Shown here piece by piece: positions 1 to 64,000 of a stretch of 64,000 nucleotides of DNA (position 1 is its first letter; each line of letters begins with the position of its first letter). Source of the stretch: Telopea speciosissima (Eukaryota > Streptophyta > Magnoliopsida > Proteales > Proteaceae); assembly GCF_018873765.1 (NCBI RefSeq), contig NC_057916.1:49292540-49356539 (forward strand). The letters run 5' to 3'. A model generated the notes under the pieces. The model did not search any database and was not told the origin of the DNA. It was given only the letters and a program-made list of their open reading frames with translations. Position numbers and translations under genes: made by a program.

Positions 1-1351
1 TTGAAGTTTCGAGACAGATTGTGCGTGCCTGATGATTATGATGTCCAAGACCGAATCCATAAAGAGACGCACAACTCACCCTATACAATTCACCCCGGAA
101 GTACGAAGATGTACAAGGACTTGAAGAAGTACTACTAGTGGATTGGTATGAAGGAAACCATAGCAATATATGTGTCTAAATGCCTCACCTGTCAGCAGAT
201 TAAGGCAGAGAGACACCGACCGTATGGACTATTGCAGCCACTCCCTATACCTGAATGGAAGTGGGAAAGGATTACTATAGATTTCTTGACAAATCTACCC
301 AACACCAGGAAAGGGATGAATGCGATATGGGTAATTGTAGATGGACTGACGAAGGCAACTCACTTAGTACCGATCAAAATAAGTTATTCAATGGAGAAGC
401 TCGCCCAGCTATATATTGAAAATATAGTCCGCTTACATGGAGTGCTTTTCAGTATAGTATCTGATAGAGATCCTCGATTTACCTCAAGGTTTTAGAGGAG
501 TTTACAGAAGACATTGGGATCTTAGCTAAATCTTAGTACAGCTTTCCATCCGCAGACAAACGGACAATCAGAAAGAACTATCCAGACTCTTGAGGACATG
601 CCCAGAGCCTGTGTCTTAGAAATGAGTGATAGTTGGGATGCCCACATACCTTTGGTGGAATTTGCATACAATAATAGTCATCACTCCATCATTGGCACGA
701 CATCGTTTGAAGCACTTTATGGCAGAAAGTGCTGAACCCCGTTATATTGGGACGAGGTCGGTGAACGAAGATATCTTGGGCTAGAGATGAAACAAGCAAC
801 AAGTGACAAGGTGGATGTCATAAGAGAGAAAATTAAGGCGGCCTAGTCAAGATAGAAAAGTTATGCGGATAATTGAAGGAAGGACATTTTATTTGAAGTT
901 GGGGAAAAGGTGTTCCTCTAAGTATCTCCAACAAAGGGATTGCTATGTTTCAGCAAGAAGGGCAAGCTGAGCACAAGATTCATCGGTCCTTATGAAATCC
1001 TCAATAAAGTAGGACCCATAGCATATCGGCTGGCATTACCTCCATCTTTGCAGGGCATCCATGATGTTTTCCATGTGTCGATGCTAAGAAGATACATCAA
1101 TAATCTGACACATGTACTCTCAACTGAACTTGAACAATTGGACGTGGACATGACTTACAAAGAACAGCCTACAGAGATATTGGACAGAAAGGAGCATAAT
1201 CTTCGTAACCGCACAGTCGCCTTTGTAAAGGTTCGATGGGGAAACAATCCCATAGAGGAAGCTTCTTGGGAGCGTGAGTAAGAAATGAAAGAGAAATATC
1301 CCCAACTCTTCGAACTACAAGGTAAGCAAATTTCGAGGATGGAATTTTTAT
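1..1351 (+). pseudogene. Chromovirus integrase C-terminal part plus chromodomain, broken
   Basis: Reading frame 1 gives the zinc-binding region of a Ty3/gypsy integrase (HKETH and HPG near the start, CLTCQ near 180-195). The catalytic core follows: the first Asp is in TIDFL at 280-282, the second in SDRDPRF around 459-479, and the Glu in GQSERTIQ around 571. A GPY/F-like stretch (RFIGPYEIL, about 979-1005) and a chromodomain-like end (YKEQPTEILDRKE to EEASWERE, about 1156-1281) identify a plant chromovirus of the Tekay/Del group. In-frame stops at 136-138, 493-495, 733-735 and several between 840 and 920 kill it. Most look like CGA to TGA, CAG to TAG or TGG to TAG changes. Protease and RT are outside the window. 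Confidence 0.85.
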
Positions 1352-1365
1352 AAGGTGGGGAGAAA
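1352..1365 (+). other. Polypurine tract of the chromovirus
   Basis: AAGGTGGGGAGAAA lies directly before the LTR start TGTCA at 1366, the normal place for the plus-strand priming tract of an LTR retrotransposon. Confidence 0.8.
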
Positions 1366-1955
1366 TGTCAAACCCTGACCTTGACTGACTGGAATCTTGA
1401 CTGAAGGACAGGAACCCCTGACATAGCATCTAAGCACACTGTGGAGGATCACTCCAGTAATTGAATTTGATGAAGAAACCCTGTGCATGTCTTCCTACAT
1501 ACTTGTCAGAAGGTGGACAGCTGATCCCTGCAGTTGCATAGCCCACAACATAATGTACAGCTTGGACTCCAGGTATTCTCTCTCCTCTTCATAAATGTGG
1601 GACCTATACCTGGAAATGTGTGCAAAAGACCCTAAATGACATGTGGGTATAAAGCCCTGTCCCTGCGTCAAACCCCTGTGCAAGCCCACAGAGAATCAGC
1701 CTTGCTGAAATCTCTGGGCGATGCAGACATCACCAAGGGTGGAAAAAATTGATTATTTAATGATTTGATCTGTGGGGACTACCCATATTGGACATGGGTA
1801 CCCCCCCATAGGTTAAGGGAAGTCTGAGGGACCACCTCATACCCTTGGATCACTATGGACCCCACCAGAGTGCCCAGAATGGCTGAGAATGCAGTCAAAA
1901 ATGCATTTTAAAAATAGGCCTTAGTAGCCAAACAGGCCCTACTCAAGGGTTGGGC

Positions 1956-1964
1956 TATAAATAT
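1956..1964 (+). promoter_or_regulatory. Candidate TATA box of the chromovirus LTR
   Basis: TATAAATAT in the context GGGCTATAAATATCAGTGCC, about 590 bp into the LTR. Position and sequence suit the LTR core promoter; the transcription start is not shown. Confidence 0.55.
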
Positions 1965-2712
1965 CAGTGCCTTGGGCTCATTTTAGACCCTTGGCTACTG
2001 TGGGGGAAGGGAGAAGAAAGAAAGGAGAGAAAGGAGAAGGTGAAGAAGAAAAAGGAAGAGAAGGAGAAGAAGGAAGGGAGCAGCCTTGCCTCCAAGGCCC
2101 TGGATTCGAGCTACCCTACACTTGTTCAGGTATAAACACCCCTGCTCATACCTGCTGCCTTGATGAATCACTGCTGGCCTCTTTGTTTCTCTATGTTTTG
2201 ATGGATTTCTGACCTCTGGCAGCCTAAAACAACTGGGGACTGCCAAGTACCATCTCAGATCTACCATACAAGTAAGATGCATGAAAGATCTGAACATTTT
2301 ATGTTGATTTATACATCTATTTTTACATCTGGAACCGAAACCAGAACTGTGCTTGGCTGCACTGCTATCTTACACTGAGAACAGGCTGATTGGAGTCCTG
2401 ATTTCATGCCCTGGCTACATGGGACCTAACCCTAGGTGGTAGTAGCTTTAGATTTCCATTTTACATGTAAACCCAGCCTTGCATGCGGCCAAAATCAAGT
2501 TTTGCAACTGAAGATACCCTGTGTTACTATTTACTGGGCTGTCTGGGCAGCCTCTGGCAGCCAAGTAGTGGGCCCAATTGAAAATCCACAAGGACCAGTG
2601 CAAAGTATGCCCCTGGGGGTCCAAGATGACCTAACATGCATGGGAGAAGATCCATGCACTACCCATGGTTCAAAACCTAGGAATCTCAGCCTGATTCCGA
2701 TTTTGCAATCTT

Positions 2713-2746
2713 TGGGCGATGCACTGGACGATGCAGACATCGCCCA
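2713..2746 (+). other. Perfect 9-bp inverted repeat in the chromovirus LTR
   Basis: TGGGCGATG (2713-2721) pairs exactly with CATCGCCCA (2738-2746) across a 16-nt loop, giving a GC-rich hairpin in DNA or LTR RNA. The related module at 1715-1735 has lost part of the pairing. Confidence 0.6.
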
Positions 2747-3897
2747 GTGAGGAAAACTTTGCTATTTTGATGATCTGACTGGGGGATCCTCACCCTAAGG
2801 CCATGATACAGTGTAGGGAGGTGAAAAATGACCAAAATACCCCTCCCCATATTTGTCCATGTGTATGAGTGCTTTGGGAACCCAAGTAGGCCCTGCAGGA
2901 CTTGGAAACCCTACCTATGTTGGTCCTGCAACACTGTCAAGTTGGGAATAGTATTGTAAAACTAGTATGACCTAGGAACATGTACTAATGCAACAAATGA
3001 CCATTCTACCCCTAGGCCACCATCTCTGGATGATGCACCGGGATATAGGCCTATGGCCCAGTGCAAAGCCCAGAGAATTCCAAGTGATGATCAATTGTAC
3101 ACCGATTCAACCCAGTGAGCTTAGATCAACCCTAGGACATCCAAAAATAGTTTGGATTATTAAATGACAAATTTCTAATTTAAATCTAAGATTTGATCCC
3201 GCGCTTGAGGCCTACAGCCAGACTACAGCCGGAACTGATTTTGCAATTGAATTCTTAGAACCAGACCAAGGTGAGTGAAATATTATTATGTATGTACGTG
3301 TAACAGTATTAATTATGTCGGCAATTAAATTCTTTAATTATAAATGCTGTGTTATTTAATTTTGTTCAATTACTCAAAACTATTACATATTGTATGCCTG
3401 TTGATCAACTCTGTGATTATATCATGGTGACTGTGAATGTTAGACTAGATGCCGTAGTCGGCTTAGAAATGAAGCCAGTGGTAGCCCGTAGTATGGGATA
3501 TGGTTGACACCGCCCGACTCATACGATGCCATATAGACATGGGGCTAGAGTTTCATCACCCGTGCTATGCACCCTTGCCAACAGGGGTTAAGGTATTGGA
3601 TGACTATGAGGACTACCATAAAACCTTAGAGGCGTTTATGCCGAGAAGCCTCAGCACAGCTGGGATGCCCCAGGGCAAATTTGTTGGGAAGCCTCGGGCT
3701 ACAAGCTTGGGAAGCACCGAAAGGTGAATTTTTGGCTATATGCCACATATAAAGATTATGCACCGGTTTGGTGGAATTATATTGAGTCGGTTACCTCACT
3801 AGTTCAATCCAGAGGGCTGGTCGGGCTGACTTGGGTAGGGAGATGCTGGAGCCGGCTGGTCCTCTTCGACAACTCAATGGGTGTATCGCGGGAAAGG

Positions 3898-3902
3898 GTA
3901 AC
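3898..3902 (+). repeat. Target-site duplication of N1, left copy
   Basis: GTAAC directly before the N1 5' LTR start (TGATGAGCAC). The same five bases follow the N1 3' LTR at 11776-11780. Confidence 0.92.
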
Positions 3903-4515
3903 TGATGAGCACATTTATGTGTGAAATTATTCCATTTAATTCTGCATTTTACCTGCTTAGGATGGAGCTACCTTGGGTATTTTCTGTCCTTTTTGGGGTA
4001 CAGGGGTATTTTTGACATATGGGAATAATTGGAGAAAAAGTGCATTTTTTGAGCCTAAATTGAGAAAACCAGGTTGGAGGAGTTCAATGCTACACAGGCA
4101 TCAGTCTACCCATGGATCGAATCACATGTGATCAAGGACGAGATGGGAAGAAGTTTCACAGAAGACCCAAGGGCATAATCGTAATTTCATAAAATTGGGA
4201 GATTTTCAGAAGCTATTTGATATTGGACTCATACCGTCCGGAGTATTAATTGGAGCAACTTTAATTCTCGAGTTGGGGCCACCCAGAGCCAAGAAAGAGA
4301 GATATTCTCAAAAAGAGAATATTGATCAAATTGATAATGTAGATTAAATTCCCTCCCCTCTCTAATATCTTTCTCTCATCTACTACGGATTATTTCTCTA
4401 ATCCCTCTCCCTCTCTTTCTCTCTCTCTTAGTTTCCTAATCCAAACCTTATCTTATCTCTTTTTTTAATTTATTTTATTCACTTAATCTCCCACCTTTCC
4501 TAGTTCTATTCCACT

Positions 4516-4542
4516 TCTCTCTCTCTCTCTCTCTCTCTCTCT
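4516..4542 (+). repeat. TC dinucleotide microsatellite in the N1 5' LTR
   Basis: An uninterrupted TC/CT run; the 3' LTR has the same run at 10823-10853, a few bases longer. Confidence 0.9.
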
Positions 4543-4636
4543 TATATCTCTTCTACTCAAAATCACCTACGGACTCTCTAATCCTACCTCTTTCCTATCT
4601 TTACCTCTTTTTTAATTCTTTTCTTAAAGCTAACAA

Positions 4637-4645
4637 TATAAAAAA
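4637..4645 (+). promoter_or_regulatory. Candidate TATA box of N1
   Basis: TATAAAAAA in the context GCTAACAATATAAAAAACCC, conserved at 10948-10956 in the 3' LTR. It is about 735 bp into the LTR and is the best core promoter candidate. Confidence 0.5.
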
Positions 4646-5468
4646 CCCACGGACAGATTTGGGATCCCATTCGATTCTATAGCCATTAGCCGTGCCCTCT
4701 TCTCTTCTTCTTCTTCTTATTTCATCTTTCTTCTTTTGTTTCTTTTTTGTTTTATTTTTGGATCTTGGGTTTGGCAAGAAGGAGAGGAGGAAGATCACTA
4801 TTCCAGCTTCATGGATCATCATCACCTTTGCTGTCCTTTGTCGCCTTCCACCATGATTGGCTAAGTTCTTTCTATCTTTAGGTGTAGATGAACTAATGGT
4901 GTTTGTTATTTAAAATTCTGGTTTGTATGCTTGATTGATTGATGTTGAGATCCCATCTCAATTTGGATGATTTTAATTGATGTATTTAGTAGAAAAATTT
5001 TGTTTCTGTGATTCATTATTTTTCATTCAAGCAATGGTATTTTGTTCTTATGTGGTTGTACCGATGATGGATTATAGTTGAACGAACTAAGCGTGCCAAG
5101 CCCTATAAGCGAAGGACGATAGTACTCGTCAAGATAGTCCATACCTAGGAGGAACCCTACACTCTGTGGTATTATTAGGCCTGTGGTTATAATAAACCGA
5201 AGCATGCAACCGAATTGAATAGCTACCCATTGGGGATTCGAACCCTAAAGATAGTCTTCTCCCGTATTTGCACAGCGTTGTTAGTTTAGATTTGTTTCTT
5301 TTGTTTTTAGTTTAAAATTCAGATTTATTGCAATTTAATTTTCATCACTTTCACCTAATCATCTTAGTAATTTAGCCTTCTAGTTCCCCGTAGATCGACT
5401 CCTTACTTGCTACTTGCTAGATTAGTTTAGGATTTTATTTTTGACTGGTTAATGACACGATCAAATTT

Positions 5469-5486
5469 TGGCGCCGTTGCCGGGGA
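5469..5486 (+). other. Primer binding site of N1, tRNA-Asp
   Basis: TGGCGCCGTTGCCGGGGA lies five bases after the LTR end. It is the exact complement of the 3' end of plant tRNA-Asp(GTC) including CCA, as I remember that tRNA. Confidence 0.88.
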
Positions 5487-5997
5487 ACTGAAGTACAGTT
5501 GCTAGGATTGATTGAGTTGTTTTGTGTTACTTTGTTTTAATTTTAATTTTATAATTGCAGAATTTTTATTTTTTTTATAATCTCTTTATTAGGTTAATTT
5601 TAGTATACCTAACATTCTCTTTGTTTGTGCAGGAAGCCGAGTAGATTGAGTAGGACAAGCTGTCTGTTTGGTTTACTTTTAATTCCTAGACTTTATGTAA
5701 TTAGGATTATTTTATGTAATTTCTTTATTTTATTCCAGCGTTAGATTGGGTGTTTAGGTTTAACTTTAATTCCCCCAACCCCTTAAGCTTATATGTGTAA
5801 CCGTTCATCAGGGGCAGCACGTGGAATTGCCCAACCGCCAACACCAGGTAAGTATTTTTGTTAGTTTTAAATTAGTTATTTTTTTTTCTTTTTAGTTCTG
5901 ATTTTTATTTTTATTAATTATTTTTATTAGTTATCACGTTTTAAATTACTAGTTTTAATTTTTGTTTAATTAGCACTTTCAACCTGTGTTGTGCTTT

Positions 5998-7735
5998 ATG
6001 CATGGTCGACGTTCTTTGCACCCCAACCTGACTGCCCTTGACTTCGAAATAAAGCAATCTGTGGTTAGACCTAAGGATAATAGTAATAAAATGGGTGACG
6101 AAAATCAGTCAGGAAGGCCGCTGAGTGAGCACTTCACTCCAACTGCCTATACCTCTGCATCTTGTATTCTGCTGCCTGCCATTCAGGCTGCTCAATATGA
6201 GATCAAGTCCAGCATCATACAGATGTTACCATCCTATTATGGACTTGCTAATGAGGAGCCTTACAAGCATCTTGATGAGTTCTTAGAGGTGTGCTCTACA
6301 GTGAAAATCCAAAACCTCTCTAAAGATGCCCTAAAGTTTCTCCTATTCCCATTCTCTTTAAAGGACAAAGCCAAACACTGGCTTCATTCTCTAGATTTGG
6401 TTAGGATTTCTACATGGGCGGGGATGCAGTAGGAATTCTTAAAAAAAAATTTCCCCATTGGCTGGACTAATAGCCTTAGAAGAGCCATTACTAGTTTCTC
6501 CCAATTAGAGGGCGAACAATTTCATGAAGCGTGGGAGAGACTCAAGGAATTACTTAGGAAATGCCCCCACCACGTTGTCCTAAAATGGTAGTTAGTCTAA
6601 TGCTTTTATGATGGCCTCTATGACCGATATAGGCAGATGGTGGACTCCTCTTGTGGTGGAACATTTATGCACAAGAATGAGACAGAAGCATGAGATCTTT
6701 TTGAAACCCTTAGTGAGAATTCCCAACATCATGCTTCGGCCTCTCGGATTGAGATTCCACACATAGGGCAACCAAAGAAAGGCGATCTCTATGAGATCAA
6801 TCCAACTATAGAGATGACTGCTAAGGTTAGTATGCTGTCCAAGAAATTGGACTATCTGATGTCTGTAGGACAGCATTCTATGTCCCCTTTTCCAATGAGT
6901 TTCTCTCCTCCTAATCAGACTGAAGCCTGGGCCTTATGTGCTAGCCCTAGTCATTTTGTGATAAACTGTCCTTCGATTGCACAATACCCTAAATTTGTTC
7001 AGAAACAGGTACAAGTGTCTCAAGGTTTCCCTAAATTGGGTAATGATCCTTTTTCCAATACCTATAACCTGGGATGGCGAAACCACTCTAACTTTTCATG
7101 GAGAAACTTAGTATCTAATAACCCTCCAAACCCACCCTATAGGCCACCATTTAATGTTCAATCTAATGCCTATAGGGGTGGACAACCACCATATCCTCAA
7201 CCCCAACAGAATCAATCCTTTGAGGAAAAGGTGCTAAAAGCATTAAGTGAACTCGAGCAGAACACACAGCTGCTACACTCACATACTCAATCCATTAATA
7301 AGCTAGAGAACCAACTGGGTCAACTAGTTGATGCTATAAGTAGGAGGGAGGTTGGCCAATTGCCAAGTCAGCCAATAGGTAACCCAAATAGTCAAATGGG
7401 TCGAGGGAAAGAGCAAGTCCAATCAGTCACAGTCCTAAGGAGTGACAAAAGGGTGGAAAAATCTGATACACCCTTAGCCACTAATGAGACATTGCCTACT
7501 AAGTCTCAAAGCCAAAGAGAGGCTGAGTCAACCCTAGAGAATTCTGGTGGTGGTGTAGAAACGCATGAGGCCATTACTGAAACACCACCTGTGAAATCCA
7601 CTCATCAGTTCCCAAGGAAGGGCTGCGCATTCCCACTGTGGAAGGACCATAACCTAACTCTTACATTCCAAAGGTTCCTTTTCCCGAAGCCCTTCAGACA
7701 TCAGCCCCAGACTATTTGGATAAAAAGGGTGCAAA
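5998..7735 (+). pseudogene. N1 gag, interrupted by in-frame stops
   Basis: One frame carries the gag from a likely start at 5998 (MHGRRSLHP; the N-terminus ALDFEI is typical of this gag type). It runs through a capsid-like region (EEPYKHLDEFLEVC, then LKDKAKHWLHSL) to a C-terminal part rich in Pro, Asn and Gln. Stops at 6430-6432, near 6588-6600 and near 6689 break it; at least one looks like TGG to TAG. A zinc knuckle remnant (ALCASPSHFVINCP, about 6932-6975) lacks its first Cys, which is Trp here. Toward the end (after about 7610) the frame shifts into the protease frame. Structural role: packaging of element RNA into virus-like particles. Confidence 0.85.
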
Positions 7736-8621
7736 AATGCAAGAGATGATAGACTTATTCCAACAAGTTTGCATCAATCTCCCCCTTTTGGATGCTATCA
7801 AGCAAGTTTCTGCTTATGCTAAATTTTTAAAAGACCTTTGCACCCAAAAGCGTAAGTTGAGAACTCAAATCCCTAAGACTATCCATCTGACTAAACAAGT
7901 TAGCTCTGTAATTTCTAGTTACTTGCCCCCTAAGCTTAAGAATCCAGGTGCGCCTCTTATTTCCTGCATCATTGGAGATCTCTCCATAAGTAGGGCATTA
8001 CTTGATTTAGGGGCTAGTGTGAATATTTTGCCTAGTTCAGTCTATGACAAATTTGATTTAGGAGATTTGAAACCCACTGAGGTCATCCTTCAGTTAGCTG
8101 ATCGTTCAATCCAAACACCTTGTGGGTTGTTAGAAGATATTTTAGTGAAGGTGGAAGAATTGTACTTTCCTGTGGACTTCCTTGTCCTAGATATGGATAT
8201 AGCCACCACAGCCAAGCCTCCCCCTATCATTTTAGGATGCCCCTTCTTAGCTACTGCGAATGCTTGCATAAATTATAGATCGGGTGCCATGGACATCTCT
8301 TTTGGGAATAAGAAGTTCAGGCTTAACATCTTCAATGCATCCTTAGGTTCCTTTAGAGAAGAAGAGTGCTTTGCTTTGGATTTTTTAGATGAAGTTGTGG
8401 CTGATCACACTTCACACATGCTTATTGGTGACCCTTTGCAGCACTATGGAGATGAGTCTGAGGCATACACTAAAGAGGTGCATACTTTGCTAGATTCCTC
8501 ACTCTCTTTAGAACAACCACCTTGGACAGTTAGGTTTGAGCCGTTCCCCCCTTTGGTTACATCTCCCCAACCTTCTTCTAAACCAGCTCCTTGGTATGAA
8601 TTGATCCTTGCCCCTCCATGA
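7716..8621 (+). CDS. N1 aspartic protease (gag-pro end)
   Basis: This is an open frame of 301 codons, probably the continuation of gag-pro and not a separate gene. The retropepsin-like core is visible: LLDLGASVNILPSSVY holds the catalytic Asp (the usual D[ST]G triplet reads DLG here, common in this plant family), and IILGCPFLATANA is the second conserved stretch. The N-terminal part (DLFQQVCINLPLLDAIKQV, KFLKDLCT) is typical of plant Ty3 gag-pro junctions. It would cleave Gag-Pro. No RT follows: the frame stops at 8621 and non-coding sequence begins. Confidence 0.8.
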   Translation: MDKKGAKMQEMIDLFQQVCINLPLLDAIKQVSAYAKFLKDLCTQKRKLRTQIPKTIHLTKQVSSVISSYLPPKLKNPGAPLISCIIGDLSISRALLDLGASVNILPSSVYDKFDLGDLKPTEVILQLADRSIQTPCGLLEDILVKVEELYFPVDFLVLDMDIATTAKPPPIILGCPFLATANACINYRSGAMDISFGNKKFRLNIFNASLGSFREEECFALDFLDEVVADHTSHMLIGDPLQHYGDESEAYTKEVHTLLDSSLSLEQPPWTVRFEPFPPLVTSPQPSSKPAPWYELILAPP

Positions 8622-10195
8622 GTCAGTCAGAGTCTGGCTAAAAACTCTAAACTTAGTGCTCTGTGGGAGGCAACCCACTATTTTTTCTTTATTACTTTTA
8701 TTTTGTGTTAGTTTGTTTTTATTTTTTTTTTAGGTAGCTGCTACTGATTGCTGGATGCACTATTCTGCCAGGTATTGCTAATTTCTGGTACACTCCTTCC
8801 CTTATCCCTATTTTTATTCTTCTGTATGCATTGAGGACACTGTATACTTTAAGTGTGGAGGGGGTGTGAGACCGATTGACAGATTTTTATTTTTTGGCTT
8901 CTAGTAAGTTTTACATGTCTCTTTGTTACTTTGATGCGAAACACGAGAGAGAGAAACTTAGGAACCCTAATCTGAAGTAATGAAAACCCTGTTGAGAGGA
9001 CAGAAGCTAATGTATCCTAAGGTGGGTTTTGACTCAGACGATAAGAGCCCCATTTTGTTAAAGGGACAGACCACTTGACTGTGTTGTGTTTCTTTGAGCT
9101 TTTGGTTAGGAGCTGAGACCAAGTTTAGTTTTGGCGTGACATATAAAAAAAAAAAAACAAAAATCATGAAAGTTTAGTTTTGTTGCTTCAACTTAGTAAT
9201 CGGGGCATCTAGGCCACTAGCCCAGAGTCTTGCGTAAAACGGTTGGAGTGACTAGTTAGATTATTATTACTTGTATTCTTGAATCCAGTGTGGGCTTGTA
9301 GCCTTTTTGGTTCGAGTGAGTAAGCCCGAGGAGTGTTTCACACTCAATCCCCTAAAGCCATCTGGCTTGGGAGTGGTTGGCTTAAAGCTCGTTACATGAG
9401 CCTTCTAGAAAGCTTAAAAAGCCAGAACATTGCACGGATCTGAGAATCACATAATTAAAAAATAAAAAATAAAAAATAAATAAAAAGGAATAAATAAAAG
9501 TAAGAGTTGAATTCCTTGGAGCTAGACAGGGCACTCCGCCTCAGAAAGCGAGGTGACTTGATCGACACTCCATGGGGTGAAACCTCTGAAAAGGAACTCT
9601 AGCATCACTATCCTTGTGGATATATGTAAGAAACAAAGCTACCAAGTAGCTCGTGTGTCTTGTGTAGTGACCCTGCATGGCATTTGAGGAATAGTAGTGG
9701 AGTAACAAATAGAGTTCACTGTTTTGAAAAAAAAAAAAAAATGTCATTGCCTTGGTACAATTGTATGGTAAAAAATGCTCCGAAGCCTAAAGTCCTTGGT
9801 GCCCTTGATGTCATGAGTGGTCTTACCTTAAGTAAGATGGTGTTTGGAAGATATGGGGAGATTCCTTAATTAGGATGTGTACCTGCTGCTAGAATCAATG
9901 TTGGGTAATAAAGAGCTCAAGTGTGGGGGTACCTTTGTCTTCTTGATCTTAAGTAGGGCATCTTAGTTTCGGGTTTGGTGTGTGCTTCTTACCCATTGTC
10001 AGAATTTAAATTTGCAATCATGAATTTTGTGTGTATATTCCCTGCAAACACTCACGAGACAAAACTCGTCCACTAGGGGTAACCTAGGGGTTTAAAGGCT
10101 TGTTGCACATGCTAAGTGCAACCGTGATTCCTACGAAAGTGAGTTAGGGTTTTTGTTTTCTTTATTTTTCTTTTGCTCGAGGACTAGTAAAATCT
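8622..10195 (+). other. N1 long 3' internal non-coding region
   Basis: About 1.6 kb between the protease stop and the polypurine tract, with no domain-bearing ORF. It includes a hairpin just after the stop (8663-8678), A/T-rich stretches (9149-9162, 9455-9490, 9725-9741) and long segments also present in N2. Examples are 9501-9560 with 25280-25345 (opposite strand) and 10041-10150 with 24700-24800 (opposite strand). Confidence 0.75.
8663..8678 (+). other. Hairpin after the N1 protease stop
   Basis: GTGGGAGGCAACCCAC is a perfect 5-bp stem (GTGGG/CCCAC) with a six-base loop, about 40 bases after the stop codon. The GGGAGGCAACCC motif recurs at this place in plant gag-type LTR elements as I remember them. 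Confidence 0.6.
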
Positions 10196-10210
10196 AAGTG
10201 TGGGGGTATT
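10196..10210 (+). other. Polypurine tract of N1
   Basis: AAGTGTGGGGGTATT ends directly before the 3' LTR start TGATGAGCAT at 10211. N2 has the matching tract on the other strand next to its 3' LTR. Confidence 0.75.
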
Positions 10211-10819
10211 TGATGAGCATATTTATGTGTGAAATTATTCCATTTAATTCTGCATTTTATCTGCTTAGGATGGAACTACCTTGGGTATTTTTTGTCTTTT
10301 TCAGCGTACAGGGGTATTTTCGACATATGGGAATAATTGGAGGAAAAGTGCATTTTTGGAGCCTAAATTGAGAAAACCAGGTTGGAGGAGTTCAATGCTA
10401 CACAGGCATCAGTTTACCCATGGATCGAATCACATGTGATTAAGGGCGAGATGGGAAGAAGTTTCACAGAAGACCCAAGGGCATAATCATAATTTCATAA
10501 AATTAGGAGATTTTCAGAAGCTATCCGATATTGGACTCATACCGTCCGGAGCATTAATTGGAGCAACTTTAATTTTTGGGTTGGGGCCACCCGGAGCCAA
10601 GAAAGAGAGATATTCTCAAAAAGAGAATATTGATCAAATTGATAATGTAGATTAAATTCCTTCTCCTCTCTAATGACTTTCTCTCATCTACGACGGATTG
10701 TTTCTCTAATCCCTCTCCCTATCTTTCTCTCGCTCTTAGTTTCCTAATCCAAACCTTATCTTAGCTCTGTTTTTAATTTATTTTATTCACTTAATCTCCC
10801 ACCTTTCCTAGTTCTATTC

Positions 10820-10856
<37 letters not shown>

Positions 10857-11775
10857 ATCTCTTCCACTCAAAATCACCCACGGACTCTCTAATCCTACCT
10901 CTTTCCTATCTTTACCTCTTTTTTAATTCTTTTCTTAAAGCTAACAATATAAAAAACCCACGGACAGATTTGGGATCCCATTCGATTCTATAGCCATTAG
11001 CCGTGCCCTCTTCTCTTCTTCTTCTTCTTATTTCATCTTTTTGCTTTTGTTTCTTTTATGTTTTATTTTTTGGATCTTGGGTTTGGCAAGAAGGAGAGGA
11101 GGAAGATCACCATTCCAACTTCATGGATCATCATCACCATTGCTGTCCTTTGTCGCCTTCCACCATGATTGGCTAAGTTCTTTTTATCTTTAGGTGTAGA
11201 TGAACTAATGGTGTTTGTTATTTAAAATTCTAGTTTGTATGCTTGATTGCTTGATGTTGAGACCCCATCTCTATTTGGATGATTTTAATCAATGTATTTA
11301 GTAGAAAAATTTTGTTTATGTGATTCATTATTTTTCATTCAAGCAATGGTATTTTGTTCTTATGTGGTTGTACCGACGATGGATTATAGTTGAACGAACT
11401 AAGCGTGTCAAGCCCTATAAGCGAAGGATGATAGTACTCGTCAAGATAGTCCATACCTAGGAGGAACCTTACACTCTATGGTATTATTAGGCCTGTGGTT
11501 ATAATAAACCGAAGCATGCAACCGAATTGAATAGCTACCCATTGGGGATTCGAACCCTAAAGATAGTCTTCTCCCGTATTTGCACAGCGTTGTTAGTTTA
11601 GATTTGTTTCTTTTGTTTTTAGTTTAAAATTCTGATTTATTGCAATTTAATTTTCATCACTTTCACCTAATCATCTTAGTAATTTAGCCTTCCAGGTCCC
11701 CGTAGATCGACCCCTTACTTGCTACTTGCTAGATTAGTTTAGGGTTTTATTTTTGACCGATTAACGACACGATCA
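10211..11775 (+). repeat. 3' LTR of N1
   Basis: It matches the 5' LTR 3903-5463 over its full length, with scattered substitutions and a few one-base indels, and ends CACGATCA before the TSD. Confidence 0.92.
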
Positions 11776-11780
11776 GTAAC
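11776..11780 (+). repeat. Target-site duplication of N1, right copy
   Basis: GTAAC, identical to 3898-3902. After it the chromovirus LTR resumes (CAAGCCCACACC). Confidence 0.92.
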
Positions 11781-12563
11781 CAAGCCCACACCAGGGATAC
11801 ATGTATTGGGGATTGTAGTAGCACTAACCTGACTTAGTTGTATTGTTAGGTGGCGAATAAATAATCTGGACTTGCATATCAAGTAGGATCATATGGATTG
11901 TGGTTACATGTGCATGCATGATGATATGTTTTGCTCACGAGCTCAGTGGGGCTCACACTCTATTATATATGTTTTTCTTCTAGATGATTTTGCAGGTGGA
12001 TGCCGTTGTGGTATGGCGGCTCATTACGAGGAGGAGAGCCCTAATTGTTATGATGATATTGGTGTGGACCTCGATGGAGGTCGTACCAATGATGCGTGCA
12101 TTCTCGGTGGTCATTGATGAAGACCAGTGAGGAGCGCACTTGATGCTTTTTATCTTGGGGACTCCATTTTGTTTTTGTTAGGAGTTTATCCCCATCTTGC
12201 TTGTGGTGCACTTTTAGTTTTTCTTTCTTTTTGGGGTTGAGCTATCTTGCCCTGCATATATATATGTATGAATTTTCTTTTGCTTTTGTTTTTGTTAGGT
12301 TTACTTTTCAGTTTGTGGGTTGTACTGGGAAATGTTTCAAAACTTATGTATATATATCACCATCATTTCCCGTGTCGCTACGCTTTCTCTTTTGTTATTA
12401 TGATTATAGTTTCTCTGCAACACTCTGATCTTACTTGTGGTAAAGTGATGAATGTGGGATCGTGAATGTATTAACTGTTTCTAGATCTGTGGGATTTGGC
12501 AGATTGCTGTTACGCAATTCTGCACCTACCTAATCCTCCCAGGGGGTGGTTTGGGGTGTGACA

Positions 12564-12710
12564 GAGCTATTATAGTATAATTTTCAGGTCCTAGACCCTC
12601 CTCTAGGTAGCAACTCCCTTATATTCAATGTACCTCTCTCCCCCCCCTAAAGAGGGATGAGGTGGAGGAAACATGGCGATCCCCACGCCTTTGCCCCATT
12701 TGTCCTCACA
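12564..12710 (+). repeat. Remnant of the Tat-A 5' LTR
   Basis: The sequence aligns base by base with the end of the 3' LTR (56275-56425), including TCCTCTAGGT and AAAGAGGGATGAGGTGGAGG, and ends TTTGTCCTCACA. The rest of this LTR lies left of the chromovirus, outside the window. Confidence 0.85.
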
Positions 12711-12711
12711 G

Positions 12712-12729
12712 TGGAGACTCCACTGGGGA
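12712..12729 (+). other. Primer binding site of Tat-A
   Basis: TGGAGACTCCACTGGGGA follows the LTR end after one base. Tat-B has the related TGGCGACTCCGCTAGGGA in the same place, so both use the same kind of tRNA. I could not assign the tRNA with confidence. Confidence 0.7.
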
Positions 12730-13581
12730 CCCCTTTTACTTGTGTAAAATTGGTCAAACTTTTGATGTACTTGGCATATATATTTTACTATTTTATTTTC
12801 TTTTCTTGTATGCTTTTGGATGCTAACTTCTATGCACTAACTTGTATCATATTTGCATACACTATCACACACCATTCGTCATCCAACAATGCATAATTTA
12901 ATCCCATTATTTACACCTCATAGTGTAACCCTGGGCTTGGAGTGTAGACACGTGGCTTACCCTTGGTGAAACTACAACTCTTAGCACCGTACCATCTGGT
13001 ATATTCAATAGGCTTGCACCACTGTATTGCTTGGTCATCTTACTCGTAAGAGTGGTGAGAGGTATATAGGAGCACCTTGCTAAGGGAACCCTTTTTTGGT
13101 CCTATTATCCTCCAACCAGTATGCATCATGTAGGGATCTAGAGCCCAACGCTTAAGTCATGACACACTAATTGTAATATTGTTTGAGAACCGAACCACCA
13201 CTTTATTAACCTTGTTCTTAACCGGCCTGATCGACCTTGATCTCGTCTTGGGCCCACTTCACCAATTTACGGCCCTTAATGTGTGGGCCAACTTAGAACT
13301 TGATCAAGTTAGTGCCTACACTTACTAACCCTTGTTTGAGATTGGCGTGGTTGTTGTGAACTTGTTTGAGCATCATATTGCATATCATACTTTTCCTAGA
13401 GTGACGCACTAGGGGTACGAGGTTCACCACATGCCTAGTTTCTTCCAATCCCTTTTGATCTAATCGTGACCCTATTTCATTAGGAACCATTACTTCGGGA
13501 CGATAGGATACTGGTTCTACAACTAGTTGGACTAGGGTCGGAAGAAGACTAATTCGTGTTTCAAGCCCCCATGAGCAAGAA
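12730..13581 (+). other. Tat-A untranslated leader
   Basis: About 850 bp between primer site and gag start. No conserved ORF is seen; the short hydrophobic ORF at 12657-12896 spans the LTR, the primer site and the leader and is not credible. Long leaders are usual in Ogre-like elements. Confidence 0.6.
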
Positions 13582-14830
13582 ATGGGTAACGAAGCTGTCC
13601 ATACGGATATTGAGGAAGTGAAGACCTAGATGCAACTTTTAGTAGGCTTAGTGACCAAGATGGTGACAAGTGTCCCTAGTCCAGCCCAGCCACAAGCTAG
13701 CTTGGATCAGAGTCATACACGACTCTATGGAGGTTCTTTACAAAACCCTAATCCAGCCTTGGAAGAAGAAGTCATCACATCTGAGCTGCAACCTACTATT
13801 GACACTATCTAAACCTGGCTCTTGAAGCAAAAGGTGGAGAAATTAGAGCATGCTATGAAAAATGTGAAAGGAGTGGAAGACCAGATGATTGACTTTGAGG
13901 GGCTTTGCTTATTCCCTGAAGCATGTTTACCCAAGGGTTTCAAGTGGAAATCCAAAAAGTTTGATGGAACCAGTGACCCACGAGCCCACTTTAGGGTATA
14001 TGTAGGCCAAATGAGAATCCGGAATTTTTCTGAACAATAGATGGGCCAAGCTTTTCAAATGTCTTCGACTGGGCCCGCCTTAAGATGGCTTATGTCCTTG
14101 GATTCTTCTTAAACCCGTACCTAGGACGACATGGTTAAAGCCTTTAAGAACCAGTACCCATACAATACTAAGATGGAGTTCACTCATCGAGATATGGAGA
14201 CTACTAAGCAAGAAGCTAACGAAGGGTTCACCTAGTACCTGATGAGGTTCAGGTCAAAGGCTGCATTGATGTGGGACCAGCCCACGGAGAAAGAACAAGT
14301 CAAAATCATCATTAAGAATCTCCATATGTCTTATAAGACTCATCTGTTTGCTCAACCCTTGACCACTTTTGAGGCCTTGTTTGAAGCGGGCCAACAGGTT
14401 GAAGATGCCTTGAACCCTCTTGACTTAATCAAAGGGAACCCCAAGCAAGGAATAACATTGAATAACCAGCGAACTGAGGCTGGTAAAAGACCTTTCCAAA
14501 AAAGAATATTGAGGTGAATGTGGTGGTGGCACCAACCATAGAAGCCCCACTTCTGATTGAGAATAATGCCCTAAGGGTAGAGGCAAACTGGCAAAGAAGA
14601 TAATTTACAGATGTAGGCATGCCATTAATTCTAGTCCTTAAGAAGCTAAACCAAAAAGGACTTTTGACTAAAATCCAGCTAGCCAACTTGCCGAACCCAT
14701 TGCCAAAATGGTACAAGCCTAACATCTTTTGCGGCATTCGACTGATGAGTGTTACCAATTGAAGCACGCAGTCCAAGATTTACTTGATGAGGGGAAGTTT
14801 ATGGTCCAGTCAAGCCAACCTAATGTTCAA
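13582..14830 (+). pseudogene. Tat-A gag
   Basis: The frame from ATG at 13582 (MGNEAVHTDIEEVKT) is interrupted by TAG at 13627-13629, TAA at 13810-13812, TAG at 14038-14040, two stops near 14110-14122 and one near 14233. It encodes a Tat-type Gag: a coiled segment (KQKVEKLEHAMKNV), FPEACLPKGFKWKSKKFDGT, and the capsid part PTEKEQVKIIIKNLHM to FEAGQQVEDAL. After 14517 the frame shifts. The C-terminal part is then readable as NLPNPLPKWYKPNIFCG near 14683-14735, then TDECYQLKHAVQDLLDEGK after a second shift. This is the usual Gag end with a degenerate zinc-knuckle-like region. Confidence 0.8.
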
Positions 14831-16290
14831 AACAACCCCCTTCTACCATATGATGGGAACTCTAAGTCCATTAACAACTTAAAAGAGGAGGATTGACCCA
14901 TTAATCTACAAGCTTTTATCACACAGGTCGAGGGCCAACCAGATTCCCCTGTTACAAAATGGAAAGAAGAGTTGGTCCAAGCCCTAACTGCCCTTGTTCT
15001 AACAGAAGTCCTGCCTAATGATGTCCTCATGATAAACATAGGGGTTGATAGTGATGAAGATTCCTAAGACTTCGGCGAAGAGTATCCCAATCAAGAAGAA
15101 GAGATTCCCATCGAGTCAATACCTAAAGAACACCAAGAGGAAGAAGACAATGATGATCATTTTATTGATGTGACCATTAATGAACAAACCAGTGCTCGGC
15201 CCGATAGCCTAGATGATAGCATGTTCGAAGATGACCAGCCACTTGATCATACCCAAGAAAGGGACGAGCTTGCCACAACCATCCAATAATTGAGACATGC
15301 AATTATACCACTTGGGCATGATCATTAAGAACAGGTTGAAAGCCTATATAACATCTTAGAGGAGACTTACCATATTATAAAAGAAGCTGAAGCATCTCTC
15401 CAGGCTCATGTTACAAGAGGCCCTTACCCATTTGGACCTCATAGTCGGAGAGCATATTGGCAATATGAATGGGTCAAAGATATAAGTTCCTTACTCGGGA
15501 TAGCACAAGAGCTCAAAAATCTGGCCCAATTCATCAGAGAACATACTAAAGACATGGCCAATCAACAACAACATATGTAAGAATTTCTCAGAGAGTGTCA
15601 GAATCAAGACATAGATTTGAACTTCATGAGCCAGAACATAATAGCGCCCAAAAAGAGCAAGTTGAGACCCTATAAAATAAGCTACAAAGGGAAAATGAGC
15701 AATATTGGCGCATATGGGACAGGCATACCGACCTTTGGACCAGTATCTGAGATCAAGTCAATGCCATCAATAAACTAATCCAAGGGCCCAATGCATACAT
15801 TCACAGAAATGTACCTAGAGGACTCAACCTGAGCTCAAGGAGACAAACCAACTTGCCCTTTCCTTTCCATGAGGAAGAGATCTTTGACCTGATTAGATGA
15901 GGAAACCTGAACCATCGAAGCTTTAGTGTGGGCAATGTGTAACAAGCTTTAAGAACTCACAGTGACCGTCGATAAACCTAAAATCAACATGATCATCATA
16001 AGTGATGGGTAATCGGACGAATCAGATCAAGATGTCGATCACCTCCTAGCCCAGTTCAATTCCAAACTCTGCTTCCCATCTAATGAAGAGTGTAATAATG
16101 CAAACACTAGGAGTGGAAAAATTTTCAAGCCGGCTCGACTCAATATTGACAACCCAGCCGAATTGGAAAGGAACCAGAACTAGACTCATGCCAAAATTGA
16201 GCCAAAAAATGAGGTTCTGAAGCAACTTAAGAAAACTCAAGCCAACATCTCAATCCAGGATTTTTTAACCGATTCTTGAACCAATAGGGA
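14831..16290 (+). pseudogene. Tat-A spacer between gag and protease, degenerate
   Basis: The spacer has an acidic stretch (about 15040-15240, many GAA/GAT codons, SDEDS and EEDNDDH readable) and a predicted helical, Gln/Glu-rich stretch (about 15290-15720), with many stops in all frames. Tat elements commonly carry a long, poorly conserved spacer here. I recognise no enzyme. Confidence 0.55.
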
Positions 16291-16978
16291 GGCAGTTCTA
16301 AAAGCATTGGCAAGTGTACATGTGCCAATTGAGATAGAACCAGCTCAGCTAGCCAACATAGTAGGGGCCCTCTATGCGGCCAAAACAGTCATGTTCTCAG
16401 ACATGGATCTTCCACCTGAAGGACCAAATCATACCAAGGCACTCTACATCACCATCGATTGTAATGGAAGTTGAATCCCTAAAGTCTTAGTGGACAATGG
16501 CTCAGCTCTGAATGTTTGCCCACTACGAACCATCCAACACATAAGGATTGACCCATCAAAGCTACAACCCTCCACACAAGGAGTGAGAGCCTATGACAAT
16601 ACTAGGAGGAATGTCATTGGGATTCTGAACACAGAAATCAGCATGGGCTAAACCAAGTTCCCGGTTGAATTCCAAGTCATCGACATCCCTTCATCTTTCA
16701 ATATGCTTTTTGGAAGGCCTTGGCTTCATGCAGCCAGGGCAATGCCATCCTCTCTCCACCAAAAGCTTAAGTTCATAGTCAATGACAAGATCGTCACCTT
16801 CTTGGCCGATCCAGAGGTAATAAGCATGCTTGCCAATGTAGAATTCAGCAAGGAATTTGATTCTCAGCTAGCTGGATTCCAGTTTGACACAGTGTGTGCT
16901 ACATACCCGGCACAACCTCTGATGGAGAAGCTTCCCCTTACTCACCTTAACAATCAGAGCAGTCCCAAACATGCTTAA
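16291..16978 (+). pseudogene. Tat-A aspartic protease
   Basis: The frame reads LKALASVHVPIEIEPAQL, then LYITIDCNGS with a stop at 16474 (TGA), then the catalytic region VDNGSALNVCPL at 16489-16524. NGS in place of the usual TG/SG is the common form in Tat protease. VRAYDNTRRNVIG and FNMLFGRPWLHAARA (from about 16700) complete the fold. A second stop near 16650 (TGG to TAA likely) breaks it. It would process Gag-Pol. Confidence 0.82.
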
Positions 16979-17682
16979 GAAAATTGGGTATTTTCGAGTA
17001 TGGGCCTTTGAAAGTCACGTCAAGGAATGTCGAAACTCATTTATCCTCTTACAAAAAAGAGTACTATGGTCTAGGCTATGCCCCGACCAAAGAGGATCTC
17101 TTCAAATAGGTCCATAAAGACAAGCAGAAGAGAAATGAAGCTTATATGAAGACAAAGAGGACCTTGAGAAGTGAAAAAGGGTAAAAAAGTCAAAGAGCCC
17201 AAAAGCTGTGGTAAGCATCACTACACCTTACCCTACAACTCTGAATGGATATTTCATCAAAGAAGGGGATACCCTCCCGTATTGTGGATTTAATGAACCA
17301 TGGTATGATGAAATCTCTCAAAAACTGATACCAAGTAATGAAATCTTCTTTACAGATCAAATGGACTGGTTGGAGATCCTTTAAGAAGATCGTGTGGACT
17401 CCAACAAAGACTAGCAAGATGAAACAGCTTCTTTTCACTTTGAAGACCTGTTCGAAGGAGTGATCGCTACATTAAACAACCCTGAAGATTGGAATCCAAA
17501 CCTGCAAGCAATGATCTATCTAGCTGAAGGAGCTATACCCAATTGGACCCAGTTTTTCGTAGTACCGCTTCTAAGAAGGCGTCGACAGTTCTAGTCCTAG
17601 TCCTAGTTTTCATTTTAGCTCTGCTAGTTCCAGTTCTGAGTCCGAGTTTGAGTCCAGTTCTTCTTCTAGTTCTTCTGAGTCC
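16979..17682 (+). pseudogene. Tat-A protease-RT linker with a Ser/Glu-rich tract
   Basis: This is degenerate sequence between protease and RT. Pieces such as LPYCGFNEPWYDEI (about 17270-17315) look like the conserved linker of Tat polyproteins. From 17590 to 17700 a low-complexity tract of AGT/TCT, GAG and TTC codons encodes repeated Ser with Glu and Phe, leading straight into the open frame that starts at 17683. Confidence 0.55.
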
Positions 17683-19343
17683 ATGTCTGAGTCTGATGTA
17701 GACCTTGAATTCGATTTCAATGAATTACTTTCTTTTGGTTACATTGTGCCTCTCCTTTCTCACATAAGTAAGGATAAAGTATTCAATGATCTTCCGCATT
17801 GGTCTTCTAAAATAATACAACAAAATGAAGAAAAGAGAGCTCAACCAATCCTTGAGAGCTTTAAAATCATCAATTTAGGATCACTGGAATTGCCAAGAGA
17901 AATAAAAATCAGCTCAACTTGGAATGAACAAGAGGTCCAACCTCTGATTAAACTTTTAAAATAATTTATAGAAGTGTTCGCATGGTTATATGATGACATG
18001 CCCGAAATTGACACCAACATTGTCACACACCGTCAACCTTTATACCATGGAATGAAGCCAGTAAAGCAAAAACTTAGGCCGATGAGACCGAAATGGATCT
18101 TGAAGATCAAAGAGGAAGTCACTAAATAACTTGAAGCAGGATTTCTAGAAGTGACGGAGTACCCTGAATGGTTGGACAACATTATGCAAGCCCAAAGGAT
18201 GACTTTCCCCTATCCCACATTGATATACTTGTAGACAATATGACCAAACATGCCCTTCTATCTTTTATGGACGGGTTCTCAATGTACAACCAGATCAAAA
18301 TGGTGCTCAAAGACATGCAAAAGACATCCTTTATAACTCAATGGGGAACATACTATTACAAGGTAATGTCATTGGGATGCAAAAATGATGGAGTAACCTA
18401 TCAAAGGGCGGCAACCACCATTTTACATGACCTAATGCATAAAAAGGGTTGAGGTCTATGTCGATGACATGATTGTCAAGTCAAAAGAACGAGAGGGACA
18501 CGTTGAAGCCTTAAGAAATTCTTTGAAAGAATTACGAAATACAAGCTAAGGCTAAACCCCCAGAAGTGTGTATTTGGAACCACAGCTGGAAAACTCTTAG
18601 GGTTCATAGTCAACCACAGGGGCATTGAGGTCGACCCCACCAAGATTAAGGCAATAATGGACATGCCACCACCCAAAACCAAAAAAGAAATTAGATGATT
18701 TCTCAGAAGAAACTGATACATTAGTTGGTTCATTTCTCGGTTAACCATGGTGTGCGAAACAATCTTCAAGTTATTCAAGAAGAATGAACAAAAGGAATGG
18801 AATGAGTAATGCCAGGCCGCGCTCAAAACAATCGAAGAATACTTGGCCAACCCACTAGTATTGGCACCACCGATATCTGACAAACCTTTATTATTTTATT
18901 TGTCCATGACGGACACAGCCATGGGGGCAATGCTAGCACAACAACATGAAGATGGCAAGATGGAATAGGCCATATACTATTTGAGCAAGAAGTTTGTGGA
19001 CTATGAGACTAGATATACAACACTAGAGAAGGTCTGCACAGCTCTGATTTGGGCCACAAGGCGGTTGAGGCATTACATAATAGCCCACCAAGTATTCTTG
19101 ATCTCGAGGATGGATCCAATCAAGTACCTATTCGAGAAAACCGCCTTAACAGGGAGATTAGCACGATGGTTGCTCTTATTATCAGAGTTTGATGTCAAAC
19201 ATGTGACGCAAAAATCAATCAAAGGACGAGCAATCACTGATCACTTATCAGCACATCCAACCCTTGAAACTAGACCATTGAAAGATATATTTCCCGACGA
19301 GCATATTGTGCATTTGGAACCAGAAGGTGCTGATACGGTGTAG
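17683..19343 (+). pseudogene. Tat-A reverse transcriptase and RNase H
   Basis: RT is spread over shifted frames. An N-terminal part ends near 18170 (SDVTEYPEW-like text); a deletion of roughly 80 bases then removes the block that normally reads VPKKDGKVRMC. The palm follows: SPKDDFPLSHIDILVDN, FMDGFSMYNQIKM, then YVDDMIVKSK at 18457-18486 (catalytic YVDD at 18457-18468) and LRLNPQKCVFGTTAGKLLG. RNase H follows (SKKFVDYETRYTTLEKVC, then LISRMDPIKYLFEK, 18981-19343). Stops and shifts make it inactive. It would copy element RNA into DNA. Confidence 0.82.
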
Positions 19344-19790
19344 CAGTTACTATTTAATGGAGCAGCCAATCACAAGAGTTGCGGAGCCAGCACACCACTA
19401 ATCGCTCCTAAAGGAACCCATATGACCAAAGCATTTAAGCTTAACTTTGAGTGCATTAACAACATGGCTGAATACGAAGCTGCGCTATAGGACTTGAGGC
19501 CGCCTTATCAATAGGACTCATGAGACTAAAAGTCTTGGGGGACTCCTCCTTGGTCATATGCCAAATGCAAGGAAATGGAAAACTAAAGATTAGAAGTTGA
19601 TACCCTACCAAGAACATGTGGAGACCTTATCTAGGGAATTTGAAGAGATCACTTTCTCCTACTTGCCAAGAGATAACAATCGGTTCGTCGATGCACTAGC
19701 CACGCTTGCATCCATGGTTGAGATGGACTCTGAAAAAAAATATATCCATTCTCAATTAAACTAAGACATCAACTGGCATACATCAATCAC
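19344..19790 (+). pseudogene. Tat-A second (archaeal-type) RNase H
   Basis: Directly after RT-RNase H the sequence reads FNGAANHKSCGAS, then APKGTHMTKAF and NNMAEYEAAL near 19350-19490. This is the pattern of the extra RNase H that marks Tat elements (the usual first Asp is Asn here). The end reads RDNNRFVDALATLASM near 19670-19720. A frameshift after AEYEAAL and later stops break it. Confidence 0.78.
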
Positions 19791-21042
19791 ATCCATGCCT
19801 TGACGACTGATGGAAGACCATGGTACGCAAACATAGTGGGTTTCATTAGGGAAGGACGATACCCTAAGGATGCTACAACTAAAGAGAAGCGTTTCTTTAG
19901 GAGATACGCTACACAACTCATCCTATTGGAGGATATCCTATATAAGAGGTTGTACGATGGAGTGCAACTATTATGCATTGATGAAGAACAATCAAAACTA
20001 ATCATGGATCAAATTCACCAAGATATATGTGGGCCTCATATGAATGCAAAAATGATGGCCAAAAAGATCCTTAGATTAGGGTATTATTGGAACACCATGG
20101 AAGCGGATTGCGCCCAATATGTGAAGAAGTGTCACAAGTGTCAGATTTTTAGTAATCTTATACATACACCACCTTCAAAGGTACATACTCTGAGTTCTCC
20201 TTGGACATTCGCCACTTGAGGTATTGACGTCATTGGCTAAGTTGTCCCCATGTCTTCTAATGGTCACGAGTAAATTCTAATAGCCATCGACTACTTTACC
20301 AAATGGGTGAAAGCACAATCTTATGCCAAACTAACGGTAGCCAAGGTGGCTAAGTTCATAAGCAACAATATCATGTGCCGATATGGAGTCCCTCATGAAC
20401 TCATATCAGATCAAGGATCCCACTTCAGGGGAGAAGTGAAGAAATTGTACGACAAGATGAACATTCAAAGGCATACATCATCTCCTTATAGGCCTCAAAT
20501 TAATGGTGCAGTGGAAGCCACCAACAAAAAATTAAGAGGATAATACAGAAGATGGCAGACAAACACAATGATTGGGCCAACAAGCTACCCTATGCACTTG
20601 GGCATACAAAACATCCATCCAAATTTCGACTGGGGTGACACCCTACTCACTAGTCTATGGAATGGAAGCAGTCCTTCTAGTCGAACTAGAGATAGTCTCC
20701 CTCCGAGTCATGATGGATAGCGACCTTCCAGAAGCATAATGGATCAAAGCAAGATTCTAGGAACTAAATCTCATTGATGAGAAACGGATGCGCGCCATGG
20801 ACAATATGAAGAAATACCAACAAAGGATGATGCAAACATTCAACAAGAAGGTTGTACCATGCCAACTATCCATTGGTGATTGGGTGCTTAAAGAACAACG
20901 AGCACCCATACATGATCAACAAGGCAAATTTAGGCCCAATTGGAAAATACTACCCGACCGGGCAGTACGAGTAGTGGATCTAGATGAGAACGAGCTCCCT
21001 TATTTAAGAAACATGGATCAGCTCAAGAAGTACTATGTCTAA
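19791..21042 (+). pseudogene. Tat-A integrase
   Basis: An HHCC zinc-binding part is clear: HQDICGPHMNAKMM and CHKCQIF (20014-20150). The core carries all three acidic residues: GIDVIG (about 20220-20237), ISDQGSHFRGE (about 20405-20436) and NGAVEATNKK (about 20500-20530). The end reads VRVVDLDENELPYLRNMDQLKKYYV and stops at 21042. Stops at 20218-20220 and 20239, plus frame shifts near 20540 and 20600, break it. It would join element DNA to the chromosome. Confidence 0.85.
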
Positions 21043-21419
21043 AGTTTTCTTAAAAAATGAACTACGTTCGACCTAATCCCTTAGAGACCTAAGGGTACAT
21101 AGGCATCTTGGTGAAACAACATCAGGACCAGTCACTTCACCTTAAAAAAAAAAAAGAAAATAAAAAATCATTGATCAAAATTCAAAGTTCAATCACAAAT
21201 TAAAAGCTTAGCTAAAAAAAAATAATAACAAGTAATTGTTAAAAAAAAGAACTACTCCTTGCAATCAAAACATCATAATAGATCAAATCTTCCACTTTCT
21301 TTTGTAGCTTTGCAATCCTTGCCTTTCAAAACAATTGGGTCATCTGTATCTACCCCATCATCTTCCTCCACTTCCCTGGAATGCTTGGAACTTGAAGAGC
21401 TTGAATTCTCCTTCCGCTC
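21043..21419 (+). other. A-rich spacer after the Tat-A integrase
   Basis: The first part (21060-21115, GAACTACGTTCGACCTAAT) matches the same place in Tat-B (opposite strand near 41890-41930). It is followed by A-rich sequence (21145-21255). No gene is seen. Confidence 0.6.
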
Positions 21420-21772
21420 TCATGTCAACCTCCTCCTTAAAGTTTTCTCTTTTTTCTTTCCCTGGGTTTTTACCCAATCTTCATACTCAACAGTCATCCC
21501 ACCATCGTCAACGACTCCCACAGTCTTTAGTATTGTATTGGAACACCACAAACTGGAAATCCTTGCCACCAACTCCTTGTCCAACTGCTTCGGTGGATCA
21601 AAATTCACCAAATCCCCAGGTACATCCTGAGTCAGTTTGCACTGTCGATGCAACCGATTGGATATATAGAAAGAAGTGTGACCCAACCCCATCAGGCGCA
21701 CATAGTTACACCCTGAAGAGTTCAAATTCTGGGGCATCAATAGGCCACCAAGAGCACTGCCAACAGAAATCA

Positions 21773-21781
21773 TTAAAAAAA
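21773..21781 (+). repeat. 9-bp target-site duplication of the Pack-MULE, left
   Basis: TTAAAAAAA directly outside the terminal inverted repeat. The right copy is TTAAAAGAA at 30193-30201 (8 of 9 identical). Nine bases is the Mutator-family signature. Confidence 0.75.
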
Positions 21782-22007
21782 GGGAAAATTACACTACCAC
21801 CCCCTGAGGTTTGTATTAAATACAGACTGACCCCCTATATTTTTAAATTATACAGTCGCACCCCCTGAGTTCTCACTCCGTTACTTAGGTGTTACGGTAT
21901 TAGTTAAGTTTGCCTTCAAATGACTAATATACCCCCCTTTGAAGGTGTGAATTTACCATTTTGCCCATAGGGCATCCCTCACTTCCCACCCCCTTCCCCT
22001 GTTACTC
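21782..22007 (+). repeat. Left terminal inverted repeat of the Pack-MULE
   Basis: Starts GGGAAAATTACACTACCACC and ends CCTGTTACTC. It matches the reverse complement of 29968-30192 almost throughout. Confidence 0.9.
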
Positions 22008-22708
22008 GATCCATGGTTTGGTCAAGAATTTGACCAACCCCAAAATTTGCAATCTTGACTTGATTTCTTATGTTGATAAGGAGATTCGAGGGTTTGATGT
22101 CTCGATGAACGATCCTGCACCGGTGGAGGTAAGCGAGGCCACAAAGGATCTGATAACCACAGAGGCGAGAATTGGTTCATTGGCGATGTGTTTTTGTTCA
22201 AGAGATCCATCGTCCATGTATTTGAGGGGGACTTGGATTTTGCCGCCGTAATCGAACATTCTGTGGCACTTGACAATGTTAGGGTTGTCAACAGTTCGAA
22301 GGATCTCGATCTCGCAGTAGATCTGGCGGTGACCAGAGTCTTCATGGTTTTCGTAGATGACTTTGAGGGCGTAGAGACGGCCAATGGGTTTATGATGGAC
22401 TCTGTAGATAGTTTCACCACTGTCGCTTCTGACGCAGTTGAGCCTCAATTCTTCTCTCACTCACAATGAAAGCTAAGAGCTTGCTCGAAGACAACCCAAC
22501 TAGGGGATTTTACCTCTTTTTGTTGAATTGCTTCAGGCGCTCAAAGGCCTATGGTAGAGATCAGAGGTATTTGGCCCCCAAAAGTAGCGACGGAAGGGAG
22601 AGGGATGACGAAGGAAGGGTCGTGTTGGGGGAGAGGGAGGGTTAGGTCTGGTTTACGACGAGAAAGATTTGTAGTGGTTGTGGGCAGTGGGGGTTGAATC
22701 GGTCTCAT
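22008..22708 (-). pseudogene. Captured MAP kinase kinase fragment (MKK4/5 type)
   Basis: The minus strand starts with ATG at 22708-22706 and reads MRPIQPP, then RRKPDLTLPLPQHDPS, the N-terminal basic/Leu docking region typical of plant MKK4/MKK5. After a frame shift the kinase domain follows. The glycine-rich loop is decayed (RSDSGETIYRV). The Lys block GRLYALKVIYENHEDS, the hinge region PLKYMDDGSLE and, after another shift, the catalytic loop [10 protein letters not shown] (about 22078-22107) are readable. The DFG motif reads NFG (about 22043-22051). The fragment ends after ILDQTM, directly at the TIR, so the activation loop and C-lobe are missing. It cannot be an active kinase. The parent gene would phosphorylate MPK3/MPK6-type kinases in defence signalling. 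Confidence 0.88.
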
Positions 22709-22858
22709 GACTTGGTTTTATGCTTCTTTTTCTTATATTTCTCCTCCTCCTCCTCCTCTTCCTTCTGCTTTTCCTTCCCCATCAACTTCTTCTTCTTGTT
22801 CTTCTCTTTCGCCTTCTTTATCACCAATGCCTTCCTCAACAACTCGTAAAACACCTGT
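22709..22858 (-). pseudogene. Lys/Glu-rich possible captured exon of unknown origin
   Basis: On the minus strand, after a TTTATACAG splice-acceptor-like end, an open stretch of about 50 codons reads VFYELLRKALVIKKAKEK and then Lys- and Glu-rich repeats (KEEEEEEEKYKKKKHKTKS). It stops at a TGA overlapping the ATG of the MKK fragment (22705-22709). I do not recognise the source gene. It may be a third captured exon or the 5' UTR of the MKK fragment. Confidence 0.35.
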
Positions 22859-22937
22859 ATAAAATAGAAACACAGAGCATAAAGATGTTGATTTGCCTCT
22901 CTTCAGCATCCATGAGCACAACTAGAATTTTAGTACA

Positions 22938-22942
22938 AGTAT
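22938..22942 (+). repeat. Target-site duplication of N2, left copy
   Basis: AGTAT before the N2 LTR edge TGTTTGCG; the same bases are at 29556-29560. Confidence 0.9.
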
Positions 22943-24621
22943 TGTTTGCGTAAAATAATAACTGCAAGAGTACAGATCAATCGTAGCTACGGGTCGAACT
23001 CAAGGAGATATACGCCACCGTATTTTCCTCACTTTAAAGTAATGCAAAGTGAACCAAATTAAAGTGTTAAATTAAACTAATTAAACTAACAAAAATTAAC
23101 GTGTCCTAACTCACAAGCTTCTAACGAATGAAATTGGCGTCCTAACACATATCCATCTAACCTATTAAACTAACGCGGATTGGAAGGGATAGATTGCAGC
23201 CACACACCACAACCACATAAAAAAAAAATAAAAGAAGAAGAAGGATGATGGGATAGAAGAGTGGGAGAATGAGTTTAAGAGTTTCAGAGAGTAAAAACCT
23301 GTAGTTAAAGAGCTTGAATACTTAAACAAACCTGGCATGGCTTCCTCTTCTAAATCTCCAAGTCTTGTCATCAACTTAGGAACTTAGACTAGAAAGCTTG
23401 AAACTAAACTAGAATTATTACAACCATATTGAAGATATAAAATTAAAGCATGAATCAAAAGCATTACAACCATGGAATTGAAAGCATGAAATCAAACTAG
23501 AACTTAGAAAGCCAAAAACTAGAAGAAGAGAAGAAGAAATTTCACTAATTAATTGAACTAAAAACTGAATAAAAACTAAACTAAAACTAACTTAAAAACT
23601 GAACAAGAACTAACTAAAAATTAACTTGTTACAACCCAAAGGGCAAGCGGTATTTATAGGGGTAAGAGGAGAAGAGGGAAGAGAGAAGAGGTAGGAGAAA
23701 TATTCCCTAAGAGAAGAGAATATTCTCTTCTACTTCCTTCTTTGCATTACTTGAATCCTAAGAAAAAAGAGAAAAATAGAAACTAAGAGAGATAAAAATC
23801 CTAGTTACATAAACCTTCTATTTTTCAAAAAGTAACTTTCTAATTCTAAACTTGTGCTTCCTTTTCTTTGTAGGTGTCTTCTCCAAGCAATGAGATCAAG
23901 GCATCTTTGACTTTTCAGCCTTCCATGGATGAGAGAATATTTTTTCAAAAGAAATCTATTCATAGTAAAATTCCAAAAGTACCCCTAAAAAGTTGGAGGA
24001 GAGAGAGAATAAGGGTGATGACTAGGATTCCACTCAATCAATTAATCAAATACCCATTAAGTCCTCTAGAAAAATCGTGGAGGGTGTGTGTGCACCCTCT
24101 AAAAATCATGGACAACTATGGGCCTTCAAAAATTGTGGAACCCTGTGGTAGTGTGGGTCCCCCCCATGTGGCTAGCAGTCCTTCTCTCTCTTCAAGAATG
24201 AAAAATTACCGAAACAATCCTGTACTTGCAGTAGATCTCCACCATTGCTTAGAAGTACCTTCTTTAATGTCAAAAATGTCCTTGGGCAATGGCAAAATGA
24301 CTATGGGCTTGCACTACAGCTCCTTTCTAACCCATTATCCATTCTTGGGCTGAAAAGAATAATCAAATGCATGGAGGCCTAAATGGATGCGTAACTGAAT
24401 TCCGTCACGTGAATCTTACTCAAAATTTAGCTCTTAACACAATCATATAAAAACATTGGGCAGCTTTACGTGTAAATTTGGAGATGTAACCCCCGATAGT
24501 CCAGAATAGCAATAAATAGGCCAAAAACCTGAAAAGCATAAGAAAGCACCAAGTAACTCTGTCAAATGTGGTAAAATGTATGCTTTATGCCCTAAGATTT
24601 CACACATAAATGTGCTCATCA
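22943..24621 (-). repeat. 3' LTR of N2
   Basis: It reads from TGATGAGCAC at 24621 leftward to GCAAACA at 22943. It matches 27863-29555 over its length with substitutions and small indels; the ORFs in it on the plus strand (23874-24353) are chance frames. A TATA box on the minus strand lies at 23651-23658. Confidence 0.9.
23651..23658 (-). promoter_or_regulatory. Candidate TATA box in the N2 3' LTR
   Basis: The minus strand reads CCCCTATAAATACC. The other LTR has the same motif near 28589-28597. Confidence 0.55.
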
Positions 24622-24637
24622 AATTCCCCCACATTTG
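24622..24637 (-). other. Polypurine tract of N2
   Basis: The minus strand reads AAATGTGGGGGAATT directly before the LTR start TGATGAGC, as in N1. Confidence 0.75.
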
Positions 24638-25686
24638 AATGATACTTGTCCTTAAGTAAAGCAAAAGAAAAACTAATCTAGAATGCAGAAAATCCTAACT
24701 CACTTTCGTAGGAATCACGGTTGCACTTAGCATGTGCAACAAGCCTTTGAACCCCTAGGTTACCCCTAGTGGACGAGTTTTGTCTCGTGGGTGTTTGTAG
24801 TGAATACACACCCAAAATTCAATTGTAAATGAATGGTGCAAATTTTAATCATGGCATAAGCAGGACAGTGCACATAATCCCAAAAAGTGCTCAACTAAAG
24901 ATCAAGGAGCCAAAGGTTCCCTCACACTTGAATTTTATCACCCCACATCAATTCAAGTAACAAGCATGCATCAAGTTCAAGGGATCTCCTCATATCTTCT
25001 GAACACTACTTACCTTCAGGTAAACCACTCATAGCATCGATGGAACCAAAGACTTAGGCTTTGAGTATTTTTTACCACACTTTCTTTTCAGGCATTAAGG
25101 CAAAAGTTTTTCTTTCACAATAGTAAACTCTATTTCTGCTCCACTCCTATTCTCTGAATGACATGGTAGAGCATACACCAGACACCCAAATACTTGGTAG
25201 CTTCGCTTTTTGCATATATCCATAAGACATTGAGGCATTGATGAACGAGTTTTTTTTTTTTGAGTTTCCTTCCAAGGAATTTCGATCAAGTCACCCTGCT
25301 TCATGAGGCACAGTGCCCTGTCTAGTCCTAAGGAATTCCACTTTCTTTTCTGTTTCTTTCACTTTTTCTTTTTTTTTACTTTCATGCCTTGCCTTGCCAC
25401 AAACAAATTGGTCTCAACTACCAGCCAAAAGATCAAAGGGTCCATAAAACACATAGAGGAATCTAGCCATCAAATGAAATAATGCTCATATTTTCCAACT
25501 CAATCCCTCTCACGAAATACAAACCAACTACCATCCTTGAAAAGAGATTTTTTTATTATTTCGCATGCTAGGGCACCTAATTCCCTCTTTCCTTCGCTTT
25601 GCAATCAAAGAAACGTATGCATAAAATCAAACTACCGCCAGAATCAAAATTCACCAATTAAGCCCAATACCCCCCCCATACTTAAT
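24638..25686 (-). other. N2 3' internal non-coding region, shared with N1
   Basis: There is no domain-bearing ORF. On the minus strand it follows the same order as N1 9501-10195: a segment with CTAGACAGGGCACT, a segment with CTACCAAGTA, and a block of about 105 bases at 24700-24805. That block differs from N1 10041-10145 at only a few positions by eye. Confidence 0.75.
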
Positions 25687-27278
25687 TCATGTAGTGTCCT
25701 CAATGCATGCAGAAAAAAAAGAATAAGGACAAGAGAGGAGATGAATGGGCTTACCAAATATAATCAAAAGGGGATCATGAAGAGTCATGTGCTCTACAAC
25801 AAGTACTTGGGGCATTAAAAGAAATCTCAATCCATGGCCGGCAAATGTAGAAAGAGCTTCAGAACCAGAAAACACTCGACTATGAATTTTAGTAAAGAGA
25901 GAAATAATATAGAACTTAAGCACAACTGAGAAATATCCAACAGAAAAATCTGTCCTCATGGGACAGTGAAAAATGAAGGCAATAAAACTCATGCCATAAA
26001 TCCTCCCCTTCTCTCCCGTTTGCAATGTAGAACACATGTCATGTTTAGAAAAACCAACCAAAAATAGATCACAGTAAGCATCAAAAGAATCATAAATATC
26101 AGTAACCTCATCAAGATAATCATAAAAAATGAGAGTTTTACTCAAATCAATCCTAGCAATAGAACTGTCCGCTCTTTGCAGAACTTGGTTTGTCAAATCA
26201 GGATCACGATAATTTGCTTCAAAAGCATCATGACTAACATTGTCCTCTTCAACAAAATCACCAAACCTAGGAGGTTTGGACAAATCAACATGTGAGACAA
26301 TGGAATCCTCAAAATGACAATTATCTGGGTTTTCCAAAGAGAGAGAGGGAGATCGAATTTCCTGGGTTTCTATGCTACCATAAAAATCTTATTCTAAATT
26401 AGTAGAAACAATAGGCTCACTAAGATAAAAAATTTCAGGCAAAAGCTGGACTTTCCCAGGTGGCTCATCAAACTGTGCTTCACTAACATCTTCAGGAGAC
26501 TCAATCTCAACAAATAAATCATCTTGATGATCAGTTTGTTGGGGTGGACTCTCATTAATTTCAAACTGGGGTGGTGGACTTTCAACATCACTAAACTGGG
26601 GATGGGGTGGTTCAGGCTGACTAGGTAATGTACCCGTTTCCTCCTTTTGCACCATGGTGATCAGTTGAGAGAGTTGCTTCTCCCTGATATTGTGGCTTGT
26701 CGTGAGAAGGGCTATATGTTTCTCAATCTCACTCAGTCTAGCCTCGTCACCCATTTTCTGAAACTTAGGGGGTTGGTGATATGGTTTAAGGAGAGGTGGC
26801 CCAGTGAGATTCAATGGAGGGTTGGGCATTGGAGGACCAAACTGACCATGGGATTGGAAATTGGGTGGTCCAGCTTGGTTATTCCATTGATCCCACGAGA
26901 AATTGGGACGATCAGTCCACCCCTGATTGTAAGTGCTAAAAGAATTGTACTGAAATTGAGGACTCACGTTCTCATCACCATAGCTACCCCCATAAAGATT
27001 AGGGCATCCTTCCATAACATGGATAGCTTGGGGATGTGACCAATCAAAATTTTTTGAAAGCCCATAGTTGGGTTGGGAACAAAATTGTACTAAGGTGGTG
27101 CAAAGTTATTCTCTAACTCTCTACTTTTGGCCGCCCTAGCCTGGTTAAACCTTTCTCCCAAGGTCATATGTGCCTTAGCATGGTTCCACCTTTCTCCCAA
27201 AGTCATAGGTGCCTTAGCTTGGTTCCACCTTTCCCCTAAAGTCATAGGTGGCGGTGTACCTCCTATTATTCTAGACAT
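25687..27278 (-). pseudogene. N2 gag-related protein with an unrecognised C-terminal half
   Basis: The minus-strand frame starts near 27278 (MSRIIGGTPP) with three 13-residue MTLGERWNQAKAP-like repeats. After a shift near 27085 it reads VMEGCPNLYGGS and YNQGWTDRPNFSWDQ, as in the C-terminal part of plant Ty3 Gag. It continues through Pro/Gln-rich and acidic stretches to a TAA at 26389-26391. The same frame goes on (26337-25687) with two similar units (VDLSKPPRFGDFVEEDNVSHD and IDLSKTLIFYDYLDEVTDIY), then a hydrophobic stretch (FSVVLKFYIISLF). It has no capsid core, knuckle, protease or RT. Function is unknown. Confidence 0.6.
27143..27259 (-). repeat. Three 39-bp tandem repeats in the N2 coding region
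   Basis: Units begin at 27143, 27182 and 27221, exactly 39 bp apart. Being a multiple of three, they keep the frame and encode 13-residue repeats (MTLGERWNxAKA). Confidence 0.85.
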
Positions 27279-27838
27279 GCATAAACTAACCACCTATCCC
27301 AAATTGAGGTCTCCCTTAGACAAATTAAAGAAAAATAAAAGACTAGAAAAAATTCACTAAAAACATGAGGGAATAAATAGACAGTTGGTGCATTGGCCTC
27401 AAAAATCGAAACAATGGTTCCAAAGTTGTAAGGGTGTCATATAGGTTTATAGCAAGGGAACCCGTATAGTCTTCTATAGCCACCTACGTGCGACTCCAAG
27501 TGCATTCTAATGTAGAATAGAGGACTACTATACGTTTCTGTTTCCAAACCACTCACTCTGTCGACGTCACTTTCCAGTTATTAAAGTTGGTCACCTCCAA
27601 AGATAAGTCATATGCCATTCCACCCAACCAAGTCAAGAATCCTATGAGGGGCACCAAAAGAGGTTGAGTTTGAGCACAAGAAGGACTTTAGATTGGGCGC
27701 ACAGTCTTTGAAACAGAAGAGAAACAATATGAGGTTTTCAAAAACTGAAAATTTTTTTTTTACAAGAAAAAAAAAAAAGAAAATAAACTAAGCACTCTGA
27801 ATTACTTAAAATTCAGAAAAATAAAGTGGACAATAATC

Positions 27839-27856
27839 TCCCTGGCAACGGCGCCA
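27839..27856 (-). other. Primer binding site of N2, tRNA-Asp type
   Basis: The minus strand reads TGGCGCCGTTGCCAGGGA, one mismatch from the N1 site, next to the 5' LTR (27863-29555). Confidence 0.85.
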
Positions 27857-27862
27857 AAAACT

Positions 27863-29555
27863 TGGTTGCACAAAATAATAACCGCAAGCGTACGGATCAA
27901 TCGTTGATACGGGTCGAACTCAAGGAGACATACGCCACCCTATTTTCCTCACTTTAAAGTAATGCAAAGTGAACCAAATTAAAGTGTTAAATTAAACTAA
28001 TTAAACTAACAAAAATTAACGCGTCCTAACTCATAAGCATCTAACGAATTAAATTGGCGTCCTAACACATATCCATCTAACCTATCAAACTAACGTGGAT
28101 TGGAAGGGATAGATTGCAGCCACACACCACAACCACATAAAAAAAATAAAAGAAGAAGAAGGAGAATGAGATAGAAGAAGAGAGAATGAGATAGAAGAGA
28201 GGGAGAATGAGTTTAAGAGTTTTAGAAAGTAAAAACCTGTAGTTGAAGAGCTTGAACACTTGAACAAACCTTGCATGGCTTTCTCTTCTAAATCTCTAAG
28301 CCTTGTCATCAACTTAGGAACTTAGACTAGAAAGCTTAAAACTAAACTAGAATTATTACAACCATATTGAAGACATAAAATTGAAGCATAAATCAAAAGC
28401 ATTACAACCATGGAATTGAAAGCATGAAATCAAACTAGATCTTAGAAAGCCAAAAACTAGAAGAAGAGAAGAAGAAATTTCACTAATTAATTGAACTAAA
28501 AACTGAATAAAACCTAAACTAAAACTAATTTAAAAACTGAACTAGAACTAACTAAAAATTAACTTGTTACAACCCAAAGGGTAAGGGGTATTTATAGGGG
28601 GAAGAGGAGAAGAGGGAAGAGAGAAGATGTAGGAGAAATATTCCCTAAGAGAAGAGAATATTCTCTTCTCCTTCCTTCTTTACATTACTTGAATCCCAAG
28701 AAAAAAAAGAAAAATAGAAACTAAGAGAGATAAAAATCCTAGCTACATAAACCTTCTATTTTTCAAAAAGTAACTTTCTAATTCTAAACATGTGCTTCCT
28801 TTTCTTTGTAGGTGTCTTCTCCAAGCAATGAGATCAAGGCATCTTTGACTTTTCAACCTTCCATGGATGAGAGAATATTTTTCAAAAGAAATCTATCCAT
28901 AGTAAAGTTCCAAAAGTGCCCCTAAAAAATAAGAGGAGAGAGAGAATAAGGGTGATGACTAGGATTCCACTCAATCAATTAATCAAATACCCATTAAGTC
29001 CTCTAGAAAAATCATGGAGGGTGTGTGTGCACCCTCTAAAAATCATGGACAACTATGGGCCTTCAAAAATTATGGAACCCTGTGGTAGTGTGGGTACCCC
29101 CATGTGGGTAGCAGTCCTTCTCTCTCTTCAAGAATGAAAAATTATCAAAACAATCCTGTACTTACAGTAGATCTCCACCATTGCTTAGAAGTACCTTCTT
29201 TAATGTCAAAAATGTCCTTGGGCAGTGGCAAAATGACTATGGGGTTGCACTATAGCTCCTTTCTGACCCATTATCCTTTCTTGAGCTGAAAAGAATAATC
29301 AACTGCATGGAGGACTAAACGGATGCGTAACTGAATTCCATCACGTCCATCTTGCTTAAAATTTAGCTGAACACAGCCATGCAAAAACATTGGACAGCTT
29401 TACGTGTAAATTTGGAGATGTAGCCCCTAATAGTCCAAAATAACAATAAATAGCCCAAAAACTTGAATAGCACAAGAAAGCACCGAGTAACTCTGTCCAA
29501 TGTGGTAAAATGTATGCTTTATGGCCTAAGATTTCACACATAAATGTGCTCATCA
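27863..29555 (-). repeat. 5' LTR of N2
   Basis: It is the partner of 22943-24621. Both copies keep the tip sequences and the TATA-like box; they differ at scattered bases and at a short repeat near 28150-28200. Confidence 0.9.
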
Positions 29556-29560
29556 AGTAT
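29556..29560 (+). repeat. Target-site duplication of N2, right copy
   Basis: AGTAT, identical to 22938-22942. Confidence 0.9.
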
Positions 29561-29676
29561 GGGAGAGCTTTTCGATATCCTTTTTGACACCCGCAATCAA
29601 TCGTACTTCTGGTTGGATCCTTTTGGATGAGTATGGCCGATTGCTGGATGACACTGGAAACAATAATAACAACCAT

Positions 29677-29967
29677 TGTTGGTGTGATGATCAATGAGAA
29701 AGAAATGAAATTAAAGTAGCAAGGAGGGAGACACTTCTACAAATGCACAGGATTGTTTAATTAGTTTTGAAGGATAGAAGTGCCGCCATATATACGATTC
29801 TTGGTATTCTTGGTGCATTAATATAGTTGCAGAGACTCATATAGCTTGTCTCTGTGGTGGCTATTAAAATAGGGGTGGTGATGTGTGGAGGGTTTGGGAC
29901 GTATAGGGTTTTGGTGCCATTATCTCTGTAACGATTCTCTTCGACCCCTAAACCATCTTTCTGATTT
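29677..29967 (-). other. Pack-MULE sequence upstream of the NLR fragment
   Basis: This stretch between the NLR fragment start and the right TIR has no ORF or domain. It may be captured upstream or promoter sequence of the NLR gene; no clear TATA box at a useful place stands out. Confidence 0.4.
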
Positions 29968-30192
29968 GAGTAATAGGGGAAGGGGGTGTGAAGTTAGGGA
30001 TGCCCTATGGGCAAAATGGTAAACTCACACCTTCAAAGAGTGTATATTAGTCATTTTAAGGCAAACTTAACTAATACCGTAACACTTAACTAACAGAGTG
30101 AGAACTCAGGGGGTGCGGCTATATAATTTAGAAACACAGGGGGTCGCTCTATATTTAGTACAAACCTTAAGGGGTGGTAGTGTAATTTTTCC
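29968..30192 (-). repeat. Right terminal inverted repeat of the Pack-MULE
   Basis: The reverse complement starts GGAAAAATTACACTACCACC and matches 21782-22007 to the inner end TTACTC. Confidence 0.9.
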
Positions 30193-30201
30193 TTAAAAGA
30201 A
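30193..30201 (+). repeat. 9-bp target-site duplication of the Pack-MULE, right
   Basis: TTAAAAGAA; the left copy TTAAAAAAA differs at one position. Confidence 0.75.
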
Positions 30202-31018
30202 ATATGGGAAAGAGTGTGCTCCCAAGTGTCCCATTGATGGTACTCCATCACCATCGAACGAAGACAATAGTTCTTAATCTTTAAGTCTCCTCTCATAGGC
30301 TTCACAAATTGTAGCCTCTCACAAAGCTAAATCTATCATACAAATACAGCAAGGGTAGTTCTAAAAGCATGGCAAAAAAAAGAAAGAAAAAAACATCATC
30401 AAGAGGAGAACAAAGAATACCTGCAACAAGTAAGGACTACCAGAGAAGTCTTCACTATGAGGGGTCTGACTCCCACTCAAGATGTCCAGCCCTCTCATCG
30501 TTTCCACCAAGACAGTAGGAACGATGTCGCCACACCATTTGATTTGCTTGACGACCTCCATCAACACAGGGAAGCCCCACGAGCACCAGAATGAAGAAGG
30601 AATTGAGTAATGACATAGAATAAGAAAGCTCTCTTTCTACACCATGATCACCTCTACATTGACATGCAAAAAGGCGAATGATCGCCAAAATATCGATGCG
30701 GTGACCATGCATAAAGTGTGGAAGGCGTCCCTGTTCCAACCCAAAGCAGGACATGATATCCTTAGAATAGTCATCCTTCAAAATGGGACGTATCATACAT
30801 AGCATCATGACAAGGGAAAAGGAAACATGCATGGAATTTCTCATAAGTCGGACATACCTCAGTTGTGCCAAAGCGAAGCATGTGTACCTCTTGGATCCGA
30901 TAGCGAGAAACACTTTAAAGCAAGTCCCATGCAAGCGTCGTGTTCTTCATACCATCAGATGCTAAAGATGCACTCTTCCCAAAGCCTCACGTTCATCCTT
31001 CAGCATAGAATCCATCCA

Positions 31019-31689
31019 TAAACTCTAAACCTTGTCCATTATTCGAGGAAAATAAGAGAACAACAAAACAAGAGAAGAGGGAAGAAGAAGAGAAAATCCC
31101 CCAACAGAAAGGGAAGAATAGAATAAGAGTTTCTACACTCCCTAAACCCTTAAAATAGCCCCAAGGACAAGAAAGGGCTCAAGAAGGGAAGGGGAATCGA
31201 AAAATCTCACAACTAGGCATTTCAAAAAGGAAACAAATCAAAATTGGAAGCACGGAGTTGACATTGAAACACCCCGAGTTGACAACGAACCATGGTCTTA
31301 TCGACATCGACACACTGTCAAATATTTTACTTCGATGTCTATCCCAGATGGCTCACTATCGGGCAGTATATTTTTACTGTTTAAGTTTGCTCGACAGTTA
31401 GACAATGGTACTCGACACTCACATTACCAAACTCGATGTCGAGAGAAGCCAATTGATTGACGATCGACAGTAGCTTGATGTCAACACTATAACTTACAAC
31501 CTAAGTTGAGTTTACACATTTTTGGGCAATCCGCACTACATCAGTGCGTCCCTGCCATCCCAACAAAATATCCTACACCCTAGGGTCACTATGGACCATT
31601 CCACATCATATGCACATCCACACAACTCCTTTCGAACTACCCAACCATCTAATTGATTAAAAATCCAAAATTTGGAATAAAAAATCATT
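31019..31689. other. Tat-A stretch between the two antisense ORFs, with LTR-like sequence
   Basis: There is no domain-bearing ORF. From about 31250 to 31500 the sequence is rich in TCGACA/TCGATG words and resembles part of the Tat-A LTR (54770-55010), for example AGCTTGATGTCAAC against CACTTGATGTCAAC. It lies upstream of the DUF7745-like ORF on the minus strand and could be its promoter region. Confidence 0.45.
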
Positions 31690-34600
31690 AACCAAAATCA
31701 TCCAAAATTTATTTATAGGGCTCAAAAGGCCCGAAGCTGTTCCACCTTTCATACATTCACAAAAAAAAGAAGGAAAAAAGCTACAGTCCTCCACCATCCT
31801 CGTCTCTCTGGACGCATCTCCATCACCATCCTTGTCATCCTTGTCATCCTTGTCATCCTCGTTGTCATCTTCATCTCCATCACTCTTGCTCCTTCTCTTT
31901 TCCAGCTCGTCCTCGACCCTTGCATCATGACCATCGACAGGATCACCGATCCAGATGGTCAGAGACTCTAGCACCAAAACCTCTGCAGTTGGGACAGGCT
32001 GGGCAGCATCTAAAGCCTCATCCCTTTCCTTCTGAAGCCAGTTGGTAGTCGCCTTGTACCCCAGATTGTTGCCCTCCTGGATTACATGGCAAGCATTAGA
32101 ATCATTATACATTTCCATTATATACTAACCATGTAGACAACAACACAAAGAAATAAGCAACTTACCAACTAGACAATCCACTCACTCTGTGAAGGCACGA
32201 GTTCCTTTAATCCAACAACCATCCGTAATAGATCATTGTATCTATAACTAGGGACCTACACTAACACCGATGGTCAGCCATTACAAAAGAAGGGAAGTGC
32301 AAATCTAAAGCAAGATCAAGGTACTTACGAAATCAAAGCCGTATGGAAAGCCAGCCACAGATAAAGAAGGATGAGGGATAGGCACCTCCCTACCCTGATA
32401 GATGAATGACCACCCCGGCACCGGGAAGAAGGCATCCAGCACCCTGTACAAACACGAAGGTGCTAAAGATGATCTAGCCCTAGTATCACCAGTAAGGGAA
32501 GGTGTCATCCTAGCAGTGGACTCGAACGAATTAGCTCCCTGAGCCGAGGTACCGGCATCAATAGTAGCAGCACCAATGGCCTCCCCAGCATTATAGGGCT
32601 CGACACCAGTAGAGGTCTAAGCATACAGAAAGCAAGTTAGCAACCAAGAAGCAAATTACGAAGTGGAAGAACAAGAAGTAAATGAATTTGAGACTCACCT
32701 GTGGGCTGGAAGGAGTAAGCTTGACGCACATCAGCTCCTTCGCCCAATACCCGTGGTAGCATAACCATGAGTTTGGCTCGATGAAGGACTGAGCATCGAC
32801 GCCCTTCATGAACCAGTTCATATCCTTCTTAGAGAGTCTCTCCAACTTAAGCATGAAGCAAGGAGGCCCCATGGGGATATAAGGCCTCTCGATACCCGAC
32901 CACTACCTATAGGCCTGGTCCCCCAGATACCAGGCATACCCAGAAGGCCCAACAAAGACCATGCGTAGTGGCACAAGTCTCCTAGCCGCCTTTAGTCAAG
33001 TCTGCACGCTCAATTCAAGAGACTCAAACGACTGCCATACAACCTATCAACACAAGCACATTCAAGTAAGGATTAATGGTAAGTCAAGTATAAGACAAAT
33101 AGAACAAGAAAATAGAATAAATCCTTACCTCATGTGGGGAGAGTCGGTCCAACATCTCCCTCGTCGCCGACACCAGAACCTTCCTCTCCTTGGGACAGGG
33201 GTTATCAGCCAACCACATCCCCACCCTCAGAAAGTAAGTATCATCCCGAGATCTCAGCATAGGAGCACGCACCCTCAAATGATCATAACACCAGCACTGC
33301 AATCAAAACAAGAACATCAGTAGCGGATCTAGATGGAGCAACTATAAACAAAGATATAAGAGAGAGAAAAGACAATTGATTACCTCCGAGATGAACCAAG
33401 TGCCACCGATGCACTAGGTTAGCTGCAAGGCTAGGGAATCTAATGTCCTCACCATATGGGCATAGCCCGCTCCAGCCCAGTCGAAGGTCTTCACCTTCGA
33501 TAAATCCCTGAGGTACCACACCATGGAGATGTGGATCCTCATACCATTGATGCTAAACAACGTGTTCCCCAAGAGATAGAGGATGAAACACCTCGCCTAC
33601 TGATCCATCTTATCGCAAGCAGAAGAATCAATAATCGTCTTCTACTCCCACTTGCGATGGAACAACTACACCGCCATGTTTGAATCTAGGGGAAGCAACC
33701 CGAGCAGCTTCTTCAACTCCTTGTCCTCATACTTCCATGCACTAGGGCACCTAGTCACTACCTCACCACAAAATGAGAGGCTCGTATAAAGAAGTAGCAG
33801 AGAGGGGTGATCGCCATCTCACCCACGGGAAAATGAAATGTATGGGTAGTAGGCCACCACCTCTCCGCCTAGGCCTGAACCAAAGATGTGTCAAAAGACC
33901 TAGTCTGGAGGAGAGCTAGATCCTCAAAGCTGGCTGCAACCACCCACTACCGAACTGCACCACAAAGCTAGCCATGCCAGCTCAAAATAGTCATACGCGA
34001 CCCATATTTATGATAGATCACTAGATCTTGCACATCAAAGCAAGGAAAAACTCAAGATCAAATATATATCCCAGTGAGTCATGCAAATTCCTATCAGGAA
34101 ACAATTCAAAAATGATTAATCCTATACAATGTGAAATAACCCTAAAATGGGGTTGCCTTCCCCAGTGGATCCCAAGTGCCCGAAAGCAGTTAATTTCATA
34201 ATAGATAAATACCAAAAAGCAGTTAATATTTTAAAGGGAATTACCATCATTGGTTTGGCATCAAAATGGGTCATCATTACGTGAAAACCCATAAAGCAAA
34301 CCTATTTTACCAATCCCCAATGGATCCAAAGTCCTGAATGCAGACAATTATGAACAAGAATCATGGCAAGCAGTCAGTATGCAACAAAAAATAGAAAAAA
34401 ATTAGTGGACAAGCTCAAATGGATCAACACATAGAGATTTTTCATGATATAATAAGCATAGATCCACATAAGAATACAAGGCAAGTCACACAATGCATCA
34501 CAATCAAATGCCTACCTTGGGTGGTTTCCATGCATTACTACAAATACGCATGGGCATGCCCCTAAGAAGATGGCCCTCGTACCATGGAGCCCTAGATGTC

Positions 34601-34755
34601 TCCTCACAATCACTCAAGACATCTTCATTCGGATCGATCTCCGGATGGCGGGCAGGATCATCTCCTTGCTATATCACGATACTTAAACTCCGTGGCCTCT
34701 TAGGAGGAGAACCACTGGGCACCAACAGCCTCTTGCCCCTATCTCGACCAGATAT
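31690..34755 (-). pseudogene. Tat-A antisense accessory ORF with plant mobile domain (PMD)
   Basis: The minus strand begins near 34755, where ATG appears as ATA, reading SGRDRGKRLLVPSGSPPKRPR. A probable splice donor follows (CCCAAG then GTAGGC near 34512). The PMD core includes THTFHFPVGEMAITP near 33860-33815, a GYAHMVRTL stretch near 33450 and ERLSKKDMNWFMKGVDAQSF (32851-32792). The C-terminal part has a coiled stretch (WLQKERDEALDAA) and an acidic tail (DEDDNEDDKDDKDDKDGDGD, about 31810-31880). Introns are likely between these blocks; several stops exist. PMD proteins include host genes such as MAIN/MAIL1 and many transposon copies. Tat-B has the same ORF at 37983-40328. Confidence 0.7.
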
Positions 34756-34792
34756 GGCAACACAAGAACAAGAAGAAAAGTAAACAATAACT

Positions 34793-36288
34793 TGTGAGGA
34801 TCCGGTCCCTCCCAGGACTGCACCACATTCCCTTTTGGGCGCTCTTGGTTCGGATGGGGGGTTTGGGGGATATGCTCCTTTATTGGAGAGAGAAGGAATA
34901 CGTCTTCTCGAAGGTTATGATTTATCAGGGGATGGGGTCATATAATTAAATTAAATGAAATGGAGTCACCACCTAGGATTAGGGCCTAGGACCCATTGGT
35001 GTAGCCCTGTGAAGGGCTACGGGACTACGTTTGGTCTGGTCAGAGATTCAGGGTAAGTGGTTAGGTTATGAGAGTGGGAAGGTGTTAGGTACCCACCTCG
35101 CCTGGGTAAACTGATCTTTCTACTAGATGCTGGTTTTTGAATATTCTCCCTTCATAAGTGTCCTATTTCCACATGTATAACTAAAATGATGCACAACTTA
35201 ATTAAATTAATCTAAATTAACTACTGTTATAATTTAAAAGTCTACATTGTTACGAAATTAAAGTGCGATGAAAGAATTAAATACCTGTATGCTTTAAACC
35301 AATGTAACTATGCAGGATGGGTCATGTCCCCCAGCTCAGGTGGAGGCAAAAGACTGGCTTTGTCCTTCATCGGATAGAGTAACGATGTTAGAAAATAATT
35401 GCCTGGATGTCTTGCAGAATAACAGCATCAAAAAATCTTTAGAGAGTAATCACCCGGATGTTGGGCAAAGTAATGGCACATGGGTGTCAACTACTAGGAC
35501 CTCGGATAGAATAATAGCGTCAAAAAGCTTCAAAAAGTAGGCTTCTCGGATGTCGATCAGAGTAACGACGCAGGGTGTCGGGTACTAGGACCTCAGACAG
35601 AATAACAGTGTCAGAAAGCTTCAAAAAGTATACTCCTCGGATATCGGGCAGAGTAATGGCGCATGGGTGTCAAGTACTAAGACCACGGATAGAATATCAG
35701 CGTTGGAAAGCTTAAAAAACTAGGCATTAGGACATCAGACAGAGTGACTAGGCCATGGGAGACTTCGGGAGGTTTATGGAAAATGGGTTAGCAAAGGCAG
35801 GTCGGGGGGACCTGGACTCCGGACAGAGGGACGAGGCTCAAAGGCTTGAAATCGGACTGGGGTAGGGCTTCACTAGGAAAAAGAGGAAAAAAGGAAGACT
35901 GGAGCTCTAGGGGTCCCCCGGTCCTCAACCTCGAATTTGTTGAAATGAGGGGTGGGGGTATTTATAGGAAAAAATCCCATTTGGGAGCACCGCGATGAAA
36001 TCTGTGGGCCGTCGGGTAGAAAAAAATCATGTTTTGGGTCCCCTGTGGCGCTGTAGTCAGATACAGTGCTGCCATGCGGTGCCACAATTGTGTGCGGCGT
36101 TGCCAAGTCTTGGCTTCAGGCGGGGGTATCATGCGGGGTCGTATCGAGGATGTAAGGGATTGTCAGTGCAAATGAGGTGGAATAGGGGGTGTCCGGATTA
36201 CTCTAAAGAAAAGAGTTTAGAGGGCATTACCAGTCTTTCGTGTTCAGTTGTCGTCATCGCTGGGGGGTGACAAAATTTAGTGTCTACA
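34793..36288 (-). repeat. 3' LTR of Tat-B
   Basis: On the minus strand it starts TGTAGACAC at 36288 and ends near 34793. About 91-bp tandem units begin at 35455, 35547 and 35638. A TATA-like box lies near 35957-35964. It differs from the other LTR mainly in repeat number and in a GC-rich stretch. Confidence 0.88.
35957..35964 (-). promoter_or_regulatory. Candidate TATA box in the Tat-B 3' LTR
   Basis: The minus strand reads TTCCTATAAATACCCCCACC. The 5' LTR has the same motif near 53045-53052, where it would drive the element. Confidence 0.6.
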
Positions 36289-36305
36289 GTTTGCCCCTCT
36301 TTGGC
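36289..36305 (-). other. Polypurine tract of Tat-B
   Basis: The minus strand reads GGCCAAAGAGGGGCAAAC directly before the LTR start TGTAGACAC. Tat-A (AAAGAGGGGCATTC) and Tat-C (AAAGAGAGGCAAAC) have close relatives in the same place. Confidence 0.85.
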
Positions 36306-36406
36306 CGAGACCTATGCCAACAGTCGAAGGGAAAAGATAAAAGACCGCTTGGTTGTATCACCAAGAGTATGTACTGCCACCACTTTGCTCAAAGGTGGTG
36401 GAATTA

Positions 36407-36595
36407 AACGATAAAACCTTGTCTCGGTAAACCATTCAATGAAATTCTTTTGTTCTGAATGATAGAACCTATATCAGCAAACCGTTCGGTGAAAATCTTT
36501 TATTTTGAACAATAAAACCAATCTTGGCAAAATATTAGATGAAAATCTTTTATCTTGAACGATAAAACCAATTTTGATAAACCATTCGATAGCAA
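36407..36595 (-). repeat. Minisatellite 1 of Tat-B, 50-51-bp unit
   Basis: Units begin at 36407, 36458, 36508 and 36558 and contain GATAAAACC and GAAAATCTTTTAT. There are three full units and one partial. Confidence 0.8.
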
Positions 36596-36620
36596 CGGGT
36601 GCTTAATCCACCAATCTAGA

Positions 36621-36972
36621 GGACCGGATGTCAATGGGAGGTCAACAGATCAAATGGTAATGGGCAATCCAAGGATCGGATGACAACGGGTGATCGTCAG
36701 ATCAAATGGTAATGGGCTATCCAAGGATCGGATGACAATGGGTGATCAATATATCAAATGGTAATGGGCGATCCAAGGATCGGATGACAATGGGTGATCA
36801 ACAGATCAAATGACAACGGTCGATCCCAGGATTGGATAACAACAGGTGATTAATAGATCAAATGGCAATGGGTGATCCAAGAATCGGATAACAACGGGTG
36901 ATCAATAGATCAAATGGTGACGGGTGATCTAGGAATCAGATGACAATGGGTGATCAATGGATCGAATGGCAA
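36621..36972 (-). repeat. Minisatellite 2 of Tat-B, 52-bp unit made of two 26-bp halves
   Basis: Units begin at 36648, 36700, 36752, 36804, 36856 and 36908, exactly 52 bp apart. Each unit is two similar 26-bp halves (GATCAAATGGTAATGGGC and GATCGGATGACAACGGGT). Confidence 0.9.
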
Positions 36973-36973
36973 T

Positions 36974-37112
36974 GGTTTTGAGCGACGCTCCGTTGGATTC
37001 CAATTTATGAGCAATGCTCGATAGGAAATTTGACTTTGAGCAACACTCGGCAGGAATTTTTGGATTTAAGCAATGCTCGACGAAGCTTTGAGTTTGAGCA
37101 TCGCTCGATCGG
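36974..37112 (-). repeat. Minisatellite 3 of Tat-B, about 30-bp unit
   Basis: There are about five irregular units around the core TTTGAGCAAYGCTCGRYRGG, at about 36975, 37005, 37034, 37065 and 37089. Confidence 0.7.
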
Positions 37113-37143
37113 AAAGGCATCGTGGCCGAATTTCTCTTGGACA

Positions 37144-37710
37144 TGTATGATGAGATGGCATCGTGACCAAATTTTAAAATGTATGATTAGATGGCATTGC
37201 GACCAATTGTTTGGAAAACGTACGACGAGATGGCATCATGATAGAATTTTTGAAAAATGCGCATTGAGATGGCATCACGACCAATTTTTGGAAAATGTGC
37301 GATGAGGCGGCATCATGATCGAATTTTTGGAAATGTGTGATCAGATGGCATTGCGACCAACTTTTGGAAAATGTACGATGAGATGGCATCGTGACCAATT
37401 TTTTGAAAATGTACGATGAGATGGCATCAAGAATAAATTTTGGGAAAATATATGATGAAATGGCATGGCAACCAACTTTTTTGGAAAATGTGCGATAAGA
37501 TGGCATCGTGACCAATTTTTGGAAAACATACGATGAGATGGAATTGTGACCAAATTTTTGGAAAATGTGCAATGAGAGGCATTGCGACCGAATTTTTGGA
37601 AAATGTACAATGAGATGGCATCGTGACCAATTTTTTGAAAATGTACGATGAGATGGCATCATGACCAATTTTTGGAAAAATGTACGATGAGATGGCATTG
37701 CGACCAACTT
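37144..37710 (-). repeat. Minisatellite 4 of Tat-B, about 38-bp unit, 15 copies
   Basis: Units such as CGATGAGATGGCATCGTGAC with CAATTTTTGGAAAATGTA repeat every 37-40 bp about fifteen times. On the minus strand the array is open for about 200 codons as a repeated MPSHRTFSKNW-like text, which is a by-product of the repeat. Confidence 0.92.
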
Positions 37711-37840
37711 TTTTTTTTTTATGACACTACCGTACGGGGCCGTCGATTCTACACAGCACTGTCTTGCGGGGCTGTAGGCCTGCATGGATGTGCCACGTGG
37801 GGCCATAGCTGGGGCCGCGGCACTGCCAGCCTTGTATTTC

Positions 37841-37850
37841 TATAAAAAGG
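37841..37850 (+). promoter_or_regulatory. Candidate promoter of the Tat-B antisense PMD ORF
   Basis: TATAAAAAGG lies 142 bp before the ATG at 37983 and is followed by a pyrimidine-rich leader (CTCTCTTTCCTTCTTGGCTT, 37874 on). This TATA box is on the strand opposite to gag-pol, so the PMD ORF seems to have its own promoter. The GC-rich sequence just upstream (37720-37830) resembles the Tat-B LTR stretch 53150-53330. Confidence 0.6.
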
Positions 37851-37982
37851 GGGTGGGGGCTCCTCATTTCTCACCTCTCTTTCCTTCTTGGCTTGGGTTT
37901 TCCACTTAGAGGTCTGCCCTCTCTCCTCTTTCTCTCTCTTCTCTGTTCTTTTCTCATTTTTCCCTTAGTTTGGCCATTTGCC

Positions 37983-40328
37983 ATGTCATCGTCAAAGCGG
38001 GTTAGGTCATCGTCTTCCTCTGAGGTGACTGGCGATCTAAAAGTGGAGTGGTATCCTAACAGCATCTGGTGGATACTGCCCTCCACAAATGTTGTACCAT
38101 TTTGGGCCAGGCCCTCAAAAAGGTAAGTGGTTTGCCTTCTCTTCCTTTTTATGCAGCGCATCTTTTGTTCAATACTTGATTTCTGCCAATTATTCTGTAG
38201 GAGCTTTGCTCTCCCAGCTATAAGAAATATTGTCGTACTAATGACGTCTTGTCATGGTATCAGCGACTCCATCTTGCTGTGAGAGAGAGGGTGGACCTGA
38301 CAGGCCTTAGTCGTACTACTCAGGTAGTTTCACCAAAGCTTGATACACTTGTAGTTCATGCTCTTGCAGACCATTGGTAACCATCGACCCATACCTTCCA
38401 TTTGCCTGTTCGGGAAGTAACCATCACCCCTTTAGACTTCACTATGATCATGAGGATCCCTTTCTCTAGGAGACCTATTTCGTTGACTCCCTCTATTCAG
38501 ATGAAATCCCTTGGAGAGATTAGTGGACCTCCTGGGTTTTAAAGTGACTTCTCGCATCATTCTCTTGACCACTCTGAAGAAAGAGGGGGATAATTTGGTA
38601 ATTGATGATAGCACCCCTAAGGAGTTATTCGATCAAGTTGCTAGGAGTTTTCTCCTCTATCTTGTCTCCAATGTCCTCATCTGTGATGGACAAGGTCGCA
38701 CAGATACTTTCCTTTCCTATTTGTTTGAAGATTTTAAGGAGGCAGAGTCCTTTGACTGGGGTGGGTCTACTTACGCCTATTTCTTGAAGATGTTGGTTAT
38801 GCCTATGTTCTTTGGGTATGTTTCGCTCCCCTGGCTTTTCTTTGGCCTTCAATCTTTCTTTGGTTCTTGATATTGCTTTCTTCTTTTATTGGCAGGTATG
38901 GTGTTACGAGGTTCTGGGGATACATGCCCCTTGTCTTCCCGATGAAGCGGCTCCTTACATTCCCCGTGCGACTCGTTGGGGGGAAGGCCGAGTGTTCTTT
39001 TATTGACGAGCTGCAAGTATGCCTTCATCTCAATGACTTGATAGTCAATCGGATAATATAAAAGAAACTTCTTTAGGTGTTTTTGTATTTTCTAAATTGG
39101 TCTTCCTCTGCATTGGCTTTACTGAGTTGATTCTATTGGTAGATCCATTGGCAGTCTTACGACAAGGAGCAAATTGATGATCCTAATAACCAGAGTAGTA
39201 TCGGTACATCTCTGGGCTTGTTCAGAAGCGGATAGCCTTCGAGGGTCCCTTCGGAGTCGAGCTTTATTTGAGGAGAGGGTGACCCTTCAATGGTATTCTA
39301 CTCAGATGGTGCCTCTACCTCCCCCTTCTCATATGCATTCTCCTCTCTTATCTCCTGATATCAAGGTCTTGAGGGATTGGGATCCCAGCTTTGGAGATGA
39401 CCGTGGCAGATCAGAACTACCAGGACTGCCTCTATCGGGAGACAATCTGCATTCGCTTGACCTGGGAGGGTCCCGTGGTATTTTCTTGAACCTTATCTCC
39501 CTTTGTGAAATCTTCTTCTTTTCTTGAAATTGACAATCTTGTCTCTTCTTTTCTTTCTTCTTTTTCTTTATTTTTTTTTTTTTTTTTTGCAGTACCCAGG
39601 TCGCCATCTGATTCCTGGCGAGTACGGATTGCCTCCTTCACATGGCTGCAGCATGAATTCTCACCCCTCCCATTCTGCTGGTGCTAGTTTGCCTATTGCA
39701 CAAATGGGTGACCTCATCCTAGGGTACCGGGGATGGACCATTCCTTCTAGATTTGACACCAGTCTCCAGACTATCCTTCCTACCTGCCGGTTTCTGATCA
39801 TGATTTGGGACTCCCGACCCCTTTTACCAGGGTATGTTACCTCTTCTTTTTCTCTTTTACTTTATGATTGATTCCTTGGTCTTGGCGCTAACCTTTGCTC
39901 GGTATCATCATAACAGATTAGTGCTAAACGATACGTCGATATGCACCGGATGTAGCCGAGCGTGGATGCTGAATTCCTGGAGTGGATATATGACATCCAG
40001 CGGTTGGTGAGTACTTCCTCTTCCGTATGTTTGGCATTTTCTTTCCCTTCTTTAGAATCTTTTCTCTTTTAAAGTAATCTCGTTCCGTTTCCCCTTTTAG
40101 AGCGGCTAGCTTAATGAGATGAGGGAATCGCGGGACTACTTTGGGAATCGCTATCAATAGTTCTCAGAGGAGAACAGGTGTCTTTAGAGGTAGTTATCAT
40201 CTGCAGGACTCTTCCCATCGCCATCCGTGGCACAAGGCGATGATGATGATGATGATAGTGACAGAGATAATGATGATGAGTTCATTCCGGAGGTTGAAAC
40301 CGAGGCTTCATCCTTTGGCGGTGAGAAT
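37983..40328 (+). pseudogene. Tat-B antisense accessory ORF with plant mobile domain, spliced
   Basis: The plus strand begins MSSSKRVRSSSSSEV (exon 37983-38122, donor AG/GTAAGT). A second exon follows from about 38201 (after TTCTGTAG) to 38815 (donor GTATGT), then one from 38896 (after GGCAG), and further pieces to an acidic end (GDDDDDDSDRDNDDEF) and stop near 40328. The PMD core is THTFHLPVREVTITPLDFTM near 38391-38450, then FDWGGSTYAYFLKML near 38751-38795 and WCYEVLGIHAP near 38900-38932. A TAA within ADHW-PSTHTF (likely TGG to TAA) and shifts break it. It runs opposite to gag-pol and matches the Tat-A ORF. Confidence 0.75.
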
Positions 40329-40539
40329 TAGCTTTCTCCCCCTCCCTAGTTATTACACATACTTTTCTTTTAGCCTTGGTGTATGGATTTTAGAATGTTG
40401 TATGGATTTTAGATGTTGCTTGTTTTCTTTGTTCTGTCTTATGAACAAAACATGTTAATTATTTTGAGACATTTACTTTTCCTTTGCAAGGCACAATCCC
40501 AAACGTTTTTCATTTAATCCCTGATTATTACATGTATGG
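40329..40539. other. Tail-to-tail gap between the Tat-B accessory ORFs
   Basis: A/T-rich sequence between the convergent ends of the PMD ORF (plus) and the DUF7745-like ORF (minus). No gene is seen. It may hold the 3' ends of both transcripts. Confidence 0.5.
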
Positions 40540-41645
40540 GAATGGTAACGCAACGGAAAAAGAGAGATGGAATTGATACAAAGTTCAATAAGATCACCCT
40601 ACAATTACATGTTTCATCCACAATTCATCCAGTAAACTCACGATCTTTAGCGTTAGTTCTTTTGGTGGTCGAACCTTCACCGTCGATGCTTTTAAAGTCA
40701 AATGACGCTGCATGGGTGCAAGATGAGGCAAATAGAAAGTGGTATGGGTCAAACCCATCAACCACACATAATCACACTCCTGTGTCTTGAAGATTGGGGC
40801 CTCTGTATTCCACTAATGGCAATTCCACTGAATCTTCTCGTCCATTAGATCTTCCAAGTATTTCCTCCAATCCTTGATGGCATGGAACCTACCGTTTCTC
40901 TTTGGATTCGGAAATGCTTTAGTTGTAGCATGGTGTTGGGTATTGGTTGGACCAATCATAGCCTTTCTAGTAACCATATTTGTAAAATTGCAGGCGATCC
41001 TGCACAATAATCTGTGCCATATTTTTTGGAAGCACTTATGTCGTCCAGACCCTTGAAAGTCTCAGCTAGCACTGTAGAGGTGATATCACATCCTTCTAAA
41101 AGCTGTTGAACAATGTCAGTCATTATAGGGAGAACACCTTTTCTCCGGGTGCACAACAAGTATCTCCCAATCATGCAAAATAAATATGCTTTCCTTCTGT
41201 TCTCTTGTCGCGCTTCTCCGGCGCTTTCCTACTTAGAAAAGATTCCAGCTACTTTCATAATGTCAACTTTGTCATATTCCATGACCTTCTTGACTTCCTT
41301 CTTGATCCATCTGAAGAAATCTTGCAAAACATCTTCATAGCTATTACGTAGAGGGGGACGAAAAATTCTTCCTGACGATGGTGAGAGCATGCAAGCTTGA
41401 AATTCTTCAATTGTGGGGGTTGTCTTCACGTCTCCAAATCTGAAAATAAGTAGTTTTGGATCCCAACTTTGGTATACTTGCCGAAGTATGTCATGATAGA
41501 TCTCCACATACATAATCCTTCCAAGGATTGGTAGATGTACATCTTCCAAAGCAGTTGGATCGTCAGAACTCATGTCTATAGTCCATTTACATAAAGTCTC
41601 ATCGAGATTTGCCCTCTTTGGGGGATGCATCGTGCCTGTACTCAA
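40540..41645 (-). pseudogene. Tat-B accessory ORF, DUF7745-like, same strand as gag-pol
   Basis: ATG at 41645 opens 138 codons (MSTGTMHPPKRANLDETL): VYQSWDPKLLIFRFGDVKTT and PTIEEFQACMLSP form the recognisable block. After a stop at 41229 and a shift, RRKAYLFCMIGRYLLCTRRK and STVLAETFKGLDDISASKK continue with SPAILQIWLLERL (41174-40959). Later pieces are degenerate. The same blocks occur in the Tat-A ORF at 31018-21420. I connect the family with DUF7745 from memory. It follows the integrase directly and points the same way, unlike in Tat-A. Confidence 0.65.
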
Positions 41646-41929
41646 CCAAAGAACTTTTTAGTAAACCAGAAAAGATCTCTTTTTTTTCTTTTTTTTATGT
41701 ATTTTTGGACTCAAGGAATAGTTAGCTCCTATTAGTAACATATGAGAAGATGTCGGATGGTAGATTTTTATTGGGTGGCAGAATTTTTTTTAGATGGGTG
41801 ATGGAGATTGCCAGGGGGCAGATTTAGGAATATGCCCCGGGTGAAGGGTTGTTGTGACCACACTTGAGCATGCCAAGTTGCCTACATATCCTTTGAAAAG
41901 GAATCAGGTCAAACGTAGTTCATGTAGAC

Positions 41930-43020
41930 CTAATGGCTACACAAAATATTTTTTAATTGGTCCATGTTGACAAGGCCCTTGACGTCTTCTCCATCAAAAT
42001 CTCCTTCTTCGATGTTCCGCAAGCGAACTCCTTTGTTGAAGGCCCTCACCATTCTGAGTTGGTACTTTTTGAGGTGATCCATGGCTTTCATCCTTTTCTC
42101 ATCTAGCAGGTTGAACTCATCATACCTTTCCTGCATCCATTCTTCTTCGGGTAATTTGTAGTCCATCAATACTCTAAGAGATGGTACTTGGATTTTAAGG
42201 GTAATACTACCTCCATTCCACAGACCAATGAAAAAGGAGTTGCCACAACAAAAGTTCAAATGGAAGTCCGATAAGCCCATAACGCATATGGGAGCTTGTC
42301 TGCCCAATCTCTATGAGTATCAGCCTTTTTTTGCAATATGACTTTGGCATTTTTGTGGGCTACTTCCACTGCTCCGTTAGCCTGTGGGCTATAAGTTATA
42401 GACCAGTGTCTCTTGATACCAAACTTGGCACAAAACTTATCTATTTTTTCCAAAAAATGTTCTCCCTGATTGGATATGAGGTCGTGTGGCAATTCGTATC
42501 TGCATATGATATTTTCCTTGATGAACTTTTCTACCTTCGCAGTTGTCAAGACGGCGTAAGATTGTGCTTCCACCCATTTGGTGAAATAATCTATGGCGAC
42601 GAGGATGAATTTATGTCTGTTGGATGCTTTCGGTGTCATCTTCCCTATGATATCAATGCCCCATGTGGAGATGGCCAGGGAGCATTCAATGAATGGAGTT
42701 CCATGGGAGGAATGTGAATAATGTTGGCAAATATCTGGCACTTGTGACATCTTTTCATGAACGTGGCACAATCTTCTTCCATGGGGCATTGGCATTCATA
42801 TGCGGTCCGCAAATTCCCTGAAGGATTTCTTTCATGATTGTTTGAGCTTGTTCCTCATTTACACAGAGCAGTTGTATGCCTCGTAAGATTTTTTGTACAA
42901 CAAGTCTCGTTGGAGCATGAATTGTGTGGCATACTTTCGTAGCCGCTTCTTTTCACCCATTGTGAAACATTCAGGATACCTCCTTTCTCTGATGAAGTCA
43001 ATTATGGGTGTGAACCATAT
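41930..43020 (-). pseudogene. Tat-B integrase
   Basis: It reads FIRERRYPECFTMGEKKR at the start, a zinc-binding part in shifted frame (about 42880-42720), then the core: WGIDIIGKM (42660-42634), LISNQGEHF (42480-42454) and NGAVEVAHKN (about 42380). The second catalytic Asp reads Asn (AAT at 42471-42469), so even without the frame shifts it would be inactive. The end is FNKGVRLRNIEEGDFDGEDVK to VNMDQLKN at 41960. Confidence 0.85.
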
Positions 43021-43500
43021 TTTTCCATCAGCTATTAAGACATTTACTGATTCTTCATACGCCGGTTCAAATCTTTTTTCTACCATAAATGTTCGGATCT
43101 GGGTATCTGAGCTGCATTCAACCATTGAGGCGAGGGTGGCCAAAGCATCTACAAATCTATTGTGGACTCTTGGTAAATATTCAAATGTGATTTCTTCAAA
43201 ATTCTTGAATATCCCTTCCAATTTTTCCTGATAAGGTTTCAGCTTTTCATCTTTCATTTTCCATTTCCCTTGAGTTTGACAGATTACGATTGATGAATCC
43301 CTATAAACTTTCAACTTCTTGATTCCTAATGCCATGGCTGCCTTGAGGCCAATAACACATGCTTCATACTCTGCGATGTTGTTAGTACGTGGGAATTCTA
43401 ATCGGAAAACAGAAGGGAGATAAAGATCTTCTGGGGTTATTAGTAATATTCCGGCCCCGTATTCCCTTTAATTGGCTGTGCATCAAAGTACAACTGCCAC
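43021..43500 (-). pseudogene. Tat-B second (archaeal-type) RNase H
   Basis: It reads NNIAEYEACVIGLKAAMA near 43390-43335, KLKVYRDSSIVICQTQGKW, and VHNRFVDALATLASM (about 43175-43130). This extra RNase H after RT-RNase H places the element in the Tat branch. Confidence 0.82.
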
Positions 43501-43559
43501 TAGTCTTTGCATTCCTCTTCTTCCACACATGCTAATTCTTCATCTAGGAAAAGATCTTC

Positions 43560-45200
43560 CATCGGTCGTGAATCTGATTCCACCGGATGTGCAGCTAGAT
43601 GGTCTGAGACTGCTCGCTCCTTCATAGACTTTCGATTGACATATGATATGTCAAATTCCAACAATAACAACTATCTTCTCGCCATCCTTCCGGTTAACAC
43701 TAGCTTTTCAAACAAGTACTTTACCGGATCCATCCTTAAGATGAGTCGGATTGGATGTGAAAGCACATAATGCCTCAATCTTTTAGTTACCCAAAATAAG
43801 GCTATACATGTCCTTTCCAAAGGGGTATAGTGAGTTTCGTACTCTAGAAATTTCTTGAACAAGTAGTAGATTGCATGCTCTTCCCTATTCTTCTGATTAT
43901 GTTGTGCTACCATTAACCCCATTGCCATTTCTTCAACGAATAAGTATAACAGAAGCAGTTCACAGTGGGACAAGTACTAGCGGATGAGTCAAGTACTCTT
44001 TTATCTTTTTGAATGCCTCTTGGCACTTGTCATTCCATTCCTTTGGTTCTTCTTTTCTCAAGAGCTTGAAAATGGGTTCACATGTTGCAGTTAGGCGTGC
44101 TATGAACCGGCTTTTGTATTGGATGCGACCCAAGAAACCTTGAATCTCTTTTTCTGTTTTGGTGATGGCATTTTTATTATAGCCTTTATTTTATCGGGAT
44201 CCACTTCTATTCCTCTTTAGCTGACGAGAAATCCCAAAAGCTTCCCTGCTGTTACTCCGAATACATATTTTTTAGGATTCAATCTGAGCTTGTATTCTTT
44301 TATTCACTCGAGAAACTTTCTCAGTGCCAGGAAATGCCCCTTTCGGGTGATCGATGTGACAATCATGTCATCCACATACACTTGTACTTCTTTGTGTATC
44401 ATGTCATGTAGGATGATCGTGGCTACTCTTTGACATGTTGCTTCTACATTCTTTAGACTAAAGGACATTACCTTGTAACAATAAGTTCCTCATGGTGTGG
44501 TAAACGCTATCTTCTCTCTGTCCTTTGGACACATGCTGATCTGATTATACCTAGAAAATCCATCCATAAATGACAATAAGGCATGCTTTGCTATGTTATC
44601 CACCAGCAAGTTAATGTGCGGCAATGTGAAGTCGTCCTTGGGGCTAACTTTGTTGAGGTCTTAGAAATCCACACACATCCATACTTTCTCATCTTTCTTG
44701 GGAACTGGGACAATATTGAACAACCATTGAGGGTACTATGCCACTTGGAGAAATCATGCATTCCACTGCTTGATGACTTCTTCCCTGATCTTTTCACTCC
44801 ATTCAGGCAGCATTCTTCTGGGCTTCTATTTGACAAGCCGGGCATCTGGATATGTGGGCAGTTGATGTTGTACTATCCTTGGATCAATGCCTGGTATATC
44901 TTCGTAGGACCATGCGAACACTTCTTGGAATTCTTTCAACAGGGCTATCATTTGACCAACTTCCCCCTTATCAAGTGAGGAGCCAATTTTAACCATTTGG
45001 GGACACTATTCCATTCCCAGGTTTATGAGACACATGTCCTCTTGGACAAGTTGGGCTTTTCTTTGCTTTAGTTTCTTTATTAGGTGATGATGTTCAAGGA
45101 TATCCTCATCATCGAAAGATGAATCAGAAGAAGAAGAAGAGACATACTCAGAATGGTTGACTTCATTCATGATGGAAAGAGGAGTACAAGCAGACTTGAC
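43560..45200 (-). pseudogene. Tat-B reverse transcriptase and RNase H
   Basis: The RT spans about 45060-43990. It has FAWSYEDIPGIDPRIVQHQ, then PVPKKDEKVWMCVDF, SPKDDFTLPHINLLVDN, FMDGFSRYNQIS and the catalytic YVDDMI at 44378-44361, then LRLNPKKYVFGVTAGKLLGF. Stops of the TAG/TGA type interrupt it several times. RNase H (43973-43671) reads FKKFLEYETHYTPLERTC and LRMDPVKYLFEKLVLTG. Confidence 0.85.
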
Positions 45201-45730
45201 AGATTGGAAGGTACTACCTTCCTTGATTACAACAGACTTACTAAATGATCAGACTAGTTCAGAGCTAACCACCCCTTGAGACTCTATTTCCTGAAACCTT
45301 TTAGAGACACTGATCCAATTTTTTGTTCTTGGAGAGGGTGAATCAAAAGACCCTTCTTCGTCCCCAACAGAAATCATGGCTATCTCGAACAATTCTCTGA
45401 TGCTCAGATCTTCTTCAGCAGCTTTCAATTTTGCTTATTCACTTCTAGTGCCACCCAGTCGATGTTGTCTTGAAAGAAGACTTCAAATCCCGGATGGAGG
45501 CTTCCCTTGTCATGATCGAACCAAGGCTCAATGTTGACGTAGTATGGAAAGTTCTCCCCTTCCTTGACAAAGTACCTGTTCAAAGTCTTGAAATATGGAG
45601 ATGGTCCCATGGTAGTGCTCACCCTCTCACATATTCGACTGCTTTCAAGTTTGCCTTTTTTCCTTGGTTCTTCATATCCCAGTCCGTGACGGTTGCTGTA
45701 GGTTGGAAACTCAGGGAATTCCAGAATCCC

Positions 45731-46791
45731 TTACTGATTCTTTCCCAGTCCAAGCCCCAGGAAATATTCCATGTTGTTCATCATCTTCAAAGTTGACTTA
45801 CTCCATGCAGATGGATATCCGAATGGGATTATCTCTCTTACTTCTGAGGTCATCACACCGATTGCCCCAATCTCAAATCCACCTAGTTGGGTATCTTCTA
45901 GAGTTTCTACTCCTACCTCAATGCTTGCCAAAGTGTGGACTATTTTTTGGTTACCGAAGATAGTGATCATCTTCCCTTCATTGATAAACTTCATTTTCTA
46001 ATGTAGGCTTGAGGCCATTGCCCCTACTGAATGTAGCTAGGGTCATCCCAATAGCATGTTGAATGATGCTTGAATGTCAAGTGACATCACTTGACATTCC
46101 ATTGTGAACTGGGCAGGTCTAACTCGGATATTAGTGGTCAAAACTCCCAAAACTTTCCTTCTTGTGTTGTCATATCCTCAGATTGTCTGAGCAGAGGGCT
46201 TCATATGAGTGAGGTCTAGCCCTATGCAGCTTGTAGCCTTGAGAGGTATGACGTTGAGAGCTGATCCATTATCTATCAAGACTTGGGGGACCCAGTTCCC
46301 GTTGCATTCTACTATAATGTGCAATGCCCGATTATGATTCTTCCCCTAGGTGACAAATCATCTTTGGAGAATGAGAGAGAATTTGTGGCATAGGTAGCTC
46401 CCACGATGTTTGAATGCTCTTCTGGGCCCATCTCTATTGGTACCTGAACTTTGTTAAGTGTTTTCAGGACTGCTTCCCGATGTGGTAGCGAAGCCATCAA
46501 CAACCCCCAAACGGAGATGTTAGCCTGTATCTTCTTCGGGTTATTCAACACTTGATTTTCTGGCTCGTACTTGCTCTGAGGTAAAGCAGGTGTGTATGGT
46601 TTCTCTACAATCAGACTTTTATCTTTGAAATTTCTTCCACTCTGGGTCTTTGATACTTCAGGTTCTTTTCCCTTGACAATGAGCTCCACCGGGCACAGCT
46701 CATCATTCTCCAAGTCACTTTCAATTATCATAAGGGTTCCTATCATTGGGCTCTTCCTCCTTGGATGAGTGACTTTGAATTCTGCCTTCAT
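45731..46791 (-). pseudogene. Tat-B aspartic protease region
   Basis: ATG-open frame 46791-46312 (SVWGLLMASLPHREAVLK, VPIEMGPEEHSNIVGATYA, DLSPRGRIIIGHCTL) is the conserved lead-in. The catalytic part LIDNGSALNV (about 46281-46252) follows, then ASFNMLLG near 46070. Frame 45994-45731 (MKFINEGKMITIFGNQKI, VGVETLEDTQLGGFEI) completes it. One or two shifts separate the pieces. Confidence 0.8.
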
Positions 46792-48540
46792 GGCAACGAT
46801 TGTCCTTTGGGCCTTTTACAAGATCTCATATAGGGTCTCTTACTTTTTGCAGAGGTGTCCGATAAGTTGGTCAACATCCGACTTTCGCGGGCTGACTGGC
46901 ATCATCTACTGGATCATTTCAAAGATTTCGCTGGTTAACTTTTGGAACCTCATGGCTTTAGCTAAGGACTCAAAATGTTCCTCATCTTCTGATGTTTCTT
47001 CATCGCTGGAGATTACATGATGAATGCTCTTTGTGGGCTCATTTGTTCATCTGTGTTTATGTTGTAGAGGTAGAACCTATCATGTGCTTGTGCCCATTTG
47101 TGATACTCCTCACTTCCACAGTCTAGGATGCTAGAGGGCTTTCATACAAATCTTTTACCAGAGCAAACACAAGGGAGACCACATCTTCCAATTCTTTCAG
47201 GACTTGAGGTAATGGCCATTTCTCATTTATCCGCTGTTGTCATTGCAGTTCTTCCAGATAGTCTGAAAGTACTACCTTAAAGAGCATTTGGTGAATCTTA
47301 TCGACCATTCTAAGGATCCCGCTTGCTTCGAATGGAAGGGACCAAGCTCTAGGCCCACAGATTTCCTCATACTGGTTAACAGTAGGTTCTTCTTTCATTT
47401 CAGACGCTTCACTGGGTAGTTCACTACCAGTGCCTTCATCCATTACTTCGTCATTCAGACTTTCACTAGATATTTCATCTGACTGTTCTTCAGAATCTTG
47501 ATGACCTGGGTCCTCTTCTTGTTCCCCACTGCTATCAATAGGGTGAATTCCTTTTGTTGGATCAAAGTATGGATCTCCGGTATTGATGTTACCGACCCAA
47601 TTTTCCCATTCCTCAATCATTCTTCGTGGACCTGCATTGGGGAAGTCATCTGAGTATAACATAGGATCTTGGGGTGGATTCCCAAAGAAATCCTTTGTTG
47701 ATGCAAGATTCAGCCAAGCCATGCTTCTCAGCTCATGCAACATTCTCTGAAGTAGATCTTCTTCTGCTGGTAATTCTATCTTTTCAACTTGTTCTGCTAA
47801 ATGACCACACACCATATTCGGGAAGCTAGAAGTAGCTTCGTACATGATGCATGGGTCATGGATATTAGCTCAAGGATGTCTTGCAATTGATGGAAGATGT
47901 TCATACCCCATCTGTCAAAGTCTTCTTCTTTGATTAACCATGCTCTTCTTGGATTTTCGGGAGATCTTTCTCCCTCACTACTGCTACTTCCCTCACTTCC
48001 GGGAGGTATGGGTTGGATGAGATCAGTTGGGTCCATTTTGTCATTGTCTGCTCCAATATTATTTATTACAGTTTCAATGGAGAACTCATCTTCAGAGTGT
48101 GACTCAAAGTCTTCTTCTTTACTGTCATCGGTATTTCCTCCCATCTGTATAAGGAAAACATCTCCAGAGAGAGTCTCACCAATGGCTAGTGCAGATACGA
48201 CTTAGATCAAGCTTGGCATGACCTCTTTAATGACTTTCACATTATCCTCAGGTGGCTCCCCTAATGGATTGAATGTGAACCGCCGGGGTAGTGCATTCTT
48301 CTTCATTTTCTGAGTTTTCCACATATGCCATGTGGTTGATCTCATAATCGATGAACCCGAACTTTCTCAATTGCATATGAGGTCCAAGGTTGTCTAACCC
48401 ATTCTCTAGATATTCCAGCTTCATCATCTGATGGTTGGAGGCTATTCCTTTCCCTCGGTCACACCGCTGTCCACCTTCTCTGAATTTTCCATTGGAGTTG
48501 GTTCTTGTACAATAAGCGCACACCATCATCCTTTTCACTC
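46792..48540 (-). pseudogene. Tat-B gag-protease spacer, acidic
   Basis: Three partly overlapping frames (48538-48248, 48144-47797, 47845-47240) encode acidic, Ser- and Glu-rich sequence (SEDEFSIETVINNIGADND, EEQSDEISSESLNDEVMDEG) without a recognised fold. Tat elements vary most here. It may act as a disordered linker in the polyprotein. Confidence 0.55.
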
Positions 48541-48583
48541 TGCTCTTCCGAGCATATCAGCTTTGGCCACGAAATGGTGTTGT

Positions 48584-49130
48584 CTAAGCTTCAATCATTT
48601 CTTCTTTGTACATGTCTCTTAGGAACTTGCTGATATTGGTTCTGGCTTTTACTGGGAGGTCCATCTGCCACATGAGATGCACCTTATCCCTCCAAATTCT
48701 CTTTAACTCCTTTAAGGGACTCCCTACAGGCTGAATCAGAGTGGTGGGGTCCAAACCCATTATCCCTTCTTCTAAGGCATTCACGAATTCCATGGACGAT
48801 CTTAGGGGGTCAAGTTCATCTTTGTCAAGCAAACCCTTCAGGGTGGTGAATGCTTCGAGTATCTCACACCCCTGAGGGTAAAGATATTCATGATACACTC
48901 CATATAGATTTTTTAGGATTATCTCTACTTGCTCCTCCTCCGTTAGGCGAGGTTGCATCTGTTCCGCTTCTTCATGGAATCTTTTGACGAAGTCGAAGAA
49001 CCCTTCATTCAGCCTTTGCCTTAGAGCCTCCAACTCTTTTCTTTTCTTCTCATTTTCCTTGGTTTGGGCTACTAGGATTGCCCTATAAATTCGAGAATCC
49101 ATTAGTCTCTGTTCTTGCTTCATGGGTTGA
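48584..49130 (-). pseudogene. Second Gag-like segment of Tat-B
   Basis: Downstream of the Gag knuckle the open frame reads LEALRQRLNEGFFDFVKRFHEE and TEEEQVEIILKNLYGVYHEY with LEAFTTLKGLLDKDEL. This repeats the end of a Tat Gag capsid region (compare WRELETLRQGADEGFSNFI and AKQVEMILENIHGEYHDR in the first copy). It looks like a partial internal duplication or a piece taken from a related element. Confidence 0.65.
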
Positions 49131-49249
49131 ATCAGGACTGTCGGGCCCTCACAGGTGATATCCTCTCGCAACATATTTTCACCATGATTTGGCAAAGGGT
49201 TAGTAGTTACATTGGGCTGTTGTTCCACTTTCAACGCTATCTTCCCTAC

Positions 49250-50720
49250 ATCGATCAGGTCTTGTATGGCATGCTTGAGGTGTATGCATCTGTCAGGCTA
49301 GTGACCTTTCTAATTGTGATAGTAGCAATGTAATTCTAGCATGTATCCTGAACGTTGATTGGCCAAATCTACATGTCTTGGTGGTACGACATCCAGCATC
49401 CCTTCCCTCTTGAGCTTAAAGAAGAGGCGAGTAGGAGTCATATTGCCAAAAGAAAATTGTCTAGGAGAAGTTGACTGTTCTGCTTGGATAACTAAAGGTG
49501 CAACGGCTGTCGATGAAATCTTCTTCTCGGTGTACTGACCAGTAGTGACCGCGTTCACTTCAGGACCCTTCCCTCTTCCTACTTTGTTATTCTTATTAGG
49601 ATAAGATCCATAGGCCTCCTTAGTTGAAGCTTGGGCTTGGTTTCCCTTGAAGAGCTTATCTTCAATTCGCTTTCCTGTAGCTGTGAGTACTTCAAAGGTT
49701 TTGATGTGCTGATAGTAAAGGCGATCATGGTATTCCCCATGTATATTCTCTAGAATCATTTCCACTTGTTTTGCTTCATTCGGACGTTTCCAAATCCTAG
49801 ACACCTTCTCGCAAAACTCATAATGAAATTAGAAAATCCTTCATCGGCTCCTTGCCTCAAGGTTTCCAACTCACGCCAAGTAATGCCTACCTCAGTGTTG
49901 TAAGAATACTGCTTGGTGAACTCTTTCACCACTGTCGACTAGGTTTGAGTTTGATTCTGGTCTAATAAAGTGAGCCACCTAAGAGCTGATCTAGCCAATG
50001 AGTAAAGGAAGGCTTGACCCATTAGATTTTTTGTAAGCTCCCATGACTTGGCCACAGTAATGAAGATCGTTAAGTGGGCTTTGGGGTCCCCTGTCCTGTT
50101 GAATTTGTCAAGCTTCCATTTGAATTCTTCAAGTATTCTCCCATCGGGAAGAAGACCAAATCATCTTCTGGCTTTGCTACTGCTTTCCCTTGCATAGCAA
50201 TTTCTAGTTTCTCAACTTTATCCCTCATCTATTTCTCTCTTCAGTTTTAGGGGGATTCTGTGGGGGTGTTGATGACCATAACTTCTTCCTCCTCTATCAC
50301 AACTTTGAGTTGTAATCTAGGTATTGGCGTCACCCTAGGTTCTCTGGGGATTTGTGCATTATCTCCTCGAGACTGACTCTACATTTCTTGAACCATCTGT
50401 GTAACTAGCTACTTCATCTTAGTCATCTCTCTTTGCATGCTGACCATTTCTTGACTCAAAACTTCTTTCGAAGAACCGGCCTCTAGTAGATCCATGGTAT
50501 TCGTAATAGGAGGTGACCTTACTGGACTCTATCTTGCGAGACTAGAAGATGGGCTAGGACTTCTATTAGACGAAGAGGATGGAGGCTGGTGGAGGTCGAC
50601 CCGAGTTAACCGGTTGGCCTGATGGTCCAAGGGGGCAACAAAAAGTTCTTTCATCGTGGAATTGTGCCTTGCAAGGGCGAAAGATCGCTTTAGGATTTTG
50701 AGTGACAAACAAATTATCAT
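49250..50720 (-). pseudogene. Tat-B gag
   Basis: The N-terminal part is near 50720-50530 (LARHNSTMKELFVAPLDHQ, a Ser/Pro-rich end), followed by a stop at 50529 and pieces such as MRDKVEKLEIAMQG and DDLVFFPMGEYLK. The capsid end is in the open frame from 49804 (EAKQVEMILENIHGEYHDRL, FEVLTATGKRIEDKL) and then MTPTRLFFKLKREGMLDVVP. A zinc-knuckle-like HCYYHN, GH and DRC follow (about 49330-49290). Many stops are present. Confidence 0.75.
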
Positions 50721-51928
50721 TTTTTATCTTGTTCTTTTTTTTTTTAGTTTCTTTATATATGTATATATACATACTTATGTTTTGGTTTACAAAGAAAATA
50801 TACAAACATACATATACAAACAGTGGTTGGGTAGCATAATGATCCGTTTCTAACCTCTTCGCTCCACCTTACTCGGGTGATTAGTGGTGAGATCTTCATC
50901 AGACTTTGAAATGACCTAGGAATGACTCCCATGGCCCTATAAGTCAATATAATCTCACCATAAATCCTTCCTTGTTCGATGGCTCCCAGAGGTTGCATTA
51001 GGATCATCACGAAGAGGCCTTCTCAAGGATCTCTCGACAGTCTACGCTTCGTTAATGTAGAATACCTTTCACTTTGGGATACCAGAGTTCCATTATTGAC
51101 ATGAAATCCTGGGCAATGTATCAATTTTCGAGGGACTATCGAGGCTACATTTTTTTTTGATACACCATCCCAGACAATTATGTCGCTTTCGTTGAAGGAC
51201 TATCAAGGGACATCCGAGGGACAAATGCAGCTCTTTCCCATGATGAGTAAACTACATTATGGAGGTTATACTACCAAGAACCTCATTTTTGGCCCCGAAG
51301 GGTTGCTACATTAGTTTGTGGCGTATCCTAATCATATATGGTCTAATTTCCTACTTGATGCATGCAATAGTTAGGCTAATAGGACAGAAAAAGGGTACCC
51401 TTGACATAACCAATATACCTATCGCTCGTGGTCGCGAATTATCGACACATGGTTCTTTTAATATACCTGGAAAGTAGGTCACACAATCTTAGAGTAATCA
51501 AACTAGTGCCCTTTTTTAGTAGCGAAGTACCCCATGGCACACTAGTGAATATCCTCGTCGATGATTCTATACTCGTACAATAAATATCAAGGGCCATGGC
51601 TTCGCCGTGAATTACCCACGACTAGACATGGGGTCCAACGATGAACCATGGGGCTGTGTGTTCCCATGAAGTATTGTGTGTGCATGATAGTGGTGGCAAA
51701 AGCAGGTATCATCCGATTTCAGAGTACTTAGTATGATGTGCCCCACCTCCCCGGGGGTAAAGGCACAACAGGGAGTACCCTCGTCATTTGATTTCACTTC
51801 GAACGCGATGCATGATGCAATTAGTTCATAAAAGGGGTTAGCCAAACATGTTATCAATCAAACAATGCAGAAGGAAGAATATTCTTGCATTCAATGGTAG
51901 CATCTAGTATTGAAATTTTGACCATCAA
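50721..51928 (-). other. Tat-B untranslated leader
   Basis: About 1.2 kb between primer site and gag, without a conserved ORF. Alternating TA sequence lies at 50755-50800. Its primer-proximal part (51740-51928) is shared with Tat-D (57977-58152). Confidence 0.6.
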
Positions 51929-51946
51929 TCCCTAGCGGAGTCGCCA
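51929..51946 (-). other. Primer binding site of Tat-B
   Basis: The minus strand reads TGGCGACTCCGCTAGGGA one base from the LTR end. Tat-A and Tat-D have related sequences in the same place. Confidence 0.75.
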
Positions 51947-51947
51947 C

Positions 51948-53498
51948 TATAAGGATCTATTCCCTCTCAAGATTGCGCTGCGTTCCCTTTTGGGTGCTCT
52001 TGGTTCGGATTGGGGGTTTGGGGGTTATGCTCCTAGATTGGAGAGAGAAGAAATGCATCTTCTCGAAGGTTATGATTTATCAGGGGATGGGGGTCATACA
52101 ATTAAATTAAATGAAATGGAGTCGCCATCTAGGATTAGGGCCTAGGACCCATTGGTATAGCCTTGTGAAGGGCTATGGGACTTCATTTGGTTTGGTCAGA
52201 GATTCAGGGTAAGTAGTTAGGTTACGAGAGTGGGAAGGTGTTAGGCACCTACCTCGCCCAAGTAAACCGGTCTTTCTACTAGATGCTGATTTTCAAATAT
52301 TTTCCTTCATAAATGTCCTATTTCCATGTGTATAGCTAAAATGATGCACAAACTGCTTAATTAAATTAATCTAAATTAACTACTGTACACTATACAAGTA
52401 TAATTTGAAAGTCTGCATTGTTACGAAATTAAAGTGCAATGAAATAATTACATACCTGTATGATTTAAACCAATGTAATTATATAGGATAGGTCACGTCC
52501 CCCAGCTCAGGTGGAGGCAAAAGATTGGCTTTGTCCTTCGTTGGACAGAGTAATGGCGTCAAAAAGTAATTGCCCAGATATCAGGTAGAATAACAGCGTC
52601 GAAAAATCTTTGGAGAGTAATCACCCGGATGTAGGGCAGAGTAACGACGCAGGGGTATTGGGTACTAGGACCTCGGACAGAATTATGACATCAGAAAGCT
52701 TCAGAAACTAGACTCCTCATATATTGGGCAGAGCAACGACAAACGGGCATCAGGTGCTAGGACCTTAGATAGAATAACGACCTTAGAAAGCTTCAGAAAC
52801 TAGGCATTAGGACGTCTAACAGGATGACTAGGCCATGGGAGACTTCGGGAGGTTTGGGCCGCAATGGGTTAGGGAAGGCGAGTCGGGGGGGACCCGGACT
52901 CCGGATAGAGGGACGAGGCTCAAAGTCTCCAAATCAGACTGGGGTAGGGCCCTAAAACTAGGAAAAAGAGGAAAAAAGGAAAGTTGGAGCTCTGGGGGTC
53001 CCCCCTCTCCTCAACTTGGAACTTGTTGAAATGAGGGGTGGAGGTATTTATAGGAAAAAATCTCATCTGGCGGTGCTGCGGTGAAATCTACAGCGCCGCC
53101 AAGTAGGAAAAAAAATCAAGTTTTGGGTCCCCAGCGGCACTGCAGCTTAGGGCGCGACACTGTTGTGCGGTGTCGCAGGGAGAAAACTGGGTTGGGTGCC
53201 ACGGCTGGGCACGACGCTGCCACGTGGTGCCATATTCGGCCGCGATGCTGTCGTGCGGTGCCGCTGCTTGGTGCGGCACTGTCGTGCTGCACCACAGCTG
53301 CGTGTGGCACTGCCAGGCCATGGCTTCGAGTGGGGGTGTCATGCAAGGTCGTATCGAGGATGTAAGGGACTATCGATGGAAACGAGGTGGAATAGAGGGT
53401 TTCTAGATTACTCTGAAGAAAAGAGTTTAGAGGATATTACCAGTCTTTTGCATCCGATTGTCGTCATCGCTGGGGGATGACAAAATTCAGTGTCTACA
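51948..53498 (-). repeat. 5' LTR of Tat-B
   Basis: On the minus strand it runs from TGTAGACAC at 53498 to CTTATA at 51948 (expected terminal TACA is changed). It has two 91-92-bp units where the 3' LTR has three. It also has a GC-rich array with exact 31-bp spacing (53209, 53240, 53271, 53302) that the 3' LTR largely lacks. The TATA-like box is near 53045-53052. Confidence 0.88.
53209..53332 (-). repeat. 31-bp GC-rich tandem repeat in the Tat-B 5' LTR
   Basis: Four units start at 53209, 53240, 53271 and 53302 around the core GACGCTGYCGTGYGGTGCC. The 3' LTR has about one unit (36047-36115). Confidence 0.8.
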
Positions 53499-54509
53499 CA
53501 ACGCACAAAAGAAAACCTTTTTAAAAATTCCACTCGGGTAGAAATGGAGAGGAGGACAACAAGATCATTTTTAGCCCAAGTAATCGAGATTTGATCCACA
53601 AACAAGGTCACACGGCCTAAAATGGTGGAAAATCCCTCAGACGCCCTAAAAATATGGAAAGAACAAAGTTAGAAAGGGATTTTAAGAGTGACTCTTCATA
53701 TTCATAATAATATTTTTTGGCTAGAATCGATGTTGAATAGGCTATCCCTCAACACTGAACTATTGTCGAATAAAGCATTCCGATGATGACACGGGTTCTC
53801 ACTGTTGAAGAAGACATTTTCACTATCGAATTGCACATTTTGCCATAAAATTCAATATTCGAGCAGGTGGGACCACCCCCATAGTGACTTGGCACCCCTA
53901 GCACACCAACACGCACCTTACAAGTGGCCCGTGCTAGAAATCAAGCAAGATTTTGAGTCTCAAATCACGTCCAAACAACCAGTGAATACCAACTTGGGAT
54001 CTCAACTACCGTATCCCACAAATCCTGTACGGATGAAATTCCCAGCCTACCCTCACCATGGCTAGAATAGTACGACTACCTATGGCAATTACAAAACTAC
54101 CCCTATATCTCACCTTTTCAATGGCAAATTTATCCCCAGGAGCACTCGTACTATCGGCAATCCTCTACAACTACATCATGCCCCATCAGTGATGATTTAC
54201 TCCCCAGAGCGCCCGTACTATCGACAACCCTCTACAACTACATCATGCCTCATCAATGGCAATTTACAACCCCGACAGAAGCGCCCACACTATCGGCCAG
54301 TCTCGTCACCCTAGCTAGCATAGCTCGTACTACTGGCAACCAGAGCATTATTACAAGTTCAACCGATGGAGCCACCTGCGCAGGTACGCCTCCATCCCCC
54401 ACACTCCAATGTCCCTAACCAAGGCACTAGCTAGTTTTCTCTCAATCCGACGACACGAAGTATTCTCAAAATCACTTCTTTGACCTACAACTATTGCACA
54501 GTCTCAATC
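53499..54509 (+). other. Tat-A 3' tail
   Basis: This is internal sequence between the PMD ORF start and the polypurine tract of Tat-A. It has an ORF-like stretch at 53805-54065 without recognised domains and a diverged tandem repeat of about 66-70 bp at 54110-54300 (CGTACTATCGGCAATCCTCT, ACAACTACATCATGCC). Confidence 0.55.
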
Positions 54510-54523
54510 AAAGAGGGGCATTC
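54510..54523 (+). other. Polypurine tract of Tat-A
   Basis: AAAGAGGGGCATTC directly before the 3' LTR start TGTAGACACC. Confidence 0.85.
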
Positions 54524-56425
54524 TGTAGACACCTCATTTTGTCCTCCCCAAAGGTTTCCTGTAACGATGATGAGCACCCTCCAAGGCCAAGAGCCAGTGT
54601 ATCTATAGATGTAACGTTAGTGTACACTGCCCGAATCCATTATCGATCATCTATTCCCTTTATCGGAGCCCTCTAAGAACCCCTGGAAAGGCTAGCCCTG
54701 ACCCAGACCCCTTGGAACAAGCCTAGCCCAGTATAAAACTTGGGCCAAACAGCCCAAATCATCCCTGTTGACACTGGAACCTAGATCGACACTCAAAGGC
54801 CCCGAGTCAAGTCGACTTTGAGCCTACATTCCATCGACATCGAGTCATTCCCTTTGAATGTCTAACAGTCCTTTTCTACTGTCTATCTTACTTTGACATT
54901 CGACAACCAAACAACAAGCCTCGATGTTGAGTTTTGTTCATCGATAGCCACTTGATGTCAACCTCACCCCACTTCGATGTCAACTCGTAAAATTTTAATG
55001 TTGAATCTCTACAAATCCAAGAAGCCAAAACTTGCCATTTTGGACTCTGATTTTGATTCCTTTTACGACCAAGCTCATTTTTGGCAATTTTGATCTCAAT
55101 CTTGGCTCCCTTAGGCCCAAAGTAACCATTCCTAAGGTAACTAAACACATGTCCACACCCTATTGGTTCTCACTTTGACTTTACACCCACTGTCAATGCA
55201 AGAACCCATTCCTTGGATGATCTAGATTGATTCAGCCATCCCTACATGAATTTGGGAGTGCACACACCCCCCTACACCAATAAATATAACCCCTCTAACA
55301 TTGACAAGGGTTAGACAATTGATCCTTGGATCTTTCTATGCTAGTTTGCACCCTTTGCATCCATACTTAGCTTTCATTCAAGAGCTTTGAATCCTTGGCC
55401 TTGGCGTTCCACTTCCTTCACCTCTTGAGTGCTACAATCCTACTTGAAACTTCAAGATCAAGGCTTGGAGACACCAATCCGGTAATCTCGGTGCTTGACT
55501 ACGAAGTGTTGCTCACAAAGAGACAAGAGAAGCCCCCTACAAGCGGTGATACTTACTCAACGTACAAACATCCTGAGTTACAAAAGAGAAACCTCCACAA
55601 CTCCATTTTGATCTCTTCCCACTAGGTAGGTTCTCTTTTGTTCTTAAGTTTTCTTTAATTTATGTGGTTTTCGCTTTACATTTTGTTTTTTATCTCCGAA
55701 GGAGGGTGATCCTATCTCCCTAGATGGTGATCACACGTACTCTTGTGTTTTTGTATCACTTGTATGTTGTATCTTACCTACATGCATACATATCTACAGT
55801 ATCTCCATCCCTTGTAGTCTAAGACTCCCCCCATGCAAATGTTCATGTTGATCTTTTCACACATCATGCATATGTTTTCACGCTCTACCTTTAAGTAATG
55901 CGCTTCACCATGCACATGCATCAAATTGCTATCATCGGCTCTACCTGTTCATCCCCTTATCATGCTTAGATTAGAGTCAATCATGGTTAGCTCCCATAGG
56001 TCTTTGAGTCATTTATTTTATTTTTTGTACACTAACCTTTGCCTTACAGGCAAACCTCCGAGTATGTTTTTCTCTACCTCTCTTGTATTTTAATTTTTTA
56101 CAATCTTCTTGCATTTTTTTCATTCTCCCAAAGCATGTTATACCATTACCTATACCTAGCAATAGAAAGACCAGCAAGTCAGAGTGGACTAGGGTGCCTA
56201 ATACCTTCCCCGGACCATAACTTGACCCTTACCCAAACCAACGGACCATTTATCCCCAAAAGGACATAGCATAAGAGTCATTACAGTACAATTTTTTGGT
56301 CCTAGATCCTCCTCTAGGTGGCGACTCCATTACATTCAATTCACCTCTCTTCCCCCCCCCCCCAAAGAGGGATGAGGTGGAGGACGCGTGGCGATCCCCG
56401 TGCCATTGCCCCATTTGTCCTCACA
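54524..56425 (+). repeat. 3' LTR of Tat-A
   Basis: Starts TGTAGACACCTCATTTTGTC and ends TTTGTCCTCACA, 1902 bp. The last 151 bp match 12564-12710. It carries TCGACA/TCGATG-rich sequence (54770-55010) and a TATA-like AATAAATATAA (55279-55289). A C-homopolymer (56353-56363) varies between the two LTR copies. Confidence 0.87.
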
Positions 56426-56883
56426 CAGCCCCCATGGCCCTCATTCTTGATTGAGAGGTTCTATATAATCCTCATGAGTGGCCCCTATGGGTGGCCCTCT
56501 TCTTGGTTGAGAGGCTCTATATAACCCTCATGAGTGGCCCCCGTGGCTCTCAGTCTTGGTTAAGGGGTTCTACAGAACCCTCATGAGTGGCCCCCGTGGC
56601 CTCCATTCTTAGTTGAGATGTTCAACCTAACCCTTACTGATAATGGTTAAATGGTAGGTTTTTACCAAATTTGGTTTTTTCTATTGGTTTTTACCAAACA
56701 TGGTTCTATTATTAGTTTTCAATGAAGATTTATTGATCAATTTACCAAAGAGTGGTTTTATCGTTTAACTCTGTTATCTACAAGCAAAGTGACGGCAATA
56801 CATGCTCCTAGTGAAAAAATCAAGTGATCTTTTGTCTTCACCCTTCGGTTGTTGGCACAAGCCTCGGCCAAAGAGAGGCAAAC
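56426..56883 (+). repeat. Tat-C 3' internal end with a 53-56-bp tandem repeat
   Basis: Right after Tat-A, units with CTCATGAGTGGCCCC recur at 56471, 56527 and 56580 (56427-56635, three units plus partial). A stretch with repeated GGTTTTTACCAAA and a polypurine tract AAAGAGAGGCAAAC (56870-56883) follow. This is the layout of a Tat 3' untranslated end, so Tat-A inserted into this older element. Confidence 0.7.
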
Positions 56884-57976
56884 TGTAGACATTGAATTTT
56901 TTCAGCCTCGGCAATAACAAAAATTGGACATGGATGAGCGACAATGTCCTATGAAGACACCCTGCGAGACCTTGAAACCTCTCCAAAGAGCCAACTACGA
57001 AGGCGTTGCGGTCCGCGGTGCCTCCATAGTGCAAGGACTACTGCAGTGGCTAGGAGCTCCCAGGATAGGGGTCCCCTCCCTCATTTAAGAAGAATGGAAT
57101 TTTTCTCCAAAAGCGCATTTCAGCACCCTGTTTAGCTTGTTTTCGCGTTCGAAGCCCTATTTCACTTGTCTCGGGATCTTTCCTATTCCCAGCTTCAAAT
57201 CCTTTGGCATTACCTTATCCGTAGTTTAGATCTTCAGGATCCAACTACTTGGCCTATTCGCATACATTTTCTCCTTGAAGCCTATGAATCCCATATACTG
57301 CTGTGGTTCTATCTGAAGATTGAGCATTTGGTTCACAAGTCTTCCACGACATCATTATTCGGCCCAAAGTTTGAGCATAAAAACCAACCTTTGTAAGTCG
57401 TGACTCTGTCCGATAGAGGATAGGTTGATCATTTGTCTCCACCTGAGCCGGGGGGACGTCATCCACCTCGCATTCTGTGTAACCGCATTGGTTTATCATA
57501 TAGGTATACATTCCTACCGTTGACCTTCAATTTTGGCACAATGTAGACTCTTAATTGCTCCCATGTAGTGTACATAATACTTAGCATAATGTAGTTCAAT
57601 TTCCTTTAAATGACTGATGCATCATGATTTAGCCATGCATAATGGTATAGGGCATGTTATTATGGAAAAATATTCAAGATCAAGCATCCAGTAGAAAGAC
57701 CGGTATAACTGGGCGAGGAGGGTGCCTAACACCTTCCCACTCTTATAACTTAACTACTTACCCAGAACCTCTGACTAGACCATATGGAATCATGTAGCCC
57801 TTTATAGAGCTACACCAATTTTACATGATTATATGATCCTAATCCACCGATAACTATAGAACTCTTCTTTCTGGTCCTTGAAGGGAGAACCATTACAACA
57901 GGGAATGGATGATAGATCCAGGTACCTCTAGGAAGGGGGGAACTAGATGTGAACCCCTCGATCCCGTGGTGGATCT
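56884..57976 (+). repeat. LTR of Tat-C, plus orientation, 3' edge lost
   Basis: Starts TGTAGACATTGAATTTTTTC after its polypurine tract. The second half (57290-57976) is the reverse complement of 58172-58950. The last bases that match an LTR are GTGGTGGATCTCC; the terminal TACA and primer site are missing, and Tat-D leader sequence follows directly. Confidence 0.72.
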
Positions 57977-58171
57977 CCGGGGGTATAGGCATAACAGGAA
58001 GCACCCTCGTCGTTTGATTTTACTTTGAACACGATGCATGATGCAGTTAGTACACAAAAAGGGTTAGCCAAACATGTTATCATACAAAAAAGCATAAGGA
58101 GAAAATTCTTACGTTCAATGGTACCATCTAGTATTGAAAGCTTGACCTTCAATCACCAGCGGAATCTCCAC
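57977..58171 (-). other. Tat-D leader fragment with primer binding site
   Basis: This matches Tat-B 51740-51947 in the same orientation (GCATGATGCAGTTAG, GGTTAGCCAAACATGTTATC). The primer site on the minus strand reads TGGAGATTCCGCTGGTGA (58170-58153), next to the LTR. Only about 195 bp of the Tat-D interior remain. Confidence 0.75.
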
Positions 58172-59340
58172 TGTAAGGATTCGCCATGAGATCGGGGGGT
58201 TCTCGTCTGGTTTCCCCCCTTCCCAGTGGTGTTTAGATGTATCATTCATTCCTTGTGGATATGGTCCTCCATTCGAGGACCAGAAAGAAGAGTTTTATAA
58301 CTATTGGGGGATTTGGATCATACAATACATTAAATGGGGTCGCCACCTAGGATTAGGGCCTAAAACCCGATTGGTGTAGCCCTATAAAGGGCTACATGAT
58401 TCTGTATGGTCTGGTTAAAGGTTTTGGGTAAGTGGTCAAGTCAAGAGTGGGAGGGTTTTAGACACCCACCTTGGTCGATTAAACTGGTCTTTCTACTAGA
58501 TGCTTGATTTTGAATATTCTTCCATAATAACACGCCCTATACGAACATGCATGGATAAATCATGCTGCATCAATCATTTAAAGGAAATTGGACTACATCA
58601 TTCGAAGTATTATGTACACTACATGGGACCACCTAAGAGTCTACATTGTGCCAAAATTAAAGGTTAATGGTAGGAATAAATATATGTACAATAAACCAAT
58701 GCGATCACAAAGAAAGCAAGATGGAGGAGATCCCCTAACTTAGGTGGAGACAAATGACCAACTTATCCTCTGTTAGACAAAATAATAGCTTGCAAAGGCT
58801 GATTTTGATGCTCAGACTTTGGGCAAACTAATTGCATCATGGAAGACTCGTGAGCCAAATGCTCGATCTTCAAACAGAATGATGCAGGCCCGGACCAAAG
58901 CCACTTGGACCATCGAATAATTGTTAGAAGATCAGCTCGCATCAAAGCTCAACCCCATGACTAATAATTCTTAGTATTTATATGCAAAGTAATGGTTTAA
59001 TCTCAATCATTGAAGTTTAATTGGAATCGACGGCTGAGATATCGTAGGAGATTTTAGGGTTTGATATAAGGAAAGATTCATAGTGGAAGATGATGTGGCA
59101 TCCTCCTTAATGATGATTTCAACTACCCTATTGGAAAGTTGTAGTCCTTTTCCCAAAGATTTTCTTGGTCCAAGCTCCTTCAACTACTTCTCCCAAGAGT
59201 CTTCCTTTGAAAACTACAAAGTTCACATTAATCCAAGAAAGTCTGCCTTGAAGACTACAAAGCTAGAAACATCTATTCTAGAAAAATCTATTTTCTGGTT
59301 TTGCAAGTTATGATTTCAACCAATCAATTCGATAAAGATT
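58172..59340 (-). repeat. 5' LTR of Tat-D, minus orientation, outer end uncertain
   Basis: Starts with TGTAAGGATT at 58172 (the LTR 3' edge on the minus strand) and matches Tat-C in reverse to about 58950. A TATA-like box on the minus strand lies at 58975-58982 (GCATATAAATACTAAG). Beyond about 58990 I find no match to Tat-C and no TGTAGACA start, so the outer end before the LINE is not defined. Confidence 0.55.
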
Positions 59341-59406
59341 TTTCTATTTAGGAGAGAGAAGTTCTGGCGATTTTGAGAGGGGGATTTTTTGTGTTTACTT
59401 GTGGGA

Positions 59407-61605
59407 ATGGCCGGCTGGCCATTAGCTCCGGCTAATGGTCTCCCTCCTGATCTCAGTCCGGGAAGGGGTGGAGAGGGAGTTTTTGTTTGTTGGAATGGGG
59501 GTGATGCACGTGGAGATGGGAGTACTGGTAAGGAATCTCCAAGTGGTGGTGCTGCATGTGCTACAACTTCTCCTTTGGAGGCTTCGGTTGTAGTGGGATC
59601 CCTTTTGGGGGATGGAGTTCAAGGCTTGGATGGATCTGCTGTAGGAGACCGTCCACAACCTACTGGTGGGGTTGTGAATGATGCTGGAGGAACGACTAAG
59701 AAGGGTCTTGGGGTGCCTTAGTCAGCCTTATTTTCATCTTCTTCTTCGTTGGTTAGTGATGGATTGCAACTCACTTTTGTTGAACCTGTGAAGATTGATG
59801 GGGCATTGGCTGCTAAGTGCCCATCTTCCATGATTAAGAATGGTCTGGAAAAATGGAAGAATACCCTTATGGGTCATTTTATTGGGGGCAGGCCCAGCTT
59901 CAACTTTGCTCGAGAAATGTTAGTGAAGCAATGGAAGATTTTGGGTCATGTTGATGTGAATTTGCTTGACAGTGGGATTTTCATTTTCAGGTTTAATCTT
60001 GAAGATGATAAGATTAAAGTTCTTGAAGGGGGGCCATGGTATGTCCAAAGAAGGCCGTTGATTCTTCATCCTTGGAGCCCGGGAGCATGCATGGAAAGGG
60101 TCAATTTATGTTCCGTACCAGTTTGGGTTTCTTTGCCCAATCTTCCTTTTCACTTTTGGTCGGCTGAAGCTCTTAGTTCGATCGGGAGTGTGATTGGAAA
60201 GCCGACTGTCACTGATAAGATGACAAGGTCTATGGAGCGATTGTCCTATGCTCGGATGTGTGTGGAGGTGTCTGCATTTTCTGACCTTCCATCCTCTATT
60301 CCTGTCTATGGAGATGATGGTCTTTCTTTTCACCAAAGGGTAGTCTATGATTGGAAACCACCATCTTGTAAACACTGTAGGGTATTCAGGCATTCAGATG
60401 CGACTTGCAATTTTGGTATTCGTAGTTCCAACAAAAATTCAGGTCCGAAAAAAGAATGGAGAGTGAAGGATCCGGCTGCAGGTGTAACTCGGCAGGGTTC
60501 GACCGGGAATGGTGGTGAAGATTTGGCCGGAGACGAAGGTGGTGCTTCGGCCGTAGCTGGAGGACGAGAGCTGGTGATTTCAAATTCGAATTCAAATTCT
60601 ATTTCCTTTAATTCTCGCATGAATAAAGGGAAAGAAGTTAGTCGGCCCTTGAGGCAAGGCGCCAGGTTGGGTAAGAAGATATTGAGTATGGGATCTTCTT
60701 TTGAAGAAGGAAATAAAGATTTAGAAGTGACCCACTCTAATGCTTTTGCTTTGCTGGAGAATCTAACGGAGGAGGTGAGGTATGACCCACAAGAAATGAT
60801 GTTGGACCTGGGTTCTTGTGCATTACTCTTAGGGAATGAGCTATTTGATGAGGTGGACAAAGAGGAGGGAGAAATTAGTGCTCAACCATTGAAGATTCTT
60901 CCATGCTTAGGGGAGGAAAGGGTGGATTTAATTGGCCAGGAAATCTGGAAGGAGGGCAGATTCGGTGGTGAGAATATTGAAGGCAATCCAAATTCATATT
61001 CTGTCCAAATGGAGCAGCCGATGGAGACTTCTTCTAATCTTGGAAAGGTAAATTTACCTTCTACTAAAGATGGTCTAGAGGAGGAAAGCAGATTTGGTGG
61101 GGAGCAGTTGGGAGAGATTCCTTCCAATTTAAATGATCTCTCAAATCCCGGTCATAGTAAGAATGAGGGAGCTATTGCCGTGGGAGGGGGAATGACATTT
61201 GAAGTGAATGTTACCAATAGATATGATGAGGTGGCATCCAGTAATTCGGTGAAGGTTATTGATCCTAATCTGGTGGTAGATATGAAGGGGGCAGATTTAG
61301 AAGGCGACAAGACATTAGATGAAGTTCGGAGTTTGAGGGAAAAAGAGACTTTAACTTCTAAGCCGTCAGCCAATATTGAAAGATTGAAAAAGCATGCTGC
61401 AGAGTTGTGGGCCACCCAAGGGTCTTCTGGGAAAGGTATGGGCCAATTAAATACTACTTCTTTTTCTATTTTGGGCCGACCCACAGGGAGGGGGTCTAAA
61501 TTTCAGGCCCAATGGGTTCTCTTAAACCCGAAAGATTCTTTTGGACCTAAAGGAGATGGACCTAGTAAAGGGGGGGGTGACACTTCTAACTTTGGTGCCA
61601 AATGA
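59407..61605 (+). pseudogene. LINE ORF1: RNA-binding protein with DUF4283-like domain and CCHC knuckle
   Basis: The start at ATG 59407 (MAGWPLAPANGLPPDLSPGR) fits plant L1 ORF1 starts. One in-frame TAG at 59719-59721 (likely from CAG) separates it from the long frame. Domains in order: a DUF4283-like RNA-binding region (LEKWKNTLMGHFIGGRPSF to FWSAEALSSIGSVIGKP, about 59848-60210) and a CCHC knuckle CKHCRVFRHSDATC (about 60367-60408, with Arg in place of the usual Gly). A long variable acidic/Ser region runs to the stop TGA at 61603-61605. It would bind LINE RNA. Apart from the TAG it is 732 codons and open. Confidence 0.88.
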
Positions 61606-64000
61606 AATGCCTATCTTGGAACGTTAGAGGTTTGAATGCCTCTACTAGAGAAGGCTGGGGATTAAGAAGGTTATAAAGGACCATCAGGTTAAATTGGCTC
61701 GTATGCTTGAGACTAAAGTTAAGGTGGAAAACTGTGGTGCAATTTTTGACCATTTTATTTCAGATTGGAAATATGTGCATAATGGTGAAGCTGATTCTCC
61801 AATTCGGATCTAGTTGGGCTAGGATCCTACAGTGTTTAATGTTGAAGAGATCCAAAAATCCAAGCAGTTTATTCATGTTAAGGTGTCGATTGTTGGAACC
61901 TCTGTTACCTTTCTTTGTACTGCTGTGTATGCCTTTAATTCTGTGGAAGGCCGAAGGGAATTGTGGAGGGATGTCGGCTCAATTGCTAACTCTATTCTTG
62001 ATCCTTGGACAGTCCTTGGGGATTTTAATGTGGTTCGTCACCAGCATGAGAAAATTGGTGGGGACTCTATTCGGCAAGAGGCTGTAGATGAGTTTAACTC
62101 TTTTATTGATGACTCTGGGCTAGTTGATCTGAAATGGAAGGGGGAATTTTTGACCTAGAATAATAGACAAGATGGGGATGCTCGGATTTGTTGCAAGTTG
62201 GATAGAGTTATGGTGAACTTGGCTTGGATTGATGTGCTCAGGTCTTCAGAAGTTGCCTTTCTTCCTCTGGGTCTCTCTGATCATCCCCCTATGGTGTTGA
62301 CCATCTTAGATGATGCTAATTTCGGTCCTAAACCTTTTAGATTCTTTGAGGCTTGGATTGGGAGGAATGGGTTTGATGATACTATTCTCAAGGGTTGGGA
62401 ACAGCCGGTTAGCATGACTCTTAATCCCATTCTTCGGTTCGCTGCTCGGCTAAGGAATGTCAAGAAGGAGCTAAGGAAATGGAATAAAGAGTGTGTTGGT
62501 GATGTTTTTGCTGCGGTGAAGGCTGCAAGTGCTGATTTGAATCAGATTCAATGTAACCTTGGTGCACACCCTGATGACCCAAATTTGGTTTCCTTGGAGA
62601 CTCAAGCTAAGGTGAAATTGTGGGAAGCTTTGACCGTTGAAGAAAAATTTTTAAAAGAGAAATCCAGGGTAAAACACATTCAGTTGGGTGATGGCAACAA
62701 CAGTTTCTTCCATAAATCTATGATGTGTAGGCAGAATAGAAATCATATTCTGGAGATACAAGGGGAAGGGGGGCCATTGTTAAGGTTCCTAATCTCATCA
62801 AGGAAGAAGCTATCTCCTTTTATAAGAGGTTGTTTGGGGCTGATTCTGATGATAGGGGGTTCTTTCCTAGTTCAGTTTCCTTACAAGGTGGCTTGTCACT
62901 AGCTCAGCAGGAAGATCTTATTGGAAATGTGTCTAATAAGGAGATTATGGAAGTGGTGTTTGCTATGAAGAATTCCAAAGCTCTAGGGCCTAATGGGTTT
63001 GGAGCTGCCTTTTTCAAACACTTTTGGGATGATGTTGGTGAAGACTTGACTTTGGCTGTAAAGTGGTTCTTCTCTAAGTCTTGCCTTCCCGACTCGATTA
63101 ACGCCACTTTCATTAGTTTGATCCCTAAGACAAGTGATGTGTCTTCTTTTGTAGGGTATAGGCCCATAGCCCTCTGTAATCTTTTTTATAAGATTATCAC
63201 TAAGATCTTATCTAATAGATTGCAGAGAGTTGTTGGGCACGTGGTTAGTGATTCCCAATCTGCCTTTATAAAGGGAAGGTCCATTGTGGATAATATCCTT
63301 GTCTGTCATGATGTGGTTAGAGGAATTGAGCAGAAAGGAACAAGTCCTATAGCTGTGTTGAAGATTGATCTCCATAAGGCTTATGACTCTCTCAATAGGA
63401 AGTTTCTGTTTGACATTATGGAAAGAATGGGCTTCCCACAGAAGTTTATTGGTTGGGTGAAGGCTTGTGTTGGCTCCACTTATTTCTCCATTTTGATTAA
63501 TGGAAGCCCAGCTGGTTATTTCAAAGGGGGCAGGGGTATCAGGCAAGGGGATCCCATCTCTCCCTATCTCTTTACTATTGCTATGGAGGGGTTTTCAGCC
63601 TTGATGAGGAAGTTGGAAGCAGAGGGCAGGATTAGTCTTCTCCCCAGATGCAAAAGCTCCCACCTCTCTCATCTTATTTTTGCAGATGATCTGATGATTT
63701 TTGTGAAGGCCTGCCATGATTCTATTTCGGCCTGTCTGGGGGTCCTGGATGATTTTCATACCTTTTCTGGGTTGAAACTCAATAGGGCTTAGTCCTCTAT
63801 TATTTTAGGGGCCTTACCCATACGGCCAGACTGCAACTTTTGGAATTAACGAATTTTGTGGACACCAAGCTCCCTATCAGGTACCTTGGTGTTCCTCTTA
63901 TCTCTCGTAAGATGGGCTTTGCAGACTGCTCTTCTATCGTGGATTGAGTGCGGAGCAGGCTTGATGGCTGGAAGGCCCAATTTCTGTCATTTCCAGGGCG
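61602..64000 (+). pseudogene. LINE ORF2: endonuclease and reverse transcriptase, frameshifted, cut by window end
   Basis: ATG at 61602 overlaps the ORF1 stop (ATGA) and reads MKCLSWNVRGLNAS, the start of an L1 endonuclease. A one-base shift near 61660 follows, then VLGDFNVVRHQHEKIGG (about 62015) and GLSDHPPMV (about 62270), the GDFN and SDH catalytic blocks. Two TAG codons at 61812 and 61821 and another at 62156 are likely from TGG. A shift near 62790 leads to the RT frame 62830-63792: FGAAFFKHFWDD, GYRPIALCNLFYKIITK, KIDLHKAYDSL, RQGDPISPYLF and the catalytic FADD (63682-63693). The C-terminal part lies outside the window. Confidence 0.87.

Follow-up and report, generated by a model that had tools for sequence, protein, structure and literature searches.

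The DNA between positions 21782 and 30192 of the window (the whole 64-kb stretch analyzed here) is very probably a multi-source Pack-MULE, in which one block of an MKK4/5 gene appears to have been patched twice with other DNA, transposed, split by an LTR retrotransposon, and left to decay. Such elements have been described before, and this one is an ordinary multi-source Pack-MULE. The earlier note had read it as a Pack-MULE, and this identity is borne out by its terminal inverted repeats (TIRs), its target site duplication (TSD), its TIR family, and the captured MKK and NLR pieces.

The element and its TIR family

The left TIR (21782-22007, plus strand), which has matches elsewhere in the genome, and the right TIR (29968-30192, minus strand) are 89.8% identical over 226 columns, and 204 of 228 positions agree in a longer global alignment; on the right, the likeness to the family reaches inward to about 29921. 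The two copies of the TSD, TTAAAAAAA (21773-21781) and TTAAAAGAA (30193-30201), agree at eight of nine bases. PMC3310237 gives roughly 100-500 bp for the TIRs of MULEs and 9-11 bp with at most two mismatches for their TSDs, and the element, with TIRs of 226 bp and an 8/9 TSD, lies within these ranges. The 226-bp inverted repeats and the 9-bp duplication that the earlier note described at 21782-30192 thus stand.

Allowing up to three mismatches, the terminal 22-mer occurs in the 64-kb window only at the two ends of the element, and it is absent from shuffled sequences. The proposal to look for other elements with the same TIRs was also followed up: the genome search returned 40 scored matches, 38 of them in addition to the element's own two ends. 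Among ten sampled members of the family, nine have TSDs that agree at eight or more of nine bases when one-base offsets are allowed (9/9 in six, one of them offset by one base, and 8/9 in three). The TSD has its weak points, as it is A-rich and contains one mismatch, and one of the ten relatives (L016) reaches only 6/9. Within the window, 31 of the 63,991 9-mers are at most one mismatch away from the left copy.

Mobilization of MULEs depends on a MURA-type transposase supplied by autonomous relatives. When the whole element was scanned against Pfam in six frames (E up to 0.05), no transposase was detected between the TIRs; the scans returned the kinase matches together with CBP_BcsF, PGAP1_2nd, and NuA4, these three below their cut-offs. 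The element is non-autonomous and holds fragments of host genes that have matches at other loci of the genome, as is characteristic of Pack-MULEs. A second copy of the element was not found in the genome search, and we regard a non-autonomous Mutator-like element, single-copy as far as was searched, as highly probable. A host gene around the insertion was considered and rejected from the Pfam results, which gave Ty3-type pol domains in the left flank (RVT_3 just below its cut-off). The Pfam search of the right flank returned only DUF6548, below its cut-off.

Captured gene fragments

MKK4/5 DNA is present on the minus strand in three pieces. The first is a putative promoter piece from upstream of the gene (29796-29906; 88% identical to C4:31442031-31442142). 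The second (22595-22719) consists of codons 1-38, with the ATG at 22708, preceded by 11 nt of leader, and is 93% identical to positions 2158-2034 of the parental locus, L043. The third (22008-22442), which also gives kinase matches, corresponds to parental codons 78 to 222, approximately, ends just past QTMD, and is 91% identical to L043:1916-1481. The parent is an intact gene of 381 codons on contig C4 of the same genome, to which the fragment is 91-93% identical. In comparisons with PDB, the frame at 22068-22460 matches Arabidopsis MKK5 (7xbr) with 109 bits, the runner-up being MEK1 with 36 bits; the kinase piece that follows is collinear on the 7xbr chain (60 bits; runner-up GCN2, 47 bits), and 92 of 144 aligned residues of the kinase pieces are identical to MKK5. 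The short N-terminal piece alone has no match in Pfam or PDB and is placed by its DNA match in the genome. The earlier note's minus-strand "first two thirds" of an MKK4/5-type kinase was therefore correct as to family and strand, but the captured part begins at codon 1 and stops near codon 222 of the parent's 381, and some 39 of its codons have given way to filler. This is not a complete kinase: it ends near codon 222, its linker is replaced, it has a 1-bp deletion, and DFG is changed to NFG.

The filler (22443-22594, minus strand) puts 152 bp in the place of 117 bp of the MKK linker. Within it, 37 bp (22548-22584) are 95% identical to mitochondrial cox3 in L048, a locus that encodes COX3 (274 bits). 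Only this 37-mer was matched in the genome search, which gave no source for the remaining approximately 105 bp (22443-22547); a few bases at the 5' (sense) edge of the filler may be MKK sequence.

The NLR DNA, likewise on the minus strand, derives from a CC-NLR (CNL) gene. Its start (29561-29709) contains about 33 nt of 5' leader, an ATG at 29676, and a piece of the coiled coil (CC), and is 78% identical to L063:6984-6785 and L062:1181-1358. The coiled coil (Rx_N) continues at 22888-22942, beyond an LTR insertion, where both Pfam and genome DNA matches support it, and is followed by a piece of the LRR region (22720-22893) that includes an acidic low-complexity stretch and has matches of 69-81% in L045, L046, L047, L062, L063, and L064. 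Matches of 51-55 bp (78-80%) to the LRR piece, part of which is of low complexity, also occur at both MKK loci. The 33-residue NLR piece matches Rx_N with E=2.8e-5, at 24.6 bits and thus below the curated cut-off of 27.7; none of eight shuffles matched. The first 20 NLR residues alone had no Pfam match, the composite NLR sequence had none in PDB, and Rx_N was not reported when the whole element was scanned with the LTR element in place. The CNL identity is settled by DNA matches to CNL genes in the genome.

These matches place the NLR DNA with a CNL cluster on C11, at a best identity of 78-80%. In the relatives L046, L062, L063, and L064 the LRR match lies about 2.1-2.3 kb downstream of the CC match, whereas in the element about 57 CC codons are joined directly to the LRR-region piece; the segment is internally deleted. 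NB-ARC had no match in the six-frame Pfam scan of the element, which accordingly holds no full CC-NLR. The coiled-coil start on the minus strand that the earlier note had described is confirmed as to family, but this coding piece is split by the LTR element and extends, with the LRR piece, to about 22720. A reading of part of this DNA as the lysine-rich last exon of a third captured gene (VFYELLRKALVIKK...KHKTKS, minus strand, with an apparent splice acceptor) was rejected because this sequence proved, in the genome search, to belong to the LRR region of the CNL cluster on C11.

The expectation that both parents would be found in the same genome held for MKK, whose parent is on C4, but for the NLR piece no close parent was found, and the sampled loci include only relatives at 78-80%. 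Given this value against 91-93% for MKK, the NLR piece may come from a gene that has been lost or that changes fast, or may have been captured at a different time. The outcomes named by the earlier note as contrary to its reading, a lack of matching parental genes or a derivation of both coding pieces from one unrelated gene, were not observed.

The 86 bp ahead of the NLR start (29710-29795, minus strand), for which no source was found, probably come from the region upstream of the same NLR gene. They hold TATATATGG (at 29794), which was considered as a TATA-like motif of the element's promoter and set aside, since MKK upstream DNA with a TATA-like motif of its own lies further upstream. There the parental motif CTATATAAG reads CTATATGAG in the element; we take CTATATAAG and TATATATGG to be TATA boxes.

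Assembly of the element

MKK upstream DNA is found beyond the NLR piece, and therefore the MKK sequences form one collinear block, from the promoter to about codon 222, that is interrupted twice. The three pieces retain the parental order and orientation, and the parental gaps between them are 73 and 117 bp. This collinearity suggests that the element took up a single MKK4/5 block, from the upstream DNA to about codon 222, and that two breaks in this block were later refilled from other templates. At one, the internally deleted CC-NLR segment would have taken the place of 73 bp in the 5' leader of MKK; at the other, the 152 bp with the scrap of cox3 would have replaced 117 bp of the coding linker. 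The two fillings look like the outcome of break repair with template switching, and we infer from the arrangement that the block came first and the patches later. An alternative explanation is a series of independent captures, with each MKK piece, the NLR pieces, and the filler acquired on separate occasions. There are indeed three distinct MKK matches with gaps between them; however, because these follow the parental order and orientation with such short gaps, a single block is the simpler explanation, and serial capture is unlikely.

The TIRs and the TSD show that the element is a transposed insertion, and nesting, LTRs, and a second TSD show that an LTR retrotransposon entered the NLR piece later. 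This 6.6-kb element (22943-29555, minus strand; LTRs at 22943-24622 and 27863-29555) is flanked by AGTAT on the left (22938-22942) and on the right (29556-29560). No retroelement Pfam domains were found inside 22943-29555, and the element is non-autonomous. The insertion leaves the MKK upstream DNA and the NLR start on one side and the MKK coding part on the other. Three divergences bear on the order of events: the LTRs are identical at 1582 of 1673 aligned bases (K=0.057 in total), the TIRs differ by a total K of 0.115, and the divergence on the lineage of the MKK fragment is 40/545 = 0.073.

Of these 40 changes, 34 are C:G to T:A. C-to-T changes affect 17/78 CG, 10/41 CHG, and 7/145 CHH sites, with A/T transitions at 2/223 (Fisher P=2.6e-5 and 8e-8). 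The changes derived in the fragment are spread over the three codon positions (11/16/13), five of the six derived in the parent are at position 3, and 28 of 47 differences are nonsynonymous (64% expected). By this pattern, the MKK fragment is evolving neutrally, without protein constraint. Because the C-to-T changes concentrate at CG and CHG sites, we infer long methylation; decay mainly by such changes is as expected for long-methylated DNA.

Small RNAs and immunity

The earlier note had suggested that a joint transcript could give small RNAs against both parents, which our sequence comparisons do not support. If the element were a functional regulatory Pack-MULE, the MKK4/5 gene would be silenced, along with NLR genes, by small RNAs from a transcript through it. 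Some similarity at the required length exists: of the 693 21-mers taken from the MKK stretch together with its filler, 377 are within two mismatches of the parent, and 93 of 352 NLR 21-mers, some of which may fall in the low-complexity stretch, are as close to sampled NLR loci, whereas a single shuffled NLR piece had no 21-mer nearer than four mismatches. MKK upstream DNA also precedes the NLR start, and PMC4858842 reports small RNAs from rice Pack-MULEs and genic MULEs. However, perfect identity is limited to 66 of the 693 MKK and 13 of the 352 NLR 21-mers, the unit is split by the LTR element, the parent's TATA-like motif is altered, the pattern of decay is consistent with silencing, and the genome search found no second copy. 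A regulatory role is thus improbable, and small-RNA action today appears unlikely. Also improbable is an earlier role, in which the captured MKK4/5 promoter, before the LTR insertion, would have driven one transcript through the NLR start, the LRR piece, and MKK; small RNAs tuned to MKK4/5 expression would have acted against the NLR family and the kinase, and some trans-silencing might persist.

An immune theme is also unsupported by the relatives, since elements with the same TIRs hold fragments of Hs1pro-1, PPR, and glycosyltransferase-20 genes. With this mixture, and with at least 150 Rx_N matches in the genome (a lower bound), the pairing of MKK and NLR looks incidental, and most likely the element has no present role in immunity.

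Comparison with known elements

The element resembles ten others of the same genome (L006 and L009-L017) in its TIR family, in the 9-bp TSDs found in nine of the ten, and in the gene fragments that several carry. It differs in what was captured: Hs1pro-1 is in L012 and L016, with parts in L010 and L006, PPR in L015, and glycosyltransferase-20 in L017. In the DNA comparison the ten matched the element at its TIR ends only, with no MKK or NLR DNA among the matches. The MKK and NLR pieces share an orientation, as they would in a rearranged chimeric host gene or pseudogene flanked by chance repeats, but a TIR family with 38 other scored genome matches, nine of whose ten sampled members have 9-bp TSDs, leaves that explanation next to no credibility.

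Pack-MULEs are known from rice, maize, Arabidopsis, and tomato (PMC3310237; PMC4858842). Compared with those described there, the Pack-MULE reported here is from another plant, combines MKK4/5, CC-NLR, and mitochondrial cox3 filler, and has MKK upstream DNA ahead of an NLR start. In the literature searched, most of it open-access, we did not come across a pairing of MKK4/5 and NLR within a Pack-MULE, or any paper on Pack-MULEs and MAP kinase kinases. For the single-copy Pack-TIR elements of animals, PMC8277862 gives a gap-filling origin and calls the inserts fillers. Our element is similar to these in being apparently single-copy, with internal breaks filled from other templates; however, it is a plant MULE, its fillers derive from mitochondrial DNA as well as from other contigs, and its mechanism is deduced from one sequence.

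The element offers a clear and roughly datable case of the assembly and death of a Pack-MULE, and base-level comparison with an intact parent exposes methylation-type decay in captured gene DNA. It also cautions that the identity of captured genes is no guide to a function in immunity.

Structure of the element and its family

The element at 21782-30192 is of a kind already known, a Pack-MULE. Its terminal inverted repeats (TIRs) of 226 bp are 89.8% identical when both ends are aligned, and it is flanked by a 9-bp target-site duplication (TSD) with a single mismatch (TTAAAAAAA and TTAAAAGAA), which bears out the ends described in the earlier note; 31 of the 63,991 9-mers in the window lie as near to the left copy. 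The TIR is widespread in the genome, with 1070 first-look candidates and at least 40 scored matches, two of them the element's own ends. Ten further paired-TIR elements (L006, L009-L017) were retrieved as a family sample. With an offset of at most one base permitted, their TSDs agree at all nine bases in six (one requiring an offset), at eight in three, and at six in L016. The element and its TIR relatives form a MULE family, and elements with these TIRs, which the earlier note proposed to look for, are spread through the genome.

Nested within the Pack-MULE is an LTR element (22943-29555, minus strand) with TG...CA ends and the TSD AGTAT on each side; without it the MULE measures about 1793 bp. 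Its LTRs (22943-24622 and 27863-29555) are identical at 1582 of 1673 aligned bases (K=0.057). The minus orientation was assigned because of a putative primer-binding site of tRNA-Asp type adjoining the LTR at about 27841-27862; no retroelement Pfam domains were found in its reading frames. A second LTR element in the opposite orientation occupies 3903-10235. Its LTR ends (3903-3927 and 10211-10235) are related to those of the nested element, the internal regions are 74% similar over 776 bp, and inspection by eye makes the ORFs at 5974-8621 a candidate gag region. Remnants of a Ty3-type reverse transcriptase, RNase H and integrase lie immediately left of the MULE (18200-20850), with 20300-20847 being 64% similar to 42033-42580, and long plus-strand ORFs at 59722-63792, judged by eye from translations, resemble a candidate non-LTR (LINE-type) retrotransposon.

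Origin of the captured pieces

The kinase piece is nearest to Arabidopsis MKK5 in the PDB comparison (109 and 60 bits in two frames, 92 of 144 residues identical; next-best MEK1 at 36 and GCN2 at 47 bits), in agreement with the proposed MKK4/5 identity; the N-terminal MKK piece searched alone matched nothing in Pfam or PDB. The best genome match is C4:31441281-31441947 (91-92% identical; 92.8% for the 5' part after local re-alignment), and its locus, the parent that had been sought, has an intact ORF of 381 codons from the corresponding ATG inside a 404-residue open frame with a full kinase domain. A paralogue on contig C11 is 83-87% identical. The 12 genome matches to the MKK piece comprise the window itself, the C4 and C11 genes twice each and seven weaker or short ones, with no second copy of the element among them.

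The MKK DNA is interrupted. In sense order the element reads TIR, MKK upstream DNA (29906-29796, 88% identical to C4:31442142-31442031, upstream of the MKK start), NLR start, the LTR element, NLR LRR piece, MKK codons 1-38, filler, MKK codons about 78-222, TIR. The corresponding gaps in the parent measure 73 bp between the upstream piece and the 5' part, and 117 bp between the 5' and 3' parts. The simplest reading would be a single captured MKK block, patched at two places from other templates, much as template switching and fillers are described in PMC8277862 for Pack-TIR elements in animals. Within the filler, 37 bp are 95% identical to two sites on contig C12 (1.44 Mb); the first encodes cox3 (COX3, 274 bits), and the second matches the first without a difference over 4505 bp. 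The contig, which holds both of these 4.5-kb identical stretches, may be mitochondrial DNA or contain some.

The NLR identity given in the earlier note stands: the piece contains CNL coiled-coil DNA with 71-80% matches to CNL loci. The genome search found no close NLR parent. The coiled-coil part scores 24.6 bits against Rx_N, slightly below the 27.7 cut-off, with none of eight shuffles matching; a composite NLR query had no match in PDB, and Rx_N was absent from a whole-element scan run with the LTR element still in place. At the DNA level, 29709 to 22888, spanning the LTR insertion, shows 71-78% identity to CNL loci in alignments of 90-208 bp (L046, L047, L053/L063, L056, L057, L062 and L064 on C11; L058 on C7), and in the genome search the coiled-coil stretch reaches 80% across some 120 bp. 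Two adjoining frames of L062 together encode Rx_N, NB-ARC and LRRs. The stretch 22893-22720 was considered as a third captured gene and rejected, as it matches the LRR region of CNL genes, about 2.1-2.3 kb past the coiled-coil match in L046, L062, L063 and L064. Part of it is low-complexity, with 51-55-bp matches of 78-80% at both MKK loci too; the assignment rests on its non-repetitive end (22893-22812). Because the two matches lie so far apart in the relatives, the NLR piece has an internal deletion, whose joint falls at about 22888-22893, in the overlap of the two L062 matches.

Decay and order of events

In a comparison with its C4 parent that takes the C11 paralogue for an outgroup, the MKK fragment shows 47 differences in 545 sites: 40 on the fragment side (11, 16 and 13 at codon positions 1, 2 and 3), six on the parent side (five at position 3) and one unplaced. 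Nonsynonymous differences number 28 of 47 (60%, against 64% expected under random C:G to T:A changes), and none of the 47 creates a stop codon; the DFG motif is altered to NFG, and the loss of a single base pair puts the sequence out of frame. Changes from C:G to T:A make up 34 of the 40 (CG 17/78, CHG 10/41, CHH 7/145), against transitions at 2 of 223 A/T sites (Fisher P=2.6e-5 for CG+CHG vs CHH; P=8e-8 for C/G vs A/T). Long CG/CHG methylation is expected to leave a trace of C-to-T changes in these contexts, and the pattern in the fragment looks like what it leaves behind.

The per-lineage divergences, 0.073 for the MKK fragment, about 0.057 for each TIR (presuming both alike when the element inserted) and about 0.028 for each LTR (K halved), place the capture first, then the last transposition and finally the LTR insertion. 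At 1.3e-8 substitutions per site per year, the rate used in PMC5664825, these would fall at about 5.6, 4.4 and 2.2 million years, absolute values that are unreliable for methylated DNA.

Cargo of the family and the pairing of immune genes

Clear Pfam matches to other genes occur in four of the ten same-TIR elements. L012 (G000:C3:38097310-38099170) carries a C-terminal fragment of Hs1pro-1 (273 bits), itself a resistance-related name, and so does L016 (G000:C5:32281360-32283220), in whose 24-frame batch two frames matched Hs1pro-1 and for which the assignment was made through a tblastn match to L012; the two fragments are 89% alike over about 1 kb. The Hs1pro-1-bearing element was probably amplified, since L010 and L006 hold parts of the same piece. 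L015 (G000:C2:16569650-16571520) carries PPR repeats and L017 (G000:C4:44559450-44561600) a glycosyltransferase 20 fragment (217 bits), a family of trehalose-phosphate synthases; neither PPR nor glycosyltransferase-20 proteins are known as immune genes. Six Pfam families, one frame apiece, in the 24 frames of L009, L011, L013 and L014 (best Plasmod_MYXSPDY, 1.6e-7, and DUF6786, 1.6e-5) were not counted as captured genes.

The proposal that small RNAs from the element act against both parents is possible on the sequence but improbable, given the few perfect 21-mers (66 of 693 across the MKK stretch, filler counted in, shared with the parent; 13 of 352 in the NLR piece shared with the sampled NLR loci), the split unit and the silencing-type decay. 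The pairing of two immune genes is likely due to chance, because Rx_N is common in this genome (at least 150 matches, 150 being scored among 209 candidates) and same-TIR elements carry other genes.
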